A stretch of 58,444 bases of DNA, from NCBI GenBank assembly GCA_944384725.1, contig CALWUJ010000011.1, positions 1 to 58,444 on the forward strand. The letters are read 5' to 3'. This document shows positions 1 to 58,444 of this stretch, one piece after another (positions within the stretch are counted from its first letter, which is position 1; each line of letters opens with the position of its first letter). Below the pieces are notes generated by a model. That model had not been told where the DNA came from and made no database searches. It was given only the letters and a program-made list of their open reading frames with translations. Position numbers and translations under genes: made by a program. The DNA comes from an uncultured Agathobaculum sp. (GTDB lineage Bacteria; Bacillota; Clostridia; Oscillospirales; Butyricicoccaceae).

Positions 1-101
1 CAACTTCCCTATGAGGCCTCTTGGCTGGCTTTCTCCTGCAGAGTTCTCTGTCCAATATGTTTGACAAACCTACAACCGCCTCTTTTTGACAAAAAAGCCA
101 G

Positions 102-692
102 TCAAATCCGCTCTGCCGCCTGTAAAATCTCCTGAAGCGCAAAGTCGATGCCCAGACGGCTGGTGCACAGCGTCAGGTCATAATTGGTCGCGTCGGCATA
201 GTGGCGGCCGGTGTAATGCGTGCAATATGCGTTGCGCGCCTTGTCTACTGCCTTGATGTTGGCGCGGAGCTTTTCCGGCTCGGTGTCCTCCATCATGTCG
301 CGCATGCGCTCATAACGCCATTCAAAATCCGCATGGACGAACACACGCAGGCAGTGGTCGAACTCTCGCAGGATATAATCCGCGTTTCGGCCAACGATCA
401 CGCAGCTTTCGCGGTCTGCGATCTCGCGGATGGCCTTGACCTGTGCCTCCCACAGCTTGTCGCTGAGCGGACGGTTATAAAAATCGAACAGGCTCTGCGT
501 CAGGCCGAAGCTGGTCGGCACGCGCTCGTCCCACTTGCGCACCTGTGCAGGCGTCAGTCCCGCAGATGCCTTGGCGGTGAACAGGATCAGATCCTTATTG
601 TATAACGGGATACCCAGTGCGTCAGCCGTGCGCCGGCCCAGCTCGCCGCCGCCCGCGCCAAACTGCCGGCTGATGGTGATGATCTTTTTCAT
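102..692 (-). CDS. Cytidylate kinase-like family protein
   Basis: This 196-residue P-loop protein resembles the cytidylate-kinase-like family found singly in many Clostridia. The N-terminus reads MKKIITISRQFGAGGGELGR, which is the family's phosphate-binding loop. An Arg-rich stretch near residues 105-150 (VGRNADYIL, then HADFEWRYERM) matches the nucleoside-kinase core and lid. The start is the ATG at 692 because AGGAGG lies 10 bases upstream; a longer reading to 821 has no ribosome site and crosses the promoter. The family is related to Cmk (CMP to CDP), but these proteins are divergent and the substrate is not proven. It stands alone and is divergent from the two-component operon. Confidence 0.85.
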   Translation of the reverse strand: MKKIITISRQFGAGGGELGRRTADALGIPLYNKDLILFTAKASAGLTPAQVRKWDERVPTSFGLTQSLFDFYNRPLSDKLWEAQVKAIREIADRESCVIVGRNADYILREFDHCLRVFVHADFEWRYERMRDMMEDTEPEKLRANIKAVDKARNAYCTHYTGRHYADATNYDLTLCTSRLGIDFALQEILQAAERI

Positions 693-752
693 GGGGTGGT
701 TCCTCCTGATTTCCGTACCGGCAGCCTGCCGCCAACCGGTTATGTTGCTTTT

Positions 753-781
753 ATTATAGCTGACTGGCGGAATAAACGCAA
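753..781 (-). promoter_or_regulatory. Sigma-A type promoter for the cytidylate-kinase-like gene
   Basis: On the minus strand TTGCGT (781-776) and TATAAT (758-753) are separated by 17 bases. They lie about 60 bases upstream of the ATG at 692. Confidence 0.6.
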
Positions 782-802
782 GCGCCGCCCGCAATACTTC
801 GC

Positions 803-832
803 TTGCCGAACGGCGTACCACTGATTTATAAT
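803..832 (+). promoter_or_regulatory. Sigma-A type promoter for the two-component operon
   Basis: TTGCCG (803-808) and TATAAT (827-832) are 18 bases apart, just upstream of the ribosome site AAAGGAG and the ATG at 854. This argues against the in-frame TTG at 803 as the start. Confidence 0.55.
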
Positions 833-853
833 GAAGAAAAGGAGTTGGTTTCT

Positions 854-1528
854 ATGCGGATATTGGTGGCAGAGGATGAGCGCGACCTCAATCGGCTGAT
901 CTGCCGGACGCTGGAACGCGCGGGATACAGCGTGGATGCCTGTTTTGACGGAGAAGCTGCGCTCGATTATCTGCTGGGGGCGGAATATGACTGCCTGCTG
1001 CTGGATATCATGATGCCCAAGAAGGACGGGCGCGATGTGCTGCGCGCGGTGCGCGCACAGGGCAGCGCCGTGCCGGTGATTTTCCTGACCGCACGCGACA
1101 GTGTGCAGGACCGCATCGAAGGACTCGACCTTGGTGCGGACGATTATCTGGTCAAGCCCTTTGATTTTGACGAGCTGCTTGCCCGCATCCGCGCGGCGAC
1201 GCGCAAATACGGCACGCAAAAGACCAGCGTGCTGACGCTGGCTGATCTGACCGTGGATACCGGCAGTCATGCGGTGACGCGCGGCGGCAAGGAGATTCGC
1301 CTGTCTGCCAAGGAATACGCCATCCTGCAATATATGATGCAGCACAAGGGCACGGTCATTTCCCGTGCCCGGCTGGAAGATCACATCTGGAATTATGATT
1401 ATGCAGGCGGCTCGAATGTGGTCGATGTCTATATCACCTATCTGCGCAAAAAGATCGACAGCGGCTTTGACAAAAAGCTGCTGCATACGGTTCGCGGCGC
1501 GGGCTGGATCTTAAAGGAGGAGCCGTGA
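854..1528 (+). CDS. OmpR/PhoB-family response regulator
   Basis: The protein has 224 residues. An N-terminal receiver domain (about 1-115) has the acidic pair EDE near residue 8, the phospho-acceptor Asp51 in LLLDIMMPKKDG, and the Lys of LVKPF. A C-terminal winged helix (about 125-222) follows, with the OmpR-type end VVDVYITYLRKKID...VRGAGWIL. AAAGGAG precedes the ATG at 854. The next gene, a histidine kinase, starts at a GTG that overlaps this stop (GTGA), so the two are translationally coupled. Its likely targets are the PepSY genes just downstream, which have a tandem OmpR-type repeat in their promoter. The signal sensed is unknown; members of this subclass are often annotated as envelope-stress or metal regulators. 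Confidence 0.93.
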   Translation: MRILVAEDERDLNRLICRTLERAGYSVDACFDGEAALDYLLGAEYDCLLLDIMMPKKDGRDVLRAVRAQGSAVPVIFLTARDSVQDRIEGLDLGADDYLVKPFDFDELLARIRAATRKYGTQKTSVLTLADLTVDTGSHAVTRGGKEIRLSAKEYAILQYMMQHKGTVISRARLEDHIWNYDYAGGSNVVDVYITYLRKKIDSGFDKKLLHTVRGAGWILKEEP

Positions 1529-2901
1529 AGCGATTTTCCGTCAAACTGAAGCTGACCCTGTGGATCACTCTGCTTATGCTGCTGCTCACCACGATGGTGC
1601 TGGTATTTATGGTGGCGGTGAGCAGTTCGGTCGTTTCCGAAAACGCCTATGAGCAGCTGACCAACACCGTGCGCACCAACCTGAGCGGTATTTCCAAGGA
1701 AAACGGTAATCTCACGTTCAGCGAGGATTTCACGTTTACGCACAACGGTGTGCATACCGTCGTTTACAGCAGCAGTGGCGCGCTGCTTGCTGGACAGCTC
1801 CCGCTGTCCTTTCCGGATACGCTGGCGTTTGAAAACGGCGCGATCCGCATGGAAGAGGGAGTGAACGGCAACTATTATGTGCTGGATTTCTGGCTGCCGT
1901 TTAGCTGGGGGGACGGCGTTTGGGTACGCGGCATCATTTCTGCCCCCGATGTTGCCGATGTGCTGGACGATATGGTGGGGTTGGCGCTGCTGATTTTGCC
2001 TTTGATGGTGGTGTTCAGCGGTCTGGGGGCGTATTTGCTGGCGCGTTCCACCTTCCGCCCGATCGATCGCATCATCCGTGCGGCTGAGAATATCGGAGAG
2101 GGGCGCGACCTGTCCCGCCGTATCGGCCTGCCCGCGGGACGGGATGAGATCAGCCGTCTGGGACAGGCGTTCGACAATATGTTCATGCGGCTGGAAGCGT
2201 CTTTCGAGTCGGAAAAGCAGTTTACATCGGATGCATCGCATGAGCTGCGCACGCCGACCGCAGTTATTCTCGCCCAATGCGAGGACGCGCGGCGGCATGC
2301 CGAAACCCCGGAGCAATATGCGCAGGCAATTGAAGTAATTGAGCGGCAGGCGGGCAAAATGTCCGACCTGATCGCGCAGCTGCTGCAAATGACCCGTCTG
2401 GAGCAGGGCACGCAGCGTGCGTCCTTTGAATGGGCGGATCTCAGCGGTTTAGTGGAAGTCATTTGCGCAGAGCAGCCCGCATTTCCCAAGAATATCACGC
2501 TGCAAACCGATATCCAACCTGAGGTGGAAGCCCGCTTCGACGTCACGCTGATGAGCCGTCTGCTGCAAAACCTGATCGGCAACGCCGCGCGGTATGGTCG
2601 GCAGGATGGGCATATCTGGGTTTCCCTGCGACGGGAGCAGGGGGACGCTGTGCTTGCGGTGCGGGATGACGGCATCGGCATTGCAAAGGAGCAGCAGGAA
2701 AAGATCTGGCAGCGGTTCTATCAGGTCGAGCCGTCACGCAGCGGACAGGCCGGCACGGGATTGGGCCTGACCATGGTGCGCCAGATTGCCGCGCTGCACG
2801 GCGGCACGGTCACGTTGGACAGTGCCATCGGTGTGGGCAGTTGCTTCACCTTCCGCTTCCCCGTCGGACAGCATCCGGATGAGCCGCAACCCCCTGTGTA
2901 A
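1525..2901 (+). CDS. Two-component sensor histidine kinase
   Basis: This 458-residue membrane kinase starts at a GTG overlapping the regulator's stop codon, with AAAGGAGG upstream. A first membrane helix (about 9-32), an extracellular sensor segment of roughly 110 residues and a second helix (about 147-170) are followed by a HAMP linker. The HisKA box SDASHELRTP carries the phospho-acceptor His239. The ATP-binding domain has the N box (LLQNLIGNAARYG), G1 (DDGIGI), the F box and G2 (GTGLGL). All catalytic motifs are intact. It should phosphorylate the regulator encoded just upstream. The periplasmic-type sensor domain has no family I can name, so the ligand is unknown. Confidence 0.93.
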   Translation: MKRFSVKLKLTLWITLLMLLLTTMVLVFMVAVSSSVVSENAYEQLTNTVRTNLSGISKENGNLTFSEDFTFTHNGVHTVVYSSSGALLAGQLPLSFPDTLAFENGAIRMEEGVNGNYYVLDFWLPFSWGDGVWVRGIISAPDVADVLDDMVGLALLILPLMVVFSGLGAYLLARSTFRPIDRIIRAAENIGEGRDLSRRIGLPAGRDEISRLGQAFDNMFMRLEASFESEKQFTSDASHELRTPTAVILAQCEDARRHAETPEQYAQAIEVIERQAGKMSDLIAQLLQMTRLEQGTQRASFEWADLSGLVEVICAEQPAFPKNITLQTDIQPEVEARFDVTLMSRLLQNLIGNAARYGRQDGHIWVSLRREQGDAVLAVRDDGIGIAKEQQEKIWQRFYQVEPSRSGQAGTGLGLTMVRQIAALHGGTVTLDSAIGVGSCFTFRFPVGQHPDEPQPPV

Positions 2902-2923
2902 AAATAATTTTTTGAAAATTTAC

Positions 2924-2959
2924 TTTTTTAATATTTTTTTAATGTTGGGCTGGTATCCT
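2924..2959 (+). promoter_or_regulatory. Tandem 11-bp response-regulator site and extended -10 promoter
   Basis: The 9-mer TTTTTTAAT occurs at 2924-2932 and again at 2935-2943, exactly 11 bases apart. That is the spacing of PhoB/OmpR tandem sites. An extended -10 element (TGGTATCCT, 2951-2959) follows 7 bases later with no good -35. This is the layout of an activator-dependent promoter. Confidence 0.5.
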
Positions 2960-2991
2960 GTATATGAACTCAAACGAAAGGTGTGAGCAAC

Positions 2992-3810
2992 ATGAAAAAA
3001 CAGTTTTTGATGTTTACCGCTGCGGCGATGTTGGCCGCTGCGTTGGCAGGATGCGGTCAGTCCACGCAGAAAAGCAGTGCGCAGATGGGATATATCGGTG
3101 AGGATGCCGCCAAGAATATGGCAGTCACCGCTGCGCAGGTCGATGCCGCAAACGCAACCTTTACGACGGCTTCGCTCGATGAGAAGGACGGCATCGTGTA
3201 TTATGAGGTGGATTTCACCGCGGACGGTATGGATTACCGCTACGCGATCGACGCGATGACCGGTGCGGTGATCGAATCGAACAGCGGCGCGGCGCAGACG
3301 GACAGCACGAATACCGCCAATACCGCGAACGCCACGACCCAGACGGGTGCAGTCGATGAAGCAAAGGCCAAGCAGATCGCGCTCGACCATGCGGGCGTGA
3401 GCGAGAGCGACACCAGCTTCCTGATGGCAAAGTTGGATCGTGACGACGGCGTTCAGGTATACGATGTGGAGTTTTACGTCGCCGCAACCGGCTCGGAATA
3501 CGATTACGAGATCGACGCCGCGACCGGCGAGATCCGCAGCTACGATTATGATGCGGAAAATTACAACCCGTCGCAGCAGAACACGGGTTCCACTTCGGAT
3601 AAGACCATGAGCGAAGCGGACATTCGCGCTATTGCACTGGCAAAAGTGCCGGGCGCGACCGAAAACGACATCCGCATGAATCTGGATCGCGATGACGGCA
3701 AGCTCAGATACGAGGGCCAGATCATCTACGAAGGAATGGAATACGATTTCGAGATCGACGCATACAGCGGCGCCATTCAAGAATGGGACGCGGAATCCGT
3801 ATTTGATTGA
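2992..3810 (+). CDS. PepSY-domain lipoprotein
   Basis: This 272-residue exported lipoprotein has a signal peptide (MKKQFLMFTAAAMLAAALAG) that ends in the lipobox LAGC. Three PepSY-type repeats follow, near residues 35-90, 110-180 and 200-270. Each has an acidic core ending in a YDYEIDAxTG-like strand. PepSY domains are beta-hairpin modules seen in protease propeptides and in membrane-tethered signalling proteins. I chose ATG 2992 because AAAGGTG sits 8 bases upstream; an in-frame GTG at 2983 overlaps that site. It lies downstream of the two-component pair with its own promoter and is probably a target or modulator of it. Very acidic composition suggests cation binding at the cell surface, which is inference. 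Confidence 0.85.
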   Translation: MKKQFLMFTAAAMLAAALAGCGQSTQKSSAQMGYIGEDAAKNMAVTAAQVDAANATFTTASLDEKDGIVYYEVDFTADGMDYRYAIDAMTGAVIESNSGAAQTDSTNTANTANATTQTGAVDEAKAKQIALDHAGVSESDTSFLMAKLDRDDGVQVYDVEFYVAATGSEYDYEIDAATGEIRSYDYDAENYNPSQQNTGSTSDKTMSEADIRAIALAKVPGATENDIRMNLDRDDGKLRYEGQIIYEGMEYDFEIDAYSGAIQEWDAESVFD

Positions 3811-3834
3811 TAAGCATAAAAGGAGGAAGACAAA

Positions 3835-4923
3835 ATGAAAAAACTGGTTTGCACAATGGCACTGGCTGCACTGCTGTGCGGCGCGGCGGGAGCGGCGAAC
3901 GGCTCCTACACGGTAACGGCGGAACTGAGCCCGGATATTACGGTAAAGATTGACGGCGCGGAGCGCATTTTCTACAACGTGCAGGGTCAGGAAGTGCACC
4001 CGATCAGCTACGCGGGCACGACCTATGTGCCGATCCGCTCGATCGGTGAGTTGATGGATAAAAACGTCAACTGGGACGGCACGACCAATACCGCCACCAT
4101 CGGCGGCGCGCGTGTCACACCCGACGCAACCGGCACGCCAGACAAAAACGCGGTGACGCAGGATATCAAGATGGACATTGAACCGGGCATCACCATCGTG
4201 ATCGACGGCACAGCACGCACGTTCTATAACGCAAACGGCCAAAAGGTCGACCCCGCGCTGTATAACGGCTCGATTTACCTGCCGATCCGCGCGATTGGCG
4301 AGATCATGGGCAAAACCGTCTCGTGGGACGGCGCGACCCAGACCGTGCTGCTCTCCGGTAATACTTCGGGCGGCGGCGTGACCGATTTTGACACGAACAA
4401 TCCCTCCGGCAATACTGGCGGCAATACGGGCAACACCGGCACGACCACCGGTTCGGTAACGCTTGAGCAGGCCAAGCAGACCGCTCTCGATCACGCGGGC
4501 AAAACCGCCTCTCAGGTGACTTTTGTTAAGGCGAAGTCGGATTGGGACGACGGCCGCAAGGTTTACGAGATCGAGTTTATTTACCGTTCCGGCACAAGCT
4601 ATCTGGAGTATGACTACGAGATCGATGCTACGACCGGCAAGATCGTAAGCTATGACCATGATGCAGAGGGCTATGTCCCGTCGACCGGCGGCAATAGCGG
4701 CAGCCAGACGGCGACCATCACCGAAGCGCGTGCCAAGGAAATCGCCCTCAACAAGGTACCGGGTGCAAGCACGGCTAATATTTATGAATTCAAGCTGGAC
4801 CGCGATGATGGCCGTCTGGAATATGAGGGCAAGATCATCTATAACAGCATGGAGTATGAATTCACCATCGACGCTTCCAACGGAACCATCACCGACTGGG
4901 ATGTAGAGTCCATCTACGACTGA
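3835..4923 (+). CDS. Exported protein with two Cu-amine-oxidase-N-like and two PepSY domains
   Basis: The protein has 362 residues and a cleavable signal peptide (about 1-21). Two repeats of the copper amine oxidase N-terminal-like domain follow (about 25-85 and 100-165). Each has the pattern I-x-V-x-I-D-G, a central YVPIRSIGE or YLPIRAIGE, and an end in WDG. A Gly/Asn/Thr linker (about 170-200) leads to two PepSY repeats (about 205-275 and 290-360). Despite its name the N-domain is a non-catalytic surface module in Bacillota. The gene follows the PepSY lipoprotein by 24 bases and shares the same PepSY repeat sequence, so the two arose by duplication and domain gain and probably form one operon. 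Confidence 0.85.
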   Translation: MKKLVCTMALAALLCGAAGAANGSYTVTAELSPDITVKIDGAERIFYNVQGQEVHPISYAGTTYVPIRSIGELMDKNVNWDGTTNTATIGGARVTPDATGTPDKNAVTQDIKMDIEPGITIVIDGTARTFYNANGQKVDPALYNGSIYLPIRAIGEIMGKTVSWDGATQTVLLSGNTSGGGVTDFDTNNPSGNTGGNTGNTGTTTGSVTLEQAKQTALDHAGKTASQVTFVKAKSDWDDGRKVYEIEFIYRSGTSYLEYDYEIDATTGKIVSYDHDAEGYVPSTGGNSGSQTATITEARAKEIALNKVPGASTANIYEFKLDRDDGRLEYEGKIIYNSMEYEFTIDASNGTITDWDVESIYD

Positions 4924-4937
4924 TTGGCAAACAAAAC

Positions 4938-4968
4938 TGCCTTCCGCTTCAAGCGGAAGGCATTTTTT
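4938..4968. terminator. Bidirectional terminator between the PepSY operon and serA
   Basis: A 10-bp stem TGCCTTCCGC/GCGGAAGGCA (4938-4947 with 4953-4962) has a 5-base loop and is followed by six T. The minus-strand side is also T-rich, which suits the convergent serA gene. Confidence 0.85.
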
Positions 4969-4987
4969 CATATACCATATACAGAGA

Positions 4988-6139
4988 TTAGAGGGCACGA
5001 ACCGAGATCATGCCGTCGATCGCGCGCAGCGAGTCGAGGTTGGCTTCGGTGGGCTGCTCGGCAAGGTCTACGATGGTGTATGCGTAGTCGCCCTTGGAAC
5101 GGTTGCCCATGTTTTCGATGTTGCACTTGACCGCAGCAGTGATGGATGCGATCATGTTCGGGATGTTCTTGTGAATCATGCAGACGCGGTAGCCGCCTTC
5201 ATAGGGCACCTTGAGGGTCGGGAAGTTGACCGAGTTGCGGATGGTGCCGGTTTCCAGATAATCCGCGATCTCCTTTACTGCCATCTGCGCGCAGTTGTCC
5301 TCGCTCTCCGGTGTGGATGCGCCGAGGTGCGGCAGCGTGATCGCGTTGGGCTGTGCAAGGATCTCGTCGGACGCAAAGTCGGACACATATGCCGCAACCT
5401 TGCCGCTTTCGAGTGCCGCAGCCATGGCCTTGGTGTCCACCAGTTCGCCGCGGGCGAGGTTGATGACGCGCACGCCGTCCTTCATCTTGGCGATGCTCTC
5501 CTCGCAGATGGTGTTCTTGGTGTCCGGGGTCAGCGGCACATGAATGGTGATATAGTCGCAGTTTGCGAAGATCTGATCGAGTTCGGTAACGTGCTTGACC
5601 GAACGGGACAGAGCCAGTGCGCCGTCAACCGACAGATATGGGTCGTAGCCCCAGACTTCCATATCCAGACCGACCGCAGCGTTTGCGACCTTGACGCCGA
5701 TTGCGCCCAGGCCGATAACGCCCAGCTTTTTGCCCGCGATTTCCGGGCCGGCATAGGTCGCCTTGCCCTTTTCGGCGGCCGGGCCAATGTCCGGCGTGCC
5801 GGCGAGGGACTGCACCCAGTTTGCGCCCTGCACGATCTTACGGGAAGCCAGCATCAGTGCGCAGACAACCAGCTCCTTGACGGCGTTTGCGTTTGCGCCC
5901 GGCGTGTTGAATACAACGATGCCTTCCTGTGCGCAGCGGTCAAGCGGGATGTTGTTCACGCCCGCGCCCGCGCGCGCGATGCACTTGAGGTTTTTCGGGA
6001 ATTCGACGTCGTGCAGCTTGGCCGAACGGACAAGAACAGCATCATAGTCGGTAAAATCTTCCGAGCAGGTGTATTTGGAAGAGTCCAGCTTTTCCAGACC
6101 GACCTTGGAAATTTTATTGTAAAGCTTTACATTATACAT
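4988..6139 (-). CDS. serA: D-3-phosphoglycerate dehydrogenase
   Basis: This 383-residue cytoplasmic enzyme oxidises 3-phosphoglycerate to 3-phosphohydroxypyruvate with NAD, the first step of serine synthesis. The NAD-binding Rossmann motif GVIGLGAIG lies near residue 140. Catalytic residues lie in INLARGELVD (Arg), in the DFASDE region (Glu) and in LPHLGAST (His). The last 70 residues are an ACT domain, which usually gives serine feedback control. The ATG at 6139 is preceded by GAGGAG; a GTG at 6148 overlaps that site and is less likely. It lies 74 bases downstream of serC, so the two form a serine operon; serB is not here. Confidence 0.95.
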   Translation of the reverse strand: MYNVKLYNKISKVGLEKLDSSKYTCSEDFTDYDAVLVRSAKLHDVEFPKNLKCIARAGAGVNNIPLDRCAQEGIVVFNTPGANANAVKELVVCALMLASRKIVQGANWVQSLAGTPDIGPAAEKGKATYAGPEIAGKKLGVIGLGAIGVKVANAAVGLDMEVWGYDPYLSVDGALALSRSVKHVTELDQIFANCDYITIHVPLTPDTKNTICEESIAKMKDGVRVINLARGELVDTKAMAAALESGKVAAYVSDFASDEILAQPNAITLPHLGASTPESEDNCAQMAVKEIADYLETGTIRNSVNFPTLKVPYEGGYRVCMIHKNIPNMIASITAAVKCNIENMGNRSKGDYAYTIVDLAEQPTEANLDSLRAIDGMISVRAL

Positions 6140-6184
6140 GGGAAGCACTCCTCTTATCTTGTGTTTTCGCTCGGAAAGAGCGAA

Positions 6185-6203
6185 GGGGGTATTGGATACC
6201 CCC
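6185..6203 (-). promoter_or_regulatory. GC-rich hairpin between serC and serA
   Basis: A perfect 8-bp stem GGGGGTAT/ATACCCCC has a 3-base loop. It has no T-run on the minus strand, so it is more likely an mRNA-stability or processing element than a terminator. Confidence 0.4.
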
Positions 6204-6213
6204 TATAAGTATT

Positions 6214-7305
6214 TTACACGTTTTCTGCTGCGAACTTCTTCATGAAGTCGATCAGGTACTCCACGCCCTCGATCGGCATCGCGTTGTAGATGGATGCGCG
6301 CATGCCGCCGACCGAACGGTGGCCCTTGAGGTTGGACATGCCTGCCGCCGCGGACTCCTTGGCAAACTTCGCGTCCAGCTCGTCGTTTCCGGTGCGGAAG
6401 GTGACGTTCATGTGGCTGCGGGACGCCTTTTCGGCAACCGACTTGTAGAAATCCTGGCTGTCGAGATAGTCATACAGCAGGCCGGAACGCTTTGCGGCGC
6501 GTTCCTGCATGGCCTTCACGCCGCCCATCTGCTCGACCCACTCGAGCACAAGGCCCAGCACATAGATGCCGTACGTGGGGGGCGTGTTGTACATGGAATC
6601 CTTATCCGCCATGGTCTTCCAGTCCAGCATGACCGGGTACTTCTCGAGCGGGTAGCCCCCCAGCAGATTCTCGCGCACGATCACGACCGTAACGCCCGCA
6701 GGACCCATGTTCTTCTGTGCGCCCGCGTAGATCACGCCGTACCTCGACACGTCAACCGGCTTGGAGAGGATGTTCGAGGACATATCCGCTACCAGCGGCA
6801 CGCCTGCCGGGGTCTCGGGGTCGTACTGGTACTCAGTGCCGTAGATGGTGTTGTTTGCGCAGATGTAGAAGTAGTCCGCATCCGGACGGATGTCCAGCTC
6901 GCCCTGCGTCGGCACGCGGTCGAAGCCGCCCTCCTTGGAGGAGAATGCAACGTGAATGTCGCCGAACTTGACTGCTTCCTTATATGCATTGTTTGCAAAG
7001 TTGCCGGTGATGGCGTAATCCGCCTTGCCGGTCTTCATCAGGTTCATCGGGATCGCCGCGAACTGGGTCGTCGCGCCGCCCTGCAGGAACAGGACCTTGT
7101 AATTCTCCGGAATGGAAAGCACACGGCGCAGCGCAGCCTCGGTCTCCTTGATGATGCCGTCATATACCTTAGATCGGTGACTCATCTCCATGACAGACAT
7201 GCCTGAGCCCTTGTAGTTCAGCATTTCGGATGCACAGCGCTCGAGCACGGGAACCGGAAGCATAGAGGGGCCTGCGGAAAAGTTGTAGATACGATTGTCA
7301 GCCAT
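6214..7305 (-). CDS. serC: Phosphoserine aminotransferase
   Basis: This 363-residue PLP enzyme converts 3-phosphohydroxypyruvate and glutamate to phosphoserine and 2-oxoglutarate. The N-terminus YNFSAGPSMLP is the SerC hallmark. The PLP-binding Lys lies in YAGAQKNMGPAG, preceded by the VADMSSNI strand with the PLP-binding Asp. The C-terminal GHRSVGGMRASIYNAMP contains the substrate-binding Arg residues. Length and motifs are full. The ATG at 7305 has only a weak ribosome site (AGG). A -10 element TATAAT lies at 7372-7367 on the minus strand. serA follows on the same transcript. Confidence 0.95.
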   Translation of the reverse strand: MADNRIYNFSAGPSMLPVPVLERCASEMLNYKGSGMSVMEMSHRSKVYDGIIKETEAALRRVLSIPENYKVLFLQGGATTQFAAIPMNLMKTGKADYAITGNFANNAYKEAVKFGDIHVAFSSKEGGFDRVPTQGELDIRPDADYFYICANNTIYGTEYQYDPETPAGVPLVADMSSNILSKPVDVSRYGVIYAGAQKNMGPAGVTVVIVRENLLGGYPLEKYPVMLDWKTMADKDSMYNTPPTYGIYVLGLVLEWVEQMGGVKAMQERAAKRSGLLYDYLDSQDFYKSVAEKASRSHMNVTFRTGNDELDAKFAKESAAAGMSNLKGHRSVGGMRASIYNAMPIEGVEYLIDFMKKFAAENV

Positions 7306-7483
7306 AGTGATAGTAACCTGCCTTTCAATAAATCAGCGTGCTATTCCGTGTAGGAATGCAATATTCATTATAATATAAGCATTAGGGTTTTACTACGGGA
7401 AATTAAACCAAAATTCCGCCGCAAAAAGACGAATGTCTGCACATTATGGACAGATATTGCGGCATTACCGAAAGCGCATCCGA

Positions 7484-7513
7484 TTGCAAGCGCTTGGGCG
7501 GATATGGTATACT
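7484..7513 (+). promoter_or_regulatory. Promoter for the yaaO-darA-holB-ricT block
   Basis: TTGCAA (7484-7489) and an extended -10 TGGTATACT (TATACT at 7508-7513) are 18 bases apart, about 80 bases upstream of the ATG at 7595. Confidence 0.65.
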
Positions 7514-7594
7514 AAGGCAGAAATGACAAAGGAATGCCGCGTATTTTCACACAAGACTGTGGAAAAACACGCGATACGAAAGGAGAGGACGGCT

Positions 7595-9034
7595 ATGTTT
7601 CGGCACCGCCAGCCGAACCAGCGCACCCAGCTCAGCCACCGGCAGATCAACCGTTTGCTGCCGTTTACCAATGCGCCGCTGTTTCACGCGCTGCAATTGC
7701 TTGCGACCGGCGATTCCGCGCGCTTCCATATGCCCGGGCACAAGGGCGAGCCGCTGTTCAACAGTTTTTCCGAGGTTTTTTCGATCGACTTCACCGAAAC
7801 CTACGGCACGGGCAACCTGTATCTGGGCGACGGCCCGATCCGTGATGCGGAAGTTGCCGCGGCGCGGTATTTCGGCGCGTCCGACTGCTTTTTCCTGACC
7901 GGCGGCTCAACGCAGGGCATCCTGTCCATGCTGGCCACGGCGGCCGGGCGCGGCGGCGCGGTGCTGCTCGACCGGGAATGCCACAAATCGGTCTGCCATG
8001 CCTGCGCGCTGCTGGACATTACCCCGTATTTTATTTCTGCGCCGGTACTGGAGCCGTTCGGCATCTCAGGCGCGCTCGCGCCCGGGGATGCCGAGCAGCA
8101 GTTGATCGAACATCCTGAGATCCGTGCCGTACTGCTCACCTCCCCCACCTATTATGGGGTGCGCCGCGCGATTCCGGCGTTTGCCGACCTGTGCCGCGCT
8201 TACGGCAAGCTGCTGCTGGTGGATGCGGCGCACGGCGCGCACTTCCCCGCCGTCGGTCTGCCGACCCCGGTTGCCGAGGGCGCAGATCTTGCGGTGCTGT
8301 CCATCCACAAAACGCTCCCCTGTCTGGGACAGGGCGCGGTGGTTTTGAGCAGTTCGGGTGTGGACAAGCGTGCGCTGCGTGAAAATACCGCTTTATTCGG
8401 TACGTCCAGCCCCTCCTACCCCATTATGGCATCCATCGACCTTGCGCGCGCTTATACCGAGGGACCGGGCCGCGCCGCCTATCGCCGCGCTGCCGAAACC
8501 TGCGGCGAGCTGCGGGAATATGTGCTGCGCCGCACGGGCTTTACGCCGCTGACGATGGACGACTACCCCGCGCTCGATTCCTGCCGCCTGACGGTGTGCA
8601 CTGCGGGCACGGATGTGACCGGGCATCGGCTGGCCGACATGCTGTGGAGCGAGTACGGGGTCGCCTGCGAGATGGCGGATGACCGCAACGTGGTGTTTAT
8701 CCTGACCTGTGCGGATTCCGGCACGGCGTTGTATCGGCTGCGACGCGGGCTGCGCCGCATTTCCCGCCGCCGCAGCGAGACGCTGCTGCCGTCCGCCTGT
8801 GTTCCCTTCCCGATTGCAGAGCGGGTGATGTCCGTGCGAGACGCATGGTTTGCCAAGACGGGACGTGTTGAACCGGCTGCTGCCGAAGGGCTGGTGTGCG
8901 CCCGTCCGGTCACCCCTTATCCGCCGGGGGTGCCGCTGCTGTGGCCGGGGGAGAAAATTACCCGCGCGCACATTGAACTTATCCGCGAAAGATGGTACAA
9001 TGAAATCGGCGAGATTACGGTTGTAATCGGCTGA
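7595..9034 (+). CDS. Orn/Lys/Arg decarboxylase family PLP protein (YaaO-like)
   Basis: The protein has 479 residues and is a fold-type I PLP decarboxylase of the Orn/Lys/Arg family, short Bacillus YaaO/SpeA type. The N-terminal FHMPGHKG box is the family signature. LTGGSTQGILSM binds the cofactor phosphate, DAAHGAHF holds the Asp that contacts the pyridine ring, and the Schiff-base Lys lies in LSIHKTLP. The start at 7595 follows AAAGGAGAGG. The substrate (arginine, lysine or ornithine) cannot be assigned from sequence. As in Bacillus, it heads the block that continues with darA, holB and ricT; the thymidylate kinase usually found there is absent. Confidence 0.88.
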   Translation: MFRHRQPNQRTQLSHRQINRLLPFTNAPLFHALQLLATGDSARFHMPGHKGEPLFNSFSEVFSIDFTETYGTGNLYLGDGPIRDAEVAAARYFGASDCFFLTGGSTQGILSMLATAAGRGGAVLLDRECHKSVCHACALLDITPYFISAPVLEPFGISGALAPGDAEQQLIEHPEIRAVLLTSPTYYGVRRAIPAFADLCRAYGKLLLVDAAHGAHFPAVGLPTPVAEGADLAVLSIHKTLPCLGQGAVVLSSSGVDKRALRENTALFGTSSPSYPIMASIDLARAYTEGPGRAAYRRAAETCGELREYVLRRTGFTPLTMDDYPALDSCRLTVCTAGTDVTGHRLADMLWSEYGVACEMADDRNVVFILTCADSGTALYRLRRGLRRISRRRSETLLPSACVPFPIAERVMSVRDAWFAKTGRVEPAAAEGLVCARPVTPYPPGVPLLWPGEKITRAHIELIRERWYNEIGEITVVIG

Positions 9035-9059
9035 TTTACCTCAAAGGAGGAATTTTTCC

Positions 9060-9383
9060 ATGAAAATGGTACTTGCGATCATCAATTATGATGATGCTCA
9101 GGACGTAATCAATAATCTGATGAAAGCCGGTTTCCAGATCACCAAGCTGGCGACCACCGGCGGTTTTCTCAAGGCCGGCAACGTGACCATTTTGATCGGT
9201 CTGGATGAATCCAAGCTGGACGAATGCTTCGACATCATCCGCGAGCATTCTTCCTCGCGCAAGCAGATCATCCCTACCACGGCCGAGTTGGGCATGGGCT
9301 TCTTCCCGTCCACACCCGTGCAAGTCGAGGTTGGCGGCGCGACTGTGTTCGTTTTGAACGTTGAGCGCTTTGAAAAGCTGTGA
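9060..9383 (+). CDS. darA: Cyclic-di-AMP receptor, PII-like
   Basis: This 107-residue protein belongs to the DarA/PstA (YaaQ) family of PII-like trimers that bind c-di-AMP. The sequence MKMVLAIINYDDAQDVINNLMKAGFQITKLATTGGFLKAGN gives the conserved first strand-helix unit and the TTGGFL loop that contacts the ligand. The large loop ahead of FVLNVERFEKL is typical. Length is normal. AAAGGAGG lies 10 bases ahead of the ATG. It follows the decarboxylase by 25 bases and its stop overlaps the GTG start of holB. Its downstream target is unknown in any species. Confidence 0.9.
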   Translation: MKMVLAIINYDDAQDVINNLMKAGFQITKLATTGGFLKAGNVTILIGLDESKLDECFDIIREHSSSRKQIIPTTAELGMGFFPSTPVQVEVGGATVFVLNVERFEKL

Positions 9384-10258
9384 TCTCATTTGACGCACTG
9401 CCGGGTAACGCGGCGCTCAAACGCGCGCTGCAAAACGCGCTGGCTGACCGTTTTCCGCAGGCTGTTCTGCTTTCCGGGGACGATTCCGCAGCGCTGGCGG
9501 CATGGTCGGACACATTGGCCGCAGGCATCCTATGCGAAAGCGCGGGATCGCGCCCGTGCGGGACATGCCTTTCCTGCCGCAAGGTAAGTGAGGGCGTGCA
9601 CCCCGACCTGACCCTGATTGACGAAGGGGAAAACGAGCTGAAGGTCGATCTGGCGCGCCGCCTCAAGGCGGAAAACGCCATTATACCGAACGACGGCGAG
9701 CGCCGCGTGACCATCATTCGGCATGCGCAGAACCTCAACCCCATGGCGCAGAACGCCCTGCTCAAAGAGCTGGAAGAGCCGCCGTCCTATGCCTTTTTCG
9801 TGCTCACCGCCGAGCAGCCGGACACCTTATTGCAGACCGTCCGCTCGCGCTGCACCAAATTCGCGCTCGTCCCGCAGGAGGAAGCAGCCGGGGACGGCGA
9901 AGCTGCTGCGCTCCTTGCGCCCTATCTGGAGGCGATCGCCCAGCGCCGCGAGGATCGGATGATGCTCGCCGCGCTTGCGCTGGAAAAAACGCCGCGCCGG
10001 GCTCTGCTGGGTGTGATCGGTGTGCTGCAAAGCGCGCTGCGTGACGCGATTTTTGCCGCAAAGGGATTGCCGCAGCCGCCGGTTGTGGCGGCGCTGCGTG
10101 GGCAGACACAGGCGCTGGCAGGCGCTGTGAGCGCTGCACGACTGCTGGAGCTATATGATTTTTTGAGCGTGCTGACCGACCGCGTCTCCCGTAATGCGGC
10201 GGCCGCAGCGGTGACTTGCGCGCTGACAAGCGATGCATACCGCATCTGCTTTTTATAA
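9380..10258 (+). CDS. holB: DNA polymerase III subunit delta'
   Basis: The 292-residue clamp-loader subunit is recognised by its AAA+ core. As is usual for delta', the Walker A region (LLSGDDSAAL) has no working P-loop. Four cysteines (C-x8-C-x2-C-x2-C, from CESAGSRPC) make the zinc module, followed by HPDLTLI. The NALLKELEEPPSYAFFVL block and the SRC motif (TVRSRC) with the arginine finger are intact. It starts at a GTG overlapping the darA stop (GTGA), so translation is coupled. It acts in the clamp loader with DnaX and HolA to load the beta clamp. The C-terminal 90 residues are less conserved. Confidence 0.92.
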   Translation: MISFDALPGNAALKRALQNALADRFPQAVLLSGDDSAALAAWSDTLAAGILCESAGSRPCGTCLSCRKVSEGVHPDLTLIDEGENELKVDLARRLKAENAIIPNDGERRVTIIRHAQNLNPMAQNALLKELEEPPSYAFFVLTAEQPDTLLQTVRSRCTKFALVPQEEAAGDGEAAALLAPYLEAIAQRREDRMMLAALALEKTPRRALLGVIGVLQSALRDAIFAAKGLPQPPVVAALRGQTQALAGAVSAARLLELYDFLSVLTDRVSRNAAAAAVTCALTSDAYRICFL

Positions 10259-10275
10259 TGTAGGAGGATCAATTT

Positions 10276-11367
10276 TTGACAACGATTATTGGAGTCCGCT
10301 TCAAAGCGGGCGGAAAAGTGTATTATTTTGATCCGCAGGGCACGCCGGTGTCCGCGGGCGAGGATGTGATCGTGGAGACGACGCGCGGGCTGGAATACGG
10401 CCAATGCGTGCAGGGCAACACGGATGTGCCCGACCAGACGGTTGTGCAGCCGCTCAAGCGTATGGTGCGCGTGGCGACCGATGCGGACAAAAAGACGCTC
10501 GAGCGAAACAAAAAGCGTGCGGACGAAGCGTTTATCATTTGCAAGCGCAAGATCGAAGAGCGCGGGCTGGAAATGAATCTGGTCACGGCAGAATGCACGT
10601 TCGACATGAACAAAATGCTGTTTTACTTCACTGCGGACGGTCGTGTGGACTTCCGCGAGCTGGTCAAGGATCTGGCCAGCGTGTTCCGCACGCGCATCGA
10701 ATTGCGTCAGATCGGCGTGCGCGATGAAGCGAAGATGATCGGCGGACTGGGCACCTGCGGACGCGAGCTGTGCTGCTGCTCGTATCTGGAGGATTTTCAC
10801 CCGGTTTCGATCAATATGGCAAAGGATCAGAATTTGTCGCTCAATCCGGCGAAGATTTCGGGCGTGTGCGGCCGACTGATGTGCTGCCTGAAATATGAGC
10901 ACGAAGCCTATGCCGAGCTGCAAAAGGTGACCCCCAAGCAGGGCAGCGTTGTCGATACGCCGGAAGGGCGCGGCAAGGTCATCACGACCCAGATGCTGCG
11001 CGGCACCTGCAAGGTGCAGTTGGATGACAGCCCTGAGCATTCGCTGACCGAATTCCAGTGCACGGACTGCTGTGTGGTCAAGGGTGCGTGTCGCAACCGG
11101 CAGAACGCTGCCGCTATGGCGGAAGAGCGCCGCCGCATGGAGCAGGAAGCCGCAAAACAGCAAAAAAAGCAGCAGGCTGATGCCGAGGATGCGCCGGAAG
11201 AGGCGCAGGACGAGCAGCACGCCGAAGGCGCTGCACCTGCAGAAGGCGCGCCGCGCCGCCGCCGTCGTCGAGGTGGGCGTCGCCGCCATAAGCCGCAGAA
11301 TGCGGAAAATGCGGGCGGTGCCGAGCAAGCACCCGCGCAGGAGCATGCGCCTGCCGGTCAGGAATGA
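10276..11367 (+). CDS. ricT: RicT/YaaT-like PSP1-domain protein with arginine-rich tail
   Basis: This 363-residue protein starts at a TTG with AGGAGG upstream. The PSP1 domain occupies about residues 1-270. The cysteine cluster CGRELCCCSYLEDF and CGRLMCCLKYEHEAY matches the Fe-S binding Cys set of RicT (YaaT). In Bacillus, RicT with RicA and RicF directs RNase Y to mRNA and affects sporulation and competence. After residue 275 there is a charged extension: a Glu/Gln-rich stretch predicted as coiled coil, then RRRRRRGGRRRHK, then an Ala/Glu/Gln end. This extension is not part of the usual 275-residue protein and may bind RNA. It ends the conserved block and is followed by a terminator. Confidence 0.88.
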   Translation: MTTIIGVRFKAGGKVYYFDPQGTPVSAGEDVIVETTRGLEYGQCVQGNTDVPDQTVVQPLKRMVRVATDADKKTLERNKKRADEAFIICKRKIEERGLEMNLVTAECTFDMNKMLFYFTADGRVDFRELVKDLASVFRTRIELRQIGVRDEAKMIGGLGTCGRELCCCSYLEDFHPVSINMAKDQNLSLNPAKISGVCGRLMCCLKYEHEAYAELQKVTPKQGSVVDTPEGRGKVITTQMLRGTCKVQLDDSPEHSLTEFQCTDCCVVKGACRNRQNAAAMAEERRRMEQEAAKQQKKQQADAEDAPEEAQDEQHAEGAAPAEGAPRRRRRRGGRRRHKPQNAENAGGAEQAPAQEHAPAGQE

Positions 11368-11403
11368 CCAACAATCTGGTTTCATCGGAAAAATATGCAA
11401 AAT

Positions 11404-11436
11404 GCTGTCCCCTGCCGGTCAGGGGACGGCTTTTTT
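11404..11436 (+). terminator. Terminator after ricT
   Basis: An 11-bp stem GCTGTCCCCTG/CAGGGGACGGC (one G-U pair; arms 11404-11414 and 11420-11430) is followed by six T. Confidence 0.85.
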
Positions 11437-11510
11437 GCATGCTTCAATTGCAATAAAAATGTAATATTGGGCGCACTTGTGTCACAAATGTTACACTTTT
11501 CCGCCTGCTA

Positions 11511-11539
11511 TTGAGCGGCATGCAGGAAAAGGATATAAT
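11511..11539 (+). promoter_or_regulatory. Promoter for the WG-repeat SLH protein
   Basis: TTGAGC (11511-11516) and TATAAT (11534-11539) are 17 bases apart, about 35 bases upstream of the start at 11573. Confidence 0.55.
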
Positions 11540-11572
11540 TTATATATCAATAATCCAAGGATGGAAAAATCT

Positions 11573-13843
11573 ATGCTCAAGAAAACCATATCCGCCTTGT
11601 TTGTGGCGTTTCTCATGATAATAGGCGCTTCTGCCGAGGGAACGATTTTCCCGGCGCAGCGTACGGATGTTGACGGCGTGACCCGGTACGGCTATCTGGA
11701 TGAAGAGGGCCGCACGGTGCTGGCGTTTGCCTATCGGCAGGCTGGCGAGTTTGCCGAATGCGGGCTGGCAGCGGTCGAGGACGACAAAAACCAGACCGCG
11801 GTGATTGACCGCACGGGTTATGTGATCGTGGATTACACGGACGCACCGGTTTCGGTCGAGTTTTCGGACGACGCAATCGCTTACCGTTATGCTGACCACA
11901 GCGTATATTACACGCTCGAGGGCGAGAAAATTGGCTCTTACGCAGGGGCTGTGGGCTTCTTTGGGGATGGGCTGCTGTTGTGCAAAAGTGCGGCGTCCGG
12001 CCTGTACTCCTACCTCACCGAAGACGGCAGCCGTGCATTTGAGGGCGAATATAAAAATGCGGGCGCTTTTTCCAGCGGCCGTGCGCTGGTTTATACGACC
12101 GATGGGCAGTATCTGGCCATCGACACCGCGGGGCAGACGCTGTACACGCTGGAAAGCGATACAGAGCCGTGTTATATGACGATCTTCGGGGAGGATACCA
12201 TCGTTCTCTCCAATGGCACGACCAAGGCGCTGTATTCGCTTTCCCGGAACGAGTATCTGACGATCTTCCGGTACAGCGAGGTCAGTGAGTTTCATGACGG
12301 GGTGGCAATGGTCCGCGAAAGCAATCGGTGGGGCCTGATTGATACGACCGGCAAGCTGCTGATCGAGCCGACGTATTATTATCTGTCTTATATGGGCGAA
12401 GGGCTGTATGCCGCCCGCAGCGCGGACGGTTCGGTGGCGGCAGTTGATGCGACCGGCGCGATCGCCTATCGCGTGACCAGCTATGTCGGCGGTTTTAACG
12501 AACTGCATTACGGCCTTTCCTGGCACGGCACGGCAGATGGCAGCCTGATCTTTTTCAAAAAGAACGGCGGCTATTTCGCCAGCCTGAAAAATGCGGAAAA
12601 TCCGACGCTACTCAGCGAAAACGTCGTGCGGGTGACGCAGGACGGCACGCTCAAATACATCAACCTGTCCACGGGAAACACGCTGCTGGAGCAGCCCAAA
12701 ACCTTTGATCTGGGCAGCGGCATTACAGCAAAAACCGTGCATTATCAGAAGTTCATGGGTTATCAGGCAGATGGTACGGAGCACGGCTGGAACGTGGACT
12801 TTCCGGAAATCAGTGGTCTTTCCGACGAAAAGATGCAGAAAACCATCAACGATGCCATCCGGGCGTTTTTCCTCAAGGGTCCTTCGGTCAGTGCAGAGTA
12901 CGAAGCACTGGAGGGTAGCTACGGCGCTTCGGTAGAGGGGGCGGTGCTGGTTGTCTGGGCGAGCTGCATCAGCGGACGGGGCGCAGGTGCATCGGTGTGG
13001 AACGACTCTCTGGCCTTCGATCTGCGTACAGGCGAGCAATATAAAATCAGCGATCTGCTGGTCAGCGGCTATATGGATACGGTCAAGCAGTTGCTGCCCG
13101 AGGAACATGAGATTTACCTGTACAGTTTCCCACGCATGAGCAAGAAAGGCGTAACCTTTTACTATAATGAATATGAAAGCGAGACAAGCCGCGCTTATAC
13201 CGAGAGCTATCTGCTCACATTTGAGCAACTGGGCGATGTGGTGGACAAAGAAAGTGCATGCTATCAGGCGCTGAATACCTCGCTGGTCAAGCCAACGGTT
13301 ACGGTGGCGGGTTTTTCCGATGTGCATGTCAACCACTGGGCGGCGGACTATATCCGCACGGTTGCGGAAAAGGGTCTGATGCAAGGCGCGGGCGGCAAAT
13401 TCCGTCCGGATGAGCACATCACACAGGCTGAAGTCTGTGCCACGATCGCGCGCAGCCTGTCGCTGGAGAAAGACGGCGAAAGCAGCATGGAGGGCATCGA
13501 CGAAACGGCATGGTACGCCGGTGAGGTCAATGCAGTCTGGGCTGCGGGCCTGCTCGATGGGCTGGAAACAGATTTTCAGCCGAACAGCGTGATGATGCGG
13601 GTGGATGCGGCGCAGCTGTTTGCCAACGTGCTGGTGCAGCAGGGCGCTGCGCTGCCGGATGAAAAGACCACGGAGGAAACGCTGGCTTCGTTCAAGGATG
13701 CAGCGGAAATTCCGCAGGAGCGCCGTGCGGCGGTGGTGCTGTGCATGCAGAAAGGGCTGATCAAGGGTTATACGGATGGCTATTTCCGGCCGGAGAACAG
13801 CTTTACCCGCGCAGAGTTTGCCAAGCTGCTGACGCTGATCTGA
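11573..13843 (+). CDS. WG-repeat and SLH-domain cell-surface protein
   Basis: This 756-residue exported protein has a signal peptide (about 1-21, MLKKTISALFVAFLMIIGASA). Residues 25-400 contain WG repeats such as RYGYLDEEGRTVLAF and RWGLIDTTGKLLIEPTY. Residues 430-560 look like a DUF3298/RsiV-type domain (INDAIRAFF...LAFDLRTGEQYKISDLL). Three SLH modules (about 575-755; FSDVHVNHWAADYI, ETAWYAGEVNAVW, YFRPENSFTRAEFAKLL) anchor it to the wall polymer. I chose ATG 11573 because AAGGATGG lies 5 bases upstream and the signal peptide begins there; an ATG at 11561 is possible. The function is unknown. It may be an adhesin or wall-associated sensor. The next gene is another SLH protein. Confidence 0.85.
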   Translation: MLKKTISALFVAFLMIIGASAEGTIFPAQRTDVDGVTRYGYLDEEGRTVLAFAYRQAGEFAECGLAAVEDDKNQTAVIDRTGYVIVDYTDAPVSVEFSDDAIAYRYADHSVYYTLEGEKIGSYAGAVGFFGDGLLLCKSAASGLYSYLTEDGSRAFEGEYKNAGAFSSGRALVYTTDGQYLAIDTAGQTLYTLESDTEPCYMTIFGEDTIVLSNGTTKALYSLSRNEYLTIFRYSEVSEFHDGVAMVRESNRWGLIDTTGKLLIEPTYYYLSYMGEGLYAARSADGSVAAVDATGAIAYRVTSYVGGFNELHYGLSWHGTADGSLIFFKKNGGYFASLKNAENPTLLSENVVRVTQDGTLKYINLSTGNTLLEQPKTFDLGSGITAKTVHYQKFMGYQADGTEHGWNVDFPEISGLSDEKMQKTINDAIRAFFLKGPSVSAEYEALEGSYGASVEGAVLVVWASCISGRGAGASVWNDSLAFDLRTGEQYKISDLLVSGYMDTVKQLLPEEHEIYLYSFPRMSKKGVTFYYNEYESETSRAYTESYLLTFEQLGDVVDKESACYQALNTSLVKPTVTVAGFSDVHVNHWAADYIRTVAEKGLMQGAGGKFRPDEHITQAEVCATIARSLSLEKDGESSMEGIDETAWYAGEVNAVWAAGLLDGLETDFQPNSVMMRVDAAQLFANVLVQQGAALPDEKTTEETLASFKDAAEIPQERRAAVVLCMQKGLIKGYTDGYFRPENSFTRAEFAKLLTLI

Positions 13844-13853
13844 GCGGCGTTTC

Positions 13854-13893
13854 GGGCTGCGAATCCGGGAAAACGGAATTTGCAGCCCCTTTT
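13854..13893 (+). terminator. Terminator after the WG/SLH gene
   Basis: GGGCTGC (13854-13860) pairs with GCAGCCC (13882-13888), with further pairing inside (CCG/CGG), followed by CTTTTCTTT. Confidence 0.65.
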
Positions 13894-14050
13894 CTTTCCC
13901 ATCAGGCACGGAAAAACTGACCGGAAATGCCGTATTCCGGAAAGATGTACCGGATTGTGGCAGTTCTTTGCCGCCTTTCCTAAAAAAACAGTACACAAAT
14001 GACGAAAACAATGGTAAAATAGGGATAATGAAACCAAAGAGGTGATAGCT

Positions 14051-16627
14051 GTGAAAAGATTTCTATCCGCCGTGCTGGCGGTTGCCCTGCTTTTGTGCAC
14101 GCTGCCGGCGGCGTTTGCTGCTTCCGACATCGAAAAGCACTGGGCGAAACCATACCTGCTGGGACTCAATGAGCTTGGAGTAATCAACCCATCTTCGGAA
14201 GGCAAATATACGCCCGATCAGGTGATCCGGCGATGGGAGTTTATGCGCTATATAAACCGTGCTTTCGGGTTTACGGAAAAGGCTTCGATCAGTTTTTCCG
14301 ACGTCAGCAGCGATTCGCTCTATTATGAGACCGTGCAGATTGCCGTTAAGTATGGCTACATCAACGGCGTCGGCAACGATAAGATGGACCCGGAGGGCAC
14401 GCTGACGCGCGAGCAGGCGGCAACCATTCTCGGTCGTCTGCACAAGTATACGCCGAGCGCCGACCTGTCCGAGTTGAACAGCTTTACGGACAGAGAGATG
14501 CTGAGCGATTACAGCAAGCCCTATGTAGCGGAAGCGGTTGCGCAAGGCTATATCAATGGTTATACCGACGGCACCTTCAAGCCGCAGGGCAAGATTACCC
14601 GCGGTGAGATTGCCAAGATCCTGTATTATTTCCTCGGCTCTTCGCTGAACACCTCGGGCAAGTCTTATACCGGGGATGATCTGAACACTGACACCAAGAA
14701 TGTAACGATCTCCGCGCCCTGCTCGTTGTCCAATGCGACGATCGACGGTAACCTGTTCATCACTGAGGGCGTGCTTTCTGACAATGTCAACCTGACCAAC
14801 GTCACGGTAAGGGGCGATATCATCGTCAGCAGCGGCAATGTCACGCTGGACGGTGTTTCTACGCTGAACATGACGGTGTCCAATTCGCTGGGCCTGACAC
14901 CGCAGGTCACCTGCACAGGCAACAGCAATATCGGTGAAACCGAGGTGCAGACTTCCGCGTCGCTGACCGAATCCTATCTTAGCGCATTGGCCGGCGGTTT
15001 TGCCGATCTGCTCGTGACCGGCAACAACCTGTCGCTGACGCTGGATGCGGCGGTTTGGGATGTGACCACATCCGGCAAGGCCTCGATCCTGACCACGGGC
15101 AGCACGTCTATCAGTGAACTGACTGCAAACGCAGAAACGACCGTCACCGGCGGCGGTTCCATCCAGTCTGCGGTGCTCACCGTGTCCGGCTGCGATCTGA
15201 TGATGCAGCCTGATACCTATTCTCTGGGCGGCGGCGTGACTGCGGTCATCGCTGGTCAGTCGGTTTCTTCATCCACAAGTGTGTCGGTTTCCCCGTCCAC
15301 GATCTCGCTGGACGTCAACAACCAGAATGCGATCGCGCATTATTATGACTTTACCTTCAATGCGGACAAGAACGATCTGATGCGCGTCTCGGTGGACAAC
15401 AAAATACTGAGTCAAGGCACGGATTATAATATGCTGGCCGACAAAAACGGCATCCGTATCTATAAGACCTATCTTTCCACGCTGAAAGAGGGCGCTTACA
15501 CCGTTGAATTGCTGTTTGTGGACGGTTCCAAGGCGGCAATTGGCATTCTGGTCGGAGACTCGGCGCAGAGCTCGGTCAGCCCGGCGCAGCTTACTTTTGA
15601 TAAGTTCGATCAATCCACCGGTTATACCGATCTGACCCTGACCGTTGTGCTGCCGTCCGGCACATGGCTGGATACGGTCAAAGTGGGCAGCACGGTGCTG
15701 GAGCGCGGCACGGAGTATCTGTATAACGCCACAAACGGCACGGTCACGCTGCTGCGTGAAGCGCTGGCAAAACGGAGCACGGGCGTCTATTCGGTTACCT
15801 TAGCGCCGAATAAGGGAGCTGCAGGCTCGTGCACGTTGACGATTGTCAATTCCGAGCCGATCAATGAGATTTCGCCCGCAGAGCTGGATTTTGATGCCAA
15901 CACCAGCTCAAGCGGCTATATGGATTTGGCCGTCACCCTCAACACGGCGGAAGGCGCTTCGCTGCAGTACATCCGCGCGCAGGGCAAAAAGCTGGAAGAG
16001 GGCTGGCAGTACCGCATCGACGGCAATTCGGTTGTTATCAGCAAATCCGCGATCTCGGATGTCAATGAGCAAAAGGCGACATATGTCGATTTTACCTTTG
16101 TGATGTCCAATGGCGTAAATCCGGTGCTGCGCGTCAACTATGTGACCACATATCCGTTGACCGCGAGCGTGACGGACGATCTCGGCCTGCCGGTCGAGGG
16201 CGCAACGGTGACGTTCGAGCCGGAAAACGATCCGGACAGCAGCGCGACCCAGACCGCTTACACGGATTCGACCGGTAAAGCGACAGTATACGTCAAGCGC
16301 GGCTCTTACAGGGTAACCGCGACCCATACTCGCTTTACGCAGGCGGTTTCCGCGATTGCAAGCGTCAGCGGAGCTTATACGGCCAAGTTGACGGGTGAGA
16401 TCCTCGAGAACGTTCAGATCGTGGTCACCAATGTGTATGGTGCTCCCCTGTCGGGTGCGATCGTCACGGTCGGCGGCCAGAGCATCACCACCGGCGCGGA
16501 CGGTACGGCTTCCTTCAGCCTGCGCCGCGGCAGTTATATGGCGCAAGTCGTCTGCAACGGCTATAAGACGCAGACCCTGCCCCTGTCTGTCAGCGGCACG
16601 GTACGCGAACGTGTGCAGCTTTCTTAA
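14051..16627 (+). CDS. SLH-anchored surface protein with beta-helix, CBM_X2-like and carboxypeptidase-regulatory-like domains
   Basis: This 858-residue exported protein starts at GTG 14051, 7 bases after AGAGGTG. A signal peptide ending AFA-AS (about 1-25) is followed by three SLH modules (about 27-200). Residues 215-390 are Thr/Ser/Val-rich short repeats (NATIDGNLFITEG, NLTNVTVRGDIIV) like a right-handed beta-helix. Three related modules of about 90 residues (about 410-690; each opens SPxxLxFD or SPSTISLD and holds a Y-x-D-L/F-T-F strand) resemble CBM_X2 Ig-like domains. Two C-terminal repeats (about 705-855; LPVEGATVTFE and APLSGAIVTVGG) resemble carboxypeptidase-regulatory-like folds. It has no catalytic domain I can see and is probably an S-layer-type adhesin or carbohydrate-binding scaffold. 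Confidence 0.85.
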   Translation: MKRFLSAVLAVALLLCTLPAAFAASDIEKHWAKPYLLGLNELGVINPSSEGKYTPDQVIRRWEFMRYINRAFGFTEKASISFSDVSSDSLYYETVQIAVKYGYINGVGNDKMDPEGTLTREQAATILGRLHKYTPSADLSELNSFTDREMLSDYSKPYVAEAVAQGYINGYTDGTFKPQGKITRGEIAKILYYFLGSSLNTSGKSYTGDDLNTDTKNVTISAPCSLSNATIDGNLFITEGVLSDNVNLTNVTVRGDIIVSSGNVTLDGVSTLNMTVSNSLGLTPQVTCTGNSNIGETEVQTSASLTESYLSALAGGFADLLVTGNNLSLTLDAAVWDVTTSGKASILTTGSTSISELTANAETTVTGGGSIQSAVLTVSGCDLMMQPDTYSLGGGVTAVIAGQSVSSSTSVSVSPSTISLDVNNQNAIAHYYDFTFNADKNDLMRVSVDNKILSQGTDYNMLADKNGIRIYKTYLSTLKEGAYTVELLFVDGSKAAIGILVGDSAQSSVSPAQLTFDKFDQSTGYTDLTLTVVLPSGTWLDTVKVGSTVLERGTEYLYNATNGTVTLLREALAKRSTGVYSVTLAPNKGAAGSCTLTIVNSEPINEISPAELDFDANTSSSGYMDLAVTLNTAEGASLQYIRAQGKKLEEGWQYRIDGNSVVISKSAISDVNEQKATYVDFTFVMSNGVNPVLRVNYVTTYPLTASVTDDLGLPVEGATVTFEPENDPDSSATQTAYTDSTGKATVYVKRGSYRVTATHTRFTQAVSAIASVSGAYTAKLTGEILENVQIVVTNVYGAPLSGAIVTVGGQSITTGADGTASFSLRRGSYMAQVVCNGYKTQTLPLSVSGTVRERVQLS

Positions 16628-16641
16628 ACCAGAATAAAAAA

Positions 16642-16672
16642 GCCGTCCGGTTTATGCCGGACGGCTTTTTTT
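16642..16672. terminator. Bidirectional terminator between the SLH gene and the CBS gene
   Basis: The stem GCCGTCCGG/CCGGACGGC (16642-16650 with 16657-16665) is flanked by A6 on the left and T7 on the right, serving convergent genes. Confidence 0.9.
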
Positions 16673-16686
16673 ACGAAACGATGTAC

Positions 16687-17085
16687 TTAATTTTTTTTAC
16701 AGGAGTCCCGCAGAAACTGGATGACATCGCGCCGGGTGATGATGCCGCAGAACATGCCGCGCCCGTCGGTCACAGGAACAAAATTCTGTGCAGAAACCAG
16801 TTCGATCAGGTTCTCCATACGCGCATCAATGCCGACCGAGCGGTGCCGCACGCGGCGGGGCACCTCCCCTGCTGTCATCCGGTCGATCTGTTCGGCTGGA
16901 TGCTCGAGCAGCAAGCGCAAAAAGTCACCCTCTGTGATCGTGCCGGTATAGCGCCCCTTTGGGTCAACCACCGGAATGGCAGTAAAGCCGCTTTCCATCA
17001 TATCGCGCAGTGCCTGCCGCACCGGGCAGTCCTCTGTCAAGTATGAAACCTCCGCCTTGGGCTTGAGGAAAAAAGAGATATTCAT
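16687..17085 (-). CDS. CBS-domain pair protein
   Basis: The protein has 132 residues and consists of little more than two CBS motifs (about 8-60 and 70-130). The first reads MMESGFTAIPVVDPKGRYTGTITEGDFL and the second SAQNFVPVTDGRGMFCGIITRRDVIQFL. Such Bateman modules bind adenine nucleotides and tune partner proteins. There is no catalytic or transport domain here and no linked partner, so the target is unknown. AGGAGG lies 8 bases ahead of the ATG. It is monocistronic. Confidence 0.9.
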   Translation of the reverse strand: MNISFFLKPKAEVSYLTEDCPVRQALRDMMESGFTAIPVVDPKGRYTGTITEGDFLRLLLEHPAEQIDRMTAGEVPRRVRHRSVGIDARMENLIELVSAQNFVPVTDGRGMFCGIITRRDVIQFLRDSCKKN

Positions 17086-17245
17086 TGCATATCCTCCTTG
17101 TGGATTCTAATTCTATTTTACGATGCGGTTTTATATTGGTCAACTGATTCTGGTCAATACTAACAATTTATTAACAATTGATTCGCTGCTTCTTATCTGT
17201 TTTGACGGAAAAGACGAGCTTTTTAGAAAAAAGTAAGCAATGGGC

Positions 17246-17274
17246 TTGACGAAAACGCTTTGAACTGATAAACT
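17246..17274 (+). promoter_or_regulatory. Promoter for the ABC transporter operon
   Basis: TTGACG (17246-17251) and TAAACT (17269-17274) are 17 bases apart. A small leader hairpin (GGGATGG/CCATTCC, 17282-17301) follows before the ribosome site. I see no T-box or known riboswitch. Confidence 0.6.
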
Positions 17275-17337
17275 GTAAAAGCGGGATGGGTTTTTCCATT
17301 CCTTACTATGCATTTTACGCAGAAAAGGAGTTTTCAC

Positions 17338-18351
17338 ATGAAGAAGAGATTACTCGCCGCGTTGATGGCCGGCGCAATGGCCCTGACCATGACCGCTTGC
17401 GGCGGCACGAACAGCGATACTGCAAATTCGGATGCGAACGACACAGCCAATGGCGGCGGCGTCGGTGACTACAAGGTCGGCGTGGTGCAGCTGGTGCAGC
17501 ACGAAGCGCTCGACGCTGCATCACAGGGCTTTAAAGACAAGCTGGAAGAAATGATCTCGGAGGCCGGCGGCACGGTTGACGTGCAGGTACAGAACGCCTC
17601 CAATGATTCGGCTAACTGCACGACAATTGTCAACAGCTTTGTTTCTTCCGGTGTAGATCTGATCATGGCAAATGCAACGCCCGCGCTGCAGGCAGCGCAG
17701 GCGGGCACGGCAGATATTCCGATCCTCGGCACCTCGGTTTCGGACTACGGCACCGCGCTGGGCCTTTCCGAGTGGACCGGCAAGACTGGTACCAACATCT
17801 CGGGTACGACCGACCTTGCGCCGCTCGACGGTCAGGCGGAGATGCTGCAGGAGCTGTTCCCGGATGCGAAGAACGTCGGCCTGCTGTACTGCTCGGGTGA
17901 GCCGAACTCCGCTTACCAGATCAACACCATCAAGCCGATTCTGGAAGGCATGGGCTACACCTGCACCGAGTACGCTTTCACCGACTCCAACGACGTTGCC
18001 TCTGTTGCACAGAACGCAGCTTCCGCGAGTGACGTGATCTATATCCCGACCGATAACACCGCAGCTTCCTGCACGGAAGCGATCGCAAACGTAGTTCTGC
18101 CGGCCAAGGTTCCGGTCATCGCGGGCGAGCAGGGCATCTGCGCGGGCTGCGGCGTGGCGACCCTGTCGATCGACTACTACGAACTGGGCCAGATCACCGG
18201 CGAAATGGCGTATGACATTCTGGTGAACGGTTCCAACCCGGGCGAAATGGAAGTCCAGCCCGCGCCGAACTTCACTAAGATGTACAATGCTGCCAACTGT
18301 GAGGCGCTCGGCATCACCGTGCCGGAGGGTTATACCGCCATCGAGGGTTAA
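17338..18351 (+). CDS. ABC transporter substrate-binding lipoprotein (TrpX-like)
   Basis: This 337-residue lipoprotein has a signal peptide ending in the lipobox MTAC (Cys near residue 20). The mature part is the ABC_sub_bind fold: VGVVQLVQHEALDAASQGF, then the SANCTTIVNSFVSSGVDLIMANATPALQAA block, then PVIAGEQGICAGCGVATLSIDYYELGQ. In streptococci the family carries aromatic amino acids (TrpXYZ); elsewhere the ligand is unknown. AAAGGAG lies 7 bases before the ATG. A permease and an ATPase follow, completing the importer. A partial terminator after this gene probably keeps it at higher level than the membrane parts. Confidence 0.9.
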   Translation: MKKRLLAALMAGAMALTMTACGGTNSDTANSDANDTANGGGVGDYKVGVVQLVQHEALDAASQGFKDKLEEMISEAGGTVDVQVQNASNDSANCTTIVNSFVSSGVDLIMANATPALQAAQAGTADIPILGTSVSDYGTALGLSEWTGKTGTNISGTTDLAPLDGQAEMLQELFPDAKNVGLLYCSGEPNSAYQINTIKPILEGMGYTCTEYAFTDSNDVASVAQNAASASDVIYIPTDNTAASCTEAIANVVLPAKVPVIAGEQGICAGCGVATLSIDYYELGQITGEMAYDILVNGSNPGEMEVQPAPNFTKMYNAANCEALGITVPEGYTAIEG

Positions 18352-18374
18352 TCAATATCCAAAAGACAAAAAAG

Positions 18375-18407
18375 AGCGGGAAAGGGCTTTCCTTTTCCGC
18401 TTTATTT
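18375..18407 (+). terminator. Probably leaky terminator inside the ABC operon
   Basis: An 11-bp stem AGCGGGAAAGG/CCTTTTCCGCT (one G-U pair; 18375-18385 with 18391-18401) is followed by TTATTTT. It lies between the binding protein and permease genes. Confidence 0.65.
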
Positions 18408-18471
18408 TGCTATACTAATGAATGTGCTTTCGCACTTTATCAGATGATATTATTATTGGGGGCATGGAAAA

Positions 18472-19428
18472 GTGGATTTCTTCTCCAACCTGCTGGCCGC
18501 GCTGCCAGGCGCGGTGGCACAAGGCCTGATTTGGGGCCTGATGGCGATCGGTGTATTTATCACCTTTAAGGTGCTCGATCTGGCGGATTTGACCGTGGAC
18601 GGCACCATGGCAACGGGCGGCGCGGTGTGCATCGTGCTGATGACGAGCGGTGTAAACGTCTGGGTGGCGCTGCTGTGCGCATTTCTCGCGGGCATGCTGG
18701 CGGGACTGGTCACCGGCGTGCTGCATACCTTCATGGGCATCCCGGCGATTCTGGCCGGTATTTTGACGCAGCTTGCGCTGTTCTCGATCAACCTGCGCAT
18801 CATGGGCAAAAAGGCCAATATGGCCATCAATCCGGATAACTACGATCTGCTGGTTTCGTTGCGCAACGTCAAAAAGATGACGCTGGAAAACCCGATTTTC
18901 GTCGCAGCGGTGTTCACGATTGTGCTGATTGCGGTGCTGTATTGGTTTTTCGGCACCTCGCTTGGCTGCTCGATCCGCGCGACCGGCGCGAACCCGAACA
19001 TGAGCCGTGCGCAGGGCATCAATGTCGATTTCAATAAGGTGCTCGGCCTGATGATCTCCAACGGCATTGTCGCGCTGTCGAGTGCGCTGTACTGCCAGTA
19101 TCAGGGCTTTGCCGACGTCAACGCGGGCCGCGGCGCAATCGTTATCGGTCTGGCGGCGGTTATCATCGGCGAAGTGCTGTTCAGCCGTATTTTCCGCAAC
19201 TTTGCGCTCAAGCTTTTGTCGGTTGCGCTGGGCGCGGTCATTTACTATATCGTTATCCAGTTTGTACTCACGCTTGGTCTGGACACCAACGACCTCAAGC
19301 TGATCACTGCGGCGGTTGTGGCGATTTTTCTGGCTATCCCCTACTGGAAGAGCAAATACTTCAAGGGTGCAGGCAAGGCGATTGCAAAAGCCGGTGCGCA
19401 AGCGAAGGGAGGCGAGGACAATGCTTGA
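18472..19428 (+). CDS. ABC transporter permease (TrpY-like, BPD_transp_2 family)
   Basis: This 318-residue permease has about nine hydrophobic segments. Its N-terminus (GLIWGLMAIGVFITFKVLDLADLTVDGT) is typical of the branched-chain-type permeases paired with ABC_sub_bind proteins. The segment SLGCSIRATGANPNMSRAQGIN is the conserved loop that meets the ATPase. The start is a GTG at 18472; an ATG at 18464 is out of frame. The ribosome site is weak (GGGGGC). Its end overlaps the ATPase start by 8 bases (ATGCTTGA), so the two are coupled. It should form a homodimer channel with the ATPase below. Confidence 0.9.
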   Translation: MDFFSNLLAALPGAVAQGLIWGLMAIGVFITFKVLDLADLTVDGTMATGGAVCIVLMTSGVNVWVALLCAFLAGMLAGLVTGVLHTFMGIPAILAGILTQLALFSINLRIMGKKANMAINPDNYDLLVSLRNVKKMTLENPIFVAAVFTIVLIAVLYWFFGTSLGCSIRATGANPNMSRAQGINVDFNKVLGLMISNGIVALSSALYCQYQGFADVNAGRGAIVIGLAAVIIGEVLFSRIFRNFALKLLSVALGAVIYYIVIQFVLTLGLDTNDLKLITAAVVAIFLAIPYWKSKYFKGAGKAIAKAGAQAKGGEDNA

Positions 19429-20200
19429 ACTGAAAGGGATTTATAAGACGTTTAACGCGGGAACGGTCAACGAGAAGCGCGCGATCGACGGCCTTGACCT
19501 GACGCTGGAAAACGGTGATTTCGTCACCGTTATCGGCGGCAACGGCGCAGGCAAGTCCACCATGCTCAACCTGATCGCGGGCGTGTATCCGGTGGATGCG
19601 GGTCTGATCCGTCTCAACGGCTTCAACCTGACCGGTATGCCTGAGCACAAGCGTGCACGCTTCCTCGGCCGCGTGTTTCAGGACCCGATGATGGGCACGG
19701 CCGCCACCATGGGCATCGAGGAAAACCTCGCGCTCGCCTATCGTCGCGGCAAACGGCGCGGCCTGAGCTACGGCATCACCAACGACGAGCGCAAGATCTA
19801 CCGTGAAAAGCTGGCAACGCTCGGCCTTGGCCTTGAGGACCGCATGACCAGCAAGGTCGGCCTGTTGTCCGGCGGACAGCGTCAGGCGCTGACGCTGCTG
19901 ATGGCAACGCTGCAAAAACCCGATCTGCTGCTGCTGGACGAGCACACCGCCGCGCTCGACCCCAAGACGGCTGACAAGGTGCTGCAAATTACCGAGGAAA
20001 TCGTCGCGCGTGACAACTTGACCACGCTCATGGTTACGCACAACATGAAGCATGCGATTCAATACGGCAACCGTCTGATTATGATGGACGCAGGCCGCGT
20101 GGTGGTCGATATCCGCGGCGAGGAAAAGAAAAACCTCACCGTGCGCGACCTGCTCGAGAAGTTCAACATCGAAAACGACCGCATGCTGCTGAGCGAATAA
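19421..20200 (+). CDS. ABC transporter ATP-binding protein (TrpZ-like)
   Basis: This 259-residue ATPase has every nucleotide-binding motif: Walker A GGNGAGKST, Q-loop FQDPMMG, signature LLSGGQRQ, Walker B LLLLDEHTAALD and the H-loop His in VTHNM. The start is the ATG at 19421 inside the permease end. It powers the importer formed with the two genes upstream. A long hairpin follows about 100 bases after the stop. Confidence 0.93.
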   Translation: MLELKGIYKTFNAGTVNEKRAIDGLDLTLENGDFVTVIGGNGAGKSTMLNLIAGVYPVDAGLIRLNGFNLTGMPEHKRARFLGRVFQDPMMGTAATMGIEENLALAYRRGKRRGLSYGITNDERKIYREKLATLGLGLEDRMTSKVGLLSGGQRQALTLLMATLQKPDLLLLDEHTAALDPKTADKVLQITEEIVARDNLTTLMVTHNMKHAIQYGNRLIMMDAGRVVVDIRGEEKKNLTVRDLLEKFNIENDRMLLSE

Positions 20201-20302
20201 GCATGCAAGCAGTTGGGTGCGGTCAGCAAAAGACTGCCCAAAAATAAGATACTATGCGCTCTGGATGAACCATCTCATTAAAACCCAGTGCAAAAACAAA
20301 TC

Positions 20303-20350
20303 AAGCAGCTATCACAAGTAAGCATTATGCTTATTTCGTGATAGCTGCTT
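20303..20350. terminator. Long hairpin between convergent genes
   Basis: AAGCAGCTATCAC (20303-20315) pairs perfectly with GTGATAGCTGCTT (20338-20350), and an inner TAAGCA/TGCTTA helix extends it. T-rich sequence lies on both sides (TGCATTTTGTT right, TTTGTTTTT on the minus strand), so it probably ends both transcripts. Confidence 0.65.
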
Positions 20351-20414
20351 TGCATTTTGTTATGCGATTACCTTGCCGGATAGCAGTTGCACTCTCTTCT
20401 GCGGCAGACCTGTT

Positions 20415-20984
20415 TTATTGGTTCAGATCTGACCAAGTATCCACATCGTACAGTTCCTGTTCGCTTCCCGCCTGCACCAGCACGCAGTCCGCGCCGCGTA
20501 GAAGTTCGCGGCCGCCCTCGTCGCCTTCAAGCGCACGCAAGGCGGGTGCCAGCGCTGCACAAAACAGGTTGGGATTGCCGCGCCGCTCGCCAAATGCTAC
20601 GCGCGCCATGCGCACATCAGGTGCTGCCGCATCCAGCAGCCGCGCAACCGTCTCCTTCGTCAGATACGGCTGATCCGCCACGACAAACACGATAAAGTCG
20701 CCGTCCTGTAAATCGAGCGCATCCAGTCCCGCACGGATGGTGTAGGACAGTCCCTTTTCGCTCTCCGGGCTGTCCACCGCGCGCACGCCGAGCGCCTGCG
20801 CACCGGCGCGCACTGCCGCATAGCGGGAAACTACGGTCAGCGTGCAATCCGTCCGCTCATGTGCCAGTTCTGCCAGCATGTCCAGCCCGTGCCGGTAAAG
20901 CGGCTTGCCGTTCAGCTCATGCAGCAGTTTATTTTCCCCGAAGCGGCGGCTGTTGCCCGAAGCTAAAAACAGGATATGCTTCAT
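20415..20984 (-). CDS. MobA/MocA-like nucleotidyltransferase
   Basis: This 189-residue protein has the NTP-transferase start MKHILFLASGNSRRFGENKL, with the glycine/Arg loop that binds the nucleotide. It has the metal-binding VVADQPYL and the GNPNLFCAAL motif. It resembles MocA (CTP:molybdopterin cytidylyltransferase) of molybdenum-hydroxylase operons. Its ATG overlaps the stop of the xanthine dehydrogenase large subunit (ATGA), which supports a role in making or loading that enzyme's molybdenum cofactor. It could instead be a general sugar nucleotidyltransferase, but the operon context makes that less likely. Confidence 0.85.
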   Translation of the reverse strand: MKHILFLASGNSRRFGENKLLHELNGKPLYRHGLDMLAELAHERTDCTLTVVSRYAAVRAGAQALGVRAVDSPESEKGLSYTIRAGLDALDLQDGDFIVFVVADQPYLTKETVARLLDAAAPDVRMARVAFGERRGNPNLFCAALAPALRALEGDEGGRELLRGADCVLVQAGSEQELYDVDTWSDLNQ

Positions 20985-23281
20985 GCCTGCCCCTTTTTGA
21001 TGCCCCAAAGCACCTTTTCCGGCGTGATCGGCAATTCACGGTGCCAAACACCAGTCGCGTGCGCGATGGCATGCGCCAGCGCGGGCGAAGGCGTGTTGAT
21101 GACGATTTCGCCAATGGATTTTGCACCAAACGGGCCGCTCTGCTCATAACTCGACTCAAATTCCACCCGCAGTTTGCCCATATCGAGCCGCGTCGGGATT
21201 TTGTACTGCATAAAGGAGTTTTCCGCGATGCGTCCGGTCGGCTCGTAGGTCACGTCTTCGAACAGCGCCATGCCAATGCCCTGCACGATGCCGCCCTCGG
21301 TCTGCACGCGGGCAAGGTTGGGGTTGACCGGCGTGCCGCAGTCTACGACCGCGACATAATCCAGTACATCGACCTGTCCGGTTTCCTTGTCCAGCTCGAT
21401 TTCGACCATGCCGACCATGAACGGCGGCGGCGAGACAGGCGACGTATGCGAAGCAGTCGCCTGCACGGAGGTCTCATTGCCGCACATCGACTTGGTGGCG
21501 ATGTCAAACAGCGAAACCTCACCCGTGCCGTCGAGTTTGCGCACCGCACGGCCAGCAAATTCGACTTCGTCTACACCGCAGTCCAGCATACCTGCCGCGA
21601 TCTTGCACAGGTTTTCTTTCAGCTGCGCGCACGCCTTTTCGACTGCCTTGCCGGTGATATAAGTCGTCGAGGATGCATACGAGCCGGAATCATAGGGCGA
21701 TGCGTCTGAATCCGCGCCGAACACCGCGATATCATCCACCGAGCAGTCCAGACATTCCGCCGCCATCTGCGCGAGAATGGTGTCGCAGCCCGTGCCCATA
21801 TCCGCCGCGCCGATGGACAGGTTGTAGAAGCCCTCGTCGCTCAGCTTGATGGTCGCGGAGCCGACGTCCACGCCCGAAATACCTGAGCCTTGCATCGCCA
21901 TTGCCACGCCCGCGGTACGCACCTTGCCGTTCCCCATGTCGCGCACGGGATACTTCTCATTCCAGCCGAACAGTTCCTTGCAGCGTGCCATGCAGCGGTC
22001 AAGCGCACAGGCGCTGGCGAGTTCATTATAATACGCGTGCATGATCTGTCCCTCGCGCACCATGTTGCGCTCACGGATGGCGACTGGGTCAATACCCAAG
22101 CGATCGGCCAGCTCGGAAACCGCGCTTTCGACCGCGAAAATGCCCTGTGTCGCACCATAGCCGCGATACGCACCCGCCGCCTGCACGTTGGTATAAACCA
22201 CGTCATAAGCAAAGCGGTGCGCCTCAAGGTTACCGGTATAAAGCGGGATGGACTTGTGGCCGGACAGGCCGACCGTGGTCGGGCCGTGTTCACCGAATGC
22301 GCCCGTGTTGGACAGTGTATATACGTCGATCGCGCGGATGACACCGTCCTTGTTCGCGCCGACGCGCACTTTCACTTCCATTTCATGGCGCGGCGAGCCC
22401 GCGATCTGGCATTCCTCGCGGGAATAGATCATCTTGGCCGCCTTGCCGGTTTTCCACGTTACCAGTGCGGGATACACCTCGGCCACGACCGTCTGCTTCG
22501 CACCGAAGCCGCCGCCGATGCGCGTTTTTTCGACATGGATCTTGCTCTTCGGAATATCCAGCGCGTTTGCAATGATGCGGCGCACATGGAACACGATCTG
22601 CGTCGAAGAAATGATGTGCAGCCGCCCATAGTGGTCGATCTCGGTATAGGTGCGGAAGGTTTCCATCATCGCCTGCTGGCAAGCCTTGGTGTGATAGGTG
22701 TGCTCCACGACCTCATCGCAGTCCGCCAACACCGCATCCACATCGCCGTGGCTGCCGCATTCGCTTGCACACAGGTTGCGCTGGTTGTCTGCACCGACCG
22801 GGCAGAGCGAACGCCAGTTGTCCTCCGGATGCACCAGAATCTTGTTATCCTTCGCCGTGTGGAAGTCCAGCACCGGCTCGAGCACCTGATATTTCATTTT
22901 GATGAGCTTTAACGCCTTATCGACCGCCTTTTCGGTCTCGCCCGCGACGATCGCCACTGCGTCGCCCACAAAGCGCACGCGCTGGTCGAGGATCAGCCGG
23001 TCGTAGGGCGACGGCTCGGGGAAGGTCTGCCCCGCCATGGTGAACCGCTTCTGCGGCACGTCCTTATAGGTGAAAATGCACTCGATGCCCGGCACCTTGC
23101 ACGCGATATCCGTGTTGATCTCCTCAATCAGCGCATGCGCGTGCGGGGAACGCAGCACCTTAACGACCAGACAATCATGTGGGGTCACGTCGTCCACATA
23201 GGCAGGCTTGCCCAGCAGCAACTGCATCGCGTCCTTTTTGCGCACAGGCTGATTGACCACGCGAAAATTCGTCTCCGCCAT
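20981..23281 (-). CDS. xdhA: Xanthine dehydrogenase molybdopterin-binding subunit
   Basis: This 766-residue large subunit hydroxylates purines such as xanthine at the molybdenum site. It has the N-terminal a/b hammerhead (DVTPHDCLVVKVLRSPHAHALI) and the cofactor-binding loops IGGGFGAKQ and AYRGYGATQG. The C-terminal GAKSIGE carries the catalytic Glu. Length is normal. The ATG at 23281 forms TGATG with the stop of the Fe-S subunit and has AAGGGGG 7 bases upstream. Electrons should pass to the 2Fe-2S and FAD subunits encoded just upstream. The FAD gene is frameshifted, so the complex may be incomplete. Nicotinate or another purine are alternative substrates. Confidence 0.9.
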   Translation of the reverse strand: MAETNFRVVNQPVRKKDAMQLLLGKPAYVDDVTPHDCLVVKVLRSPHAHALIEEINTDIACKVPGIECIFTYKDVPQKRFTMAGQTFPEPSPYDRLILDQRVRFVGDAVAIVAGETEKAVDKALKLIKMKYQVLEPVLDFHTAKDNKILVHPEDNWRSLCPVGADNQRNLCASECGSHGDVDAVLADCDEVVEHTYHTKACQQAMMETFRTYTEIDHYGRLHIISSTQIVFHVRRIIANALDIPKSKIHVEKTRIGGGFGAKQTVVAEVYPALVTWKTGKAAKMIYSREECQIAGSPRHEMEVKVRVGANKDGVIRAIDVYTLSNTGAFGEHGPTTVGLSGHKSIPLYTGNLEAHRFAYDVVYTNVQAAGAYRGYGATQGIFAVESAVSELADRLGIDPVAIRERNMVREGQIMHAYYNELASACALDRCMARCKELFGWNEKYPVRDMGNGKVRTAGVAMAMQGSGISGVDVGSATIKLSDEGFYNLSIGAADMGTGCDTILAQMAAECLDCSVDDIAVFGADSDASPYDSGSYASSTTYITGKAVEKACAQLKENLCKIAAGMLDCGVDEVEFAGRAVRKLDGTGEVSLFDIATKSMCGNETSVQATASHTSPVSPPPFMVGMVEIELDKETGQVDVLDYVAVVDCGTPVNPNLARVQTEGGIVQGIGMALFEDVTYEPTGRIAENSFMQYKIPTRLDMGKLRVEFESSYEQSGPFGAKSIGEIVINTPSPALAHAIAHATGVWHRELPITPEKVLWGIKKGQA

Positions 23282-23742
23282 CACGCATCCCCCTTTCGGC
23301 TGTCCAGATAAGCGCGGATGCCGCGCAGCTGTCCCTCATAGCCCGAGCAGCGGCACAGATTGCCCGCGAGGTAGGCGCGGATCTCGTCGTCGGTCGGGTC
23401 AGGGTTCTCGCGCAGCAGCGCGATCGTATTCATCACAAAGCCGGGGTTGCAGAAGCCGCACTGCTCCGCGCCCTGATCGGCAATAAAGCCGACAAAGTCC
23501 TCGGCCTCGGCCTGCAAGCCCTCGAGTGTCTGCACGTGATGGCCCGCTGCACGCGCCGCCAGCACGCTGCACGACAGCACCGGCGTGCCGTCCATCAGCA
23601 CCGTGCACAGGCCGCAGTTTGCGGTTTCACAGCCGCGCTTGACCGAATCGCAGCCATGCGCGCGTACAAAGTCGATCAGCAGCGTGTCCGCGTCGATTTC
23701 CGCGGTCAGCGGCTTGCCGTTGAGTGTCAGTTTGATCTCCAT
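23281..23742 (-). CDS. xdhC: Xanthine dehydrogenase 2Fe-2S subunit
   Basis: The protein has 153 residues and two [2Fe-2S] clusters. The plant-ferredoxin-type Cys set lies in the N-terminal half (GCETANCGLC then LSC). The C-terminal helical cluster has CGFC and CRC. It carries electrons from the molybdenum subunit to the FAD subunit. AAAGGAGG lies about 9 bases before the ATG at 23742, four bases after the stop of the FAD gene in its restored frame. Symbols for this subunit vary between species (XdhC in clostridia), so the letter is tentative. Confidence 0.9.
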   Translation of the reverse strand: MEIKLTLNGKPLTAEIDADTLLIDFVRAHGCDSVKRGCETANCGLCTVLMDGTPVLSCSVLAARAAGHHVQTLEGLQAEAEDFVGFIADQGAEQCGFCNPGFVMNTIALLRENPDPTDDEIRAYLAGNLCRCSGYEGQLRGIRAYLDSRKGDA

Positions 23743-23745
23743 GCC

Positions 23746-24547
23746 TTATCCCTCCTTTGCCAGCGCCAGCGCCGCGCGGCGCACCAGCACCTTGCAGATC
23801 TCGCGCCGGTAGTCCGCGCTGCCGCGCATGTTGCCGCCCAGCACCGCGCGGGATGCGATATCCTCCGCGAAGGCGCGCGCTGTCCTCGGTGATGCCCTGC
23901 GCGAGGATGCCCTTTTCGTCCGTGAACACGGCTGCGGGCATGGGGCGTGCGCCAACGACGCAAGTATATTTCCCGTCCAGCGCGGCAAGCGCCACGGTCA
24001 GCACGGGGAAATCGGTCGAAATGTTGCGCTGCGACAGGTACACGACCCGCCGCGCTGTCTTAGGCACGATCACCTCGGTGAGGATGTCGCGCGTCGTGCG
24101 CGGCAGCGCCGCAAAATCTGCCAGCGGCATCTCGCCCGCGTGGTGCAGCGCGACCCGCGCATCCAGCGCAAGGAACAGAGTCAGCACATCGGAAAAGCCG
24201 AACCGGCCCCACAGGCTGCCGCCGAGCGTCGCGCAGTTGCGGAACTGCACGCCGACGATGTGCTTGACCGCTTCCTCCATGGCGCCCTGCGTGAGTTTTG
24301 CGAATCCCTTGTGCAGCTCGAGCGCGCGCAGCGGCACCATCGCGCCGATGCGGTATTCGGTATCGGTTTCCTCAATTTTGTCCAGTCCCAGATCGCACAG
24401 GTCGATCGCCGTGCCGACCTGCCGCTTGTGCATCTTGAGCCACAGCATGCCGCCCAGCACCACATTATTTTTCTTTTGACAAAGCGCGTAAGCCTCGTCC
24501 AGACTTTGCGCCCGTACATATTGATTGATCGAAAGCACCTTTCCCAT
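23746..24547 (-). pseudogene. xdhB: Xanthine dehydrogenase FAD-binding subunit, frameshifted
   Basis: The first frame starts at ATG 24547 (MGKVLSINQYVRAQSLDEAYAL) and keeps the FAD-binding features VVLGGMLWLKM and RNCATLGGSLWGRFGFSDVL. It is coherent to GITEDSAR near 23880. After that it turns into Arg/Gly-rich nonsense that runs into the next gene. The true C-terminus (AFAEDIASRAVLGGNMRGSADYRR...) continues in another frame and ends at the TAA at 23748-23746. The break is in a GC repeat (23873-23880): loss of one GC pair or gain of one base would explain it. Restored length is about 267 residues, normal for the family. It could be a real mutation, a slippage switch or a sequencing error. Confidence 0.85.
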
Positions 24548-24736
24548 CCTTCCGTCCTCAGTTTCCGTCTTTTGCCGTGTAAGCGCTTGCTCACTTTTGG
24601 GTGTTTTCCAGCGTCCGGCACTTGGTCTCTGCCATACAATTTCCGGTCTCTTTGCAGTCATTATATCATATCGGGCCGCTTTTCCAAAGCGGTTTCCACT
24701 ATTTTTCCACAGAAACCGCTTTTCTATTTTGCGCGC

Positions 24737-24783
24737 TTGACTTTAGTCCGAAACCGTACTATACTATAATCCGAATTCGGACT
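24737..24783 (+). promoter_or_regulatory. MarR promoter with three TCCGAA half-sites
   Basis: TTGACT (24737-24742) and TATACT (24760-24765) are 17 bases apart. AGTCCGAA (24745-24752) lies in the spacer. A perfect palindrome TCCGAATTCGGA (24770-24781) covers the start of transcription, and TTCGGACT (24776-24783) mirrors the first half-site. This is a likely autorepression operator. Confidence 0.6.
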
Positions 24784-24799
24784 ATGGAGGAAAGCATTT

Positions 24800-25240
24800 A
24801 TGGAATTGCGCGCCAAAATGGAGCAGCTCAACACCTGCATCTGCAAGATGACCGAACTGTACCGCACCTGGGCCAAGCGGCACGGCATGAGCTACAACAC
24901 CATGATGACGCTTTACGCACTCGGCCAATCGCGCAAATGCACACAAAAGCAGATTGCGGACGAATGGCTCATCCCCAAGCAGACGGTCAACACCGTCATC
25001 AAGGAGCTGGAGCGGCTGGGCTACATCAGCTTTGAGCCGCTGCCCGGCAGCAAGCAAAAGGTCGTGTGCCTGACCGAGTCCGGCCGCGCCTACGCGAACA
25101 GCTGCCTGCACGAGCTGTACGAAATGGAAACGCGCGCGTTGCGTTCGCTCGGGCAGCCGCTGACCGATATTTTTGTGCAATGCAATCTCGCCTTTGTGGA
25201 ACGGCTGGACGAGGAGGTGCGCAGTCATGCCGGAGAATAA
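24800..25240 (+). CDS. MarR-family transcriptional regulator
   Basis: The protein has 146 residues. The winged helix-turn-helix is clear: TQKQIADEWLIPKQTVNTVIKELERLGYI, then the wing FEPLPGSKQKVVCLTESGRAYA. GGAGG lies 10 bases before the ATG. It overlaps the MATE gene by 14 bases and so is co-transcribed with it. MarR proteins are ligand-released repressors, and it probably represses this pair. It is also divergent from the xdh operon across a 252-base gap and might act on it; that is inference. Confidence 0.9.
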   Translation: MELRAKMEQLNTCICKMTELYRTWAKRHGMSYNTMMTLYALGQSRKCTQKQIADEWLIPKQTVNTVIKELERLGYISFEPLPGSKQKVVCLTESGRAYANSCLHELYEMETRALRSLGQPLTDIFVQCNLAFVERLDEEVRSHAGE

Positions 25241-26573
25241 TGCGCTCGCGCGGCAGTTTACCCTGCCTTCGCTGATGCGCTTTGCGCTGCCCAATATCAT
25301 TATGATGGTATTCCTCTCCATGTATACCATCGTGGACGGCATGTTTATTTCCCACTATGTCGGCACGCTCGCGCTATCGGCTGTCAACATGACCTATCCG
25401 CTTAACTGCTTGGAGATGGCGTTGGGCATCATGCTCGCTTCAGGCGGCAGCGCGGTCATTGCGCGGCAGCTGGGTGAGGGTGACGAGGACAAGGCGCGGC
25501 ACAACTTCTCGTTTCTGATTACGGTGTCGGTCGCGGTCAGTCTGGTGTTTTTGCTGGCGGCCATCTTTTTCCTCGACCCGATCATTGCTGCGCTCGGGGC
25601 AAGCGAGGCGCAGTTTGACCTGTGCCGCACCTATGCGCGGGTGCTGATGCTGTTTTCGCCCGCGTTTTTCCTGCAAACCGCGTTCCAGACGCTGTTCATC
25701 ACCGCGGGACGCCCCGGACTGGGCCTTGCTGCGACCGTAGGCGGCGGCCTGACCAACATTGTGCTGGACTATGTGTTCATCGCGCGCTTGCACTGGGGCA
25801 TCGCGGGCGCAGCCGTCGCCACGGGGCTGGGCTATCTTGTCCCTGCCGTGGTCGGGCTGATCTTCTTCACATGGAACCGGCGCGGCACGCTGTTTTTCGT
25901 CCGTCCGCGCACGGACTGGCGCATGCTGCTGTTCGCCTGTGCCAACGGCTCATCTGAAATGGTCACCAACATTGCAAACGCCATCACGACTTATCTGTTC
26001 AACCTGATTTTCCTGCACTACTGGGGCGAGGACGGCGTCGCGTCCATCACGATTGTGCTGTATTTCCAGTTTGTGTTCACCGCTGTGTTTTTCGGCTTTT
26101 CCATGGGTGTCGCGCCCGTATTCAGTTACAAATACGGTGCGCAGGACACAGCGCAGCTGCGACGGCTGTTCCGCTATTGTATCGGTTTTGTTATCCTTTG
26201 CTCGGTGTTCTGCACCGCGCTCTCGCTCGCGGTTATCCGACCGAGTCTTGCGCTGTTCACTGACGCGGGCAGCCGCGTGTTTTCCATCACGATCGAAGGC
26301 TTCCCGATTTATGCTGTGTCCTTCCTGTTCATGGGCGTGAGCATTTTCGCATCCTCGCTGTTTACCGCCTTTTCCGACGGACGCGTGTCCGCGATTATCT
26401 CCTTTGCCCGCACGTTGGTGTTTCTGGTCGGCATGCTGTTGTTGTTGCCCTTCCTGCTGGGCGAGATCGGTGTGTGGCTGGCTGTTCCCGCTGCCGAATT
26501 GCTCGGCATTATGGTCTCTATCGGTTATCTTGTCCGACTGCGCGGCGTTTATCACTACGGAAAACCCGAATAA
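25227..26573 (+). CDS. MATE-family efflux transporter
   Basis: This 448-residue membrane protein has about 12 helices and the MATE start ALPNIIMMVFLSMYTIVDGMFISHYVGTLALSAVN. The internal repeat begins again near residue 235. MATE proteins export cationic drugs or metabolites using Na+ or H+. GAGGAGG precedes the ATG at 25227, inside the end of the MarR gene. With purine genes on both sides, the cargo could be a purine-related compound, but nothing in the sequence shows it. Confidence 0.92.
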   Translation: MPENNALARQFTLPSLMRFALPNIIMMVFLSMYTIVDGMFISHYVGTLALSAVNMTYPLNCLEMALGIMLASGGSAVIARQLGEGDEDKARHNFSFLITVSVAVSLVFLLAAIFFLDPIIAALGASEAQFDLCRTYARVLMLFSPAFFLQTAFQTLFITAGRPGLGLAATVGGGLTNIVLDYVFIARLHWGIAGAAVATGLGYLVPAVVGLIFFTWNRRGTLFFVRPRTDWRMLLFACANGSSEMVTNIANAITTYLFNLIFLHYWGEDGVASITIVLYFQFVFTAVFFGFSMGVAPVFSYKYGAQDTAQLRRLFRYCIGFVILCSVFCTALSLAVIRPSLALFTDAGSRVFSITIEGFPIYAVSFLFMGVSIFASSLFTAFSDGRVSAIISFARTLVFLVGMLLLLPFLLGEIGVWLAVPAAELLGIMVSIGYLVRLRGVYHYGKPE

Positions 26574-26574
26574 C

Positions 26575-26609
26575 AAAAAACTCCTCTGCGTCACGCAGAG
26601 GAGTTTTTT
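26575..26609. terminator. Bidirectional terminator between MATE and permease genes
   Basis: The stem CTCCTCTGCG/CGCAGAGGAG (26581-26590 with 26594-26603) is flanked by A6 on the left and T6 on the right. Confidence 0.92.
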
Positions 26610-26620
26610 GAATCTCATTT

Positions 26621-28054
26621 TCAGTTTTCTGCCGGTTTTTCCTTGGGCAGCAGCACGTTCAGGAGAATCGCAACGAACGCCGCCGGAACGATGCCGGAAC
26701 CGCCGAACACCAGCTGTACTGCCTGCGGCAGACCAGCCAGCACGGCGCTGTTCGCGCCGAGGCCGTAGCCCAGACCGAGCGCGACCGAGACGATGGTCAT
26801 GCTGCGCGCGGTCAGCGGCTCGCGGGTGATGAGCTGGATACCGCTCATAACGATGGACGAGAACATGATAACCGCCGCGCCGCCGAGCACGCTCTGCGGC
26901 ATGATGGAAACGATCGCCGCCAGCTTGGGGAACAGGCCGCACAGAATGAGGAACACCGCGCCGCATGCCAGCGCAAAGCGGTTGACGACCTTGGTCATCG
27001 TGACCAGGCCAACGTTCTGGCTGAACGAAGTGTTGGGCAGCACACCGAACACAGCAGCAAAGGAGGAACCGAGACCGTCGCAGATGATACCGCCGGACAG
27101 TTCCTTGTCGGTTGCCTCGCGGCCCATACCGCCTTCCATTACGCCCGAGATATCGCCCACGGTCTCGACCGCAGTAACGATGAACATAATCATAACCGGT
27201 GCAATCGCGCGCACGTCAAACACCGGCTTGACCGGCAGGATCTCCGGCACGGCAAACCAGCTTGCCTCGGCAACCTTGTCCCAGTTGAGCACCCATGCCT
27301 TGGTGTACTCAACGCCATCGGCGGTCACACCGGTGGGCGACAGGAACAGCGGCAGTACCGCGCACAGCACATAGCCGAAGATGATGCCGAGCAGGATGCA
27401 GGAATAGCTCAAAACGCCCTTGGTGAAATGCTTGAAAATCAAAATAACGACCAGCACTGCCAGCGCGATCAGCAGGTTTTCAATCGAGCCGTAATCCTTC
27501 GCGCCCGAACCGCCGCCAAACGAGGCAACGCCCACGCTGATAAGCGACAGGCCGATGGACAGCACGACCGTGCCGGTCACGACCGCGGGGAAAAAGCGGC
27601 GCAGCGGCTTGAGGAAGAAGCCCAACACGCCCTCAAACAGGCCGCCGATGATGGATGCGCCCATGATCGCGCCATAGGCCAGAATACCGCCGCCCATGAC
27701 GTTGGCTACGCTCTGGAACACGCCGATAAAGCCCGAGCTGGTGCCCATGATGATCGGCACCTTGCCGCCGATCGGCCCGATGGCGAACAGCTGCACCAGC
27801 GTGACGATGCCCGCAATCAGCATGGCGTTTTGCAGCAGTGATACCTGAATCGCCGCGAACTGCTCCGCGTCGCTCATCGCGGCGCATGCGCTCGTGATGA
27901 TCAGGATGGGCGTCAAGTTACCCACAAACATTGCCAGCACATGCTGCAAGCCCAGCGGAATCGCCTGCCCCAGCGGCAGCCTGGCATGAAAGTCATACGG
28001 CCCGAAAAACTCTTTTTCCGGCGCCGTACCGTTTTTCTGCTTTTCTTTTTCCAT
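26621..28054 (-). CDS. pbuX: NCS2-family xanthine/uracil permease
   Basis: This 477-residue membrane protein is a nucleobase:cation symporter-2. It has GLQHVLAMFVGNLTPILII near the N-terminus and the substrate-site segment PNTSFSQNVGLVTMTKVVNR, the family's QNxG motif. About 14 hydrophobic segments fit the UraA fold. GGAGG lies 8 bases before the ATG at 28054. The linked xpt and xanthine dehydrogenase genes make xanthine the likely substrate; uric acid is the main alternative. It has its own -10 element (TGTTATAAT on the minus strand, 28105-28097) downstream of the xpt terminator. Confidence 0.88.
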   Translation of the reverse strand: MEKEKQKNGTAPEKEFFGPYDFHARLPLGQAIPLGLQHVLAMFVGNLTPILIITSACAAMSDAEQFAAIQVSLLQNAMLIAGIVTLVQLFAIGPIGGKVPIIMGTSSGFIGVFQSVANVMGGGILAYGAIMGASIIGGLFEGVLGFFLKPLRRFFPAVVTGTVVLSIGLSLISVGVASFGGGSGAKDYGSIENLLIALAVLVVILIFKHFTKGVLSYSCILLGIIFGYVLCAVLPLFLSPTGVTADGVEYTKAWVLNWDKVAEASWFAVPEILPVKPVFDVRAIAPVMIMFIVTAVETVGDISGVMEGGMGREATDKELSGGIICDGLGSSFAAVFGVLPNTSFSQNVGLVTMTKVVNRFALACGAVFLILCGLFPKLAAIVSIMPQSVLGGAAVIMFSSIVMSGIQLITREPLTARSMTIVSVALGLGYGLGANSAVLAGLPQAVQLVFGGSGIVPAAFVAILLNVLLPKEKPAEN

Positions 28055-28251
28055 TTTATCCTCCCTGCTTACCGTTTTGTGAAATGAATCGCTTTTATTA
28101 TAACAAAAACAGACGCATGCTCCCACCTGCTTTTGCTGTTTTTTTGCTACAAACCCGCATTTTCTACAAATAAGCCAACATCCTGCGCATCCGGACGGCT
28201 TCTCTTGTCTTGTTTGACGCAAGCCGCCGCCGTATTGCATCGCTGCAAAAG

Positions 28252-28280
28252 ACAAAACCGGCTGCATCAGCCGGTTTTGT
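28252..28280 (-). terminator. Terminator after xpt
   Basis: A perfect 13-bp stem ACAAAACCGGCTG/CAGCCGGTTTTGT has a 3-base loop; the minus strand then reads CTTTTG. It lies 7 bases after the xpt stop. Confidence 0.7.
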
Positions 28281-28286
28281 AGGTTT

Positions 28287-28868
28287 TCAGTCGTCCCGGA
28301 AGCGCACGGTTTGCGTGGCGGCATCCATGCCGTCCACGATCGCCAGCGACTCGACGCGCAAGCCCTTCTCGCGCAGCATCTTGCCGCCGCACTGGAAGCC
28401 TTTTTCGATCACGATGCCGATGCCCGCAACATTGGCGTGCGCCGCTTCGATAATCTGGCACAGACCGAGCGCCGCGCAGCCGTTGGCGAGAAAATCGTCG
28501 ATGATGAGCACATTCTCATCCGGCTTGAGGAAGCGGCTGGCCACAATGACTTCATATTTGCGCTTGTGGGTAAATGATTCGATTGGTGCGGACAGCATGG
28601 TGCCGTCCAGATTGATCGACTGCGACTTTTTGGCGAACACCACCGGCACACCGAAATACTGCGCCGCAATTGCCGCAATGCCGATGCCGGAGGCTTCGAT
28701 GGTCAGGATCTTGTCGATCCTGACATCAGCAAAGCGCCGTTTGAATTCCTTGCCGATCTCGTTGAACAACGTAATGTCCATCTGGTGATTGAGGAAATTG
28801 TCCACTTTCAGCACATTTCCCTCTTTAATAACGCCGTCTTTCCTGATTCGTTCTTTCAACAGTTCCAT
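28287..28868 (-). CDS. xpt: Xanthine phosphoribosyltransferase
   Basis: This 193-residue enzyme makes XMP from xanthine and PRPP (salvage). The start [31 protein letters not shown] is close to Bacillus Xpt. The PRPP-binding loop is [17 protein letters not shown], and [16 protein letters not shown] completes the fold. The ATG at 28868 matches the family start; the ribosome site is weak (GGAAGAG). Upstream is an extended -10 (TGGTATGCT on the minus strand) but no purine riboswitch. With the permease downstream, it gives salvage opposite to the catabolic xdh operon. Confidence 0.92.
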
Positions 28869-29001
28869 GCTCTCGCTCTTCCTTGTCCGTTTCATCCTCA
28901 TTTGTTCTTTTTAAAAGCATACCATTTTTCGCGCGCACTGTATAGCTTTTTTTCGCGGTTTTTTGCACTTGTCTGATTTTTGCCATCCGGCATGCTGCTG
29001 T

Positions 29002-29613
29002 CTACTCCTCTAAGGTATAGCTGTAACCGAACAAAAAGTAATTATAGTCGTCCGCATCCGAAGTAAAGGAAAGGGGAACGGTTTCCCCTGCGGCCAGCGG
29101 CCCGACATAGGCATTATGTACCTCCAGTGGTTCATCCGGAATCGTCGGATCGTCCCCGTACTGACGCGGATTATCCAGCTTGTAAAGCGAAATCTCCAGC
29201 TGGATCGTGCCGAAATCTACACCGGTCTGATTGGTGAAGCTGGCGCGGTGCTCGCCCGCATATCCCTTGTTCCTGCCCGTATCATGGTGATAGGAAAAGG
29301 CGGTTTCGTTTAGGATTCGGTTGAGTTCCTCGCGGATCGCCTCATCAATATCCGGATTATCGCCCGGCTCATACAGCTCTTCCTCCGGCGTCGGCACGTC
29401 TGTGTTGTCCGTCGGTGCAACCGGCTGTGCCTGCATTTCCTCCTCCGGCAATGCCGCTTCCGGCGTTGTTTCTGTTTGGGCGGTTGGCTCTTCGTTGCCG
29501 TCAATCCACTTCACCCAAAGCTGCGAAAACAATCCGTAAAGGGAAAACGCGATCAGAAGAATCCCGATGATTGCCAGAACCAGCAAACTTCCGTTCTTGA
29601 CTCGTTCTTTCAT
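29002..29613 (-). CDS. Membrane-anchored protein of unknown function
   Basis: The 203-residue protein has one N-terminal membrane helix (about 8-30, LLVLAIIGILLIAFSLYGLF). An acidic Pro/Thr/Glu-rich linker (about 38-85) follows, then an outside domain (about 95-200). That domain has a FxxxG strand pattern (ASFTNQTGVDFGTIQLEISLYKLD, then AGETVPLSF) like the FxLyD or DUF-type beta-sandwich that senses ligand or wall. I cannot name a family with confidence. The ATG at 29613 gives a clean helix start, but the ribosome site is poor. No neighbour on the same strand suggests a role. Confidence 0.65.
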   Translation of the reverse strand: MKERVKNGSLLVLAIIGILLIAFSLYGLFSQLWVKWIDGNEEPTAQTETTPEAALPEEEMQAQPVAPTDNTDVPTPEEELYEPGDNPDIDEAIREELNRILNETAFSYHHDTGRNKGYAGEHRASFTNQTGVDFGTIQLEISLYKLDNPRQYGDDPTIPDEPLEVHNAYVGPLAAGETVPLSFTSDADDYNYFLFGYSYTLEE

Positions 29614-29977
29614 AGTATGCCGCTTTCCCCATCGCATACAGCGCGTGAAAGCGTTCCTCCCCACATCATTTCTCATTCCATCCCAATGTTTCACTATCCT
29701 TATATTTAGTATTATATCAAATTGGCACAAAAAAGCCATAGCTAACATGTGTTTGTTTCCTCAGTTTCACCAAAGCATGACGCTTTCCCCCATCGCCTGC
29801 CGGCCGGGAAGGAGGCTGGAGCGACAGTATTTCACGCATGATATGGCAATCGCGCAGCCAAATCGATACAAAAAGGATGGCCGCAGAGGGATAGATCCTA
29901 TCTCCTTGATGAAAATCAAGGTTTTTTATCCGTTCTTGCATGGAAAAAGCATTACGAAAAAAAGATAGAAAAAACGC
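29614..29977. other. Intergenic region without a recognisable gene
   Basis: I see no credible ORF here. The sequence is AT-rich. A half-site AGCTAAC near 29742 resembles the Feo palindromes downstream but has no partner. Confidence 0.5.
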
Positions 29978-30021
29978 TTGACATATTGGTTAGCATATGC
30001 TAACTTATATACAGGTTAGCC
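29978..30021 (+). promoter_or_regulatory. Promoter and palindromic operator of the DUF3793-flavodoxin genes
   Basis: TTGACA (29978-29983) is followed after 17 bases by TAACTT (30001-30006). A perfect 16-bp palindrome GTTAGCATATGCTAAC (29989-30004) covers the spacer and -10. A further half-site GGTTAGCC lies at 30014-30021. The palindrome recurs upstream of feoA and feoB and resembles DtxR-family iron boxes. Confidence 0.65.
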
Positions 30022-30126
30022 AAGGCTTACTGAAAGGCAGACCGACCGGAACATCCACGCGGAACGGGATGAACCGGTATCACATACACAGTTTCCTCTG
30101 CATTTTGCGCATCATCTGAACAGAAA

Positions 30127-30181
30127 CGACTGGTGCAAGGGCGTGGCCGAATGGCTAACCGCAGCCACGCCCGCCGGTCGG
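30127..30181 (+). promoter_or_regulatory. Structured leader ahead of DUF3793
   Basis: An outer helix CGACTGG/CCGGTCG (30127-30133 with 30175-30181 or nearby) encloses a 9-bp helix GGGCGTGGC/GCCACGCCC (30139-30147 with 30164-30172) and a 16-base loop. It lies in the transcribed leader just ahead of the ribosome site. It has no T-run. Confidence 0.45.
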
Positions 30182-30221
30182 ATAAGCGTGGGGCGGAGGA
30201 CACGGGAGGAGGCATTTGCGC

Positions 30222-30785
30222 ATGAATCATCAGCTCGATCGTTTGCTGGCGGCTTATTGTTCGCCAACCCTTGCCGGGATCAAGCCCGCGAGTCTGGTTT
30301 CCTTTGACCGTGTGCAGTATCCCGATCTGCCGCAGCAGTTACATGCCTATCAAACGGCATTTGCCGGGCGCGGCATCCGGTTTGAAATCCTGTGCGCCTG
30401 TCGCGGACGTTTTCTGCTGCTGGTCTATCAGAAGAAGCAGCTGGAACAGCACATGACGGATGTGCGGGTGCAGCGGGTGCTGACGAAGTTTGGTTATCCG
30501 GCTGATGCGCCGCTCAAAGAGCTGCTGGATGGTTTGCGGCGGCGGATCGCGGCTCAGTCCGGGTTTCCACATGAAATCGGGTTGTTTCTGGGCTATCCGA
30601 TCGAGGATGTCATCGGTTTTATCCGCAACGAAGGCCGTGGCTGCAAGCTGTGCGGCTATTGGAAGGTCTACGGTGACGCGGAAGCCGCATCCCGGTTGTT
30701 TGACCGCTTATCGCGGGTATGCCATGCGGTAAAAGCACGCGTGGAACAGGGCGAAACCCTGCTGCAAGTGTTTGCCGCGGCATAA
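30222..30785 (+). CDS. DUF3793 family protein
   Basis: This 187-residue protein belongs to DUF3793, a clostridial family usually next to flavodoxin and feo genes. It has the segment FEILCACRGRFLLLVYQKKQLEQH in the first half, the FPHEIGLFLGYPIEDVIGFI block and the GCKLCGYWKVYGD motif near residue 145, with a Cys pair (C-x2-C). GGGAGGAGG lies about 10 bases before the ATG at 30222. Its biochemical role is unknown. Co-regulation with iron uptake is supported by the palindrome in its promoter. The flavodoxin gene follows by 47 bases. Confidence 0.85.
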   Translation: MNHQLDRLLAAYCSPTLAGIKPASLVSFDRVQYPDLPQQLHAYQTAFAGRGIRFEILCACRGRFLLLVYQKKQLEQHMTDVRVQRVLTKFGYPADAPLKELLDGLRRRIAAQSGFPHEIGLFLGYPIEDVIGFIRNEGRGCKLCGYWKVYGDAEAASRLFDRLSRVCHAVKARVEQGETLLQVFAAA

Positions 30786-30832
30786 AGCGTTTCTATTTTT
30801 ATCATGATCCACTTGAGGAGGTTTTGAACCAT

Positions 30833-31264
30833 ATGAGCAAGGCAGCAGTAATTTTCTGGAGCCAGACCGGCAACACCGAACAGATGGCAAGCGCCATTGC
30901 GGACGGCATCCGTGCGGGCGGTTTGGAATGCGATTTGATGAACGTGGCGGAGACAAATGCCGCCGATGCTGCGAAGTATGATAAGCTGGCGCTGGGCTGC
31001 CCGGCGATGGGCGCGGAAGTGCTGGAAGAGGCGGAATTTGACCCGTTCTTCACCGAACTGGAAGGTAAGCTGGGCGGCCGCAAGGTGGCGCTGTTTGGCT
31101 CGTACGGCTGGGGTGACGGTCAATGGATGCGCGACTGGGTACAGCGCGCAGACGACGCAAACGCCAACATTTACACCGGAGAGGGCCTGATGGCGCATGA
31201 AACGCCGGACGAGGCCGTGCTCGACCAGTGCCGCGAGTTCGGCAAGGGCTTTGCCGCCTATTAA
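30833..31264 (+). CDS. Flavodoxin
   Basis: This 143-residue short-chain flavodoxin has the FMN phosphate loop SQTGNTEQMA near residues 10-19. The second FMN loop is GSYGWGDGQWMRDWVQRADD, with the aromatic stackers Tyr and Trp. It is a one-electron carrier that replaces ferredoxin when iron is scarce, which fits its place in an iron-responsive block. GAGGAGG lies about 11 bases before the ATG at 30833. It is followed by an unusual array of hairpins, the first strong ones of which probably end the transcript. Confidence 0.93.
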   Translation: MSKAAVIFWSQTGNTEQMASAIADGIRAGGLECDLMNVAETNAADAAKYDKLALGCPAMGAEVLEEAEFDPFFTELEGKLGGRKVALFGSYGWGDGQWMRDWVQRADDANANIYTGEGLMAHETPDEAVLDQCREFGKGFAAY

Positions 31265-31272
31265 ATTTGACA

Positions 31273-31614
31273 CTATCCTGCGCGCATCACGCGCCATTCG
31301 ATAGATTTTCTGCAAAAATGGCAGAAAATCATAAAAAGTGTGTGCTCTGCCACACTTTTTATACAAGGCATCAATGTTGTGTGCCGCTTGCGGCGCGCAA
31401 TCATTGATGGTTGGATTTGTCCGCGCCTTGCGCGGCAGATCCCTCTCGTTTGAAGCTGTACGCTTCAAACGAAATCACTCCGGTCATACCCGCTGCGACG
31501 GCGGCGGTTATGATACAAATATCCTTTCTTGTCCCGGGGGAAACCCCAAAGGGGATACCGGTACGGTATCTCGTAACATGAGCCTGCGGCTGTCCGGAAC
31601 AACGGCCGCAGGCT
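31273..31614. other. Array of nine hairpins between flavodoxin and feoA
   Basis: Successive inverted repeats almost touch. They span 31273-31304, 31304-31330 (10-bp stem), 31333-31360 (AAAAAGTGTG/CACACTTTTT), 31369-31409 (nested CATCAATG and a GC-rich inner helix), 31413-31442, 31446-31472 (TCGTTTGAAGC/GCTTCAAACGA), 31483-31514, 31554-31570 (GATACCG/CGGTATC) and 31581-31614 (AGCCTGCGGC/GCCGCAGGCT). There is no good ORF. It could be a structured RNA, a stack of terminators or a miniature mobile element. Confidence 0.6.
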
Positions 31615-31641
31615 TCCTCCTTTCTCGGAGAAACAGATAAA

Positions 31642-31759
31642 TTAGCACGGACTAACTCGAACGCTCTTGGTTAGTTTTGACAAACTTGCAGACTGCCGCT
31701 TGACAATTGAAGTTAGCAATGGTAAACTGCATACGAAATAGAGGTTAGATAAAGCTAAC
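31642..31759 (+). promoter_or_regulatory. feoA promoter with three palindromic sites
   Basis: TTGACA (31700-31705) and TAAACT (31723-31728) are 17 bases apart. GTTAGC-N4-GTAAAC (31712-31727) covers the spacer and -10. TTAGCACGGACTAAC (31642-31656) lies upstream and GTTAGATAAAGCTAAC (31744-31759) downstream. A second TTGACA at 31677 may be part of another promoter. Confidence 0.65.
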
Positions 31760-31808
31760 TTCTGATTGTACGAATATGAACCGTGTCAGAAAGGAGAGGA
31801 TCGTTATT

Positions 31809-32018
31809 ATGCCGTTGACATTGGCAGATACCGGCGTGATGACCACGATCAAAGCCATTCGAGGAAAGGATCAGACCAGACGCTTCCTGCAAAACCTCGG
31901 GTTTGTCGAGGGGGCGTCGGTTTCGGTCGTTTCCTCGCTGGCGGGAAACCTGATCGTTTCGGTTAAGGATACACGCGTTGCGATCTCGCAGCAGATGGCC
32001 TCGCGCATCATGGTATAA
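31809..32018 (+). CDS. feoA: FeoA-family protein, first copy
   Basis: This 69-residue SH3-like protein (MPLTLADTGVMTTIKAIRGKDQTRRFLQNLGFVEGASVSVVSS) belongs to FeoA, the small cytoplasmic partner that helps FeoB import ferrous iron. The ATG at 31809 is chosen because AAAGGAGAGG lies about 10 bases upstream; an upstream ATG at 31776 has no site. A second FeoA follows after 14 bases. Tandem feoA genes are common in Clostridia and the two may have different roles. Confidence 0.9.
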   Translation: MPLTLADTGVMTTIKAIRGKDQTRRFLQNLGFVEGASVSVVSSLAGNLIVSVKDTRVAISQQMASRIMV

Positions 32019-32032
32019 AGGGGGAAAAAGAA

Positions 32033-32254
32033 GTGAGCAATCTCAGGAACACACCCTGCGGCAAAACGGTGACCGTGCGCCGGGTCGAGGGCGAAGGCGC
32101 GACCCGCCGCCGTATTATGGATATGGGTATCACGCGCGGGGCAGAGGTGTTTGTGCGCAAGGTCGCACCGCTGGGCGATCCGATCGAGGTGACCGTGCGC
32201 GGTTACGAGCTTTCGCTGCGCAAAGCGGACGCGGAAAAAATTCTGGTGGAGTAA
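32033..32254 (+). CDS. feoA: FeoA-family protein, second copy
   Basis: The 73-residue protein starts at a GTG with AAAGGGGG upstream. TPCGKTVTVRRVEGEGATRRRIMDMGITRGAEVFVRKVAPLGDPIEVTVRGYELSLRKADAEKI is a canonical FeoA SH3 fold, closer to the family consensus than the first copy. It ends 56 bases before feoB, and another GTTAGC palindrome lies in that gap. Confidence 0.92.
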   Translation: MSNLRNTPCGKTVTVRRVEGEGATRRRIMDMGITRGAEVFVRKVAPLGDPIEVTVRGYELSLRKADAEKILVE

Positions 32255-32274
32255 TCAAATTTTTTTACACAGGA

Positions 32275-32290
32275 GTTAGCAAAAGCTAAT
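32275..32290 (+). promoter_or_regulatory. Palindromic site ahead of feoB
   Basis: GTTAGCAAAAGCTAAT repeats the 16-bp Feo-region palindrome with one mismatch. It sits 21 bases before the feoB start, inside the operon. Confidence 0.5.
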
Positions 32291-32310
32291 CTCAGGAAAG
32301 GGGCAACAAC

Positions 32311-34500
32311 ATGTCGATTCGTTTGGCGCTTGCCGGCAACCCGAACTGCGGCAAGACCACGATGTTCAACGACCTGACCGGCGCGACGCAGTACGTCGGC
32401 AACTGGCCGGGCGTCACTGTGGAGAAAAAAGAGGGCCGTTATAAGGCGAATAAGGAAGTCTTTATCACCGACCTGCCGGGTATTTATTCGCTTTCCCCCT
32501 ATACGCTGGAAGAGGTCATCACCCGCGATTATCTGGTTGGGGAAAAGCCGGATGCAATCCTCAATCTGGTGGATGCGTCCAACATCGAGCGCAATCTGTA
32601 TCTGACCACGCAGCTGCTTGAAATGGGTATTCCGGTGGTCGTGGCGCTCAATATGATGGATATTGTAGAAAAGCGCGGCGACACGATCGACACGGCGAAG
32701 CTGTCCGCAAAGCTGGGCGTGCCCGTGGTTGAAACCACGGCGCTCAAGGGCAAGGGCACAAAGGAGCTGGTCGAAGCGGCAAAGCGCGCTGCGCAGTCGG
32801 GTACCAAACCGGCAGCACCGGCGTTTTCCGATGCCATCGAGCAAGCGCTGGGTCAAATCACGTCGATGATTGCGGACGTGACCGAGCAAGACCAGCGCCG
32901 CTGGTTCGCGGTCAAGCTGTTTGAGCGCGACGAAAAGGTGCTGGCGCGCTTCCACTTCGGCAAGGACACGCTGGAAAAGCTCGAAACCATCATCACCGCG
33001 GTTGAGGACGAGCTGGATGACGACGCAGAGTCCATCATCACCGACGCGCGCTATCAGTACATTACGGAAATCGTCAAACCCTGCGTCAAAAAGCAGAAAA
33101 GTGGCATGACGGTGTCCGACAAGATCGACCGCATTGTGACCAACCGCATTCTGGCGCTGCCGATCTTTGCGCTGGTCATGTTCATCGTGTACTATGTTTC
33201 GGTCACCACAGTCGGTGCAGCGCTGACCGACTGGGCCAACGAAGGCGTGTTCGATGAGGGCTGGGAGCTGTTCGGTGCATGGATTCCGGGCATCCCGACC
33301 CTTCTGGGCGGCGCACTGAGCACGCTGGGCATTGCGGACTGGCTGTACAGCCTGATTATGGACGGCATTGTGGCCGGTGTCGGTGCGGTGCTGGGCTTTG
33401 TGCCGCAGATTCTGGTGCTGTTCCTGTTCCTCGCCATTTTGGAGGATTGCGGCTATATGGCGCGCGTGGCGTTCATCATGGACCGCATTTTCCGCAAGTT
33501 CGGTCTGTCGGGCAAGAGCTTTATCCCGATGCTGATCGGCACGGGCTGCGGCGTGCCGGGCATCATGGCCTCGCGCACCATTGAGCAGGAGCGCGACCGC
33601 CGCATGACCATCATGACCACGACCTTTATTCCGTGCAGCGCGAAGCTGCCGATCATTGCACTGATTGCGGGCGCGATTTTCGACAATGCGGGCTGGGTGG
33701 CGTTCTCCGCCTACTTCATCGGCGTGCTGGCGATCATCCTGTCCGGCATCATGCTCAAGAAGTTCCGGATGTTCGCGGGCGAACCTGCTCCGTTCGTCAT
33801 GGAGCTGCCGAACTACCACACGCCGACCGCGCGTAACGTGCTCCGCTCGATGGGCGAGCGTGGTTGGTCGTTCATCCGTAAGGCAGGCACCGTTATTCTG
33901 CTCAGCACGGTCGTGCTGTGGTTTTTGCAGGCTTACGGCTGGGAAAACGGCGCGTTCGGTGCGGTTTCCGACATCAACAACAGCGTGCTTGCCGCGATCG
34001 GCAACGGAATTGCGCCGCTGTTTGCGCCGCTCGGCTGGGGCAACTGGCAGAATGCAGTCGCGTCGGTCACTGGCCTGATTGCCAAGGAAAATGTGGTTGC
34101 CACCTTTGGCCAGACGCTTGGCTTTGCCGAGGTTGCTGAGGATGGTGTGGAGATTTGGAGCCAGCTGGCAGCTTCTTTCACTCCGGTTAGCGCGTTCTCG
34201 TTCATGTGCTTTAACCTGCTGTGCGCGCCGTGCTTCGCGGCGATGGGCGCGATCAAGCGCGAGATGAACAACGCCAAGTGGACGGCGTTCGCCATCGGCT
34301 ATATGTGCGTGTTCGCTTACTGCGTGGCGCTGATGGTGTACCAGTTCGGTGGGTTGCTCACCGGTGAGGTCACATTTGGCCTCGGTACGGTCGCGGCGAT
34401 TCTGGTGCTTGCCCTGATGATCTATCTGCTGGTGCGCAAGCCGGCGCAGGCGGAGGATACGGCGGATCTGCGCCGTATGAGCGTGCAGGCAAACGGCTGA
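32311..34500 (+). CDS. feoB: Ferrous iron transport protein B
   Basis: This 729-residue inner-membrane iron transporter has an N-terminal G domain: G1 GNPNCGKTT, G2 around WPGVTVEK, G3 DLPG, and G4 as NMMD. A helical GDI-like part (about 165-270) links it to the membrane domain (about 275-710), which has two Gate motifs and the conserved MARVAFIMDR and GTGCGVPGIMASRTIE segments with a metal-site Cys. Length and motifs are full. AAAGG lies about 11 bases before the ATG. It works with FeoA and the Cys-rich protein below. Confidence 0.96.
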   Translation: MSIRLALAGNPNCGKTTMFNDLTGATQYVGNWPGVTVEKKEGRYKANKEVFITDLPGIYSLSPYTLEEVITRDYLVGEKPDAILNLVDASNIERNLYLTTQLLEMGIPVVVALNMMDIVEKRGDTIDTAKLSAKLGVPVVETTALKGKGTKELVEAAKRAAQSGTKPAAPAFSDAIEQALGQITSMIADVTEQDQRRWFAVKLFERDEKVLARFHFGKDTLEKLETIITAVEDELDDDAESIITDARYQYITEIVKPCVKKQKSGMTVSDKIDRIVTNRILALPIFALVMFIVYYVSVTTVGAALTDWANEGVFDEGWELFGAWIPGIPTLLGGALSTLGIADWLYSLIMDGIVAGVGAVLGFVPQILVLFLFLAILEDCGYMARVAFIMDRIFRKFGLSGKSFIPMLIGTGCGVPGIMASRTIEQERDRRMTIMTTTFIPCSAKLPIIALIAGAIFDNAGWVAFSAYFIGVLAIILSGIMLKKFRMFAGEPAPFVMELPNYHTPTARNVLRSMGERGWSFIRKAGTVILLSTVVLWFLQAYGWENGAFGAVSDINNSVLAAIGNGIAPLFAPLGWGNWQNAVASVTGLIAKENVVATFGQTLGFAEVAEDGVEIWSQLAASFTPVSAFSFMCFNLLCAPCFAAMGAIKREMNNAKWTAFAIGYMCVFAYCVALMVYQFGGLLTGEVTFGLGTVAAILVLALMIYLLVRKPAQAEDTADLRRMSVQANG

Positions 34501-34560
34501 TTTAGGGCTTGTCCGCAAACAAATTCTGTTTTACAATGAAAGCAAAAGGAGGCGAAACAG

Positions 34561-34731
34561 ATGTCAACCCTGATAGTAGGTCTGTTGGTGGCGGCGCTGG
34601 TGTTTTTCGCTGCGCGCTCGGTGGTACGTCAGTCCAAGACGGGCGGGTGCAGCGGATGCAGCGGTGGCTGTGCGGGCTGCGGCGGAAGCTGCGGCTGCCA
34701 TGTCGACACGCCTCCCAAAGAGAGCAAATAA
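34561..34731 (+). CDS. FeoB-associated Cys-rich membrane protein
   Basis: The 56-residue protein has one N-terminal membrane helix (about 3-20, LIVGLLVAALVFFAARSVV). A Cys/Gly cluster follows (GGCSGCSGGCAGCGGSCGC), with six Cys in CxxC-like spacing. It matches the small FeoB-associated family that may hand over or sense iron in Gram-positive bacteria. AAAGGAGG lies 8 bases before the ATG. It ends the feo operon and is followed by a terminator. Confidence 0.9.
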   Translation: MSTLIVGLLVAALVFFAARSVVRQSKTGGCSGCSGGCAGCGGSCGCHVDTPPKESK

Positions 34732-34749
34732 AATAACCTTTTCTTCTTT

Positions 34750-34782
34750 GCCGTTCGGCGCGTAAAGCGTCGGACGGCTTTT
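34750..34782 (+). terminator. Terminator of the feo operon
   Basis: GCCGTTCGGCGC (34750-34761) pairs with GCGTCGGACGGC (34767-34778) through two G-U pairs, and is followed by TTTT. Confidence 0.75.
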
Positions 34783-34848
34783 CTATGTGTGCAGATGGTC
34801 ACGGGTGACCGATGTGCGGCATAGACTGGGGAGAAAGGTGGTTTTTCT

Positions 34849-35691
34849 ATGGTGATCCATGTTGTTCAGCCGGGAGATTCCCTGTATCGGATCTCGCAGA
34901 CGTACCAGACGCCGTTGCAGCTGCTCATTCAGCAAAACGAGCTGCGCGAGCCGTACCGGTTAACGCCCGGGCAGACGATCGTCGTGCCGCAGCCTGTGCA
35001 GGTACATACCGTTCGGCAGGGGGAGACGCTTTCCGGTATTGCCGCGCAGCACAATACAACCGTGCTGGCGCTCCTGCAAAACAATCCGCAGCTGGGCGGC
35101 GGCGACCGTATCTGGCCGGGGCAGACGCTGGTGATCTCTTACGGGCCAAAGCTGGGCACGTTTGCGGTCAATGGGTATGCTTATCCCAATATCGATCAGC
35201 GGGTGCTGCGCAAGACGCTGCCCTATCTGACGTACTTATCGGTGTTTTCTTATGGTTTTGACAGTCTGGGGCGCATTTTGCCGCAGAATGCGGAGATGCT
35301 CACGCGCATGGCGCGGCAGTACGGCGTGCTGCCGCTGCTGGTGCTGACAACGCTTGGCGAGGATGGACAATTTTCAGGAGAGCGGGCGCAGCAGCTGCTG
35401 CGCGACCCGGTCGCGCGCGGTGCGCTGATTGAGAATTTAGCGCAGACCATCGCGGCGCAGGGCTTTGCAGGCGTGGACATCGACTTTGAGTATATCCCGT
35501 CCGAGGACGCGGCCGCCTACGCCGACTTTGTCCGTGCGGTGCGCACGCGGCTGGAGCCGTCGGGGCTGACGGTGATGGTGGCGCTTGCACCCAAGACCTC
35601 AGCAAACCAGCCGGGTCTGCTGTATGAGTCGCACAACTATGCCGCGCTCGGCACAGCGGCGGACGATGTACTGCTGATGACCTATGAATAA
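34849..35691 (+). pseudogene. LysM-GH18 (SleL/YaaH-like) gene, truncated by element insertion
   Basis: The 280 residues left begin with two LysM repeats (about 2-47 and 52-97; HVVQPGDSLYRIS and HTVRQGETLSGIA). A GH18-type hydrolase follows, with the catalytic motif GVDIDFEYIP (acid/base Glu). There is no signal peptide, as in SleL/YaaH spore proteins made in the mother cell, which digest cortex N-acetylglucosamine. The family normally runs to about 430 residues. Here the reading stops just after DDVLLMTYE, where relatives continue with a Trp-Gly segment. The stop comes from element sequence that starts at about 35,690. The missing part should lie at the far end of the element, beyond this window. 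Confidence 0.8.
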
Positions 35692-35730
35692 GTTATTTTA
35701 TGATACATACAATTGACCGGCTAAGGTTTG

Positions 35731-37281
35731 CTATTCAAACCGCCGTTCAATCTGGATATAGATGGTTGCGTCGCCAGCACTGCGTTCGGCGGCGTTTTTT
35801 TCGTATGTGATGCGGCTGACTACGCTTTTCAGCAGGCCGTTTCGTTCCCGTGCGGTCGCGGCGTTGGGATAGGCTTCGATCACATGCTCCAGACGCGGCC
35901 GCATGGCAGGCGCGCCGCGGCGCTCTTGGTCGATTGTCAGCGCCCGGGCGCTGGCCTTGGCGAGTGCGCGATCCAGCTCGGCGAGCTGGCTGTCCAGTTG
36001 GCGGCGGCGTGAGACAAAATACTCCGGCGTGTAAACCTCCTGCTCGACCAGCTCGGCGGCACGGTCAAGCTGTGCGCGCAGCTTACGCTGGGCGGCGTGA
36101 ATCGCGCGGATCTCTTCGTGTGCCTGCGCGGCGCGTGCGTCCAGTTCGCGCTCGACCGTATTCTGATGGTCGATGTCCACTTCGTACTCGGCCAGCCACA
36201 GCCGCAGCGCGTGCAGCACCGCGTCCTCCACGTCGGCGCAGAATGAGCTGACATTGCTGCAATCCGCCCAGCGGCAGTCCAGCCGCCCGGTGCAGGGTAG
36301 GGCAGCGGCCGGTGCGCCGTAGGTCATCACATGACCGCACTTGGCGCAGTACAGCAGGCCGACAAACGGGTTTTTGAGTTCGTGGTTTTTCTTGAGCGGC
36401 AAGCCGGGTGTGTTGTCCAGCAGACGCTGCACGGTATCAAAATCTTCGTCACTGACGAGTGCTTCATGCAGACCGCGCGCCTTGACGTAGTCATCTACAT
36501 ACCGGCGCGGCTTGGTCAGCACGCCGTCGCGCACGGTGGGCTGCGCGGCCTTGCGTCCCCATGTCACATAGCCCGCGTACAGGCAATTGCGCAGCACGTT
36601 GTGCACGGATTGCGAACTCCACGCGATACCGGCAGAGGTGCGCTCACCGCGTGCGTTGAGACGGCAGGCAATGACATAGCAGCCGACACCTTGCAGGCGC
36701 AAGTCGAAGATCTCGCGCACGATTGCGGCCTGCGGCGGGTTTGGCTCGAGCGTGTAGCCCTTACCGTCCCGCACCTTGATGCGGAAATAACCGTAGGGGT
36801 CGGTCTTGCCCATGTATTTGCCCTCTTTGACCGAGGCGATGCGCCCCGCGATCATGCGGCGCTTGATGGTCTTATATTCGCGGCGTGACATGAACAGGCC
36901 GAACTCGAAGTATTCCTCGTCGAACTCGTTGGCGGGGTCGTAGGTTTTGGCTGGCGTGATGATGCGCGTGCCCGAGTATTTGAACGCCTGCGCGACGATG
37001 CCTTGGTCGATGCTGTCGCCGCGGGCGAGACGCTCGATCTCCATGACCAGCACGCCGTCCCACTGACCGGCCTCGACTTCGGTCAGCAGCCGCTGCATTT
37101 GCGGCCGTGCGGCGATGGTTTCGCCCGAGACGATCTCTTCGTAAATCCCGCCGATCTCCAGCCCCATGCGGCGTGCGAGTGCGAGCAGCGTGGCACGATG
37201 TCGGGCAAGGGTTTCGCCCTCGCCGCGGGCTTCGGCTTCGGCGTCCGCGCGCGATTTTCGGAGGTATATTAGATATGCCAT
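35731..37281 (-). CDS. Large serine recombinase (integrase)
   Basis: This 516-residue recombinase has a resolvase domain (about 3-150), with catalytic Ser10 in YLRKSRAD and the ME-IERLARG helix. A recombinase domain (about 165-265; DPYGYFRIKV) and a zinc ribbon (CAKCGHV, then CRWADC) lead to a long coiled coil (about 365-450), as in phage integrases such as A118 or TP901-1. The ATG at 37281 follows AAAGGTG. It lies 40 bases from the left junction and points at it, as integrase genes usually do. It should join attP and attB; excision would need a separate directionality factor, which I did not recognise. A LexA-like box lies 48 bases upstream. Confidence 0.93.
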   Translation of the reverse strand: MAYLIYLRKSRADAEAEARGEGETLARHRATLLALARRMGLEIGGIYEEIVSGETIAARPQMQRLLTEVEAGQWDGVLVMEIERLARGDSIDQGIVAQAFKYSGTRIITPAKTYDPANEFDEEYFEFGLFMSRREYKTIKRRMIAGRIASVKEGKYMGKTDPYGYFRIKVRDGKGYTLEPNPPQAAIVREIFDLRLQGVGCYVIACRLNARGERTSAGIAWSSQSVHNVLRNCLYAGYVTWGRKAAQPTVRDGVLTKPRRYVDDYVKARGLHEALVSDEDFDTVQRLLDNTPGLPLKKNHELKNPFVGLLYCAKCGHVMTYGAPAAALPCTGRLDCRWADCSNVSSFCADVEDAVLHALRLWLAEYEVDIDHQNTVERELDARAAQAHEEIRAIHAAQRKLRAQLDRAAELVEQEVYTPEYFVSRRRQLDSQLAELDRALAKASARALTIDQERRGAPAMRPRLEHVIEAYPNAATARERNGLLKSVVSRITYEKNAAERSAGDATIYIQIERRFE

Positions 37282-37327
37282 AAAATCACCTTTTTTCAGT
37301 ATATGGGGTGGGAAAATGGATAAAAAC

Positions 37328-37341
37328 AGAACATTTGTTCG
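37328..37341. promoter_or_regulatory. LexA-like box ahead of the recombinase
   Basis: AGAACATTTGTTCG matches the Gram-positive LexA consensus CGAACN4GTTCG at all but the first base. It is 47 bases upstream of the recombinase start. Confidence 0.5.
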
Positions 37342-37402
37342 GTACAAGTGGGTGTAAAAATGCAGACCACAACAAAACAGTGTTCGGTTGTGGTCTGCGG
37401 GT

Positions 37403-38341
37403 TCAATTCGGTCGGATTCCTTTTCCGTGGGCGCGTAGTTCATCAACGACTGTCTGAAAATCACGAAAGATAGAATCTTTAAGTTTTATCACATCATCTG
37501 GGCTTTGGATCGAGATACGGCTTTTGAAAATTCCAAACGATTTTGGGGATTGCTCAACGATATAGTTGGGCAGTTCTTTGGCGCATTGCTCGACAGGACG
37601 CAGACTTGTACAGTATGTAAGCCGTCCCGCATATTTTACCATACAAAATGCGGTTTTACCAATTTGAAAAGTGATAGAATCGCTGCTTTCTGTGAATGTA
37701 ATCCAATCCAGATGAATAACACCGCTCTGATAGAGGGCTTGCATAAAAGCATCATAGTAAGGCTTGGATTGTTCATAGCGGAATGCAGGAATGGGAAGTG
37801 TTTCTGGGGTAATATTGGGGCGTGGGGGTGCGATTACAATATCGTATCCCCAAACTCCGTCCTGATGCTGATAGGTTTTGATGATAAACACGCCAAAAGG
37901 TTTACGCTGCTCGATCATTTGTAGCACTTCGGCTTTTCGGTAACCGGTTTTCGGATACCAGCCGATGTATTTTTCATCAGCAGTAAATATTTTTAATGCA
38001 GTGGGGTCAACAGCATTGTTTTTGTCCCAATGGAAAAATACTTGTTGTGTTACATAGAGGTGTGGGATGATTTGTTGCGGATCGCATTTGTCATGTGGAT
38101 AGGTAATGCCCGTAGGAGAAACCAACCACATATTTTCCCAATCGAATTTTTTACGAATGGAAGGGTCTCTCTCTTCGCGTGTTTCAAGTGGAACCCGTAA
38201 GAGTGCAGAGCAGTTATTGCATATTCCGCTCCAAGAAACATAGCTGACAGGATGCTCCTGCATACAGACGGGACAAATAACAGTTTTTGTACCGCGCCGC
38301 ACATCGGTTTCGCGAGGAAACAGAAAAGAGAAAAGCCCCAT
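37403..38341 (-). CDS. Hypothetical zinc-ribbon protein in the element
   Basis: This 312-residue protein is not one I recognise. A zinc-ribbon pattern lies near the N-terminus (CPVC, then CNNC about 17 residues later). The segment DPTALKIFTADEKYIGWYPKTGYRKAEVLQMI (about 112-143) is reminiscent of a HIRAN domain, a DNA-binding module of helicases, but this is a weak match by eye. The rest has no clear motif. AAGGGGG lies ahead of the ATG. The gene is richer in A and T than its neighbours, so it is probably cargo. It lies between the recombinase and the repressor, where lysogenic cargo genes often sit. Confidence 0.6.
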   Translation of the reverse strand: MGLFSFLFPRETDVRRGTKTVICPVCMQEHPVSYVSWSGICNNCSALLRVPLETREERDPSIRKKFDWENMWLVSPTGITYPHDKCDPQQIIPHLYVTQQVFFHWDKNNAVDPTALKIFTADEKYIGWYPKTGYRKAEVLQMIEQRKPFGVFIIKTYQHQDGVWGYDIVIAPPRPNITPETLPIPAFRYEQSKPYYDAFMQALYQSGVIHLDWITFTESSDSITFQIGKTAFCMVKYAGRLTYCTSLRPVEQCAKELPNYIVEQSPKSFGIFKSRISIQSPDDVIKLKDSIFRDFQTVVDELRAHGKGIRPN

Positions 38342-38449
38342 AATACAATCCCCCTTGTGTCCAATTTGAACACCAGCATTTTATAAAATAATTACAATAT
38401 CTTGCATTGCCCCTTGCCAAAACCCGACATGTGGTGTATTATTAAAAAA

Positions 38450-38463
38450 CAAACACTTGTTCG
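38450..38463. promoter_or_regulatory. Second LexA-like box
   Basis: CAAACACTTGTTCG differs from CGAACN4GTTCG at one position. It lies between the hypothetical zinc-ribbon gene and a small ORF on the plus strand. Confidence 0.35.
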
Positions 38464-38482
38464 GTTTTTGGGAGGGCGACAG

Positions 38483-38635
38483 ATGAAAGAATATGACGAA
38501 CTCATGGCATTGGCTGCGCAGTCTGAACTGCCGTCCGCCTTTATTTCTTCCCTTCTGGCGCTTGCGCAGTCGCTGCAAGGCCGCGACCAAACGCAAGTAA
38601 TCGTTGCCGATCCTCAGGCGATAGTGTCTCCATAA
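38483..38635 (+). CDS. Possible small ORF opposite the repressor end
   Basis: The 50-residue reading (MKEYDELMALAAQSELPSAF...) starts at an ATG with GGGAGG upstream and a LexA-like box about 20 bases further up. Its last 95 bases are antisense to the end of the repressor gene. It could be a small SOS-induced protein acting on the switch, or chance. No family recognised. Confidence 0.35.
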   Translation: MKEYDELMALAAQSELPSAFISSLLALAQSLQGRDQTQVIVADPQAIVSP

Positions 38636-38897
38636 CGGCGCGCAGTTCTTGCGCTTCTGGCAATGCGCTCACTTCCTCGGGAGTGGGCGCTTTTCTAATA
38701 TTCGTTTTCCCCATGAGATAGTCTAAAGAAACGTCAAAATATGATGCAAACTTGAATTTTAAATCATCACTTACGGTACGTGCGCCTGATTCATACTGAG
38801 AAAGAGCGCTATTACTGATATGCAATGCTTGAGCCAATTCAAGTTGGGTTAATCCATGTTCGCTTCGCAGCGCGGAAATACGCTCTCCAGTAGTCAA
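38541..38897 (-). CDS. XRE-family repressor (CI-like)
   Basis: The 118-residue protein has a clear helix-turn-helix: LTQLELAQALHISNSALSQYESGARTVSDDLKFKFASYFDVSLDYLMG (about 15-62), followed by a short helical tail. It has no LexA-type peptidase domain, so it cannot be induced by self-cleavage. The best start is the TTG at 38897, 8 bases after GGAGG; the TTG at 38912 would put that site inside the gene. It is divergent from a Cro-like gene across a 160-base gap with repeated operators. It is the likely lysogeny keeper. Confidence 0.82.
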   Translation of the reverse strand: MTTGERISALRSEHGLTQLELAQALHISNSALSQYESGARTVSDDLKFKFASYFDVSLDYLMGKTNIRKAPTPEEVSALPEAQELRAVMETLSPEDRQRLLAFGRGLAATAQAPEGKK

Positions 38898-38963
38898 AGC
38901 ACATACCTCCAATTCTCAATATGCAAAAAGTATACCACCAGATTTGCACATTGAAAATAAAAT

Positions 38964-39040
38964 TTTGCAAAACGTAAAAATACATGTTGACTTTTGCAAA
39001 ATGTGAAATTATAATATGAGCATAATAAGTTTTGCGAATT
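38964..39040. promoter_or_regulatory. Switch operators and Cro promoter
   Basis: The 10-bp palindrome TTTTGCAAAA occurs at 38964-38973 and 38993-39002, with a variant TTTTGCGAAT at 39031-39040. The promoter TTGACT-N17-TATAAT (38988-39016) for the Cro-like gene has one copy in its spacer. Confidence 0.7.
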
Positions 39041-39057
39041 GTGAAAGGAGGTGCAAA

Positions 39058-39294
39058 ATGAAATCGCTGGATAAATTACGGATAGAGAAAGGGTACACGC
39101 AAGAAAATCTTGCGAAATTGCTCGAAATTGCTACACCGACTTATTGCCAATATGAAAAAGGGCAAAGGCTAATACCGAAAAATATTGCTGATTCGATTTC
39201 TAAGATTCTTGAATTTCCGCGCGATGAAATTTTTTTACCTGTAAAATTTGCAATTCGTGAAAATTCGGCCGAGCCGGAAAAGGAGGCGGGGTAA
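39058..39294 (+). CDS. Cro-like XRE regulator
   Basis: The 78-residue protein is mostly one helix-turn-helix: KLRIEKGYTQENLAKLLEIATPTYCQYEKGQRLIPKNIADSISKIL. AAAGGAGG lies about 7 bases before the ATG at 39058. It is the first gene of the rightward early operon and divergent from the CI-like repressor, so it should act as Cro. Like that gene, it is richer in A and T than the tail module. Confidence 0.85.
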   Translation: MKSLDKLRIEKGYTQENLAKLLEIATPTYCQYEKGQRLIPKNIADSISKILEFPRDEIFLPVKFAIRENSAEPEKEAG

Positions 39295-39377
39295 TGTTTG
39301 CCGTTGCAATAAAGCTGTTTTTCATTTTAATATGCATAGTTTTTATTTTGATGATGATTGATATGCTGCGGCATTAA
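39294..39377 (+). CDS. 27-residue membrane microprotein
   Basis: The ATG overlaps the Cro-like stop (TAATG), with GGAGG 9 bases upstream. The reading MFAVAIKLFFILICIVFILM is a single membrane helix with a short polar end (MIDMLRH). It is too short for database recognition. It could be a small regulatory or exclusion peptide of the element. Confidence 0.5.
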   Translation: MFAVAIKLFFILICIVFILMMIDMLRH

Positions 39378-39772
39378 AACTTAAATTGTCTGCAAGACTG
39401 GATATCGAGCCGGATTAAATCAAGTGATGCATTCATTATGAAGTTAAATAATTCTTCATCATGAATATCGGGATGCTTTTTTAACAGGTACTCTTTGCAT
39501 GCAGAATCAAGTTGTATCAGCGTTTTAATGTTTTCACTACTGCAAAAAAGAGATGCTTTTGCAAGAGATAAAGCGACATCTGCATGTGAAATGCTTTTTT
39601 TACTGTAGAAATTAAAAATCGATTCAAGATATGCGTTGTATGCATTTACTTTTTCAGAAAAATAAGCATCGAAAAATTTTAATTTTACTGTTTTTTGTGC
39701 CGTATAGCAGGCAATGGCAATAGACCCCAAAACAGTAATACAGCATACAATTATATCTATATTAGCATCCAT
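39374..39772 (-). CDS. Hypothetical membrane-anchored protein of the element
   Basis: The 132-residue protein has one N-terminal membrane helix (about 5-22, IDIIVCCITVLGSIAIACY), then a helical cytoplasmic part without known motif. The ATG at 39772 has AAAGGA upstream and is preferred over a longer reading to 39871. It runs against its neighbours, as a lysogeny cargo gene might; a superinfection-exclusion role is only a guess. Confidence 0.6.
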   Translation of the reverse strand: MDANIDIIVCCITVLGSIAIACYTAQKTVKLKFFDAYFSEKVNAYNAYLESIFNFYSKKSISHADVALSLAKASLFCSSENIKTLIQLDSACKEYLLKKHPDIHDEELFNFIMNASLDLIRLDIQSCRQFKF

Positions 39773-39839
39773 TTGTAACACGTCCTTTCCAACTGATTTT
39801 ACCACAGGGGAAAGAAAAACGCCAGAAAGGAGGCAGATA

Positions 39840-40058
39840 ATGAGAATTGAGTTAACGGATAGTGATATCATCGAGATCTGTAAAACTATTCCGAGAGAGA
39901 TTCAGTCATCAGTAGTCAAACCTCTAATGACTGCATTTCGGAATAAAGAGATTTCAGAAGTGCAGGCAATAGCACTTATCGAGGGTTTGCGAGGCGTAGT
40001 TCTAAATGAACATTTCGCCAACCACAATTGCGAAACTGGAAAGGAAGAAAAATCATGA
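39840..40058 (+). CDS. Hypothetical early protein (72 residues)
   Basis: The reading MRIELTDSDIIEICKTIPREI... has AAAGGAGG ahead of the ATG and overlaps the next gene (ATGA). It is acidic and helical. I do not recognise a family. Its place in the tight early operon supports that it is real. Confidence 0.65.
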   Translation: MRIELTDSDIIEICKTIPREIQSSVVKPLMTAFRNKEISEVQAIALIEGLRGVVLNEHFANHNCETGKEEKS

Positions 40059-40390
40059 GTGCAATGAAAGATTACGCGCTGGGCGTTTGCGATACGCACC
40101 CGAAGGAAATGTACGATCTGTATGATCTGCTGTGCGACGGTGAACACACAGAGGAAGCCGTTGCGATGGAATTGGTCGAAAGAAATGGTGGGGACACTTA
40201 TCCCTCGCAAGATGTGTTTGAGATTATGCAGGGGATAGCTGATATTCTTGAGGATGTACCTGATGGAGAAGCTCTTGTTATGTTGGAAGTGGTTTCTTGG
40301 ATCTCGGATAACCCAGCCTTTATGGAAGAGGAGCTGTCTTACTGGAAAGAAAGGTGGATGCGGCATGAAGCTCGAGCTGTCGCATGCTGA
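40055..40390 (+). CDS. Hypothetical early protein (111 residues)
   Basis: The 111-residue, strongly acidic protein begins MSAMKDYALGVCDTHPKEMYDLYDLLCDG. It is probably all helical and I do not recognise a family. The ATG at 40055 overlaps the previous stop, with AAGGAAG upstream. Its end overlaps the next ORF by 26 bases. Small acidic early proteins are often phage modulators of host enzymes or DNA mimics, but nothing here proves either. Confidence 0.65.
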   Translation: MSAMKDYALGVCDTHPKEMYDLYDLLCDGEHTEEAVAMELVERNGGDTYPSQDVFEIMQGIADILEDVPDGEALVMLEVVSWISDNPAFMEEELSYWKERWMRHEARAVAC

Positions 40391-40574
40391 GCGAAACGCG
40401 CTGCTGGATACGGCAGGCCGTGACCGCGTCGCACTGATTGCGCAGTCTCTGCTGGAGCAGGCGAAAAAAGCAGGCTTTACCCACCTGCAAACGATTGCTG
40501 TGGTGGACTATATCCGGCGGCTTTTGGAGTCCGGGCCGTCATTCGGCGGGTTTGAGCCGCAAAGCAGGGATTGA
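40365..40574 (+). CDS. Hypothetical early protein (69 residues)
   Basis: The ATG at 40365 follows AAAGGTGG. The reading MKLELSHAERNALLDTAGRDRV then QAKKAGFTHLQTIAVVDYIRRLL is helical and soluble. No family recognised. It overlaps the gene before and is followed by the XRE regulator. Confidence 0.6.
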   Translation: MKLELSHAERNALLDTAGRDRVALIAQSLLEQAKKAGFTHLQTIAVVDYIRRLLESGPSFGGFEPQSRD

Positions 40575-40619
40575 TCTGCTATGCCCGCATTATATCACGA
40601 AAAGGAGGAAAGTACCACG

Positions 40620-41075
40620 ATGAAGGAATACCAGAATAAGTATCAGGCTGCCCGTGAGGGTGCGGGTCTGACGCAGGAAGCCGCAGCGGAGCGTTTGGGC
40701 TGGTCGGTGCGTTGTTTGCAGGACATCGAGCAGGAGAGCCGGGAGCCGTCGCCGGAGAAAGTGGCGCAGATGTCCGAAGTGTACCGTGCGCCATGGCTGC
40801 ATGGGTATTATTGCAACCGCTGTCCGTTGGGCTGTGTATGGCATCGCCCGGAGAGCGATGTGGAATTGCAGCAGCTGGCGCTTGAGGTAGGATTAGAGGC
40901 CGAAGACGGGGAACAGGAGCACCGGGACGCACACGAGCTGGCGCGGATCGCGCTCGACCGCAAGATTGACGACGAGGAGTTCCCAAAGTTTCAGGCTATT
41001 CTTGGCCGTATGCTGCGCCGGGCTTACTTGACCGAAATGGCGTGGATTGCCAGTCTGACGCAAGTGGAAAAGTGA
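40620..41075 (+). CDS. XRE-family regulator of the early operon
   Basis: This 151-residue protein has an N-terminal helix-turn-helix (AREGAGLTQEAAAERLGWSVRCLQDIEQESREPSPEKVAQMSEVY, about 10-55). A CNRCPLGC motif (about 63-70) could bind a metal. A helical C-terminus follows. AAAGGAGG lies ahead of the ATG at 40620. It is an additional regulator besides CI and Cro and might control the tail genes. Similar HTH-plus-Cys proteins are common in prophages of gut Clostridia. Confidence 0.75.
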   Translation: MKEYQNKYQAAREGAGLTQEAAAERLGWSVRCLQDIEQESREPSPEKVAQMSEVYRAPWLHGYYCNRCPLGCVWHRPESDVELQQLALEVGLEAEDGEQEHRDAHELARIALDRKIDDEEFPKFQAILGRMLRRAYLTEMAWIASLTQVEK

Positions 41076-41115
41076 CCAAGCCCTGATGAATACAATACCC
41101 AGAGGAGGTGTGCTT

Positions 41116-41346
41116 ATGGCAAACAAAACACGTAGGCTGGTCATGGAGCAGGAATTCACGCTGAAAAGCGGCCGCAAAGCCGTCTGCCAGATCTACGATA
41201 CCGAGGATACCGTGCCGAAGTCCAACGTCGAAGAGCACAAGAAGTGCGTCGATCACATGAAGGAGGTCGCCGCGAATATCTTCATGCGCGCGGAAATGGC
41301 AAAACAGCAAAAGGAAAGCGCCCAGTGCGGCGGCAACCGCGACTGA
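41116..41346 (+). CDS. Hypothetical early protein (76 residues)
   Basis: GAGGAGG lies about 9 bases before the ATG. The reading MANKTRRLVMEQEFTLKSGRKAVCQIYDTEDTVP then a basic/acidic helix is small and soluble. No family recognised. Confidence 0.6.
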   Translation: MANKTRRLVMEQEFTLKSGRKAVCQIYDTEDTVPKSNVEEHKKCVDHMKEVAANIFMRAEMAKQQKESAQCGGNRD

Positions 41347-41428
41347 GCGCAAATCAAATTAGACTACTTACAGGATACCGGAAAAGCCCGGCGCTGTCAA
41401 GAGGGCCGCGCCGGGGGAAAGGGAAAGT

Positions 41429-41629
41429 ATGAAACTCGTAGAGGTGAAATTTGAGATCCCGGAGGATCTGGAGCCGCGCATTGCGGCGTTAGCTGCGGAA
41501 ATGGGGCTATCTTTTGATTTGGCCGCGCAACTGCTGCTGTGGGATGGATATGCCACGCACTTGCGCAGCTCGATCGAGCGGGCGGAAAGAGAACTGCGAG
41601 AGCAATTGACAGGGGAGGTGGCGGTATGA
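41429..41629 (+). CDS. Hypothetical early protein (66 residues)
   Basis: The reading MKLVEVKFEIPEDLEPRIAALAAEMG then a helix looks like a ribbon-helix-helix-type small protein (one strand then two helices). This is a guess from pattern. It overlaps the next start (ATGA). Confidence 0.55.
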   Translation: MKLVEVKFEIPEDLEPRIAALAAEMGLSFDLAAQLLLWDGYATHLRSSIERAERELREQLTGEVAV

Positions 41630-41733
41630 TCTACGCCATCCTCGCTATGCTCGGGGTGGGCTGCGCCTACCTCGCCCTTGGCATGCTGGTGGACAGGCTC
41701 ACCCAGCCGATGGAAAGGCGGTGGCGCAGGTGA
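41626..41733 (+). CDS. 35-residue membrane protein
   Basis: The ATG overlaps the previous stop and GGGAGG lies 8 bases upstream. The reading MIYAILAMLGVGCAYLALGM is one membrane helix with a basic end (MERRWRR). It is coupled to the next gene through GTGA. Confidence 0.55.
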   Translation: MIYAILAMLGVGCAYLALGMLVDRLTQPMERRWRR

Positions 41734-42368
41734 GACGGTTTACACCGGATGAAATGGCAGAGATTCGGGACAGCTATCGCAATGCGGCAAATCCTAAAAA
41801 GCAGATTGGCATCCTTTCCGATTTGTACGACTGCGCCGAGCAGGACATCCAGCAGGCGCTTGGCCTGCCGGTGACACCGGCCAAGCCCAAGCCCTCAACG
41901 GGTAGAAAGAAAAAGCGGGCGTATGTGCAGTGGCAGAAAGATCAGGTAGCGCAGCTGTGTGAGCTGTACGAGAAGGGCTATAAGCTGGTGGACATTGCCG
42001 ATATGCTGGGCATTCCGTTGGAGCGCGTAAAAAAGAAGGTGTTCAATATGGGGACTGCAGGCCAGCTGACGCTGCGGTCGCATCGGCAAAAGTCGAAACC
42101 GCAGAAAGTGCCGACGGAGCAGAACCGACAGGAAAAACAGCGTGAGACGCAGCTTGTGACGGCATCGGGTGCGGAGGAGCGCAGCAGCGACGTGCACGTG
42201 CTGTTGCAGGATTACTTCTCTCGCATTGGAGAACCGTCAACGGCTGACGATTGCAATTTCCCGTCAGTTCCGCATGCACTGTTTGAGCTGGATCAACTTC
42301 TCACCCGTGCCGCGGCATTGGTTTATGCACTGCGCGTTCTGGCCGAGAAGGGAGGCGGCGCGCCATGA
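41730..42368 (+). CDS. Helix-turn-helix protein of the element
   Basis: The 212-residue protein has a helix-turn-helix near residues 70-115 (QVAQLCELYEKGYKLVDIADMLGIPLERVKKKVFNMGT), of the kind seen in small terminase-like or sigma-type phage regulators. A basic Gln/Lys-rich linker and a helical C-terminus follow. I chose GTG 41730, which overlaps the previous stop and has AAAGG about 11 bases upstream; the GTG at 41721 is too close to that site. It could be a late-gene regulator. A terminase small subunit is an alternative, but no large subunit follows. Confidence 0.6.
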   Translation: MRRFTPDEMAEIRDSYRNAANPKKQIGILSDLYDCAEQDIQQALGLPVTPAKPKPSTGRKKKRAYVQWQKDQVAQLCELYEKGYKLVDIADMLGIPLERVKKKVFNMGTAGQLTLRSHRQKSKPQKVPTEQNRQEKQRETQLVTASGAEERSSDVHVLLQDYFSRIGEPSTADDCNFPSVPHALFELDQLLTRAAALVYALRVLAEKGGGAP

Positions 42369-42748
42369 TGTTCCAGTTTAATACAGCTATCGCCAGCATC
42401 ACCGGAAACGGGGATGAGGCGGCATTCGTACACCATATTTGGTACTGGGTTGTATGGAATCGTGCGCGGGAGAAAAATCTGCGGGACGGAAAGTATTGGA
42501 CATATTCCAGCTTGCAGGACTTTTGTAAAGATGGTTTGTTCGATTATCTCACCCCACGCCAGATAGAGCGGATCATACGCAACTGCGTTGCGAAAGGATT
42601 GATCGAGACAGCTTGCTATAACGAGGATGGACGCGATCAGACCAAGTGGTACACAGTTACCGATTTGGTTCTTTGCATTTGCTGCAAGACGAGGTCGAGC
42701 GCTGGGGCGACGAGATGGCTGCAAGACTGGAGGGACGATAAATGCTGA
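42365..42748 (+). CDS. Truncated replication-type protein fused out of frame at a deletion scar
   Basis: The first 100 or so residues (AAFVHHIWYWVVWNRAREKNLRDGKYWTYSSLQDFCKDGLFDYLTPRQIERIIRNCVAKGLIE...KWYTVTD) match the winged-helix N-terminal domain of phage replication initiators. The rest (LVLCICCKTRSS...) is not protein-like. In another frame the same bases from about 42,664 read SLHLLQDEVERWGDEMAARLEGR and stop exactly at the ATG of the tail gene. Two broken genes therefore meet here. The ATG overlaps the previous stop (ATGA). The protein may be made but is unlikely to work in replication. Confidence 0.75.
   Translation: MMFQFNTAIASITGNGDEAAFVHHIWYWVVWNRAREKNLRDGKYWTYSSLQDFCKDGLFDYLTPRQIERIIRNCVAKGLIETACYNEDGRDQTKWYTVTDLVLCICCKTRSSAGATRWLQDWRDDKC
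42664..42741 (+). pseudogene. 3' remnant of a gene upstream of the tail terminator
   Basis: The frame ending at TAA 42739-42741 reads a soluble helix (LLQDEVERWGDEMAARLEGR). It carries the ribosome site GGAGGG of the next gene and abuts its ATG, as intact phage genes do. No start exists in this frame. It is probably the end of a head-tail joining protein. Confidence 0.6.
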
Positions 42749-43209
42749 AAATCAAAGAGATCATGGACGGGATCAACGCTATCCTCGTCCGGCTCTACCC
42801 TGACCGCGCGGTGTACGTCGATGTGCTGCCCGAGCAGTTCGAGCGGCCGAGCTTTTTCCTGCGTCCGGAGGGGCGCAAGATCACCTCGCGCACGGCGGCG
42901 GTGGTCGAGGTCGAGCAGATGATCACGGTACAGTGCGCCGATGAGGTAGGCGACCGGTACGAAACCCAAACCGCCCGCCTGTACGACGTGACCGAAACGC
43001 TGACCGCTGCGTTTTTGCAGCGCGGCGCGCTTCATTGCGGCGACCGGCATCTGACCGCCGACCGCGTCGATGTGTCGCGGTCGCTTGACATCGCGGATGT
43101 GACAATCACCGTGATTTACGAGGATGACCGCCCGGCAGCGCCCATCACGCAGCCGCTCATCACGGACGTGGCTTTCGGCGCGCAGCCGAGCCAGACAAAG
43201 GAGGAATAA
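42742..43209 (+). CDS. Phage tail terminator family protein
   Basis: This 155-residue protein is of the tail-terminator/completion type that precedes the sheath gene in PBSX-like clusters. It has an IKEIMDGINAILVRLYPDRAVYVDVLPEQFERPSFFL segment and the VVEVEQMITVQCADE strand pair. It should cap the tail tube and end sheath assembly. GGAGGG lies ahead of the ATG. It is the first intact structural gene; nothing for a head lies upstream. Confidence 0.8.
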   Translation: MLKIKEIMDGINAILVRLYPDRAVYVDVLPEQFERPSFFLRPEGRKITSRTAAVVEVEQMITVQCADEVGDRYETQTARLYDVTETLTAAFLQRGALHCGDRHLTADRVDVSRSLDIADVTITVIYEDDRPAAPITQPLITDVAFGAQPSQTKEE

Positions 43210-43212
43210 GGC

Positions 43213-44268
43213 ATGGGACTGCCTTCGATTGATATTTCATTCCAGACCGCCGCGCAGCTGACGATCGCCATGGGCGACAAGGGCTATGTCGGCGTGATCG
43301 TGCGCGACACCACGCAGACGGGCGCGCACTACCTGCCGCGCGTGGGCAAAATCCCCGAAGCGCTCAGCGAGGAAAACCGCGCCTACCTGACGCGCACCTT
43401 CCTCGGCTACATCAACCCGCCCAAGGCGGTGTATCTGTATGTCACCGACGCGGAGGATACAAACCTCGCCAAGGCGCTCGCGTACTTTGAGACGCAGGAG
43501 GTCGATTATCTGGTCGGCCCGCCCGATCTGACCGAGGACGAAGCGCAGGCGATGGTGATGTGGCTCAAGGAGGTGCGCGCGGCGCACAGCCATATCAAGT
43601 GCGTGCTGCCCAAGACGGTGGCGGACTATGACCCGGTCATCAACTTCGACGCGGACGGCATGACCGACGGCGAGGACGATTTCACGGCGGCGCAGTACTG
43701 CTCGCGCATGGCGGGCCTGATTGCGGGCACGCCGTGGACGATGAGCGCGACCTACGCGCCGCTGCCCGAGCTGACCGACATCACCCGGCTGGACAAGGAG
43801 ACAGCGGACGCCGCCATTGACGCGGGCAAGCTGATCCTCATCCACGACGGGCGGCAGGTTAAAATCGCGCGAGCGGTTAACTCACTAACCACGACCCTGC
43901 TTGACCACGGCGCGATTTTTCAGAAGATCAAGGCGCTGGAGGTCATCGACCGCGTGGACGCGGACTTCCGCGCGACCATCGAGGACACCTTTATCGGCAA
44001 GTTCGCCAACACCTACGACAACCGCATGCTGCTCGTGACGGCAGGCCGCAGCTATTTCCAGACGCTGGAGGCGGCGGGCATTCTGCTTGAGGGCGGCTCG
44101 TCGCTCGACATCGACACCGAGGCCGTGCGCGATTATCTGGGAGACGCGGGCGAGGAGATGAGCGATGACGAGCTGCGACACGCGGACACCGGCTCGCATG
44201 TGTTCCTCGTGGGCAAGTTCACGATCGTGGACGCGATCGAAGATGTCACGATGCATATCACGGTATAA
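43213..44268 (+). CDS. Contractile tail sheath protein (XkdK-like)
   Basis: The 351-residue protein (MGLPSIDISFQTAAQLTIAMGDKGYVGVIVRD...) is a short-form tail sheath of the XkdK class. The C-terminal third (DYLGDAGEEMSDDELRHADTGSHVFLVGKFTIVDAIEDVTMHITV) is the conserved sheath domain that knits subunits together. The sheath shortens to drive the tube through the target envelope. AAAGGAGG precedes the ATG. It proves a contractile tail. Confidence 0.93.
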   Translation: MGLPSIDISFQTAAQLTIAMGDKGYVGVIVRDTTQTGAHYLPRVGKIPEALSEENRAYLTRTFLGYINPPKAVYLYVTDAEDTNLAKALAYFETQEVDYLVGPPDLTEDEAQAMVMWLKEVRAAHSHIKCVLPKTVADYDPVINFDADGMTDGEDDFTAAQYCSRMAGLIAGTPWTMSATYAPLPELTDITRLDKETADAAIDAGKLILIHDGRQVKIARAVNSLTTTLLDHGAIFQKIKALEVIDRVDADFRATIEDTFIGKFANTYDNRMLLVTAGRSYFQTLEAAGILLEGGSSLDIDTEAVRDYLGDAGEEMSDDELRHADTGSHVFLVGKFTIVDAIEDVTMHITV

Positions 44269-44283
44269 AGGGGAGGTGCAGAC

Positions 44284-44727
44284 ATGAGTGCAAGCATGGA
44301 TTCTGCTTCGCGCGTCATTTCGGGTACGCACGGGCAGGCGTGGATGGACGATGAGCTGTGCGGCGAGACGCTCGGTATGCAGGCCAAGGTCGCAGCAAAC
44401 AAAGAGGAAGTGCCGATGTGCTGCCAGTTCATGGTAGATACCAAGCTGATGAGCGCCAAGGGCACGGGCACGATTCGTTTCCACAAGGTCAATTCCCGCA
44501 TGGCGATCAAGATGAGCGACAACCTGAAAGCGGGCAAGGACACGCGCGTCAAGCTGATCTCGTTGCTCGACGACCCGGATTCCTACGGCGCAGAGCGCGT
44601 GGTCATTTACGACGCATCGTTTGATGACCTGACGCTCGCGGACTGGGAGCTGGCTTCTAAGGGTCAGATCGAGTGTCCGTTTACGTTCACCAAATGGGAT
44701 TTTCTTGATTTGATTCAGCCACGATAA
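44284..44727 (+). CDS. Tail tube protein (XkdM-like)
   Basis: This 147-residue protein is an XkdM-like tail tube. It has GTHGQAWMDDELCGETLGMQAKVAANKEEV and the GTGTIRFHKVNSR strand. GGGGAGG lies ahead of the ATG. It is made in many copies to form the inner tube inside the sheath. Tail tubes are also what some SIR2 defence proteins (DSR2) detect, which is of note because a SIR2 protein lies in this same element; any link is speculation. Confidence 0.93.
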   Translation: MSASMDSASRVISGTHGQAWMDDELCGETLGMQAKVAANKEEVPMCCQFMVDTKLMSAKGTGTIRFHKVNSRMAIKMSDNLKAGKDTRVKLISLLDDPDSYGAERVVIYDASFDDLTLADWELASKGQIECPFTFTKWDFLDLIQPR

Positions 44728-44742
44728 CAGGAGGAAACGATT

Positions 44743-45147
44743 ATGACAGAGAAAAAGCAAAATCCTAACCCGACCACGGTCGAACGCCTGCTGGGCGCAT
44801 GCAAGCGTGCACCCGTTGAGCAGCTTTTACAGTTTAAGAGCTGGACGGACGCGGACGGCAATCCGGTCGTGTTCCGCATCCGCGAGCTGAACTTTAACAA
44901 GGTGCGCGAGATCCAGCAGATGTCGAGCGGCGCAGATTTTGCCGCGGCGATCATCACGGCGGGCGTGGTCGAACCCAACCTGCGCGACGAGCGTTTGCAG
45001 CAGGCGTGCGGCGCAGTAACGCCATACGAGGTGGTGCGTAAGATGCTGCGCGCGGGTGAGATCGAGGACTTGCAGGCCGCGATCGAGAAGCTGTCCGGTT
45101 ACCGCGGCTCTACGCTGCAGATCTTGGCGGACATCGAAAAAAACTGA
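44743..45147 (+). CDS. Tail assembly chaperone, short form (XkdN-like)
   Basis: The 134-residue protein is XkdN-like (MTEKKQNPNPTTVERLLGACKRAPVEQLLQF...). It corresponds to lambda gpG: it coats the tape measure before tube assembly. AGGAGG precedes the ATG. Its final codons are GAA AAA AAC TGA, so a slippery heptamer sits right at the stop. A longer form is made by -1 frameshift (next entry). Confidence 0.9.
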   Translation: MTEKKQNPNPTTVERLLGACKRAPVEQLLQFKSWTDADGNPVVFRIRELNFNKVREIQQMSSGADFAAAIITAGVVEPNLRDERLQQACGAVTPYEVVRKMLRAGEIEDLQAAIEKLSGYRGSTLQILADIEKN

Positions 45148-45353
45148 GAGAGGACGACGAGACGTTTTTGATGTACCTGCTCTTTCGGCAGCATCACGTC
45201 TTGCCGTCCGACTATCTGAAGCTCCCGCCCGGCGAGAAGCTGGTGCTGCAAGCGTTTGTCATGGCCGAGTGCCTGCCCAAGGCGCTCGAGGGCATCCGCT
45301 GGCGGGCGGAGAGCGAAAAACTGCACCGGGAGGAGGCCGCCGCCCATGCCTGA
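44743..45353 (+). CDS. Tail assembly chaperone, -1 frameshift product (G-T type)
   Basis: A -1 shift at A-AAA-AAC (45138-45144) passes the TGA and enters a frame that is open to 45353. It adds about 69 residues (LREDDETFLMYLLFRQHHVLPSDYL...). The product would have about 203 residues. The added part has no ribosome site of its own and ends 8 bases inside the tape-measure gene. This is the conserved G/GT arrangement of long-tailed phages. The downstream part also resembles the short XkdN-second ORF of Clostridia prophages. Confidence 0.8.
45138..45144 (+). promoter_or_regulatory. Slippery heptamer for -1 frameshift
   Basis: A AAA AAC is in the zero-frame phase needed for -1 slippage (GAA AAA AAC), immediately before the TGA stop. 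Confidence 0.8.
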
Positions 45354-47556
45354 CGTTTCGATTGCGCTGAGCGCGAAGGACAAGGTTTCATCCATTCTGA
45401 AAAAGGTCGGCCAGATTTCGGGCGAAACCGCCGACGAGATCGATAAGCTGCAGGACAGCCTGGACACGCTTTCGAGCGCAAAGGTAGACCTGAAAACCAA
45501 TCTGGACAAGGTTCGCCAGCAGGTGAGCGAGGCGCGCAAGGAGTTCCGCAAGCTGGGCGACTCGGTCAGCGAGCAGAATTACAAGGATAAGCTGTCCGAG
45601 CTGGAAAAGCTCGAGCAGCAGTATTATGCGGTGTCCAAGAGCATCCGCATGGTGGAAAACGAGGAAACCTCGCTTGCGGGTACGCGCAGCAAGCTGTCCA
45701 ACCGCGAAGCGGGCGGCAGCTCCGGCTCAATGCTGGGCACGGTTGGCTCGGCGCTGGCGACTGCGGGCTTTGGCGACATGCTGAGCAATAGCCTGTCCGG
45801 TGCGGCGGGAGCGTTCTTCGGCTCATACTACGGCACGACCGATGGTGCGGCGATTCAGTCTGTGCTGGGCAGTGCAATCTCGGGTGCTACCATGGGTGCG
45901 TCCGCAGGCATGATGGTAGGCGGCCCAGCGGCAGCCGGGATTGGTGCGGCAGTCGGTGGGTTAGTTGGCGCGGTGTCCGGCGGCATCGAGGCCGCAACAC
46001 AGAAATTTGAAAGCCGCGACGAGGCGTTCAAAAGCTATGTGCAGGATCGGTACAACGCCGTGCAGGAGCGTCGTGACGAAGAATTATCCGGCGGAAGCTC
46101 GATTGCAGGTCAGCGTGAGATGGATCAAATGGCTTTTACAACGCTATTCGGCAATGCTGATACAGCGCAAAACTATTTGGAACAAGTTAGAGTGATGGGC
46201 GCTGAAACGCCATTTCAGTATGAGGATTTGACACAAATCAGTCGAACCTTAACTGCGTTTGGATATTCTGTGGACGAACTAATTCCAACCATGACAGCAC
46301 TTGGTGATGCCGGTTCTGCAAATGGAATGACTACGGATGCGATAAACGAAATGGCGCAAGCACTTGGCTATATGCGGTCATCTAATTTGGTTTATCGTGA
46401 GCAATTGGGCATTTTCCAGCGTCGAGGCGTTGATGCGGCAGGTGCCGTGGCAGAGGCAAAGGGTATGAGCATTGACGAAGTGTACTCTGCGATTACGCGG
46501 GGCGACTTAGGCGGTGTGGAAATATCTGAAATTCTGACAAAGTATATGGAAGAAACTTATCAAGGTGCAATGGATATCCAATCCAAGACCTTTGAGGGTT
46601 TAGCGTCTACGTTAGAGGATGCAAATGCTGAACTGCAAAATGCGGCGGGTAGAGGTTATAACGAGGAAAAGAAAATCGGCATGTCCGACCAGATCGACTG
46701 GCTCGAAGGCGAAGCCGGGCAGAAGATGATGGAGATGAACGAGCAGATAGGCCGGGCAAAAGCTGAGGCGGAAAATCTCCAGCAGCAAATGTATCAGGAT
46801 GTGTTCAACGGTATGTTCAACGGCGAAATTCCTGCGGATATGGATGCCCGAATTGCGGCGCAGGTCGAAGATTTGCACCAGCGATACATGAATGCAATGG
46901 CTACCATCGAAAGTTCAGTATCATCCAATGAAGAGGTGTTTGCAGCAAGCGAAGAATTAGCCACGCTCAAGGGTGCGGCAGAGGAGCTTGCTTACAATAC
47001 TTATATGACTTCCGACGCAGCTGACACGATGACAGCCGCTAATATCGCTTTGGCAGATAGTATCGCCGCCAGTGCTGGGGATGCATATGAAAATGCGGGC
47101 TATTCGGTTAGCGAAAAGCTGACGCAAGGCATCACCCGTCACATTAACAGCTATACACCGCCACCGATTAAAGTGCCGGTGCTGTACGAAAGTGTATCTA
47201 CCAGCGGCGGTATTGCTGCGGGCGCATCTGCTCGCACGTCGATCGGTACGTCTAGCGGCACAATCACCAGCTCGCACCTGACCGGCACAACCACAGGCTC
47301 GCACCTGACCGGCGCGACCTCGCCCTATCGTGCCATCGGCGAAGACCGCGTGCCGCGTGACAACATGCTCTATCTGCTGCACGAGGGCGAGCGCGTGCTG
47401 ACCGCGCGCGAAGTGCGGGCGCAGGATCAGGGCGGCACGGGCGGCGTCAACATCTACATGGGCGGCAACTACACCGTTCGGCAGGACAGCGACATCGGCG
47501 CGATCGCCGAGGCGGTCGCGGCGCGTATCATGGCGCAGGTGCGTATTCTGCGCTGA
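45346..47556 (+). CDS. Tail tape measure protein
   Basis: The 736-residue protein sets tail length. It has an N-terminal coiled coil (about 15-110), a Gly/Ala-rich hydrophobic stretch (about 125-220), a long helical middle and a C-terminal end with VPRDNMLYLLHEGERVLTAREVRAQ, a motif typical of this class. Length predicts a tail near 110 nm by the usual 0.15 nm per residue. GGGAGG precedes the ATG at 45346. Bases about 46,080-47,060 are visibly richer in A and T than both sides, so the middle was probably swapped in. Confidence 0.92.
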   Translation: MPDVSIALSAKDKVSSILKKVGQISGETADEIDKLQDSLDTLSSAKVDLKTNLDKVRQQVSEARKEFRKLGDSVSEQNYKDKLSELEKLEQQYYAVSKSIRMVENEETSLAGTRSKLSNREAGGSSGSMLGTVGSALATAGFGDMLSNSLSGAAGAFFGSYYGTTDGAAIQSVLGSAISGATMGASAGMMVGGPAAAGIGAAVGGLVGAVSGGIEAATQKFESRDEAFKSYVQDRYNAVQERRDEELSGGSSIAGQREMDQMAFTTLFGNADTAQNYLEQVRVMGAETPFQYEDLTQISRTLTAFGYSVDELIPTMTALGDAGSANGMTTDAINEMAQALGYMRSSNLVYREQLGIFQRRGVDAAGAVAEAKGMSIDEVYSAITRGDLGGVEISEILTKYMEETYQGAMDIQSKTFEGLASTLEDANAELQNAAGRGYNEEKKIGMSDQIDWLEGEAGQKMMEMNEQIGRAKAEAENLQQQMYQDVFNGMFNGEIPADMDARIAAQVEDLHQRYMNAMATIESSVSSNEEVFAASEELATLKGAAEELAYNTYMTSDAADTMTAANIALADSIAASAGDAYENAGYSVSEKLTQGITRHINSYTPPPIKVPVLYESVSTSGGIAAGASARTSIGTSSGTITSSHLTGTTTGSHLTGATSPYRAIGEDRVPRDNMLYLLHEGERVLTAREVRAQDQGGTGGVNIYMGGNYTVRQDSDIGAIAEAVAARIMAQVRILR

Positions 47557-47583
47557 TCACATCGGGAAAGGAGGAACGCCCCT

Positions 47584-48348
47584 ATGTCCATCACAGGCGG
47601 CATCATCATCGGCGGCGCCGTCATCGGCAATATGGTCGGCACGCTGGCCGCCCAACAGGCGGCAGCCTATCGCCCCCGCAAGCGCCGCATCATTTTCGTT
47701 AACCTGACCACCGGACAGGAGGTCGTGCTGCCGGTCACGCCCAAGGAATATATCATCGACCGCGGCGTGAACATCGAGACGGTCAACCTCACCGGCTTCG
47801 GGGACGTGCATCTCGCGGGCGACCGCACGCTGTTCACCGAGCGGCTGGAGTTCATGCTGCCCGTGCAGGCGTACCCCTTTAACGACCCGACCACGGTGCT
47901 GGAGCCGTTCCATTATATCGACTTTTTCGAGCTGACGAGCGACAACAAGCAGGTGTGCCGGTTCATCGTCTCGGACAGCCGCACGCAGTGCGAGGTGCTG
48001 CTGGAAAACCTGCAATACCGCCAGCAGGAGGGCACGGGTGATTACTACTGCGTGTTGACCATGCGGCGGCACCGTCAGCCGAACCCCGTGCGACTGGTGG
48101 GTGACGAGGGCACGTCCTCCGGACAAACGGCGACCGTGTCCACACCCGCCCGCGCAACCACAACGCCCGCGCAGACTGCGGTGCAGAACCACACGGTGCA
48201 GCCGGGGGACACACTTTCCGGCATCTGCCGCAAGTATTACGGCAACGCGAACCTATACCCCAAACTCGCCGCCTATAACGGCATCCCCAATCCCAACCTC
48301 ATCTACGACGGGAGCGTTCTCAAAATCCCGCCCGCGTCGGCGCTGTAA
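47584..48348 (+). CDS. LysM tail protein (XkdP-like)
   Basis: The 254-residue protein has an N-terminal structural domain (RRIIFVNLTTGQEVVLPVTPKEYIIDRGVNIETVNLTGFGDVHLAGDRTL) and a C-terminal LysM (HTVQPGDTLSGICRKYYGNANLYPKLAAYNGI). It sits at the base of the tail and probably binds peptidoglycan. AAAGGAGG lies ahead of the ATG. Order after the tape measure is as in PBSX. Confidence 0.92.
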   Translation: MSITGGIIIGGAVIGNMVGTLAAQQAAAYRPRKRRIIFVNLTTGQEVVLPVTPKEYIIDRGVNIETVNLTGFGDVHLAGDRTLFTERLEFMLPVQAYPFNDPTTVLEPFHYIDFFELTSDNKQVCRFIVSDSRTQCEVLLENLQYRQQEGTGDYYCVLTMRRHRQPNPVRLVGDEGTSSGQTATVSTPARATTTPAQTAVQNHTVQPGDTLSGICRKYYGNANLYPKLAAYNGIPNPNLIYDGSVLKIPPASAL

Positions 48349-48362
48349 AGGGGGCGGGAACT

Positions 48363-49370
48363 ATGGAGCAATACCAATATGTGCACCCGTGGGTGCATGT
48401 TCGCAATGACCAGGGCGAGTGGGACGTGTCGCACATGTTCCGGCGCATCGCATGGTCGGGCGACGTGGACAGCGTGTGCCGGTCACTCGAACTGGAGATG
48501 ATTGTCTCGGCCACCGACCCGCGTTTGCCCTACGTCTATCTGCCGCTTGCGGGCGGCATTTCGATGGGCGTGGGCGATCAGACGCTGTTTGCCGGGGTGG
48601 TGGCCAGCAAGGACAAATCAACCGACGCATCCACGATGTCGGTCACCTGCTACGACTTCGGTTTTTATCTGAAGAACAGCCGCGCGAGCCGCAAGTACAC
48701 GGGCGAGACGCCCGAAACCATCACACGGCAGCTGTGCAGCACTTATGGCGTGCCGGTCGGGTCGCTGGCGCAGACGGGCGTCGCCATTCGGCGCAAGTTT
48801 TCGGCCACCGAGGTTTACCGCATCATCGACACGGCCTACACGCTGGCGAGCCAGCAAACCGGCAAGAAGTATCTGCTGCGGTTTTCCGGGCTGCGGCTGA
48901 ATGTCATCGAGCGCACGGTGACGCCGCAATCCGTGATTTTGCAGCGCGGGACGAATTTGCAGACCGCGACCTACGGTGAGAGCATCGAGAACATGAAAAA
49001 CCGCGTCATCATCGTGAACAGCGACGGCAACTTTGTGCGTGAGATTTCCGACAACCCAGCGGTCAAACGGTACGGCCTGCTGGCCGACGTGCTGACGCAG
49101 TCGGACGGCGAGGACGCGACCGCCGAGGCAAAAGAAATCCTCGCGGACAATGGCGTCGAGCGGCGCGCCAGCGTGACCTGTCTTGGGCATACCAAACTCA
49201 TCACCGGCAACACGATTTATATTGTCGAGCCTTACACTGGCCTTGCGAACACCTGCTGGATCGACGAGGACACGCACGTCTGGCAAAACGGGGTGTACAC
49301 CTGCCGCCTGACGCTGAATTTCAAGAACGAGATGCGCGAGAGCGAGAGCGGAAGCGAGGTGGAGACATGA
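48363..49370 (+). CDS. Baseplate hub protein (XkdQ-like)
   Basis: This 335-residue protein matches XkdQ, the hub protein related to gpD/gp27. Features include VHVRNDQGEWDVSHMFRRIAWSGDVDSVCRSLELEM and the LGHTKLITGNTIYIVEPYTGL end. It forms the ring that joins tube and baseplate. AAAGGGGG precedes the ATG. It overlaps the next gene by 4 bases. Confidence 0.9.
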   Translation: MEQYQYVHPWVHVRNDQGEWDVSHMFRRIAWSGDVDSVCRSLELEMIVSATDPRLPYVYLPLAGGISMGVGDQTLFAGVVASKDKSTDASTMSVTCYDFGFYLKNSRASRKYTGETPETITRQLCSTYGVPVGSLAQTGVAIRRKFSATEVYRIIDTAYTLASQQTGKKYLLRFSGLRLNVIERTVTPQSVILQRGTNLQTATYGESIENMKNRVIIVNSDGNFVREISDNPAVKRYGLLADVLTQSDGEDATAEAKEILADNGVERRASVTCLGHTKLITGNTIYIVEPYTGLANTCWIDEDTHVWQNGVYTCRLTLNFKNEMRESESGSEVET

Positions 49371-49642
49371 GCCAGGTAGCCGAGTTGGCACGCTGCCTGC
49401 CCGACCCAAACGCAGCGAAGGCCAATGGCACGGGCGCGGCGCTGATGTTCGGCCACGTGACAAAGGACACCCAGCACGACGGTGAGGTCGCGGTGCAGGC
49501 GGACGGTTTGCCCCTCGATGAGGACGATTTGGGCTTTGCAGCTGGCTTGCGGCGCGGCGTTTCGCGCGGCGACCGTGTGCTGCTGCTGCGCTCGGCAGAC
49601 CGGCAGCACTACGATGTGCTGCTCATCATGGAAGGAGGGTAA
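49367..49642 (+). CDS. Baseplate protein, DUF2577 family
   Basis: The 91-residue protein (VAELARCLPDPNAAKANGTGAALMFGHVTKD) belongs to DUF2577, between XkdQ and XkdS in PBSX-type clusters. It is probably the hub spike's small partner. Its ATG overlaps the XkdQ stop. Confidence 0.85.
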   Translation: MSQVAELARCLPDPNAAKANGTGAALMFGHVTKDTQHDGEVAVQADGLPLDEDDLGFAAGLRRGVSRGDRVLLLRSADRQHYDVLLIMEGG

Positions 49643-49645
49643 GCC

Positions 49646-50086
49646 ATGGCCGAGGAAAGTATTTTCCCGTTTTTGCAGCCGACGGCAGCCGCCCCGGCAG
49701 CAGAGCTGCCCGTGCTGCGCGAGTGCGCGTGGGATTTTGCAAACGACGTTCCCATCTTGCGGCAGGGCGTGCCGGTCGTGGTCGAGCGGGCGGAGGCGGT
49801 TGCGGTGTGGGCGTGGAACGCGCTGCACACCGAGCGGTTTCTCTGGCCATGCTTTTCGTCGAACTACGGCAACGAAACCTACATGCTGATTGGGCAGGGC
49901 TATCAGGCGGAGACCAAGCGCGCCGAGGTGCAGCGCTACATCGAAGAGTGCTTGCTCGCCTGTCCTTATATCACAGCGGTGACCGGCACGACGATCGCCG
50001 TGGTGGGCGACCGGCTCACGGCCGGCTTTGCCATCCAAAGCGTGTACGGTGAGGTGAAAATGGAGGTGGAAACCGATGTCGGATAA
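49646..50086 (+). CDS. Baseplate wedge protein (XkdS-like, DUF2634)
   Basis: The 146-residue protein matches DUF2634 (gp25-like). It has the YMLIGQGYQAETKRAEVQRYIEECLLACPYITAV segment. It helps start sheath assembly on the baseplate. GGAGGG lies ahead of the ATG. Overlaps the next gene by 11 bases. Confidence 0.88.
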   Translation: MAEESIFPFLQPTAAAPAAELPVLRECAWDFANDVPILRQGVPVVVERAEAVAVWAWNALHTERFLWPCFSSNYGNETYMLIGQGYQAETKRAEVQRYIEECLLACPYITAVTGTTIAVVGDRLTAGFAIQSVYGEVKMEVETDVG

Positions 50087-51233
50087 AACCGAAACGCTGC
50101 AAACGCAGCTGGACGCGCTGAAAGCGACCCTGCTTGCGCAGGACTTCGACAGCCTGACGCCCGAGAGCATCCAAGACATGCTGCGCGCCTTTCTCTCGGA
50201 CGAGCTGGGGCTGTACACGGGCGAGGGAAGTCTGCTGCAAATCATCCTTGCACCCGGCGCGTATGTGTTCTGGGAGGGCTTGCAGGCGCTGCGCGCGCAG
50301 GTGCCGATTTCGTTTGTGGACGAGACGAGCGGGCGCTTCATCGACAAAAACGCGGCGGGCTACGGCATCACGCGCAAGCCCGGCACGGTGGCGAGTGTTC
50401 TGCTGACTTTCACCGGCTCTGCGGGTACGACCGTTCCGGCGGGCACGCTGTGCGTCACGCAGGACGGGCTGGGCTTTGCGACCGACGAAGCGCTGACGCT
50501 GGACGAGGACGGCCGCGGCACGGTCACGGCGACGGCGGACGCGGTCGGCACGGCGTATAACGTCCCCGCGGGCGCGATTGTCAGCATGCAGCAGGCAGTG
50601 AGCGGTGTGACCGCCCTCACCAACGAAGAAGCCGCCGCGGGCGGCACCGATCCGGAGACGGACGCGGCACTGTTTGCCCGTCTGGACGCATACAAAAAGA
50701 CGCCGCCGACCTCGGGGAACGACCGGCACTATCACCAGTGGGCGCTTGCGGTCAACGGTGTGGGCGCGGCATCGGTCATCCGTTGCTGGGACGGGCCGGG
50801 CACGGTCAAGGTCATCATCGCGGACATGGCGCTGCGGCCCGTGGAAGAGGAGCTGCGCGCCGAAGTCGCGGCCTACATCGAGACGCAGCGGCCGGTCACC
50901 GCCGAGGTGACGGTCGAGAGCGCGGCGGGTGTGCCGGTTACGGTCAGTGTAACGGTGACCACGGATGGAACGGTGTCCAAATTGAACACCGAAAAGGAGT
51001 TAACCGAACGGCTGGCTGAATATCTGGGCGAGATCGCGTTCACCGAGGGTGCAGAGGTGGTGTACAACCGTGTGCTGGCGCTTGTGATGGGCTTGCCGGG
51101 CGTGACCGACTGCGCGGATCTGCTGGTGGGCGGCGGCACGGATAATGTGCCGCTGGACGCGAATGAAATCCCGATGCTTGGCACGGTGACGGTAAACGGC
51201 ATCGCAGAGGAGGCATCAGACGATGGCGCGTAA
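50076..51233 (+). CDS. Baseplate J family protein (XkdT-like)
   Basis: The 385-residue protein is a baseplate J/gp47 wedge. It has KNAAGYGITRKPGTVASVLLTFTGSAGTTVPAGTLC, then GTDPETDAALFARLDAYKKTPPTSGNDRHYHQWALAVNGVGAASVI, the family's signature. It forms the arms of the baseplate. Full length. Confidence 0.93.
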   Translation: MSDKTETLQTQLDALKATLLAQDFDSLTPESIQDMLRAFLSDELGLYTGEGSLLQIILAPGAYVFWEGLQALRAQVPISFVDETSGRFIDKNAAGYGITRKPGTVASVLLTFTGSAGTTVPAGTLCVTQDGLGFATDEALTLDEDGRGTVTATADAVGTAYNVPAGAIVSMQQAVSGVTALTNEEAAAGGTDPETDAALFARLDAYKKTPPTSGNDRHYHQWALAVNGVGAASVIRCWDGPGTVKVIIADMALRPVEEELRAEVAAYIETQRPVTAEVTVESAAGVPVTVSVTVTTDGTVSKLNTEKELTERLAEYLGEIAFTEGAEVVYNRVLALVMGLPGVTDCADLLVGGGTDNVPLDANEIPMLGTVTVNGIAEEASDDGA

Positions 51234-51762
51234 GCTGACCGACCTGCTGCCCGAGCGGTACTTAAACAGCCCGGAGGTGGGCGCGGCGGCGGGCGTGATA
51301 TGGGTGCTGGGCGAGGTGTTTCGCGCGCGGGCGCTCGACTGGCTGGCGCAGCTGACCATCGACACCGCGACATGGGGCATCGTCTACTGGGAGCGGGAAT
51401 ACGGCGTCACCCCGCAGGCGACCGACACGCTGGACGACCGGCGCAGCCGGGTCAAGGCCAAGCTGCGCGCGCCGCAGACGACCACGCGGGCAATGCTGGC
51501 GAACGTGGCCGCGGCTTACGCGGCGGGCGCGGTGTCCACGGTGGAGGAGTTCCCGCGCGAACACCGTGTGCAGTTCCGGTTTGCGTCATCCGACGCATTT
51601 CCAACGGCGTTGGACGCAATGACCGAATCGCTGCGCGAGGTCATGCCCAGCCATGTGGTGTTCGATTATCGCTTTTCCTATCAGCAGGCGCAGGAGGGGC
51701 GTGTGCATACGGCGGCAGGCACGCTGCTGCACATTAAATTGACGGCAGGAGGTATGGAATGA
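51223..51762 (+). CDS. Baseplate protein (XkdU-like, DUF2313)
   Basis: The 179-residue protein (KLTDLLPERYLNSPEVGAAAGVI...WGIVYWEREYGV) matches DUF2313 (YmfQ/XkdU). It links baseplate J to tail fibres. It overlaps baseplate J by 11 bases. Confidence 0.9.
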   Translation: MARKLTDLLPERYLNSPEVGAAAGVIWVLGEVFRARALDWLAQLTIDTATWGIVYWEREYGVTPQATDTLDDRRSRVKAKLRAPQTTTRAMLANVAAAYAAGAVSTVEEFPREHRVQFRFASSDAFPTALDAMTESLREVMPSHVVFDYRFSYQQAQEGRVHTAAGTLLHIKLTAGGME

Positions 51763-51763
51763 C

Positions 51764-52825
51764 GTGGAATACAGGACGATTTTGACCGATGCGGGGATGG
51801 CAGCGGTCGCCGCGGCGGCACAGGCAGGCGAGCAGGTGCAGATCACGCATCTGGCGATGGGCGACGGCGGCGGCACGGAATATGCGCCGGACAGCGCACA
51901 GACCAGCCTGAAGAACGAGCGGTGGCGCGGCGCGGTCGCATCGTATACACGGGATGGGAACCGTTTCACTGTCAACGCGCATATGCCTGCCGAAACCGAA
52001 GCGTTTGTCGTGCGCGAGCTGGCGCTGTTCCTGTCGGACGGGACTTGCTTTGCCGTGGCAAATGCGCCGTCTGTTCCGCATCAGCCGCCGGTGGACGGTG
52101 TGGGGACGGAATTTGAGACGATCATGCCGTTTGCGGTGAAAAACGCGGACAGCGTGACGGTGGCGGTCGACCCTACCGGCGGCATTCCGTGGAGCATGGT
52201 CGGCCAGCCGAACGGTGTGGCGGGGTTGGATGAGACGGGCAAGGTGCCGGAGAGCCAGCTGGAGCTGGACTTTGACCCGTCGGGCAGCGCGGCGGCGGTG
52301 CAGCGGCAGCTGGAAACGCACACCGGAAACCGGAACAACCCGCACGGCGTGACCGCCGCGCAGGTGGGGGCGTTTACCAAAGTGCAGACGCTGACAGCGG
52401 GAACGGCTGCACTGGTCGGCCTTGGCGCGGATGCCGTGCCAGATGCTGTGTTTGCCAAAATGATAAGTCTGATTGATGCAGCGAATGCTAATGCAAACTC
52501 AAGAACCAAGATAAAACTTGTAACCTATATTGGTACTGGTGCAACAGGGGATGGTAATGCTATATCTTTAACTGCTGATTTTCCCATTCAGGCCGCGATA
52601 TGGTTAACCCCAACGTTACAACCACTTCACTGTGTCTTTATAAATGTTACAGCCCTTCCAACTTCTTATGGACTACGAAATGGGTTCTTCGGTGGTACCG
52701 AAATACGTGAGAGATCAAATATGAAAAGGGGAGAAGATTACAAAAGTATATCTTGGTACTCTACTGATGTCTACGCAATGTTAAACGCTACAAGCCAAAC
52801 GTACAGTATTCTATTGATTGGATAG
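51764..52825 (+). CDS. Tail fibre (DUF3751-type N-terminus)
   Basis: The 353-residue fibre starts at GTG 51764 after GGAGG. The N-terminal part (about 1-150; TILTDAGMAAVAAAAQAGEQVQITHLAMGDGGG...) attaches to the baseplate. A repeat linker (NNPHGVTAAQVGAF) follows near residue 195. The last 130 residues are from a stretch clearly richer in A and T and are of a different style; this is the receptor-binding part. No diversity-generating retroelement is nearby. This protein sets which strains the particle hits. Confidence 0.88.
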   Translation: MEYRTILTDAGMAAVAAAAQAGEQVQITHLAMGDGGGTEYAPDSAQTSLKNERWRGAVASYTRDGNRFTVNAHMPAETEAFVVRELALFLSDGTCFAVANAPSVPHQPPVDGVGTEFETIMPFAVKNADSVTVAVDPTGGIPWSMVGQPNGVAGLDETGKVPESQLELDFDPSGSAAAVQRQLETHTGNRNNPHGVTAAQVGAFTKVQTLTAGTAALVGLGADAVPDAVFAKMISLIDAANANANSRTKIKLVTYIGTGATGDGNAISLTADFPIQAAIWLTPTLQPLHCVFINVTALPTSYGLRNGFFGGTEIRERSNMKRGEDYKSISWYSTDVYAMLNATSQTYSILLIG

Positions 52826-52835
52826 GGTGATACAA

Positions 52836-53438
52836 ATGTACTATGTAAAGAAAATTCCAAATGCTGCGGGAAACCATGGAAATATCTTGCTTCAACCTTT
52901 TGACGGTTGTACGTCCCTTCCTGAGAATCTTCTGCAACCATACCTTGAAGCAAATGGATTTGTTAACATCACTGTTGAAGATGGTGTAGTTATCAGCGTG
53001 GAGAAGAACGTGGAAGCGTGGGAGGCGTGGAACGCGGCGCAGCCGCCTGTCGATCTGGACGCCCTGCGCGCGGCCAAGCAGGATGCCAACAAAGCCGCCC
53101 TTGCGGATTGGCTTGCTGCCCACCCGCTGACGTGGACGGATGGCAAAGTGTACGGCGTGACTGAGCAAGACCAAACCGAAATGGCGATCAACCTTGCGCA
53201 GTACCAGCTGGCGGCCGCCGCCGGGCAGCCCGCTGTGCTCGAGTGGCACGCACAAAAACAGCAGTGCCACACCTTCACGATCGACGAATATACGGCATTG
53301 TCGCTGGCCATCGCCGCGTATGTTTATCCATACAGGCGATATCAGGAACAGGTCAAGGCCGCGATCTACGCGGTGCAGGGCAAGGAGGAATTGGATGCAA
53401 TCGAAATCGACTACGGCAGCGTCGGTGCTGCTGCATAG
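52836..53438 (+). CDS. Fibre-associated protein with DUF4376-like C-terminus
   Basis: The 200-residue protein starts at ATG 52836 after AGGGTGA. Its first 55 residues (MYYVKKIPNAAGNHGNILLQPF...) lie in the A/T-rich stretch shared with the fibre tip. The rest (LRAAKQDANKAALADWLAAHPLTWTDGKVYGVTEQDQTEM...) is a DUF4376-like helical domain common in tail-fibre assembly proteins. It is probably the chaperone or accessory of the fibre, with its N-terminus matched to the tip. Confidence 0.75.
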   Translation: MYYVKKIPNAAGNHGNILLQPFDGCTSLPENLLQPYLEANGFVNITVEDGVVISVEKNVEAWEAWNAAQPPVDLDALRAAKQDANKAALADWLAAHPLTWTDGKVYGVTEQDQTEMAINLAQYQLAAAAGQPAVLEWHAQKQQCHTFTIDEYTALSLAIAAYVYPYRRYQEQVKAAIYAVQGKEELDAIEIDYGSVGAAA

Positions 53439-53823
53439 CGTGCTTGGCGTGATCGGCGGGCTGGTGTACATGGGCATTGAAACCCTGTGGCGCGGGTACA
53501 CCCATTGGAGCATGGGCGTTTTGGGTGGGTTGTGCTTTGCCCTCATTGGCCTGCTGGACGAGTGGCAGGATCACCCGCCGCTGTGGCTGCAAATGCTGGA
53601 GGGCGCGATGATCGTGACCGTGCTTGAGCTGCTGGTGGGGTTGGTGGTCAATCGGTGGCTGGGCTGGAATGTGTGGGACTATTCCGACATGCCCTTTAAC
53701 CTCTGGGGGCAGGTGTGTTTGCAGTTCGCGGTCGCGTGGTTTTTCCTCAGTGCGGCAGCGGTGTGGCTCGAGAATGCCCTGCACCGGTTGGCATCATGGC
53801 TCGCGCACCGGCGGGGGAGGTGA
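53395..53823 (+). CDS. Small four-helix membrane protein of the lysis region
   Basis: The 142-residue protein has about four membrane helices (LLHSVLGVIGGLVYMGIETLWRG; GVLGGLCFALIGLLDEWQ; MLEGAMIVTVLELLVGLVVNRWLG; CLQFAVAWFFLSAAAVWLE). It resembles the PF06541 putative membrane family. It starts 44 bases inside the previous gene at an ATG with AAGGAGG upstream. Next to the holin it could be a second holin or antiholin; unproven. Confidence 0.7.
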   Translation: MQSKSTTAASVLLHSVLGVIGGLVYMGIETLWRGYTHWSMGVLGGLCFALIGLLDEWQDHPPLWLQMLEGAMIVTVLELLVGLVVNRWLGWNVWDYSDMPFNLWGQVCLQFAVAWFFLSAAAVWLENALHRLASWLAHRRGR

Positions 53824-53856
53824 TCTTTTGCCGGGTTGACCAAAGGATGTAAAAAA

Positions 53857-53873
53857 GCGCCCCGAAGGGGCGC
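53857..53873. terminator. GC-rich hairpin ahead of the holin gene
   Basis: GCGCCCC/GGGGCGC with a 3-base loop has A6 on its left, so it would terminate minus-strand transcripts. On the plus strand it is a leader hairpin just ahead of the holin ribosome site. Confidence 0.5.
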
Positions 53874-53897
53874 GGAAGTGAGAAAGGAGATACAAAA

Positions 53898-54383
53898 ATG
53901 GATCGAGTAACCGAAATCAAGGCCGCCTGCGCGGCGGCAGTGGCTGTGCTGACCGCCCTTTGGGGTTGGTTTGGCTGGGTGGTTTTGCTGTTTGTCGCCT
54001 GCATGGTGGCAGATTATGTGACGGGTACGATGGCTGCGATGTACACGGGTAGCTGGTCGGGTGAGGCAGCGCGCAAAGGAATTTTACATAAGCTGGGCTG
54101 TATTGTCGTGGTGGCGGTGGCCGGAGCGGCTGACCTTCTGCTTGGCATGATGATTACACATTTGCCCGGCATCGTACTGCCGTTTGATTACACTGTGCTG
54201 ATCTGTCCCGTGGTGGTCGTATGGTACATCCTGACTGAGCTTGGCAGCATCATCGAAAACGCGGTGACGCTCGGCGCGCCGTGCCCCAAGTGGCTCGCGG
54301 GCGTGGTAGACGCGGCAAAAGATGCGGTGGAAGAGACTGGCGGCAAAATCCTGCCGCAGTCGGAGGAGGATGAGGAACCATGA
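53898..54383 (+). CDS. Phage holin family protein
   Basis: The 161-residue holin of the PF05105 (toxin secretion/phage lysis) type has helices at about 13-30 (AVAVLTALWGWFGWVVLLFVA), 70-95 and 98-115, and the family motif DYVTGTMAA then GEAARKGILHKL. It makes the membrane holes through which the endolysin leaves. AAAGGAG precedes the ATG. It overlaps the endolysin start (ATGA). Confidence 0.93.
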   Translation: MDRVTEIKAACAAAVAVLTALWGWFGWVVLLFVACMVADYVTGTMAAMYTGSWSGEAARKGILHKLGCIVVVAVAGAADLLLGMMITHLPGIVLPFDYTVLICPVVVVWYILTELGSIIENAVTLGAPCPKWLAGVVDAAKDAVEETGGKILPQSEEDEEP

Positions 54384-55711
54384 GCAGCATTCGTTGTGAT
54401 ATTTATGACCCCAAGGAGTACGACATCTGGTTTGCGGCTGCGCCTTACGGTGCGGCCAGCAAGCCCGCCAAAACGCTCAAACAGTGGGCGGCAGAGGAGC
54501 AGGCTGATGTGGTGTACAACCTCTGCCTGTTCAATATGACCGGCTCGGGCAGCGACAAATACGGTGTCATTAAGGGTCGCACCTTGCAGTACCTCAAAGC
54601 CAAGAACGTGGACTGCGGCTACGGCGGCACGGCGGAGCATCTGACCGTCAGCGCGGGCAACGTGGTCGCGGGCGTCAAAGTTGCAGTGCGCGACGGCGTG
54701 GTGCTGTCCGGACTGGACAAGTCCACTTACCGCAGCCGCAACATGATCGGCATGCTTGCGGACGGTCGCATCATCGTCGTGCAGTCCTCGGACGGCTGCA
54801 CCGAGGAGCAGGTGGCGCGCTATGCCGCCGGGCGGTACACGATCGAACTCCTGCTGGTGCAGGACGCGGGCGGCAGCACCGGCATGTACCGCGTGAGCGA
54901 CGGCTATCTGTTCGCCCCGGAGAAAGAGGGCACGGACGGCAGGCCGGTGTGCAGCGTAGTATGTATGAGAAAGAGGAACAAGGAGGATAAACCTATGGGC
55001 AAGAAAAAGGTGTTTATCGGCGTGGGTCACGGCGGCAGCGATCCCGGCGCGGTCGGTTATCTGGTCGAGAAGGACGTCAATCTCACGATGGCGACCGCGT
55101 GCCGTGATTTCCTGACGGCTTACGGCGTGGATGTGAAAATGTCCCGCACCAAGGACGAGGACGACACGGTCAGCCAGGAGGTCGCGGAGTGCAACGCCTA
55201 CGCGCCCGATCTGGCGGTGGATATTCACAACAACAGTGGTGGTGGCGACGGCTTCGAGGTGTTCCACACGATTCACGGTGGCACGGGCAAGACGCTCGCG
55301 CAGAACATTGAGAAGCACGTCAAGGCCATGGGTCAGAACAGCCGCGGCGTCAAGACGAGACAGGGAAGCAACGGCGATTACTATGCGTTCATCCGTGAGA
55401 CGGTCGCACCGGCAGTCATCTGCGAGGGCGTGTTTGTGGACACTAAGGCCGACGCCGCGCAGGCGGACACGCTGGTTGAGCAGCAGGCGTTCGGCATCGC
55501 GTATGCAAAGGGTATTCTGGATACCCTTGGCCTGCCCTATGATGAGCCGGAGGAAAAGCCGGACGATGAATTTGAGACCGACGAAGAAGTGCAGGCGGCG
55601 ATCACCAAGGTGCAGCGCACGGCTGGCCTTGCCGCGGAAACCATGCAGTACCTGCTGGCGTATGAGTACGGCACGGAACTGGTGGTGAAGCTAGCGAACG
55701 CAATGAAATAA
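54380..55711 (+). CDS. Endolysin: phosphodiester glycosidase-like domain plus N-acetylmuramoyl-L-alanine amidase
   Basis: This 443-residue protein has two parts. Residues about 1-195 (VVYNLCLFNMTGSGSDKYGVIKG...MIGMLADGRIIVVQSSDGCTEEQVARYAAG) resemble the NAGPA phosphodiester glycosidase family. Residues about 206-395 are an Amidase_3 domain: IGVGHGGSDPGAVG with a zinc His, then the VDIHNNSGGG zinc His, and the catalytic Glu in AVICEGVFV. A short C-terminal helical tail follows. An internal ATG at 54995 has a strong AAGGAGG ribosome site, so the amidase may also be made alone (238 residues). It frees particles by cutting peptidoglycan. Confidence 0.88.
   Translation: MSSIRCDIYDPKEYDIWFAAAPYGAASKPAKTLKQWAAEEQADVVYNLCLFNMTGSGSDKYGVIKGRTLQYLKAKNVDCGYGGTAEHLTVSAGNVVAGVKVAVRDGVVLSGLDKSTYRSRNMIGMLADGRIIVVQSSDGCTEEQVARYAAGRYTIELLLVQDAGGSTGMYRVSDGYLFAPEKEGTDGRPVCSVVCMRKRNKEDKPMGKKKVFIGVGHGGSDPGAVGYLVEKDVNLTMATACRDFLTAYGVDVKMSRTKDEDDTVSQEVAECNAYAPDLAVDIHNNSGGGDGFEVFHTIHGGTGKTLAQNIEKHVKAMGQNSRGVKTRQGSNGDYYAFIRETVAPAVICEGVFVDTKADAAQADTLVEQQAFGIAYAKGILDTLGLPYDEPEEKPDDEFETDEEVQAAITKVQRTAGLAAETMQYLLAYEYGTELVVKLANAMK
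54979..54997 (+). promoter_or_regulatory. Internal ribosome-binding site and start for the amidase domain
   Basis: AAGGAGG (about 54980-54986) lies 8 bases before an in-frame ATG at 54995, exactly at the domain border. Confidence 0.6.
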
Positions 55712-55734
55712 CGGTGTTCAATTTGGACACGGGG

Positions 55735-55763
55735 AAGCCCCGGCCTTTCGGCCGGGGCTTTTG
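55735..55763 (+). terminator. Terminator after the endolysin
   Basis: AAGCCCCGGCC (55735-55745) pairs with GGCCGGGGCTT (55750-55760) over a 4-base loop, with T's following. Confidence 0.85.
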
Positions 55764-55770
55764 CAATAAT

Positions 55771-55799
55771 TTGCATTATTATGTAGAATGTGGTACGAT
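55771..55799 (+). promoter_or_regulatory. Promoter for the SIR2-TPR gene
   Basis: TTGCAT (55771-55776) and extended -10 TGGTACGAT (TACGAT 55794-55799) are 17 bases apart, so the gene is transcribed on its own. Confidence 0.6.
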
Positions 55800-55835
55800 A
55801 GCCAAAAGAACGAGAGTTAAAGCGAGGGAATCGAC

Positions 55836-58444
55836 ATGACTGCCAAGACGATGCAGGAGCAGCGCTTTATAGATCATGTGTATGATGGCTATCACGCTGG
55901 AGAACGCTATTGCTTTATATTGGGTGCTGGCGCATCTCGATCCTCTGGTATTCGGACCGGTGAAGAGCTCATGCGGGAATGGCATACCTTTTTGCTGGAA
56001 AGAGGAGAAGACTATATCCACGAAAGTGCAGAAGATGCGGGACTCGAAAAAAAGGAATATGTACATTTGCTGCGTCCGGATGCAAAGCTGAGCAATACGG
56101 ATTATTTTACTTTGTTTGATTTGCGTTTTGCTGGTCAAGCATCGGCTGCCTATAATGCGCTTGAGCAATCGATGGATGGGAAACAGCCGGGATTTGGGTA
56201 TTATCCGCTTTCTATGTTGCTGACCAAGACAGAAAATAAGTTAGTGATCACCACTAACTTTGATTCGTTGACTGAAGACGCGATTTTTATCTATACGCAT
56301 AAGCATCCTCTGGTCGTTGGACATGAGAGCTTGGCCGGTTTCATGGGGAACAATGTCCGTCGTCCGGTGATTGCAAAAGTGCATCGTGATTTGTTCTTTA
56401 GTCCAATGAACCGGAAGAAGGATATGGAAGCATTGGCAGAAGGCTGGAAAGAACCATTGGAGAATGCATTGCGGCGGTATATTCCGATTGTAATTGGATA
56501 TGCAGGCGGCGACCGCACATTGATGTCACTGCTCCATCAGCTGAAATTAAAGAAAATCTATTGGTGTTATGTGGGGCAGAAGCCTAACGACGACATTTCC
56601 GGTTTGGTAGAGAAAAATCAGGGATATCTTGTAAAAATTCTTGGGTTTGATGAGATCATGTTCCAATTGGCGGAACGGTTTGCGCAGGAAATTGCGTTTG
56701 GCGATCCACGGGAAGATATTATAGATCAGGCAGAACAGCGTTGCAAAAACTATCAGGAAAGTTTTGAACGGATTAAAAAGGTCTATGAAGATAAAAAACT
56801 GGATAAAGGAAATGATGAAACGGTTGCTATGGGGCAAGCACTTGATCAATATGAAGCCAGACAGGATGAAGAGACCATCAGTAAAGAATTAAAAGAGAAA
56901 ATAAAAGATGCGAAAGCAAGAGTGCGAAAGGGGCAATATCAGGAAGCGATTGAGGCGTACAGCAAACTGATGGAAGAACATCCTGATTTGCCTATGCTAT
57001 ATGAGTTGCGCAGTCTTGTGTACTACAAATTTGGCCAATACGAGAATGATTGGCGGGATATGTCGCGGGCAATCGAATTGGTACCAGACAATGCAGAGTA
57101 TTATTATAGTCGCAGCATAACGCTGCACAAGATGAAGCGGTATGAAGAAGCGCTGGCGGATGCGACTAAGGCGATCGAGCTGGAGCCGGACAATGCAGAG
57201 GCAGAGTATTATCGAAACCGTGGTATGACGTTGCATGGGATGGGGCGATATGAAGAAGCATTGGCAGATGCGACAAAGGCAATCGAGCTAGCACCGGACA
57301 ATGCAGAGTGCTATCAAAGTCGCAGTGTGACGCTGCACGCAATGAAGCGGTATGAAGAAGCTCTAGCGGATGCGACAAAGGCAATCGAGCTGGAACCGGA
57401 CAATGCAGAGTGCTATCAAATTCGCAGTGTGACGCTGCATGCGATGAAGCGGTATGAAGAAGCACTGGCAGATGAGAACAAAGTGATCGAGCTGGAGCCG
57501 GACAATGCAGAGTATTATCGAAGCCGTGGCGTGACGCTGCACGAGATGAAGCGGTATAAAGAAGCACTGGCAGATGAGACAAAGGCAATCGAACTGGAAC
57601 CGGACAATGCAGGGTGTTATCAAAGTCGCAGTGTGACGCTATACGCGATGGAGCGGTATGAAGAAGCACTGGCAGATGCGACAAAGGCAATTGAACTGGA
57701 ACCGGATAATGCACAATATTATGACAGCCGTAGTACGGTGCTGCAAGGGATGAGGCAGTATGAAGAAGCGCTAGCGGATGAGACCAAGGCAATCAAGCTG
57801 GTACCAGACAATGCAGAGTATTATTATAGTCGCAGCATAACGCTGCACAAGATGAAGCAGTATGAAGAAGCGTTGACAGATGCGACCAAGGCAATCGAGT
57901 TGGCACCGGACAATGCAGAATACTATTGGAGTCGCGGTGTGACACTGGACGAGATGAGTAGGTATGAAGAAGCACTGGCAGATGAGACAAAGGCAATTGA
58001 ACTGGAACCGGACAATGCAGAGTGCTATCAAATTCGCAGTGTGACGCTATACGCGATGGAGCGGTATGCAGAAGCACTGGCAGATGAGACCAAGGCAATT
58101 GAACTGGAGCCGGACAATGCAGAGTATTATCGAAGCCGCGGCATGACGCTGCACAAGATGAAGCAGTATGAAGAAGCGCTAGTGGATGAGACCAAGGCAA
58201 TCAAGCTGGCACCGGACAATGCTCGATATTATGACAGACGTAGTACAGTGTTGCACGAGATGAAGCAGTATGAAGAAGCACTGGTGGATGCGACCAAGGC
58301 AATCGAGCTGGCACCGGACAATGCAGAGTATTATCGAAGCCGCGGCGTGACGCTGCACGAGATGATGAGGTATGAAGAAGCGTTGGCGGATAAGACCAAA
58401 GCGATTGAGCTGGAACCGAACAATGCAAGGTACTACTATGACCG
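55836..58444 (+). CDS. SIR2-like protein with long TPR array, cut by the window end
   Basis: This ORF is open from the ATG at 55836 (GAGGGAA upstream) to the last base: 869 residues without a stop. A SIR2-like domain (about 20-300) has the NAD motif ILGAGAS (GAGAS at 30-34), TTNFDSLTED (Asn141, Asp143), a candidate catalytic His183 in AKVHRD, and VIGYAGGD. A charged linker (about 300-350) leads to TPRs: two diverged ones, then at least 14 of 34 residues each (RYEEALADATKAIELEPDNAEYYxSRG). SIR2 domains of this kind degrade NAD+ in anti-phage systems such as DSR, Thoeris and Avs5; TPRs would sense or bind a partner. It lies in the cargo position after the lysis genes. Confidence 0.88.
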   Translation, partial: MTAKTMQEQRFIDHVYDGYHAGERYCFILGAGASRSSGIRTGEELMREWHTFLLERGEDYIHESAEDAGLEKKEYVHLLRPDAKLSNTDYFTLFDLRFAGQASAAYNALEQSMDGKQPGFGYYPLSMLLTKTENKLVITTNFDSLTEDAIFIYTHKHPLVVGHESLAGFMGNNVRRPVIAKVHRDLFFSPMNRKKDMEALAEGWKEPLENALRRYIPIVIGYAGGDRTLMSLLHQLKLKKIYWCYVGQKPNDDISGLVEKNQGYLVKILGFDEIMFQLAERFAQEIAFGDPREDIIDQAEQRCKNYQESFERIKKVYEDKKLDKGNDETVAMGQALDQYEARQDEETISKELKEKIKDAKARVRKGQYQEAIEAYSKLMEEHPDLPMLYELRSLVYYKFGQYENDWRDMSRAIELVPDNAEYYYSRSITLHKMKRYEEALADATKAIELEPDNAEAEYYRNRGMTLHGMGRYEEALADATKAIELAPDNAECYQSRSVTLHAMKRYEEALADATKAIELEPDNAECYQIRSVTLHAMKRYEEALADENKVIELEPDNAEYYRSRGVTLHEMKRYKEALADETKAIELEPDNAGCYQSRSVTLYAMERYEEALADATKAIELEPDNAQYYDSRSTVLQGMRQYEEALADETKAIKLVPDNAEYYYSRSITLHKMKQYEEALTDATKAIELAPDNAEYYWSRGVTLDEMSRYEEALADETKAIELEPDNAECYQIRSVTLYAMERYAEALADETKAIELEPDNAEYYRSRGMTLHKMKQYEEALVDETKAIKLAPDNARYYDRRSTVLHEMKQYEEALVDATKAIELAPDNAEYYRSRGVTLHEMMRYEEALADKTKAIELEPNNARYYYD
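57087..58444 (+). repeat. Fourteen tandem 102-base TPR units
   Basis: The word GACAATGC (or a one-base variant) recurs at 57087, 57189, 57297, 57399, 57501, 57603, 57705, 57807, 57909, 58011, 58113, 58215, 58317 and 58419. All steps are 102 bases except one of 108, which comes from a 6-base GCAGAG duplication at 57195-57206. The units are nearly identical at DNA level and run off the window. Confidence 0.95.

Follow-up and report, generated by a model that had tools for sequence, protein, structure and literature searches.

The window, by which we mean the whole stretch of 58,444 nucleotides analysed here, is contig C11 of an Agathobaculum genome (G000; 1.94 Mb in 47 contigs, 78.5% complete). 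A prophage-like element begins in it at about position 35,689, in the middle of a LysM-LysM-GH18 host gene which we take to be YaaH/SleL-like and whose 5' half (34849..35688, + strand; Pfam LysM and GH18) ends at attL, with a core of about TATGAAT. As the first-pass annotation had stated, the element still carries its integrase, a large serine recombinase (35731..37464, - strand; PF07508, PF00239 and phrog_95) with 95.8% identity to that of the relative G018. Its true start is likely the ATG that gives a protein of about 516 aa, as in the 516-aa G018 ORF. Two divergent regulators (38541-38912, - strand, and 39016-39294, + strand; phrog_8, 5e-20, and HTH_3) probably serve in lysogeny control, and a promoter-like site matching the consensus at 11 of 12 positions lies between them (38987-39015). 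By consensus scanning, promoter-like sites number 11 where 7.2 are expected and terminator-like sites 4 where 7.0 are expected, counts so close to chance that the scans decide little. The early genes follow (39714..42368, + strand; PHROGs), including a regulator (40581-41075) and a helix-turn-helix (HTH) protein (41721-42368) which has a weak match of 56 positions to phrog_7067, 'terminase small subunit' (1.3e-4).

The ORF at 42365-42748, present as listed by the ORF program, is where the early genes meet the tail genes. It had been read at first pass as the N-terminus of a replication protein joined out of frame to a 3' gene remnant whose stop abuts the next ATG, and comparison with relatives confirmed this on both sides. 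A Pfam scan of the ORF gave no match. Residues 4-101 match replication-initiation PHROGs (phrog_11233, 5.6e-21, profile positions 5-99 of 297) and also phrog_6493, a DnaD-like helicase loader; as the match is confined to these residues, the ORF is an N-terminal fragment of a replication-initiation gene (42365..42680, + strand, 105 codons). The whole counterpart in G020:C3 has 237 aa and is 96% identical over 106 residues, and the DNA match to it (94% over 396 bases) runs from 42,285 to 42,680 and stops there, which marks the left deletion end. On the right, six relative loci (one each in G018 and G006, two in G015, and L026 and L027 from IMG/VR) match the window from 42,677 or 42,680 on, with 79-91% DNA identity; the match to G005 begins at 42,740. 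In all six, the gene before the tail terminator (the pre-terminator gene) has an open frame of 162-345 codons whose stop directly adjoins the ATG of the tail terminator, whereas the window frame is open over 39 codons only. What the window retains is a 3' remnant of 19 codons and a stop (42680..42741, + strand), with GGAGGG at 42729-42734 before the next ATG and the C-terminal end EVxxWGxxxAxRLxG(R/K) found in all six relatives. From its position and by reading, the gene may be labelled gp10-like; in G018 it has a PHROG match of unknown function only.

Base-level comparison with G020 on the left and the six loci on the right thus located both ends of the deletion and placed the joint at 42680..42681, with one shared base, T 42680. 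The frame of the remnant differs from that of the replication fragment, and a fusion protein of the two was therefore ruled out. As expected of a defective prophage, each side of the joint is part of a gene whose whole form exists in relatives. The joint was seen in one of 87 family genomes (species representatives; up to 7 candidates scored per genome), namely G000 itself; the joined ORF, which as an intact conserved gene would speak against a deletion, was seen in none of the other 86. Among viral_contigs, the exact 28-base joint pattern was not found, the replication fragment had distant matches only (3 loci, 43%), and the HTH protein had one short match of 20 residues. Since both halves have whole counterparts in relatives, we read the joint as a deletion, which is very probably real as far as the contig can show and is most simply read as a one-event cut.

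To the right of the joint, all on the + strand, lie the tail terminator (42742..43209; PF20765), tail sheath (43213..44268; PF04984, PF17482 and phrog_1480, 4e-106), tail tube (44284..44727; PF09393), an XkdN-like tail assembly chaperone (44743..45147; PF08890) and the tape measure protein (45256..47556; PF20155). Genes for a LysM protein, a YqbQ-like hub, a small protein (49367-49642, without a family match), the sheath initiator, baseplate J and Gp48 occupy 47584..51762, and tail fibre genes occupy 51764..53438 (PF12571; phrog_1348 weakly, 5.5e-4). The segment 53194..55711 encodes a CmpB-type membrane protein (PF06541), a holin (53898-54383; PF05105) and an amidase (54380-55711; PF01520), the latter two matching nearly whole Pfam profiles. 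The contractile tail proposed earlier and a lysis module are thus present as Pfam and PHROG families from 42,742 on, and the tail is complete, as in tailocins, from terminator, sheath, tube, chaperone and tape measure to hub, initiator, baseplate and fibre. The four closest sheath loci in genome_contigs are from Agathobaculum (89-91% identity), two from MAGs and two from one genome; a search of 'phages' for near-identical sequence, with 20 kb of the element as query, gave no match.

The last gene in the window encodes a SIR2-like/TPR protein (55836..58444, + strand; SIR2_2 just below cut-off), which runs off C11 and resumes on contig C15 (C15:1-645). The final 77 bases of C11 are found again at C15:64-140, within the same TPR array, and the open frame at C15:1-645 reads as the end of the SIR2-TPR protein. 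C11 and C15 therefore most likely adjoin at the TPR repeat, a join inferred from these sequences and spanned by zero single contigs. The host gene continues at C15:722-1156 with its 3' half. Both flanks have TATGAA and, when they are joined, the interrupted gene is restored in frame as in skin-like elements, giving a 425-aa ORF without stops that is 94.8% identical to the intact gene of G010. The right end of the element is thus near C15:721, its length is at least about 23.3 kb, and the SIR2-TPR gene alone lies between the end of C11 and attR. With this far end found on C15, there is no evident room for hidden head genes, and the idea that they lie past the contig end was rejected. The SIR2-TPR protein has partial-length PADLOC matches to SIR2-pAgo-type and PDC-S65 models, with no system established, and as last gene of the prophage it is a possible defence cargo.

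The absence of head genes from the element, also claimed at first pass, was confirmed among the scanned ORFs between 35,731 and 58,442 (some of them with one library): apart from the weak phrog_7067 match, none matched a Pfam or PHROG head-gene family, so that capsid, portal and terminase are missing, as in tailocins. With C11 apparently continuing to attR on C15, the element does not carry the missing genes at another place, again as in a defective prophage. Their place can be seen in G018, where the order, in window orientation, is replication gene, helicase, several ORFs, small and large terminase subunits, portal, head protease, major head protein, two connectors, pre-terminator gene, tail terminator and sheath. 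PHROG assignments in this block cover the terminase subunits, the portal, the protease and the head protein, along with adaptor or closure proteins. Between the positions that correspond to the deletion ends lie about 16.8 kb in G018 and about 15.4 kb in G005; as the G018 head and packaging genes fall there, about 16.8 kb is missing in the window. The terminase genes of the relatives G006:C19 and G005 have an in-frame stop in the matched stretch, and that of G018 has none.

A search of the rest of the genome for head genes with PF05065, PF04860 and one large-terminase (TerL) query matched C15:24253-28596 and nowhere else; this is a second prophage. The same genome has a third sheath-like match, a divergent one (C37:10077-10688; 55 bits, in a 441-aa frame), and other head families are possible beside it. 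We considered whether the joint could be an assembly artefact, either two prophages wrongly joined or a stretch collapsed in what is probably a contig from a metagenome. It is known as contig sequence from one draft genome, 78% complete and in 47 contigs, and it is unique, all of which would fit such an artefact. Assembly-graph errors usually need long shared words. Only one base is common to both sides at the joint, whereas the real break of C11 does have a long shared word, the 77 bases in the TPR array. Moreover, where terminase, portal and capsid are matched elsewhere in the genome, they belong to the C15 prophage and are of another type (terminase 31% identical). We consider an artefact very unlikely.

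Another alternative is a satellite which brings its own tails and borrows heads and packaging from the C15 prophage; the integrase gene of that prophage is about 8.6 kb away from the right end of the element. That prophage is contractile and has terminase, portal, capsid and sheath, and parts of its early region are 87-95% alike to the element's. However, its sheath is its own and only about 25-27% identical to the element's, no second copy of the element's joint was found, and bringing tails instead of redirecting genes offers no obvious gain. A satellite of this kind appears extremely improbable.

We conclude that the element is probably a defective contractile (myovirus-type) prophage and a possible maker of DNA-free tails. 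A serine recombinase integrated the prophage into the YaaH/SleL-like host gene, and comparison with relatives shows that more than half of the replication gene was lost together with the helicase, terminase, portal, protease, capsid and connectors, and with most of the pre-terminator gene. One non-homologous deletion of about 15-17 kb is the simplest account of this loss. The product, so far as the assembled contigs can tell, is a headless contractile prophage in which the tail and lysis genes now stand directly after the early operon, and in which the tail terminator has kept its likely ribosome-binding site, GGAGGG. Upon induction, an early promoter could read into the tail genes, the tail terminator would cap tube and sheath, and holin and amidase would lyse the cell; DNA-free contractile tails would be freed and could puncture related cells. 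The element would have lost the ability to replicate and to package its own DNA, though excision may still be possible. That it makes functional tails has, in our view, close to an even chance.

The constraint on the tail genes bears on this last point. Tail proteins align with those of G018 at or near full length, except Gp48 (147 of 179) and the fibre. Eleven tail-gene stretches were compared (of the tape measure gene the 3' part only, of gp48 the first 146 codons), and in the window none of them contains a stop. When single-base codon changes were polarised with G006 as outgroup, the window lineage had 26 nonsynonymous and 160 synonymous changes and the G018 lineage 32 and 154. With G015 as outgroup the figures were 13/110 for the window and 25/113 for G018, three genes being missing where the contig piece ended. 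Constraint on the tail genes thus resembles that in G018, a relative with head genes, and may be older than the deletion.

Plain decay would accept the same deletion as a stage in the decay of a prophage already dead, with tails intact only since the deletion is recent and no particle that benefits the host; it would deny only that the tails are used. The scar is unique to G000, and deletions in congeneric prophages do not spare the tail. In G020:C3 (L072:6922-8778) a 618-aa ORF joins a DnaB-like helicase in frame to the C-terminal portion of a major head protein, with no match to tail queries nearby; in G021:C58 the portal runs into the sheath at residue 116; in G019:C11 a terminase piece adjoins a tape-measure piece; and in G012:C67 the terminase is cut and the portal missing. 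As deletions are so frequent in these prophages, the two that spared the tail, in the window and in G010, may be chance survivors. On the other side, the tail-gene stretches compared are unbroken and constrained, holin and amidase match nearly whole profiles, the tail-sparing layout also occurs in G010 and a headless tail locus in G050:C34. We judge plain decay a serious possibility, somewhat short of an even chance.

To see how often heads are lost, we searched the 87 family genomes with a sheath profile, which gave 48 loci; 38 were analysed and 10 partial or divergent sheaths (at most 114 bits) were dropped. With our own head-gene profiles, 19 of the 38 showed a terminase; these profiles miss other head types, as in G035, whose locus has terminase, portal and head protein, and G038, with a head protein of another kind. 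Four contigs were too short upstream for judging (G020:C58, G055:C126, G085:C55 and G071:C4). Nine loci of genus g13 and one of G070 have a capsid-like gene and no terminase in the examined stretch, six of the g13 loci with at least 5.8 kb before the capsid. No head gene was found despite ample upstream sequence in three loci, those of the window, G010:C19 and G050:C34. Within Agathobaculum, terminase is present in 11 of 14 sheath loci, two are headless and one could not be judged.

The G010:C19 locus resembles the window in that early genes are joined to a C-terminal part of the pre-terminator gene, followed by the tail module. Its order is replication gene, helicase, a small ORF like one on C15 of G000 (86% DNA identity) and the pre-terminator part, then terminator, sheath, tube, tape measure, hub, initiator, baseplate and Gp48 to the contig end. 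The pre-terminator piece has 55% aa identity to G024, whose own piece weakly matches phrog_5, 'tail completion or Neck1' (0.002). Nothing was found with our head profiles in the rest of the contig, and the terminase query, PF05065 and PF04860 had no match anywhere in this genome (82% complete). Unlike the window, G010 has kept replication gene and helicase, an adjacent ORF reads like a tyrosine integrase, the sheath has about 25% identity to the window's, and the tail is of the C15 type (81% DNA identity). As the tail types differ, we take the two deletions as independent events. The third locus, G050:C34 (L182:2172-13794), has a full contractile tail with the tail terminator first and lies apparently between host genes, with host-like genes before and restriction-modification-like genes after it by ORF reading. 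No integrase, head or lysis genes were recognised in it by reading, and PF05065 and PF04860 are absent from that genome; it is a possible end state of head loss.

These cases suggest a wider reading, in which deletions from the early genes into the pre-terminator gene (two cases, two tail types) repeatedly turn Agathobaculum contractile prophages into headless tail makers, a snapshot of tailocin birth in Bacillota. Since the tail maker in the window still interrupts a spore-cortex-type gene as an intervening element, its excision and tail production could follow host development. We offer this reading tentatively and consider it unlikely as a whole.

Other head and tail arrangements were also seen. 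In a sister genus, all 9 of 9 genomes (L173, in G078:C29, and L174-L181) have a cluster of capsid-like gene, tail terminator, sheath and tube, the capsid-like gene of G078 matching phrog_422 (2e-49). LysM protein and hub follow in 8 and initiator and baseplate in 7, the rest being off the contigs, and no terminase or portal was found in the examined stretches. The tube and LysM genes of G078 are separated by only about 0.6 kb, and a tape measure therefore seems absent. In G015, extra partial copies of the large terminase subunit (C22:13877-15034; L080) lie beside the full one.

Tailocins are thought to arise from prophages that lose head and replication genes, and the first step is rarely visible. 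In the window, the scar can be read to the base, a related head-bearing prophage occupies the same site and a second case exists in the genus. Whether the head went first, ahead of integrase and early genes, and whether the tails are used thereby become directly testable questions. The first-pass annotation had proposed a headless, tailocin-like tail element, possibly at an early step in domestication; the deletion is well supported and tail and lysis modules are present, whereas a working tailocin and a step of domestication are conjectural. Tailocins have lost integration and replication genes, whereas here the serine recombinase and early genes are kept, the replication gene is cut and the helicase is gone. 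A tailocin locus would also be expected to persist across strains or species; as the scar was found in one of 87 family genomes, we do not regard the element as a fixed tailocin, and there is no sign that the scar was maintained by selection. No late regulator or SOS control came to light in the element, and its standing as a domesticated tailocin so far lacks support.

The PBSX particle packages host DNA in a head, which makes PBSX a poor comparison. Diffocin, the R-type system of C. difficile, has contractile sheath and tube, baseplate and fibre, and no head genes, in all of which the window's element is alike. In strain CD630, diffocin is a cluster of 25 genes (PMC6088184). Unlike diffocin, the element keeps serine integrase, regulators and early genes, has a readable scar, was not found in other species and is a candidate only for particle production and killing. 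Clostridial 'R-type tailocin' prophages, in a review on solvent-producing clostridia (PMC10538166), are likewise contractile with a lysis module, one type having a resolvase-type integrase. They are said there to retain capsid genes, as Gram-positive tailocin prophages do unlike those of Gram-negatives, whereas the window's element has no head genes. A review of contractile systems describes domestication via loss of phage genes and states that pyocins kill better than headless phage mutants (PMC10598620). The related Agathobaculum prophage G018:C8 shares the integration site and has an integrase 95.8% identical to the element's; of eleven tail proteins ten are 86-98% identical, and the tape measure is so at 71%. 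It differs in having replication, packaging and head modules and a different tail fibre.

As in skin, SPbeta/spsM and gin/gerE, a serine recombinase element sits within a coding gene of the host, and the two halves of this gene can be rejoined in frame; unlike in these, the gene is YaaH/SleL-like and the element is a candidate only for sporulation-linked, programmed excision. In open-licence literature on intervening elements, yaaH was not mentioned and sleL appeared once, in PMC9604106; neither name is present in PMC5595907. Agathobaculum and prophage are named together in three papers of this literature, once each. Judged by open-frame length in 25 congeneric species, the YaaH/SleL-like gene is apparently interrupted at the same place in 9, at another place in 2, intact in 13 and incomplete in 1. 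This gene is a recurrent integration site and possibly a skin-like switch. In all six 5' ends read, the break lies at or within a few bases of TATGAA, and five matching 3' ends were read. The same serine recombinase lies beside the break in four others, 83-98% identical to the window's, and in a fifth as its last 25 residues at a contig end.
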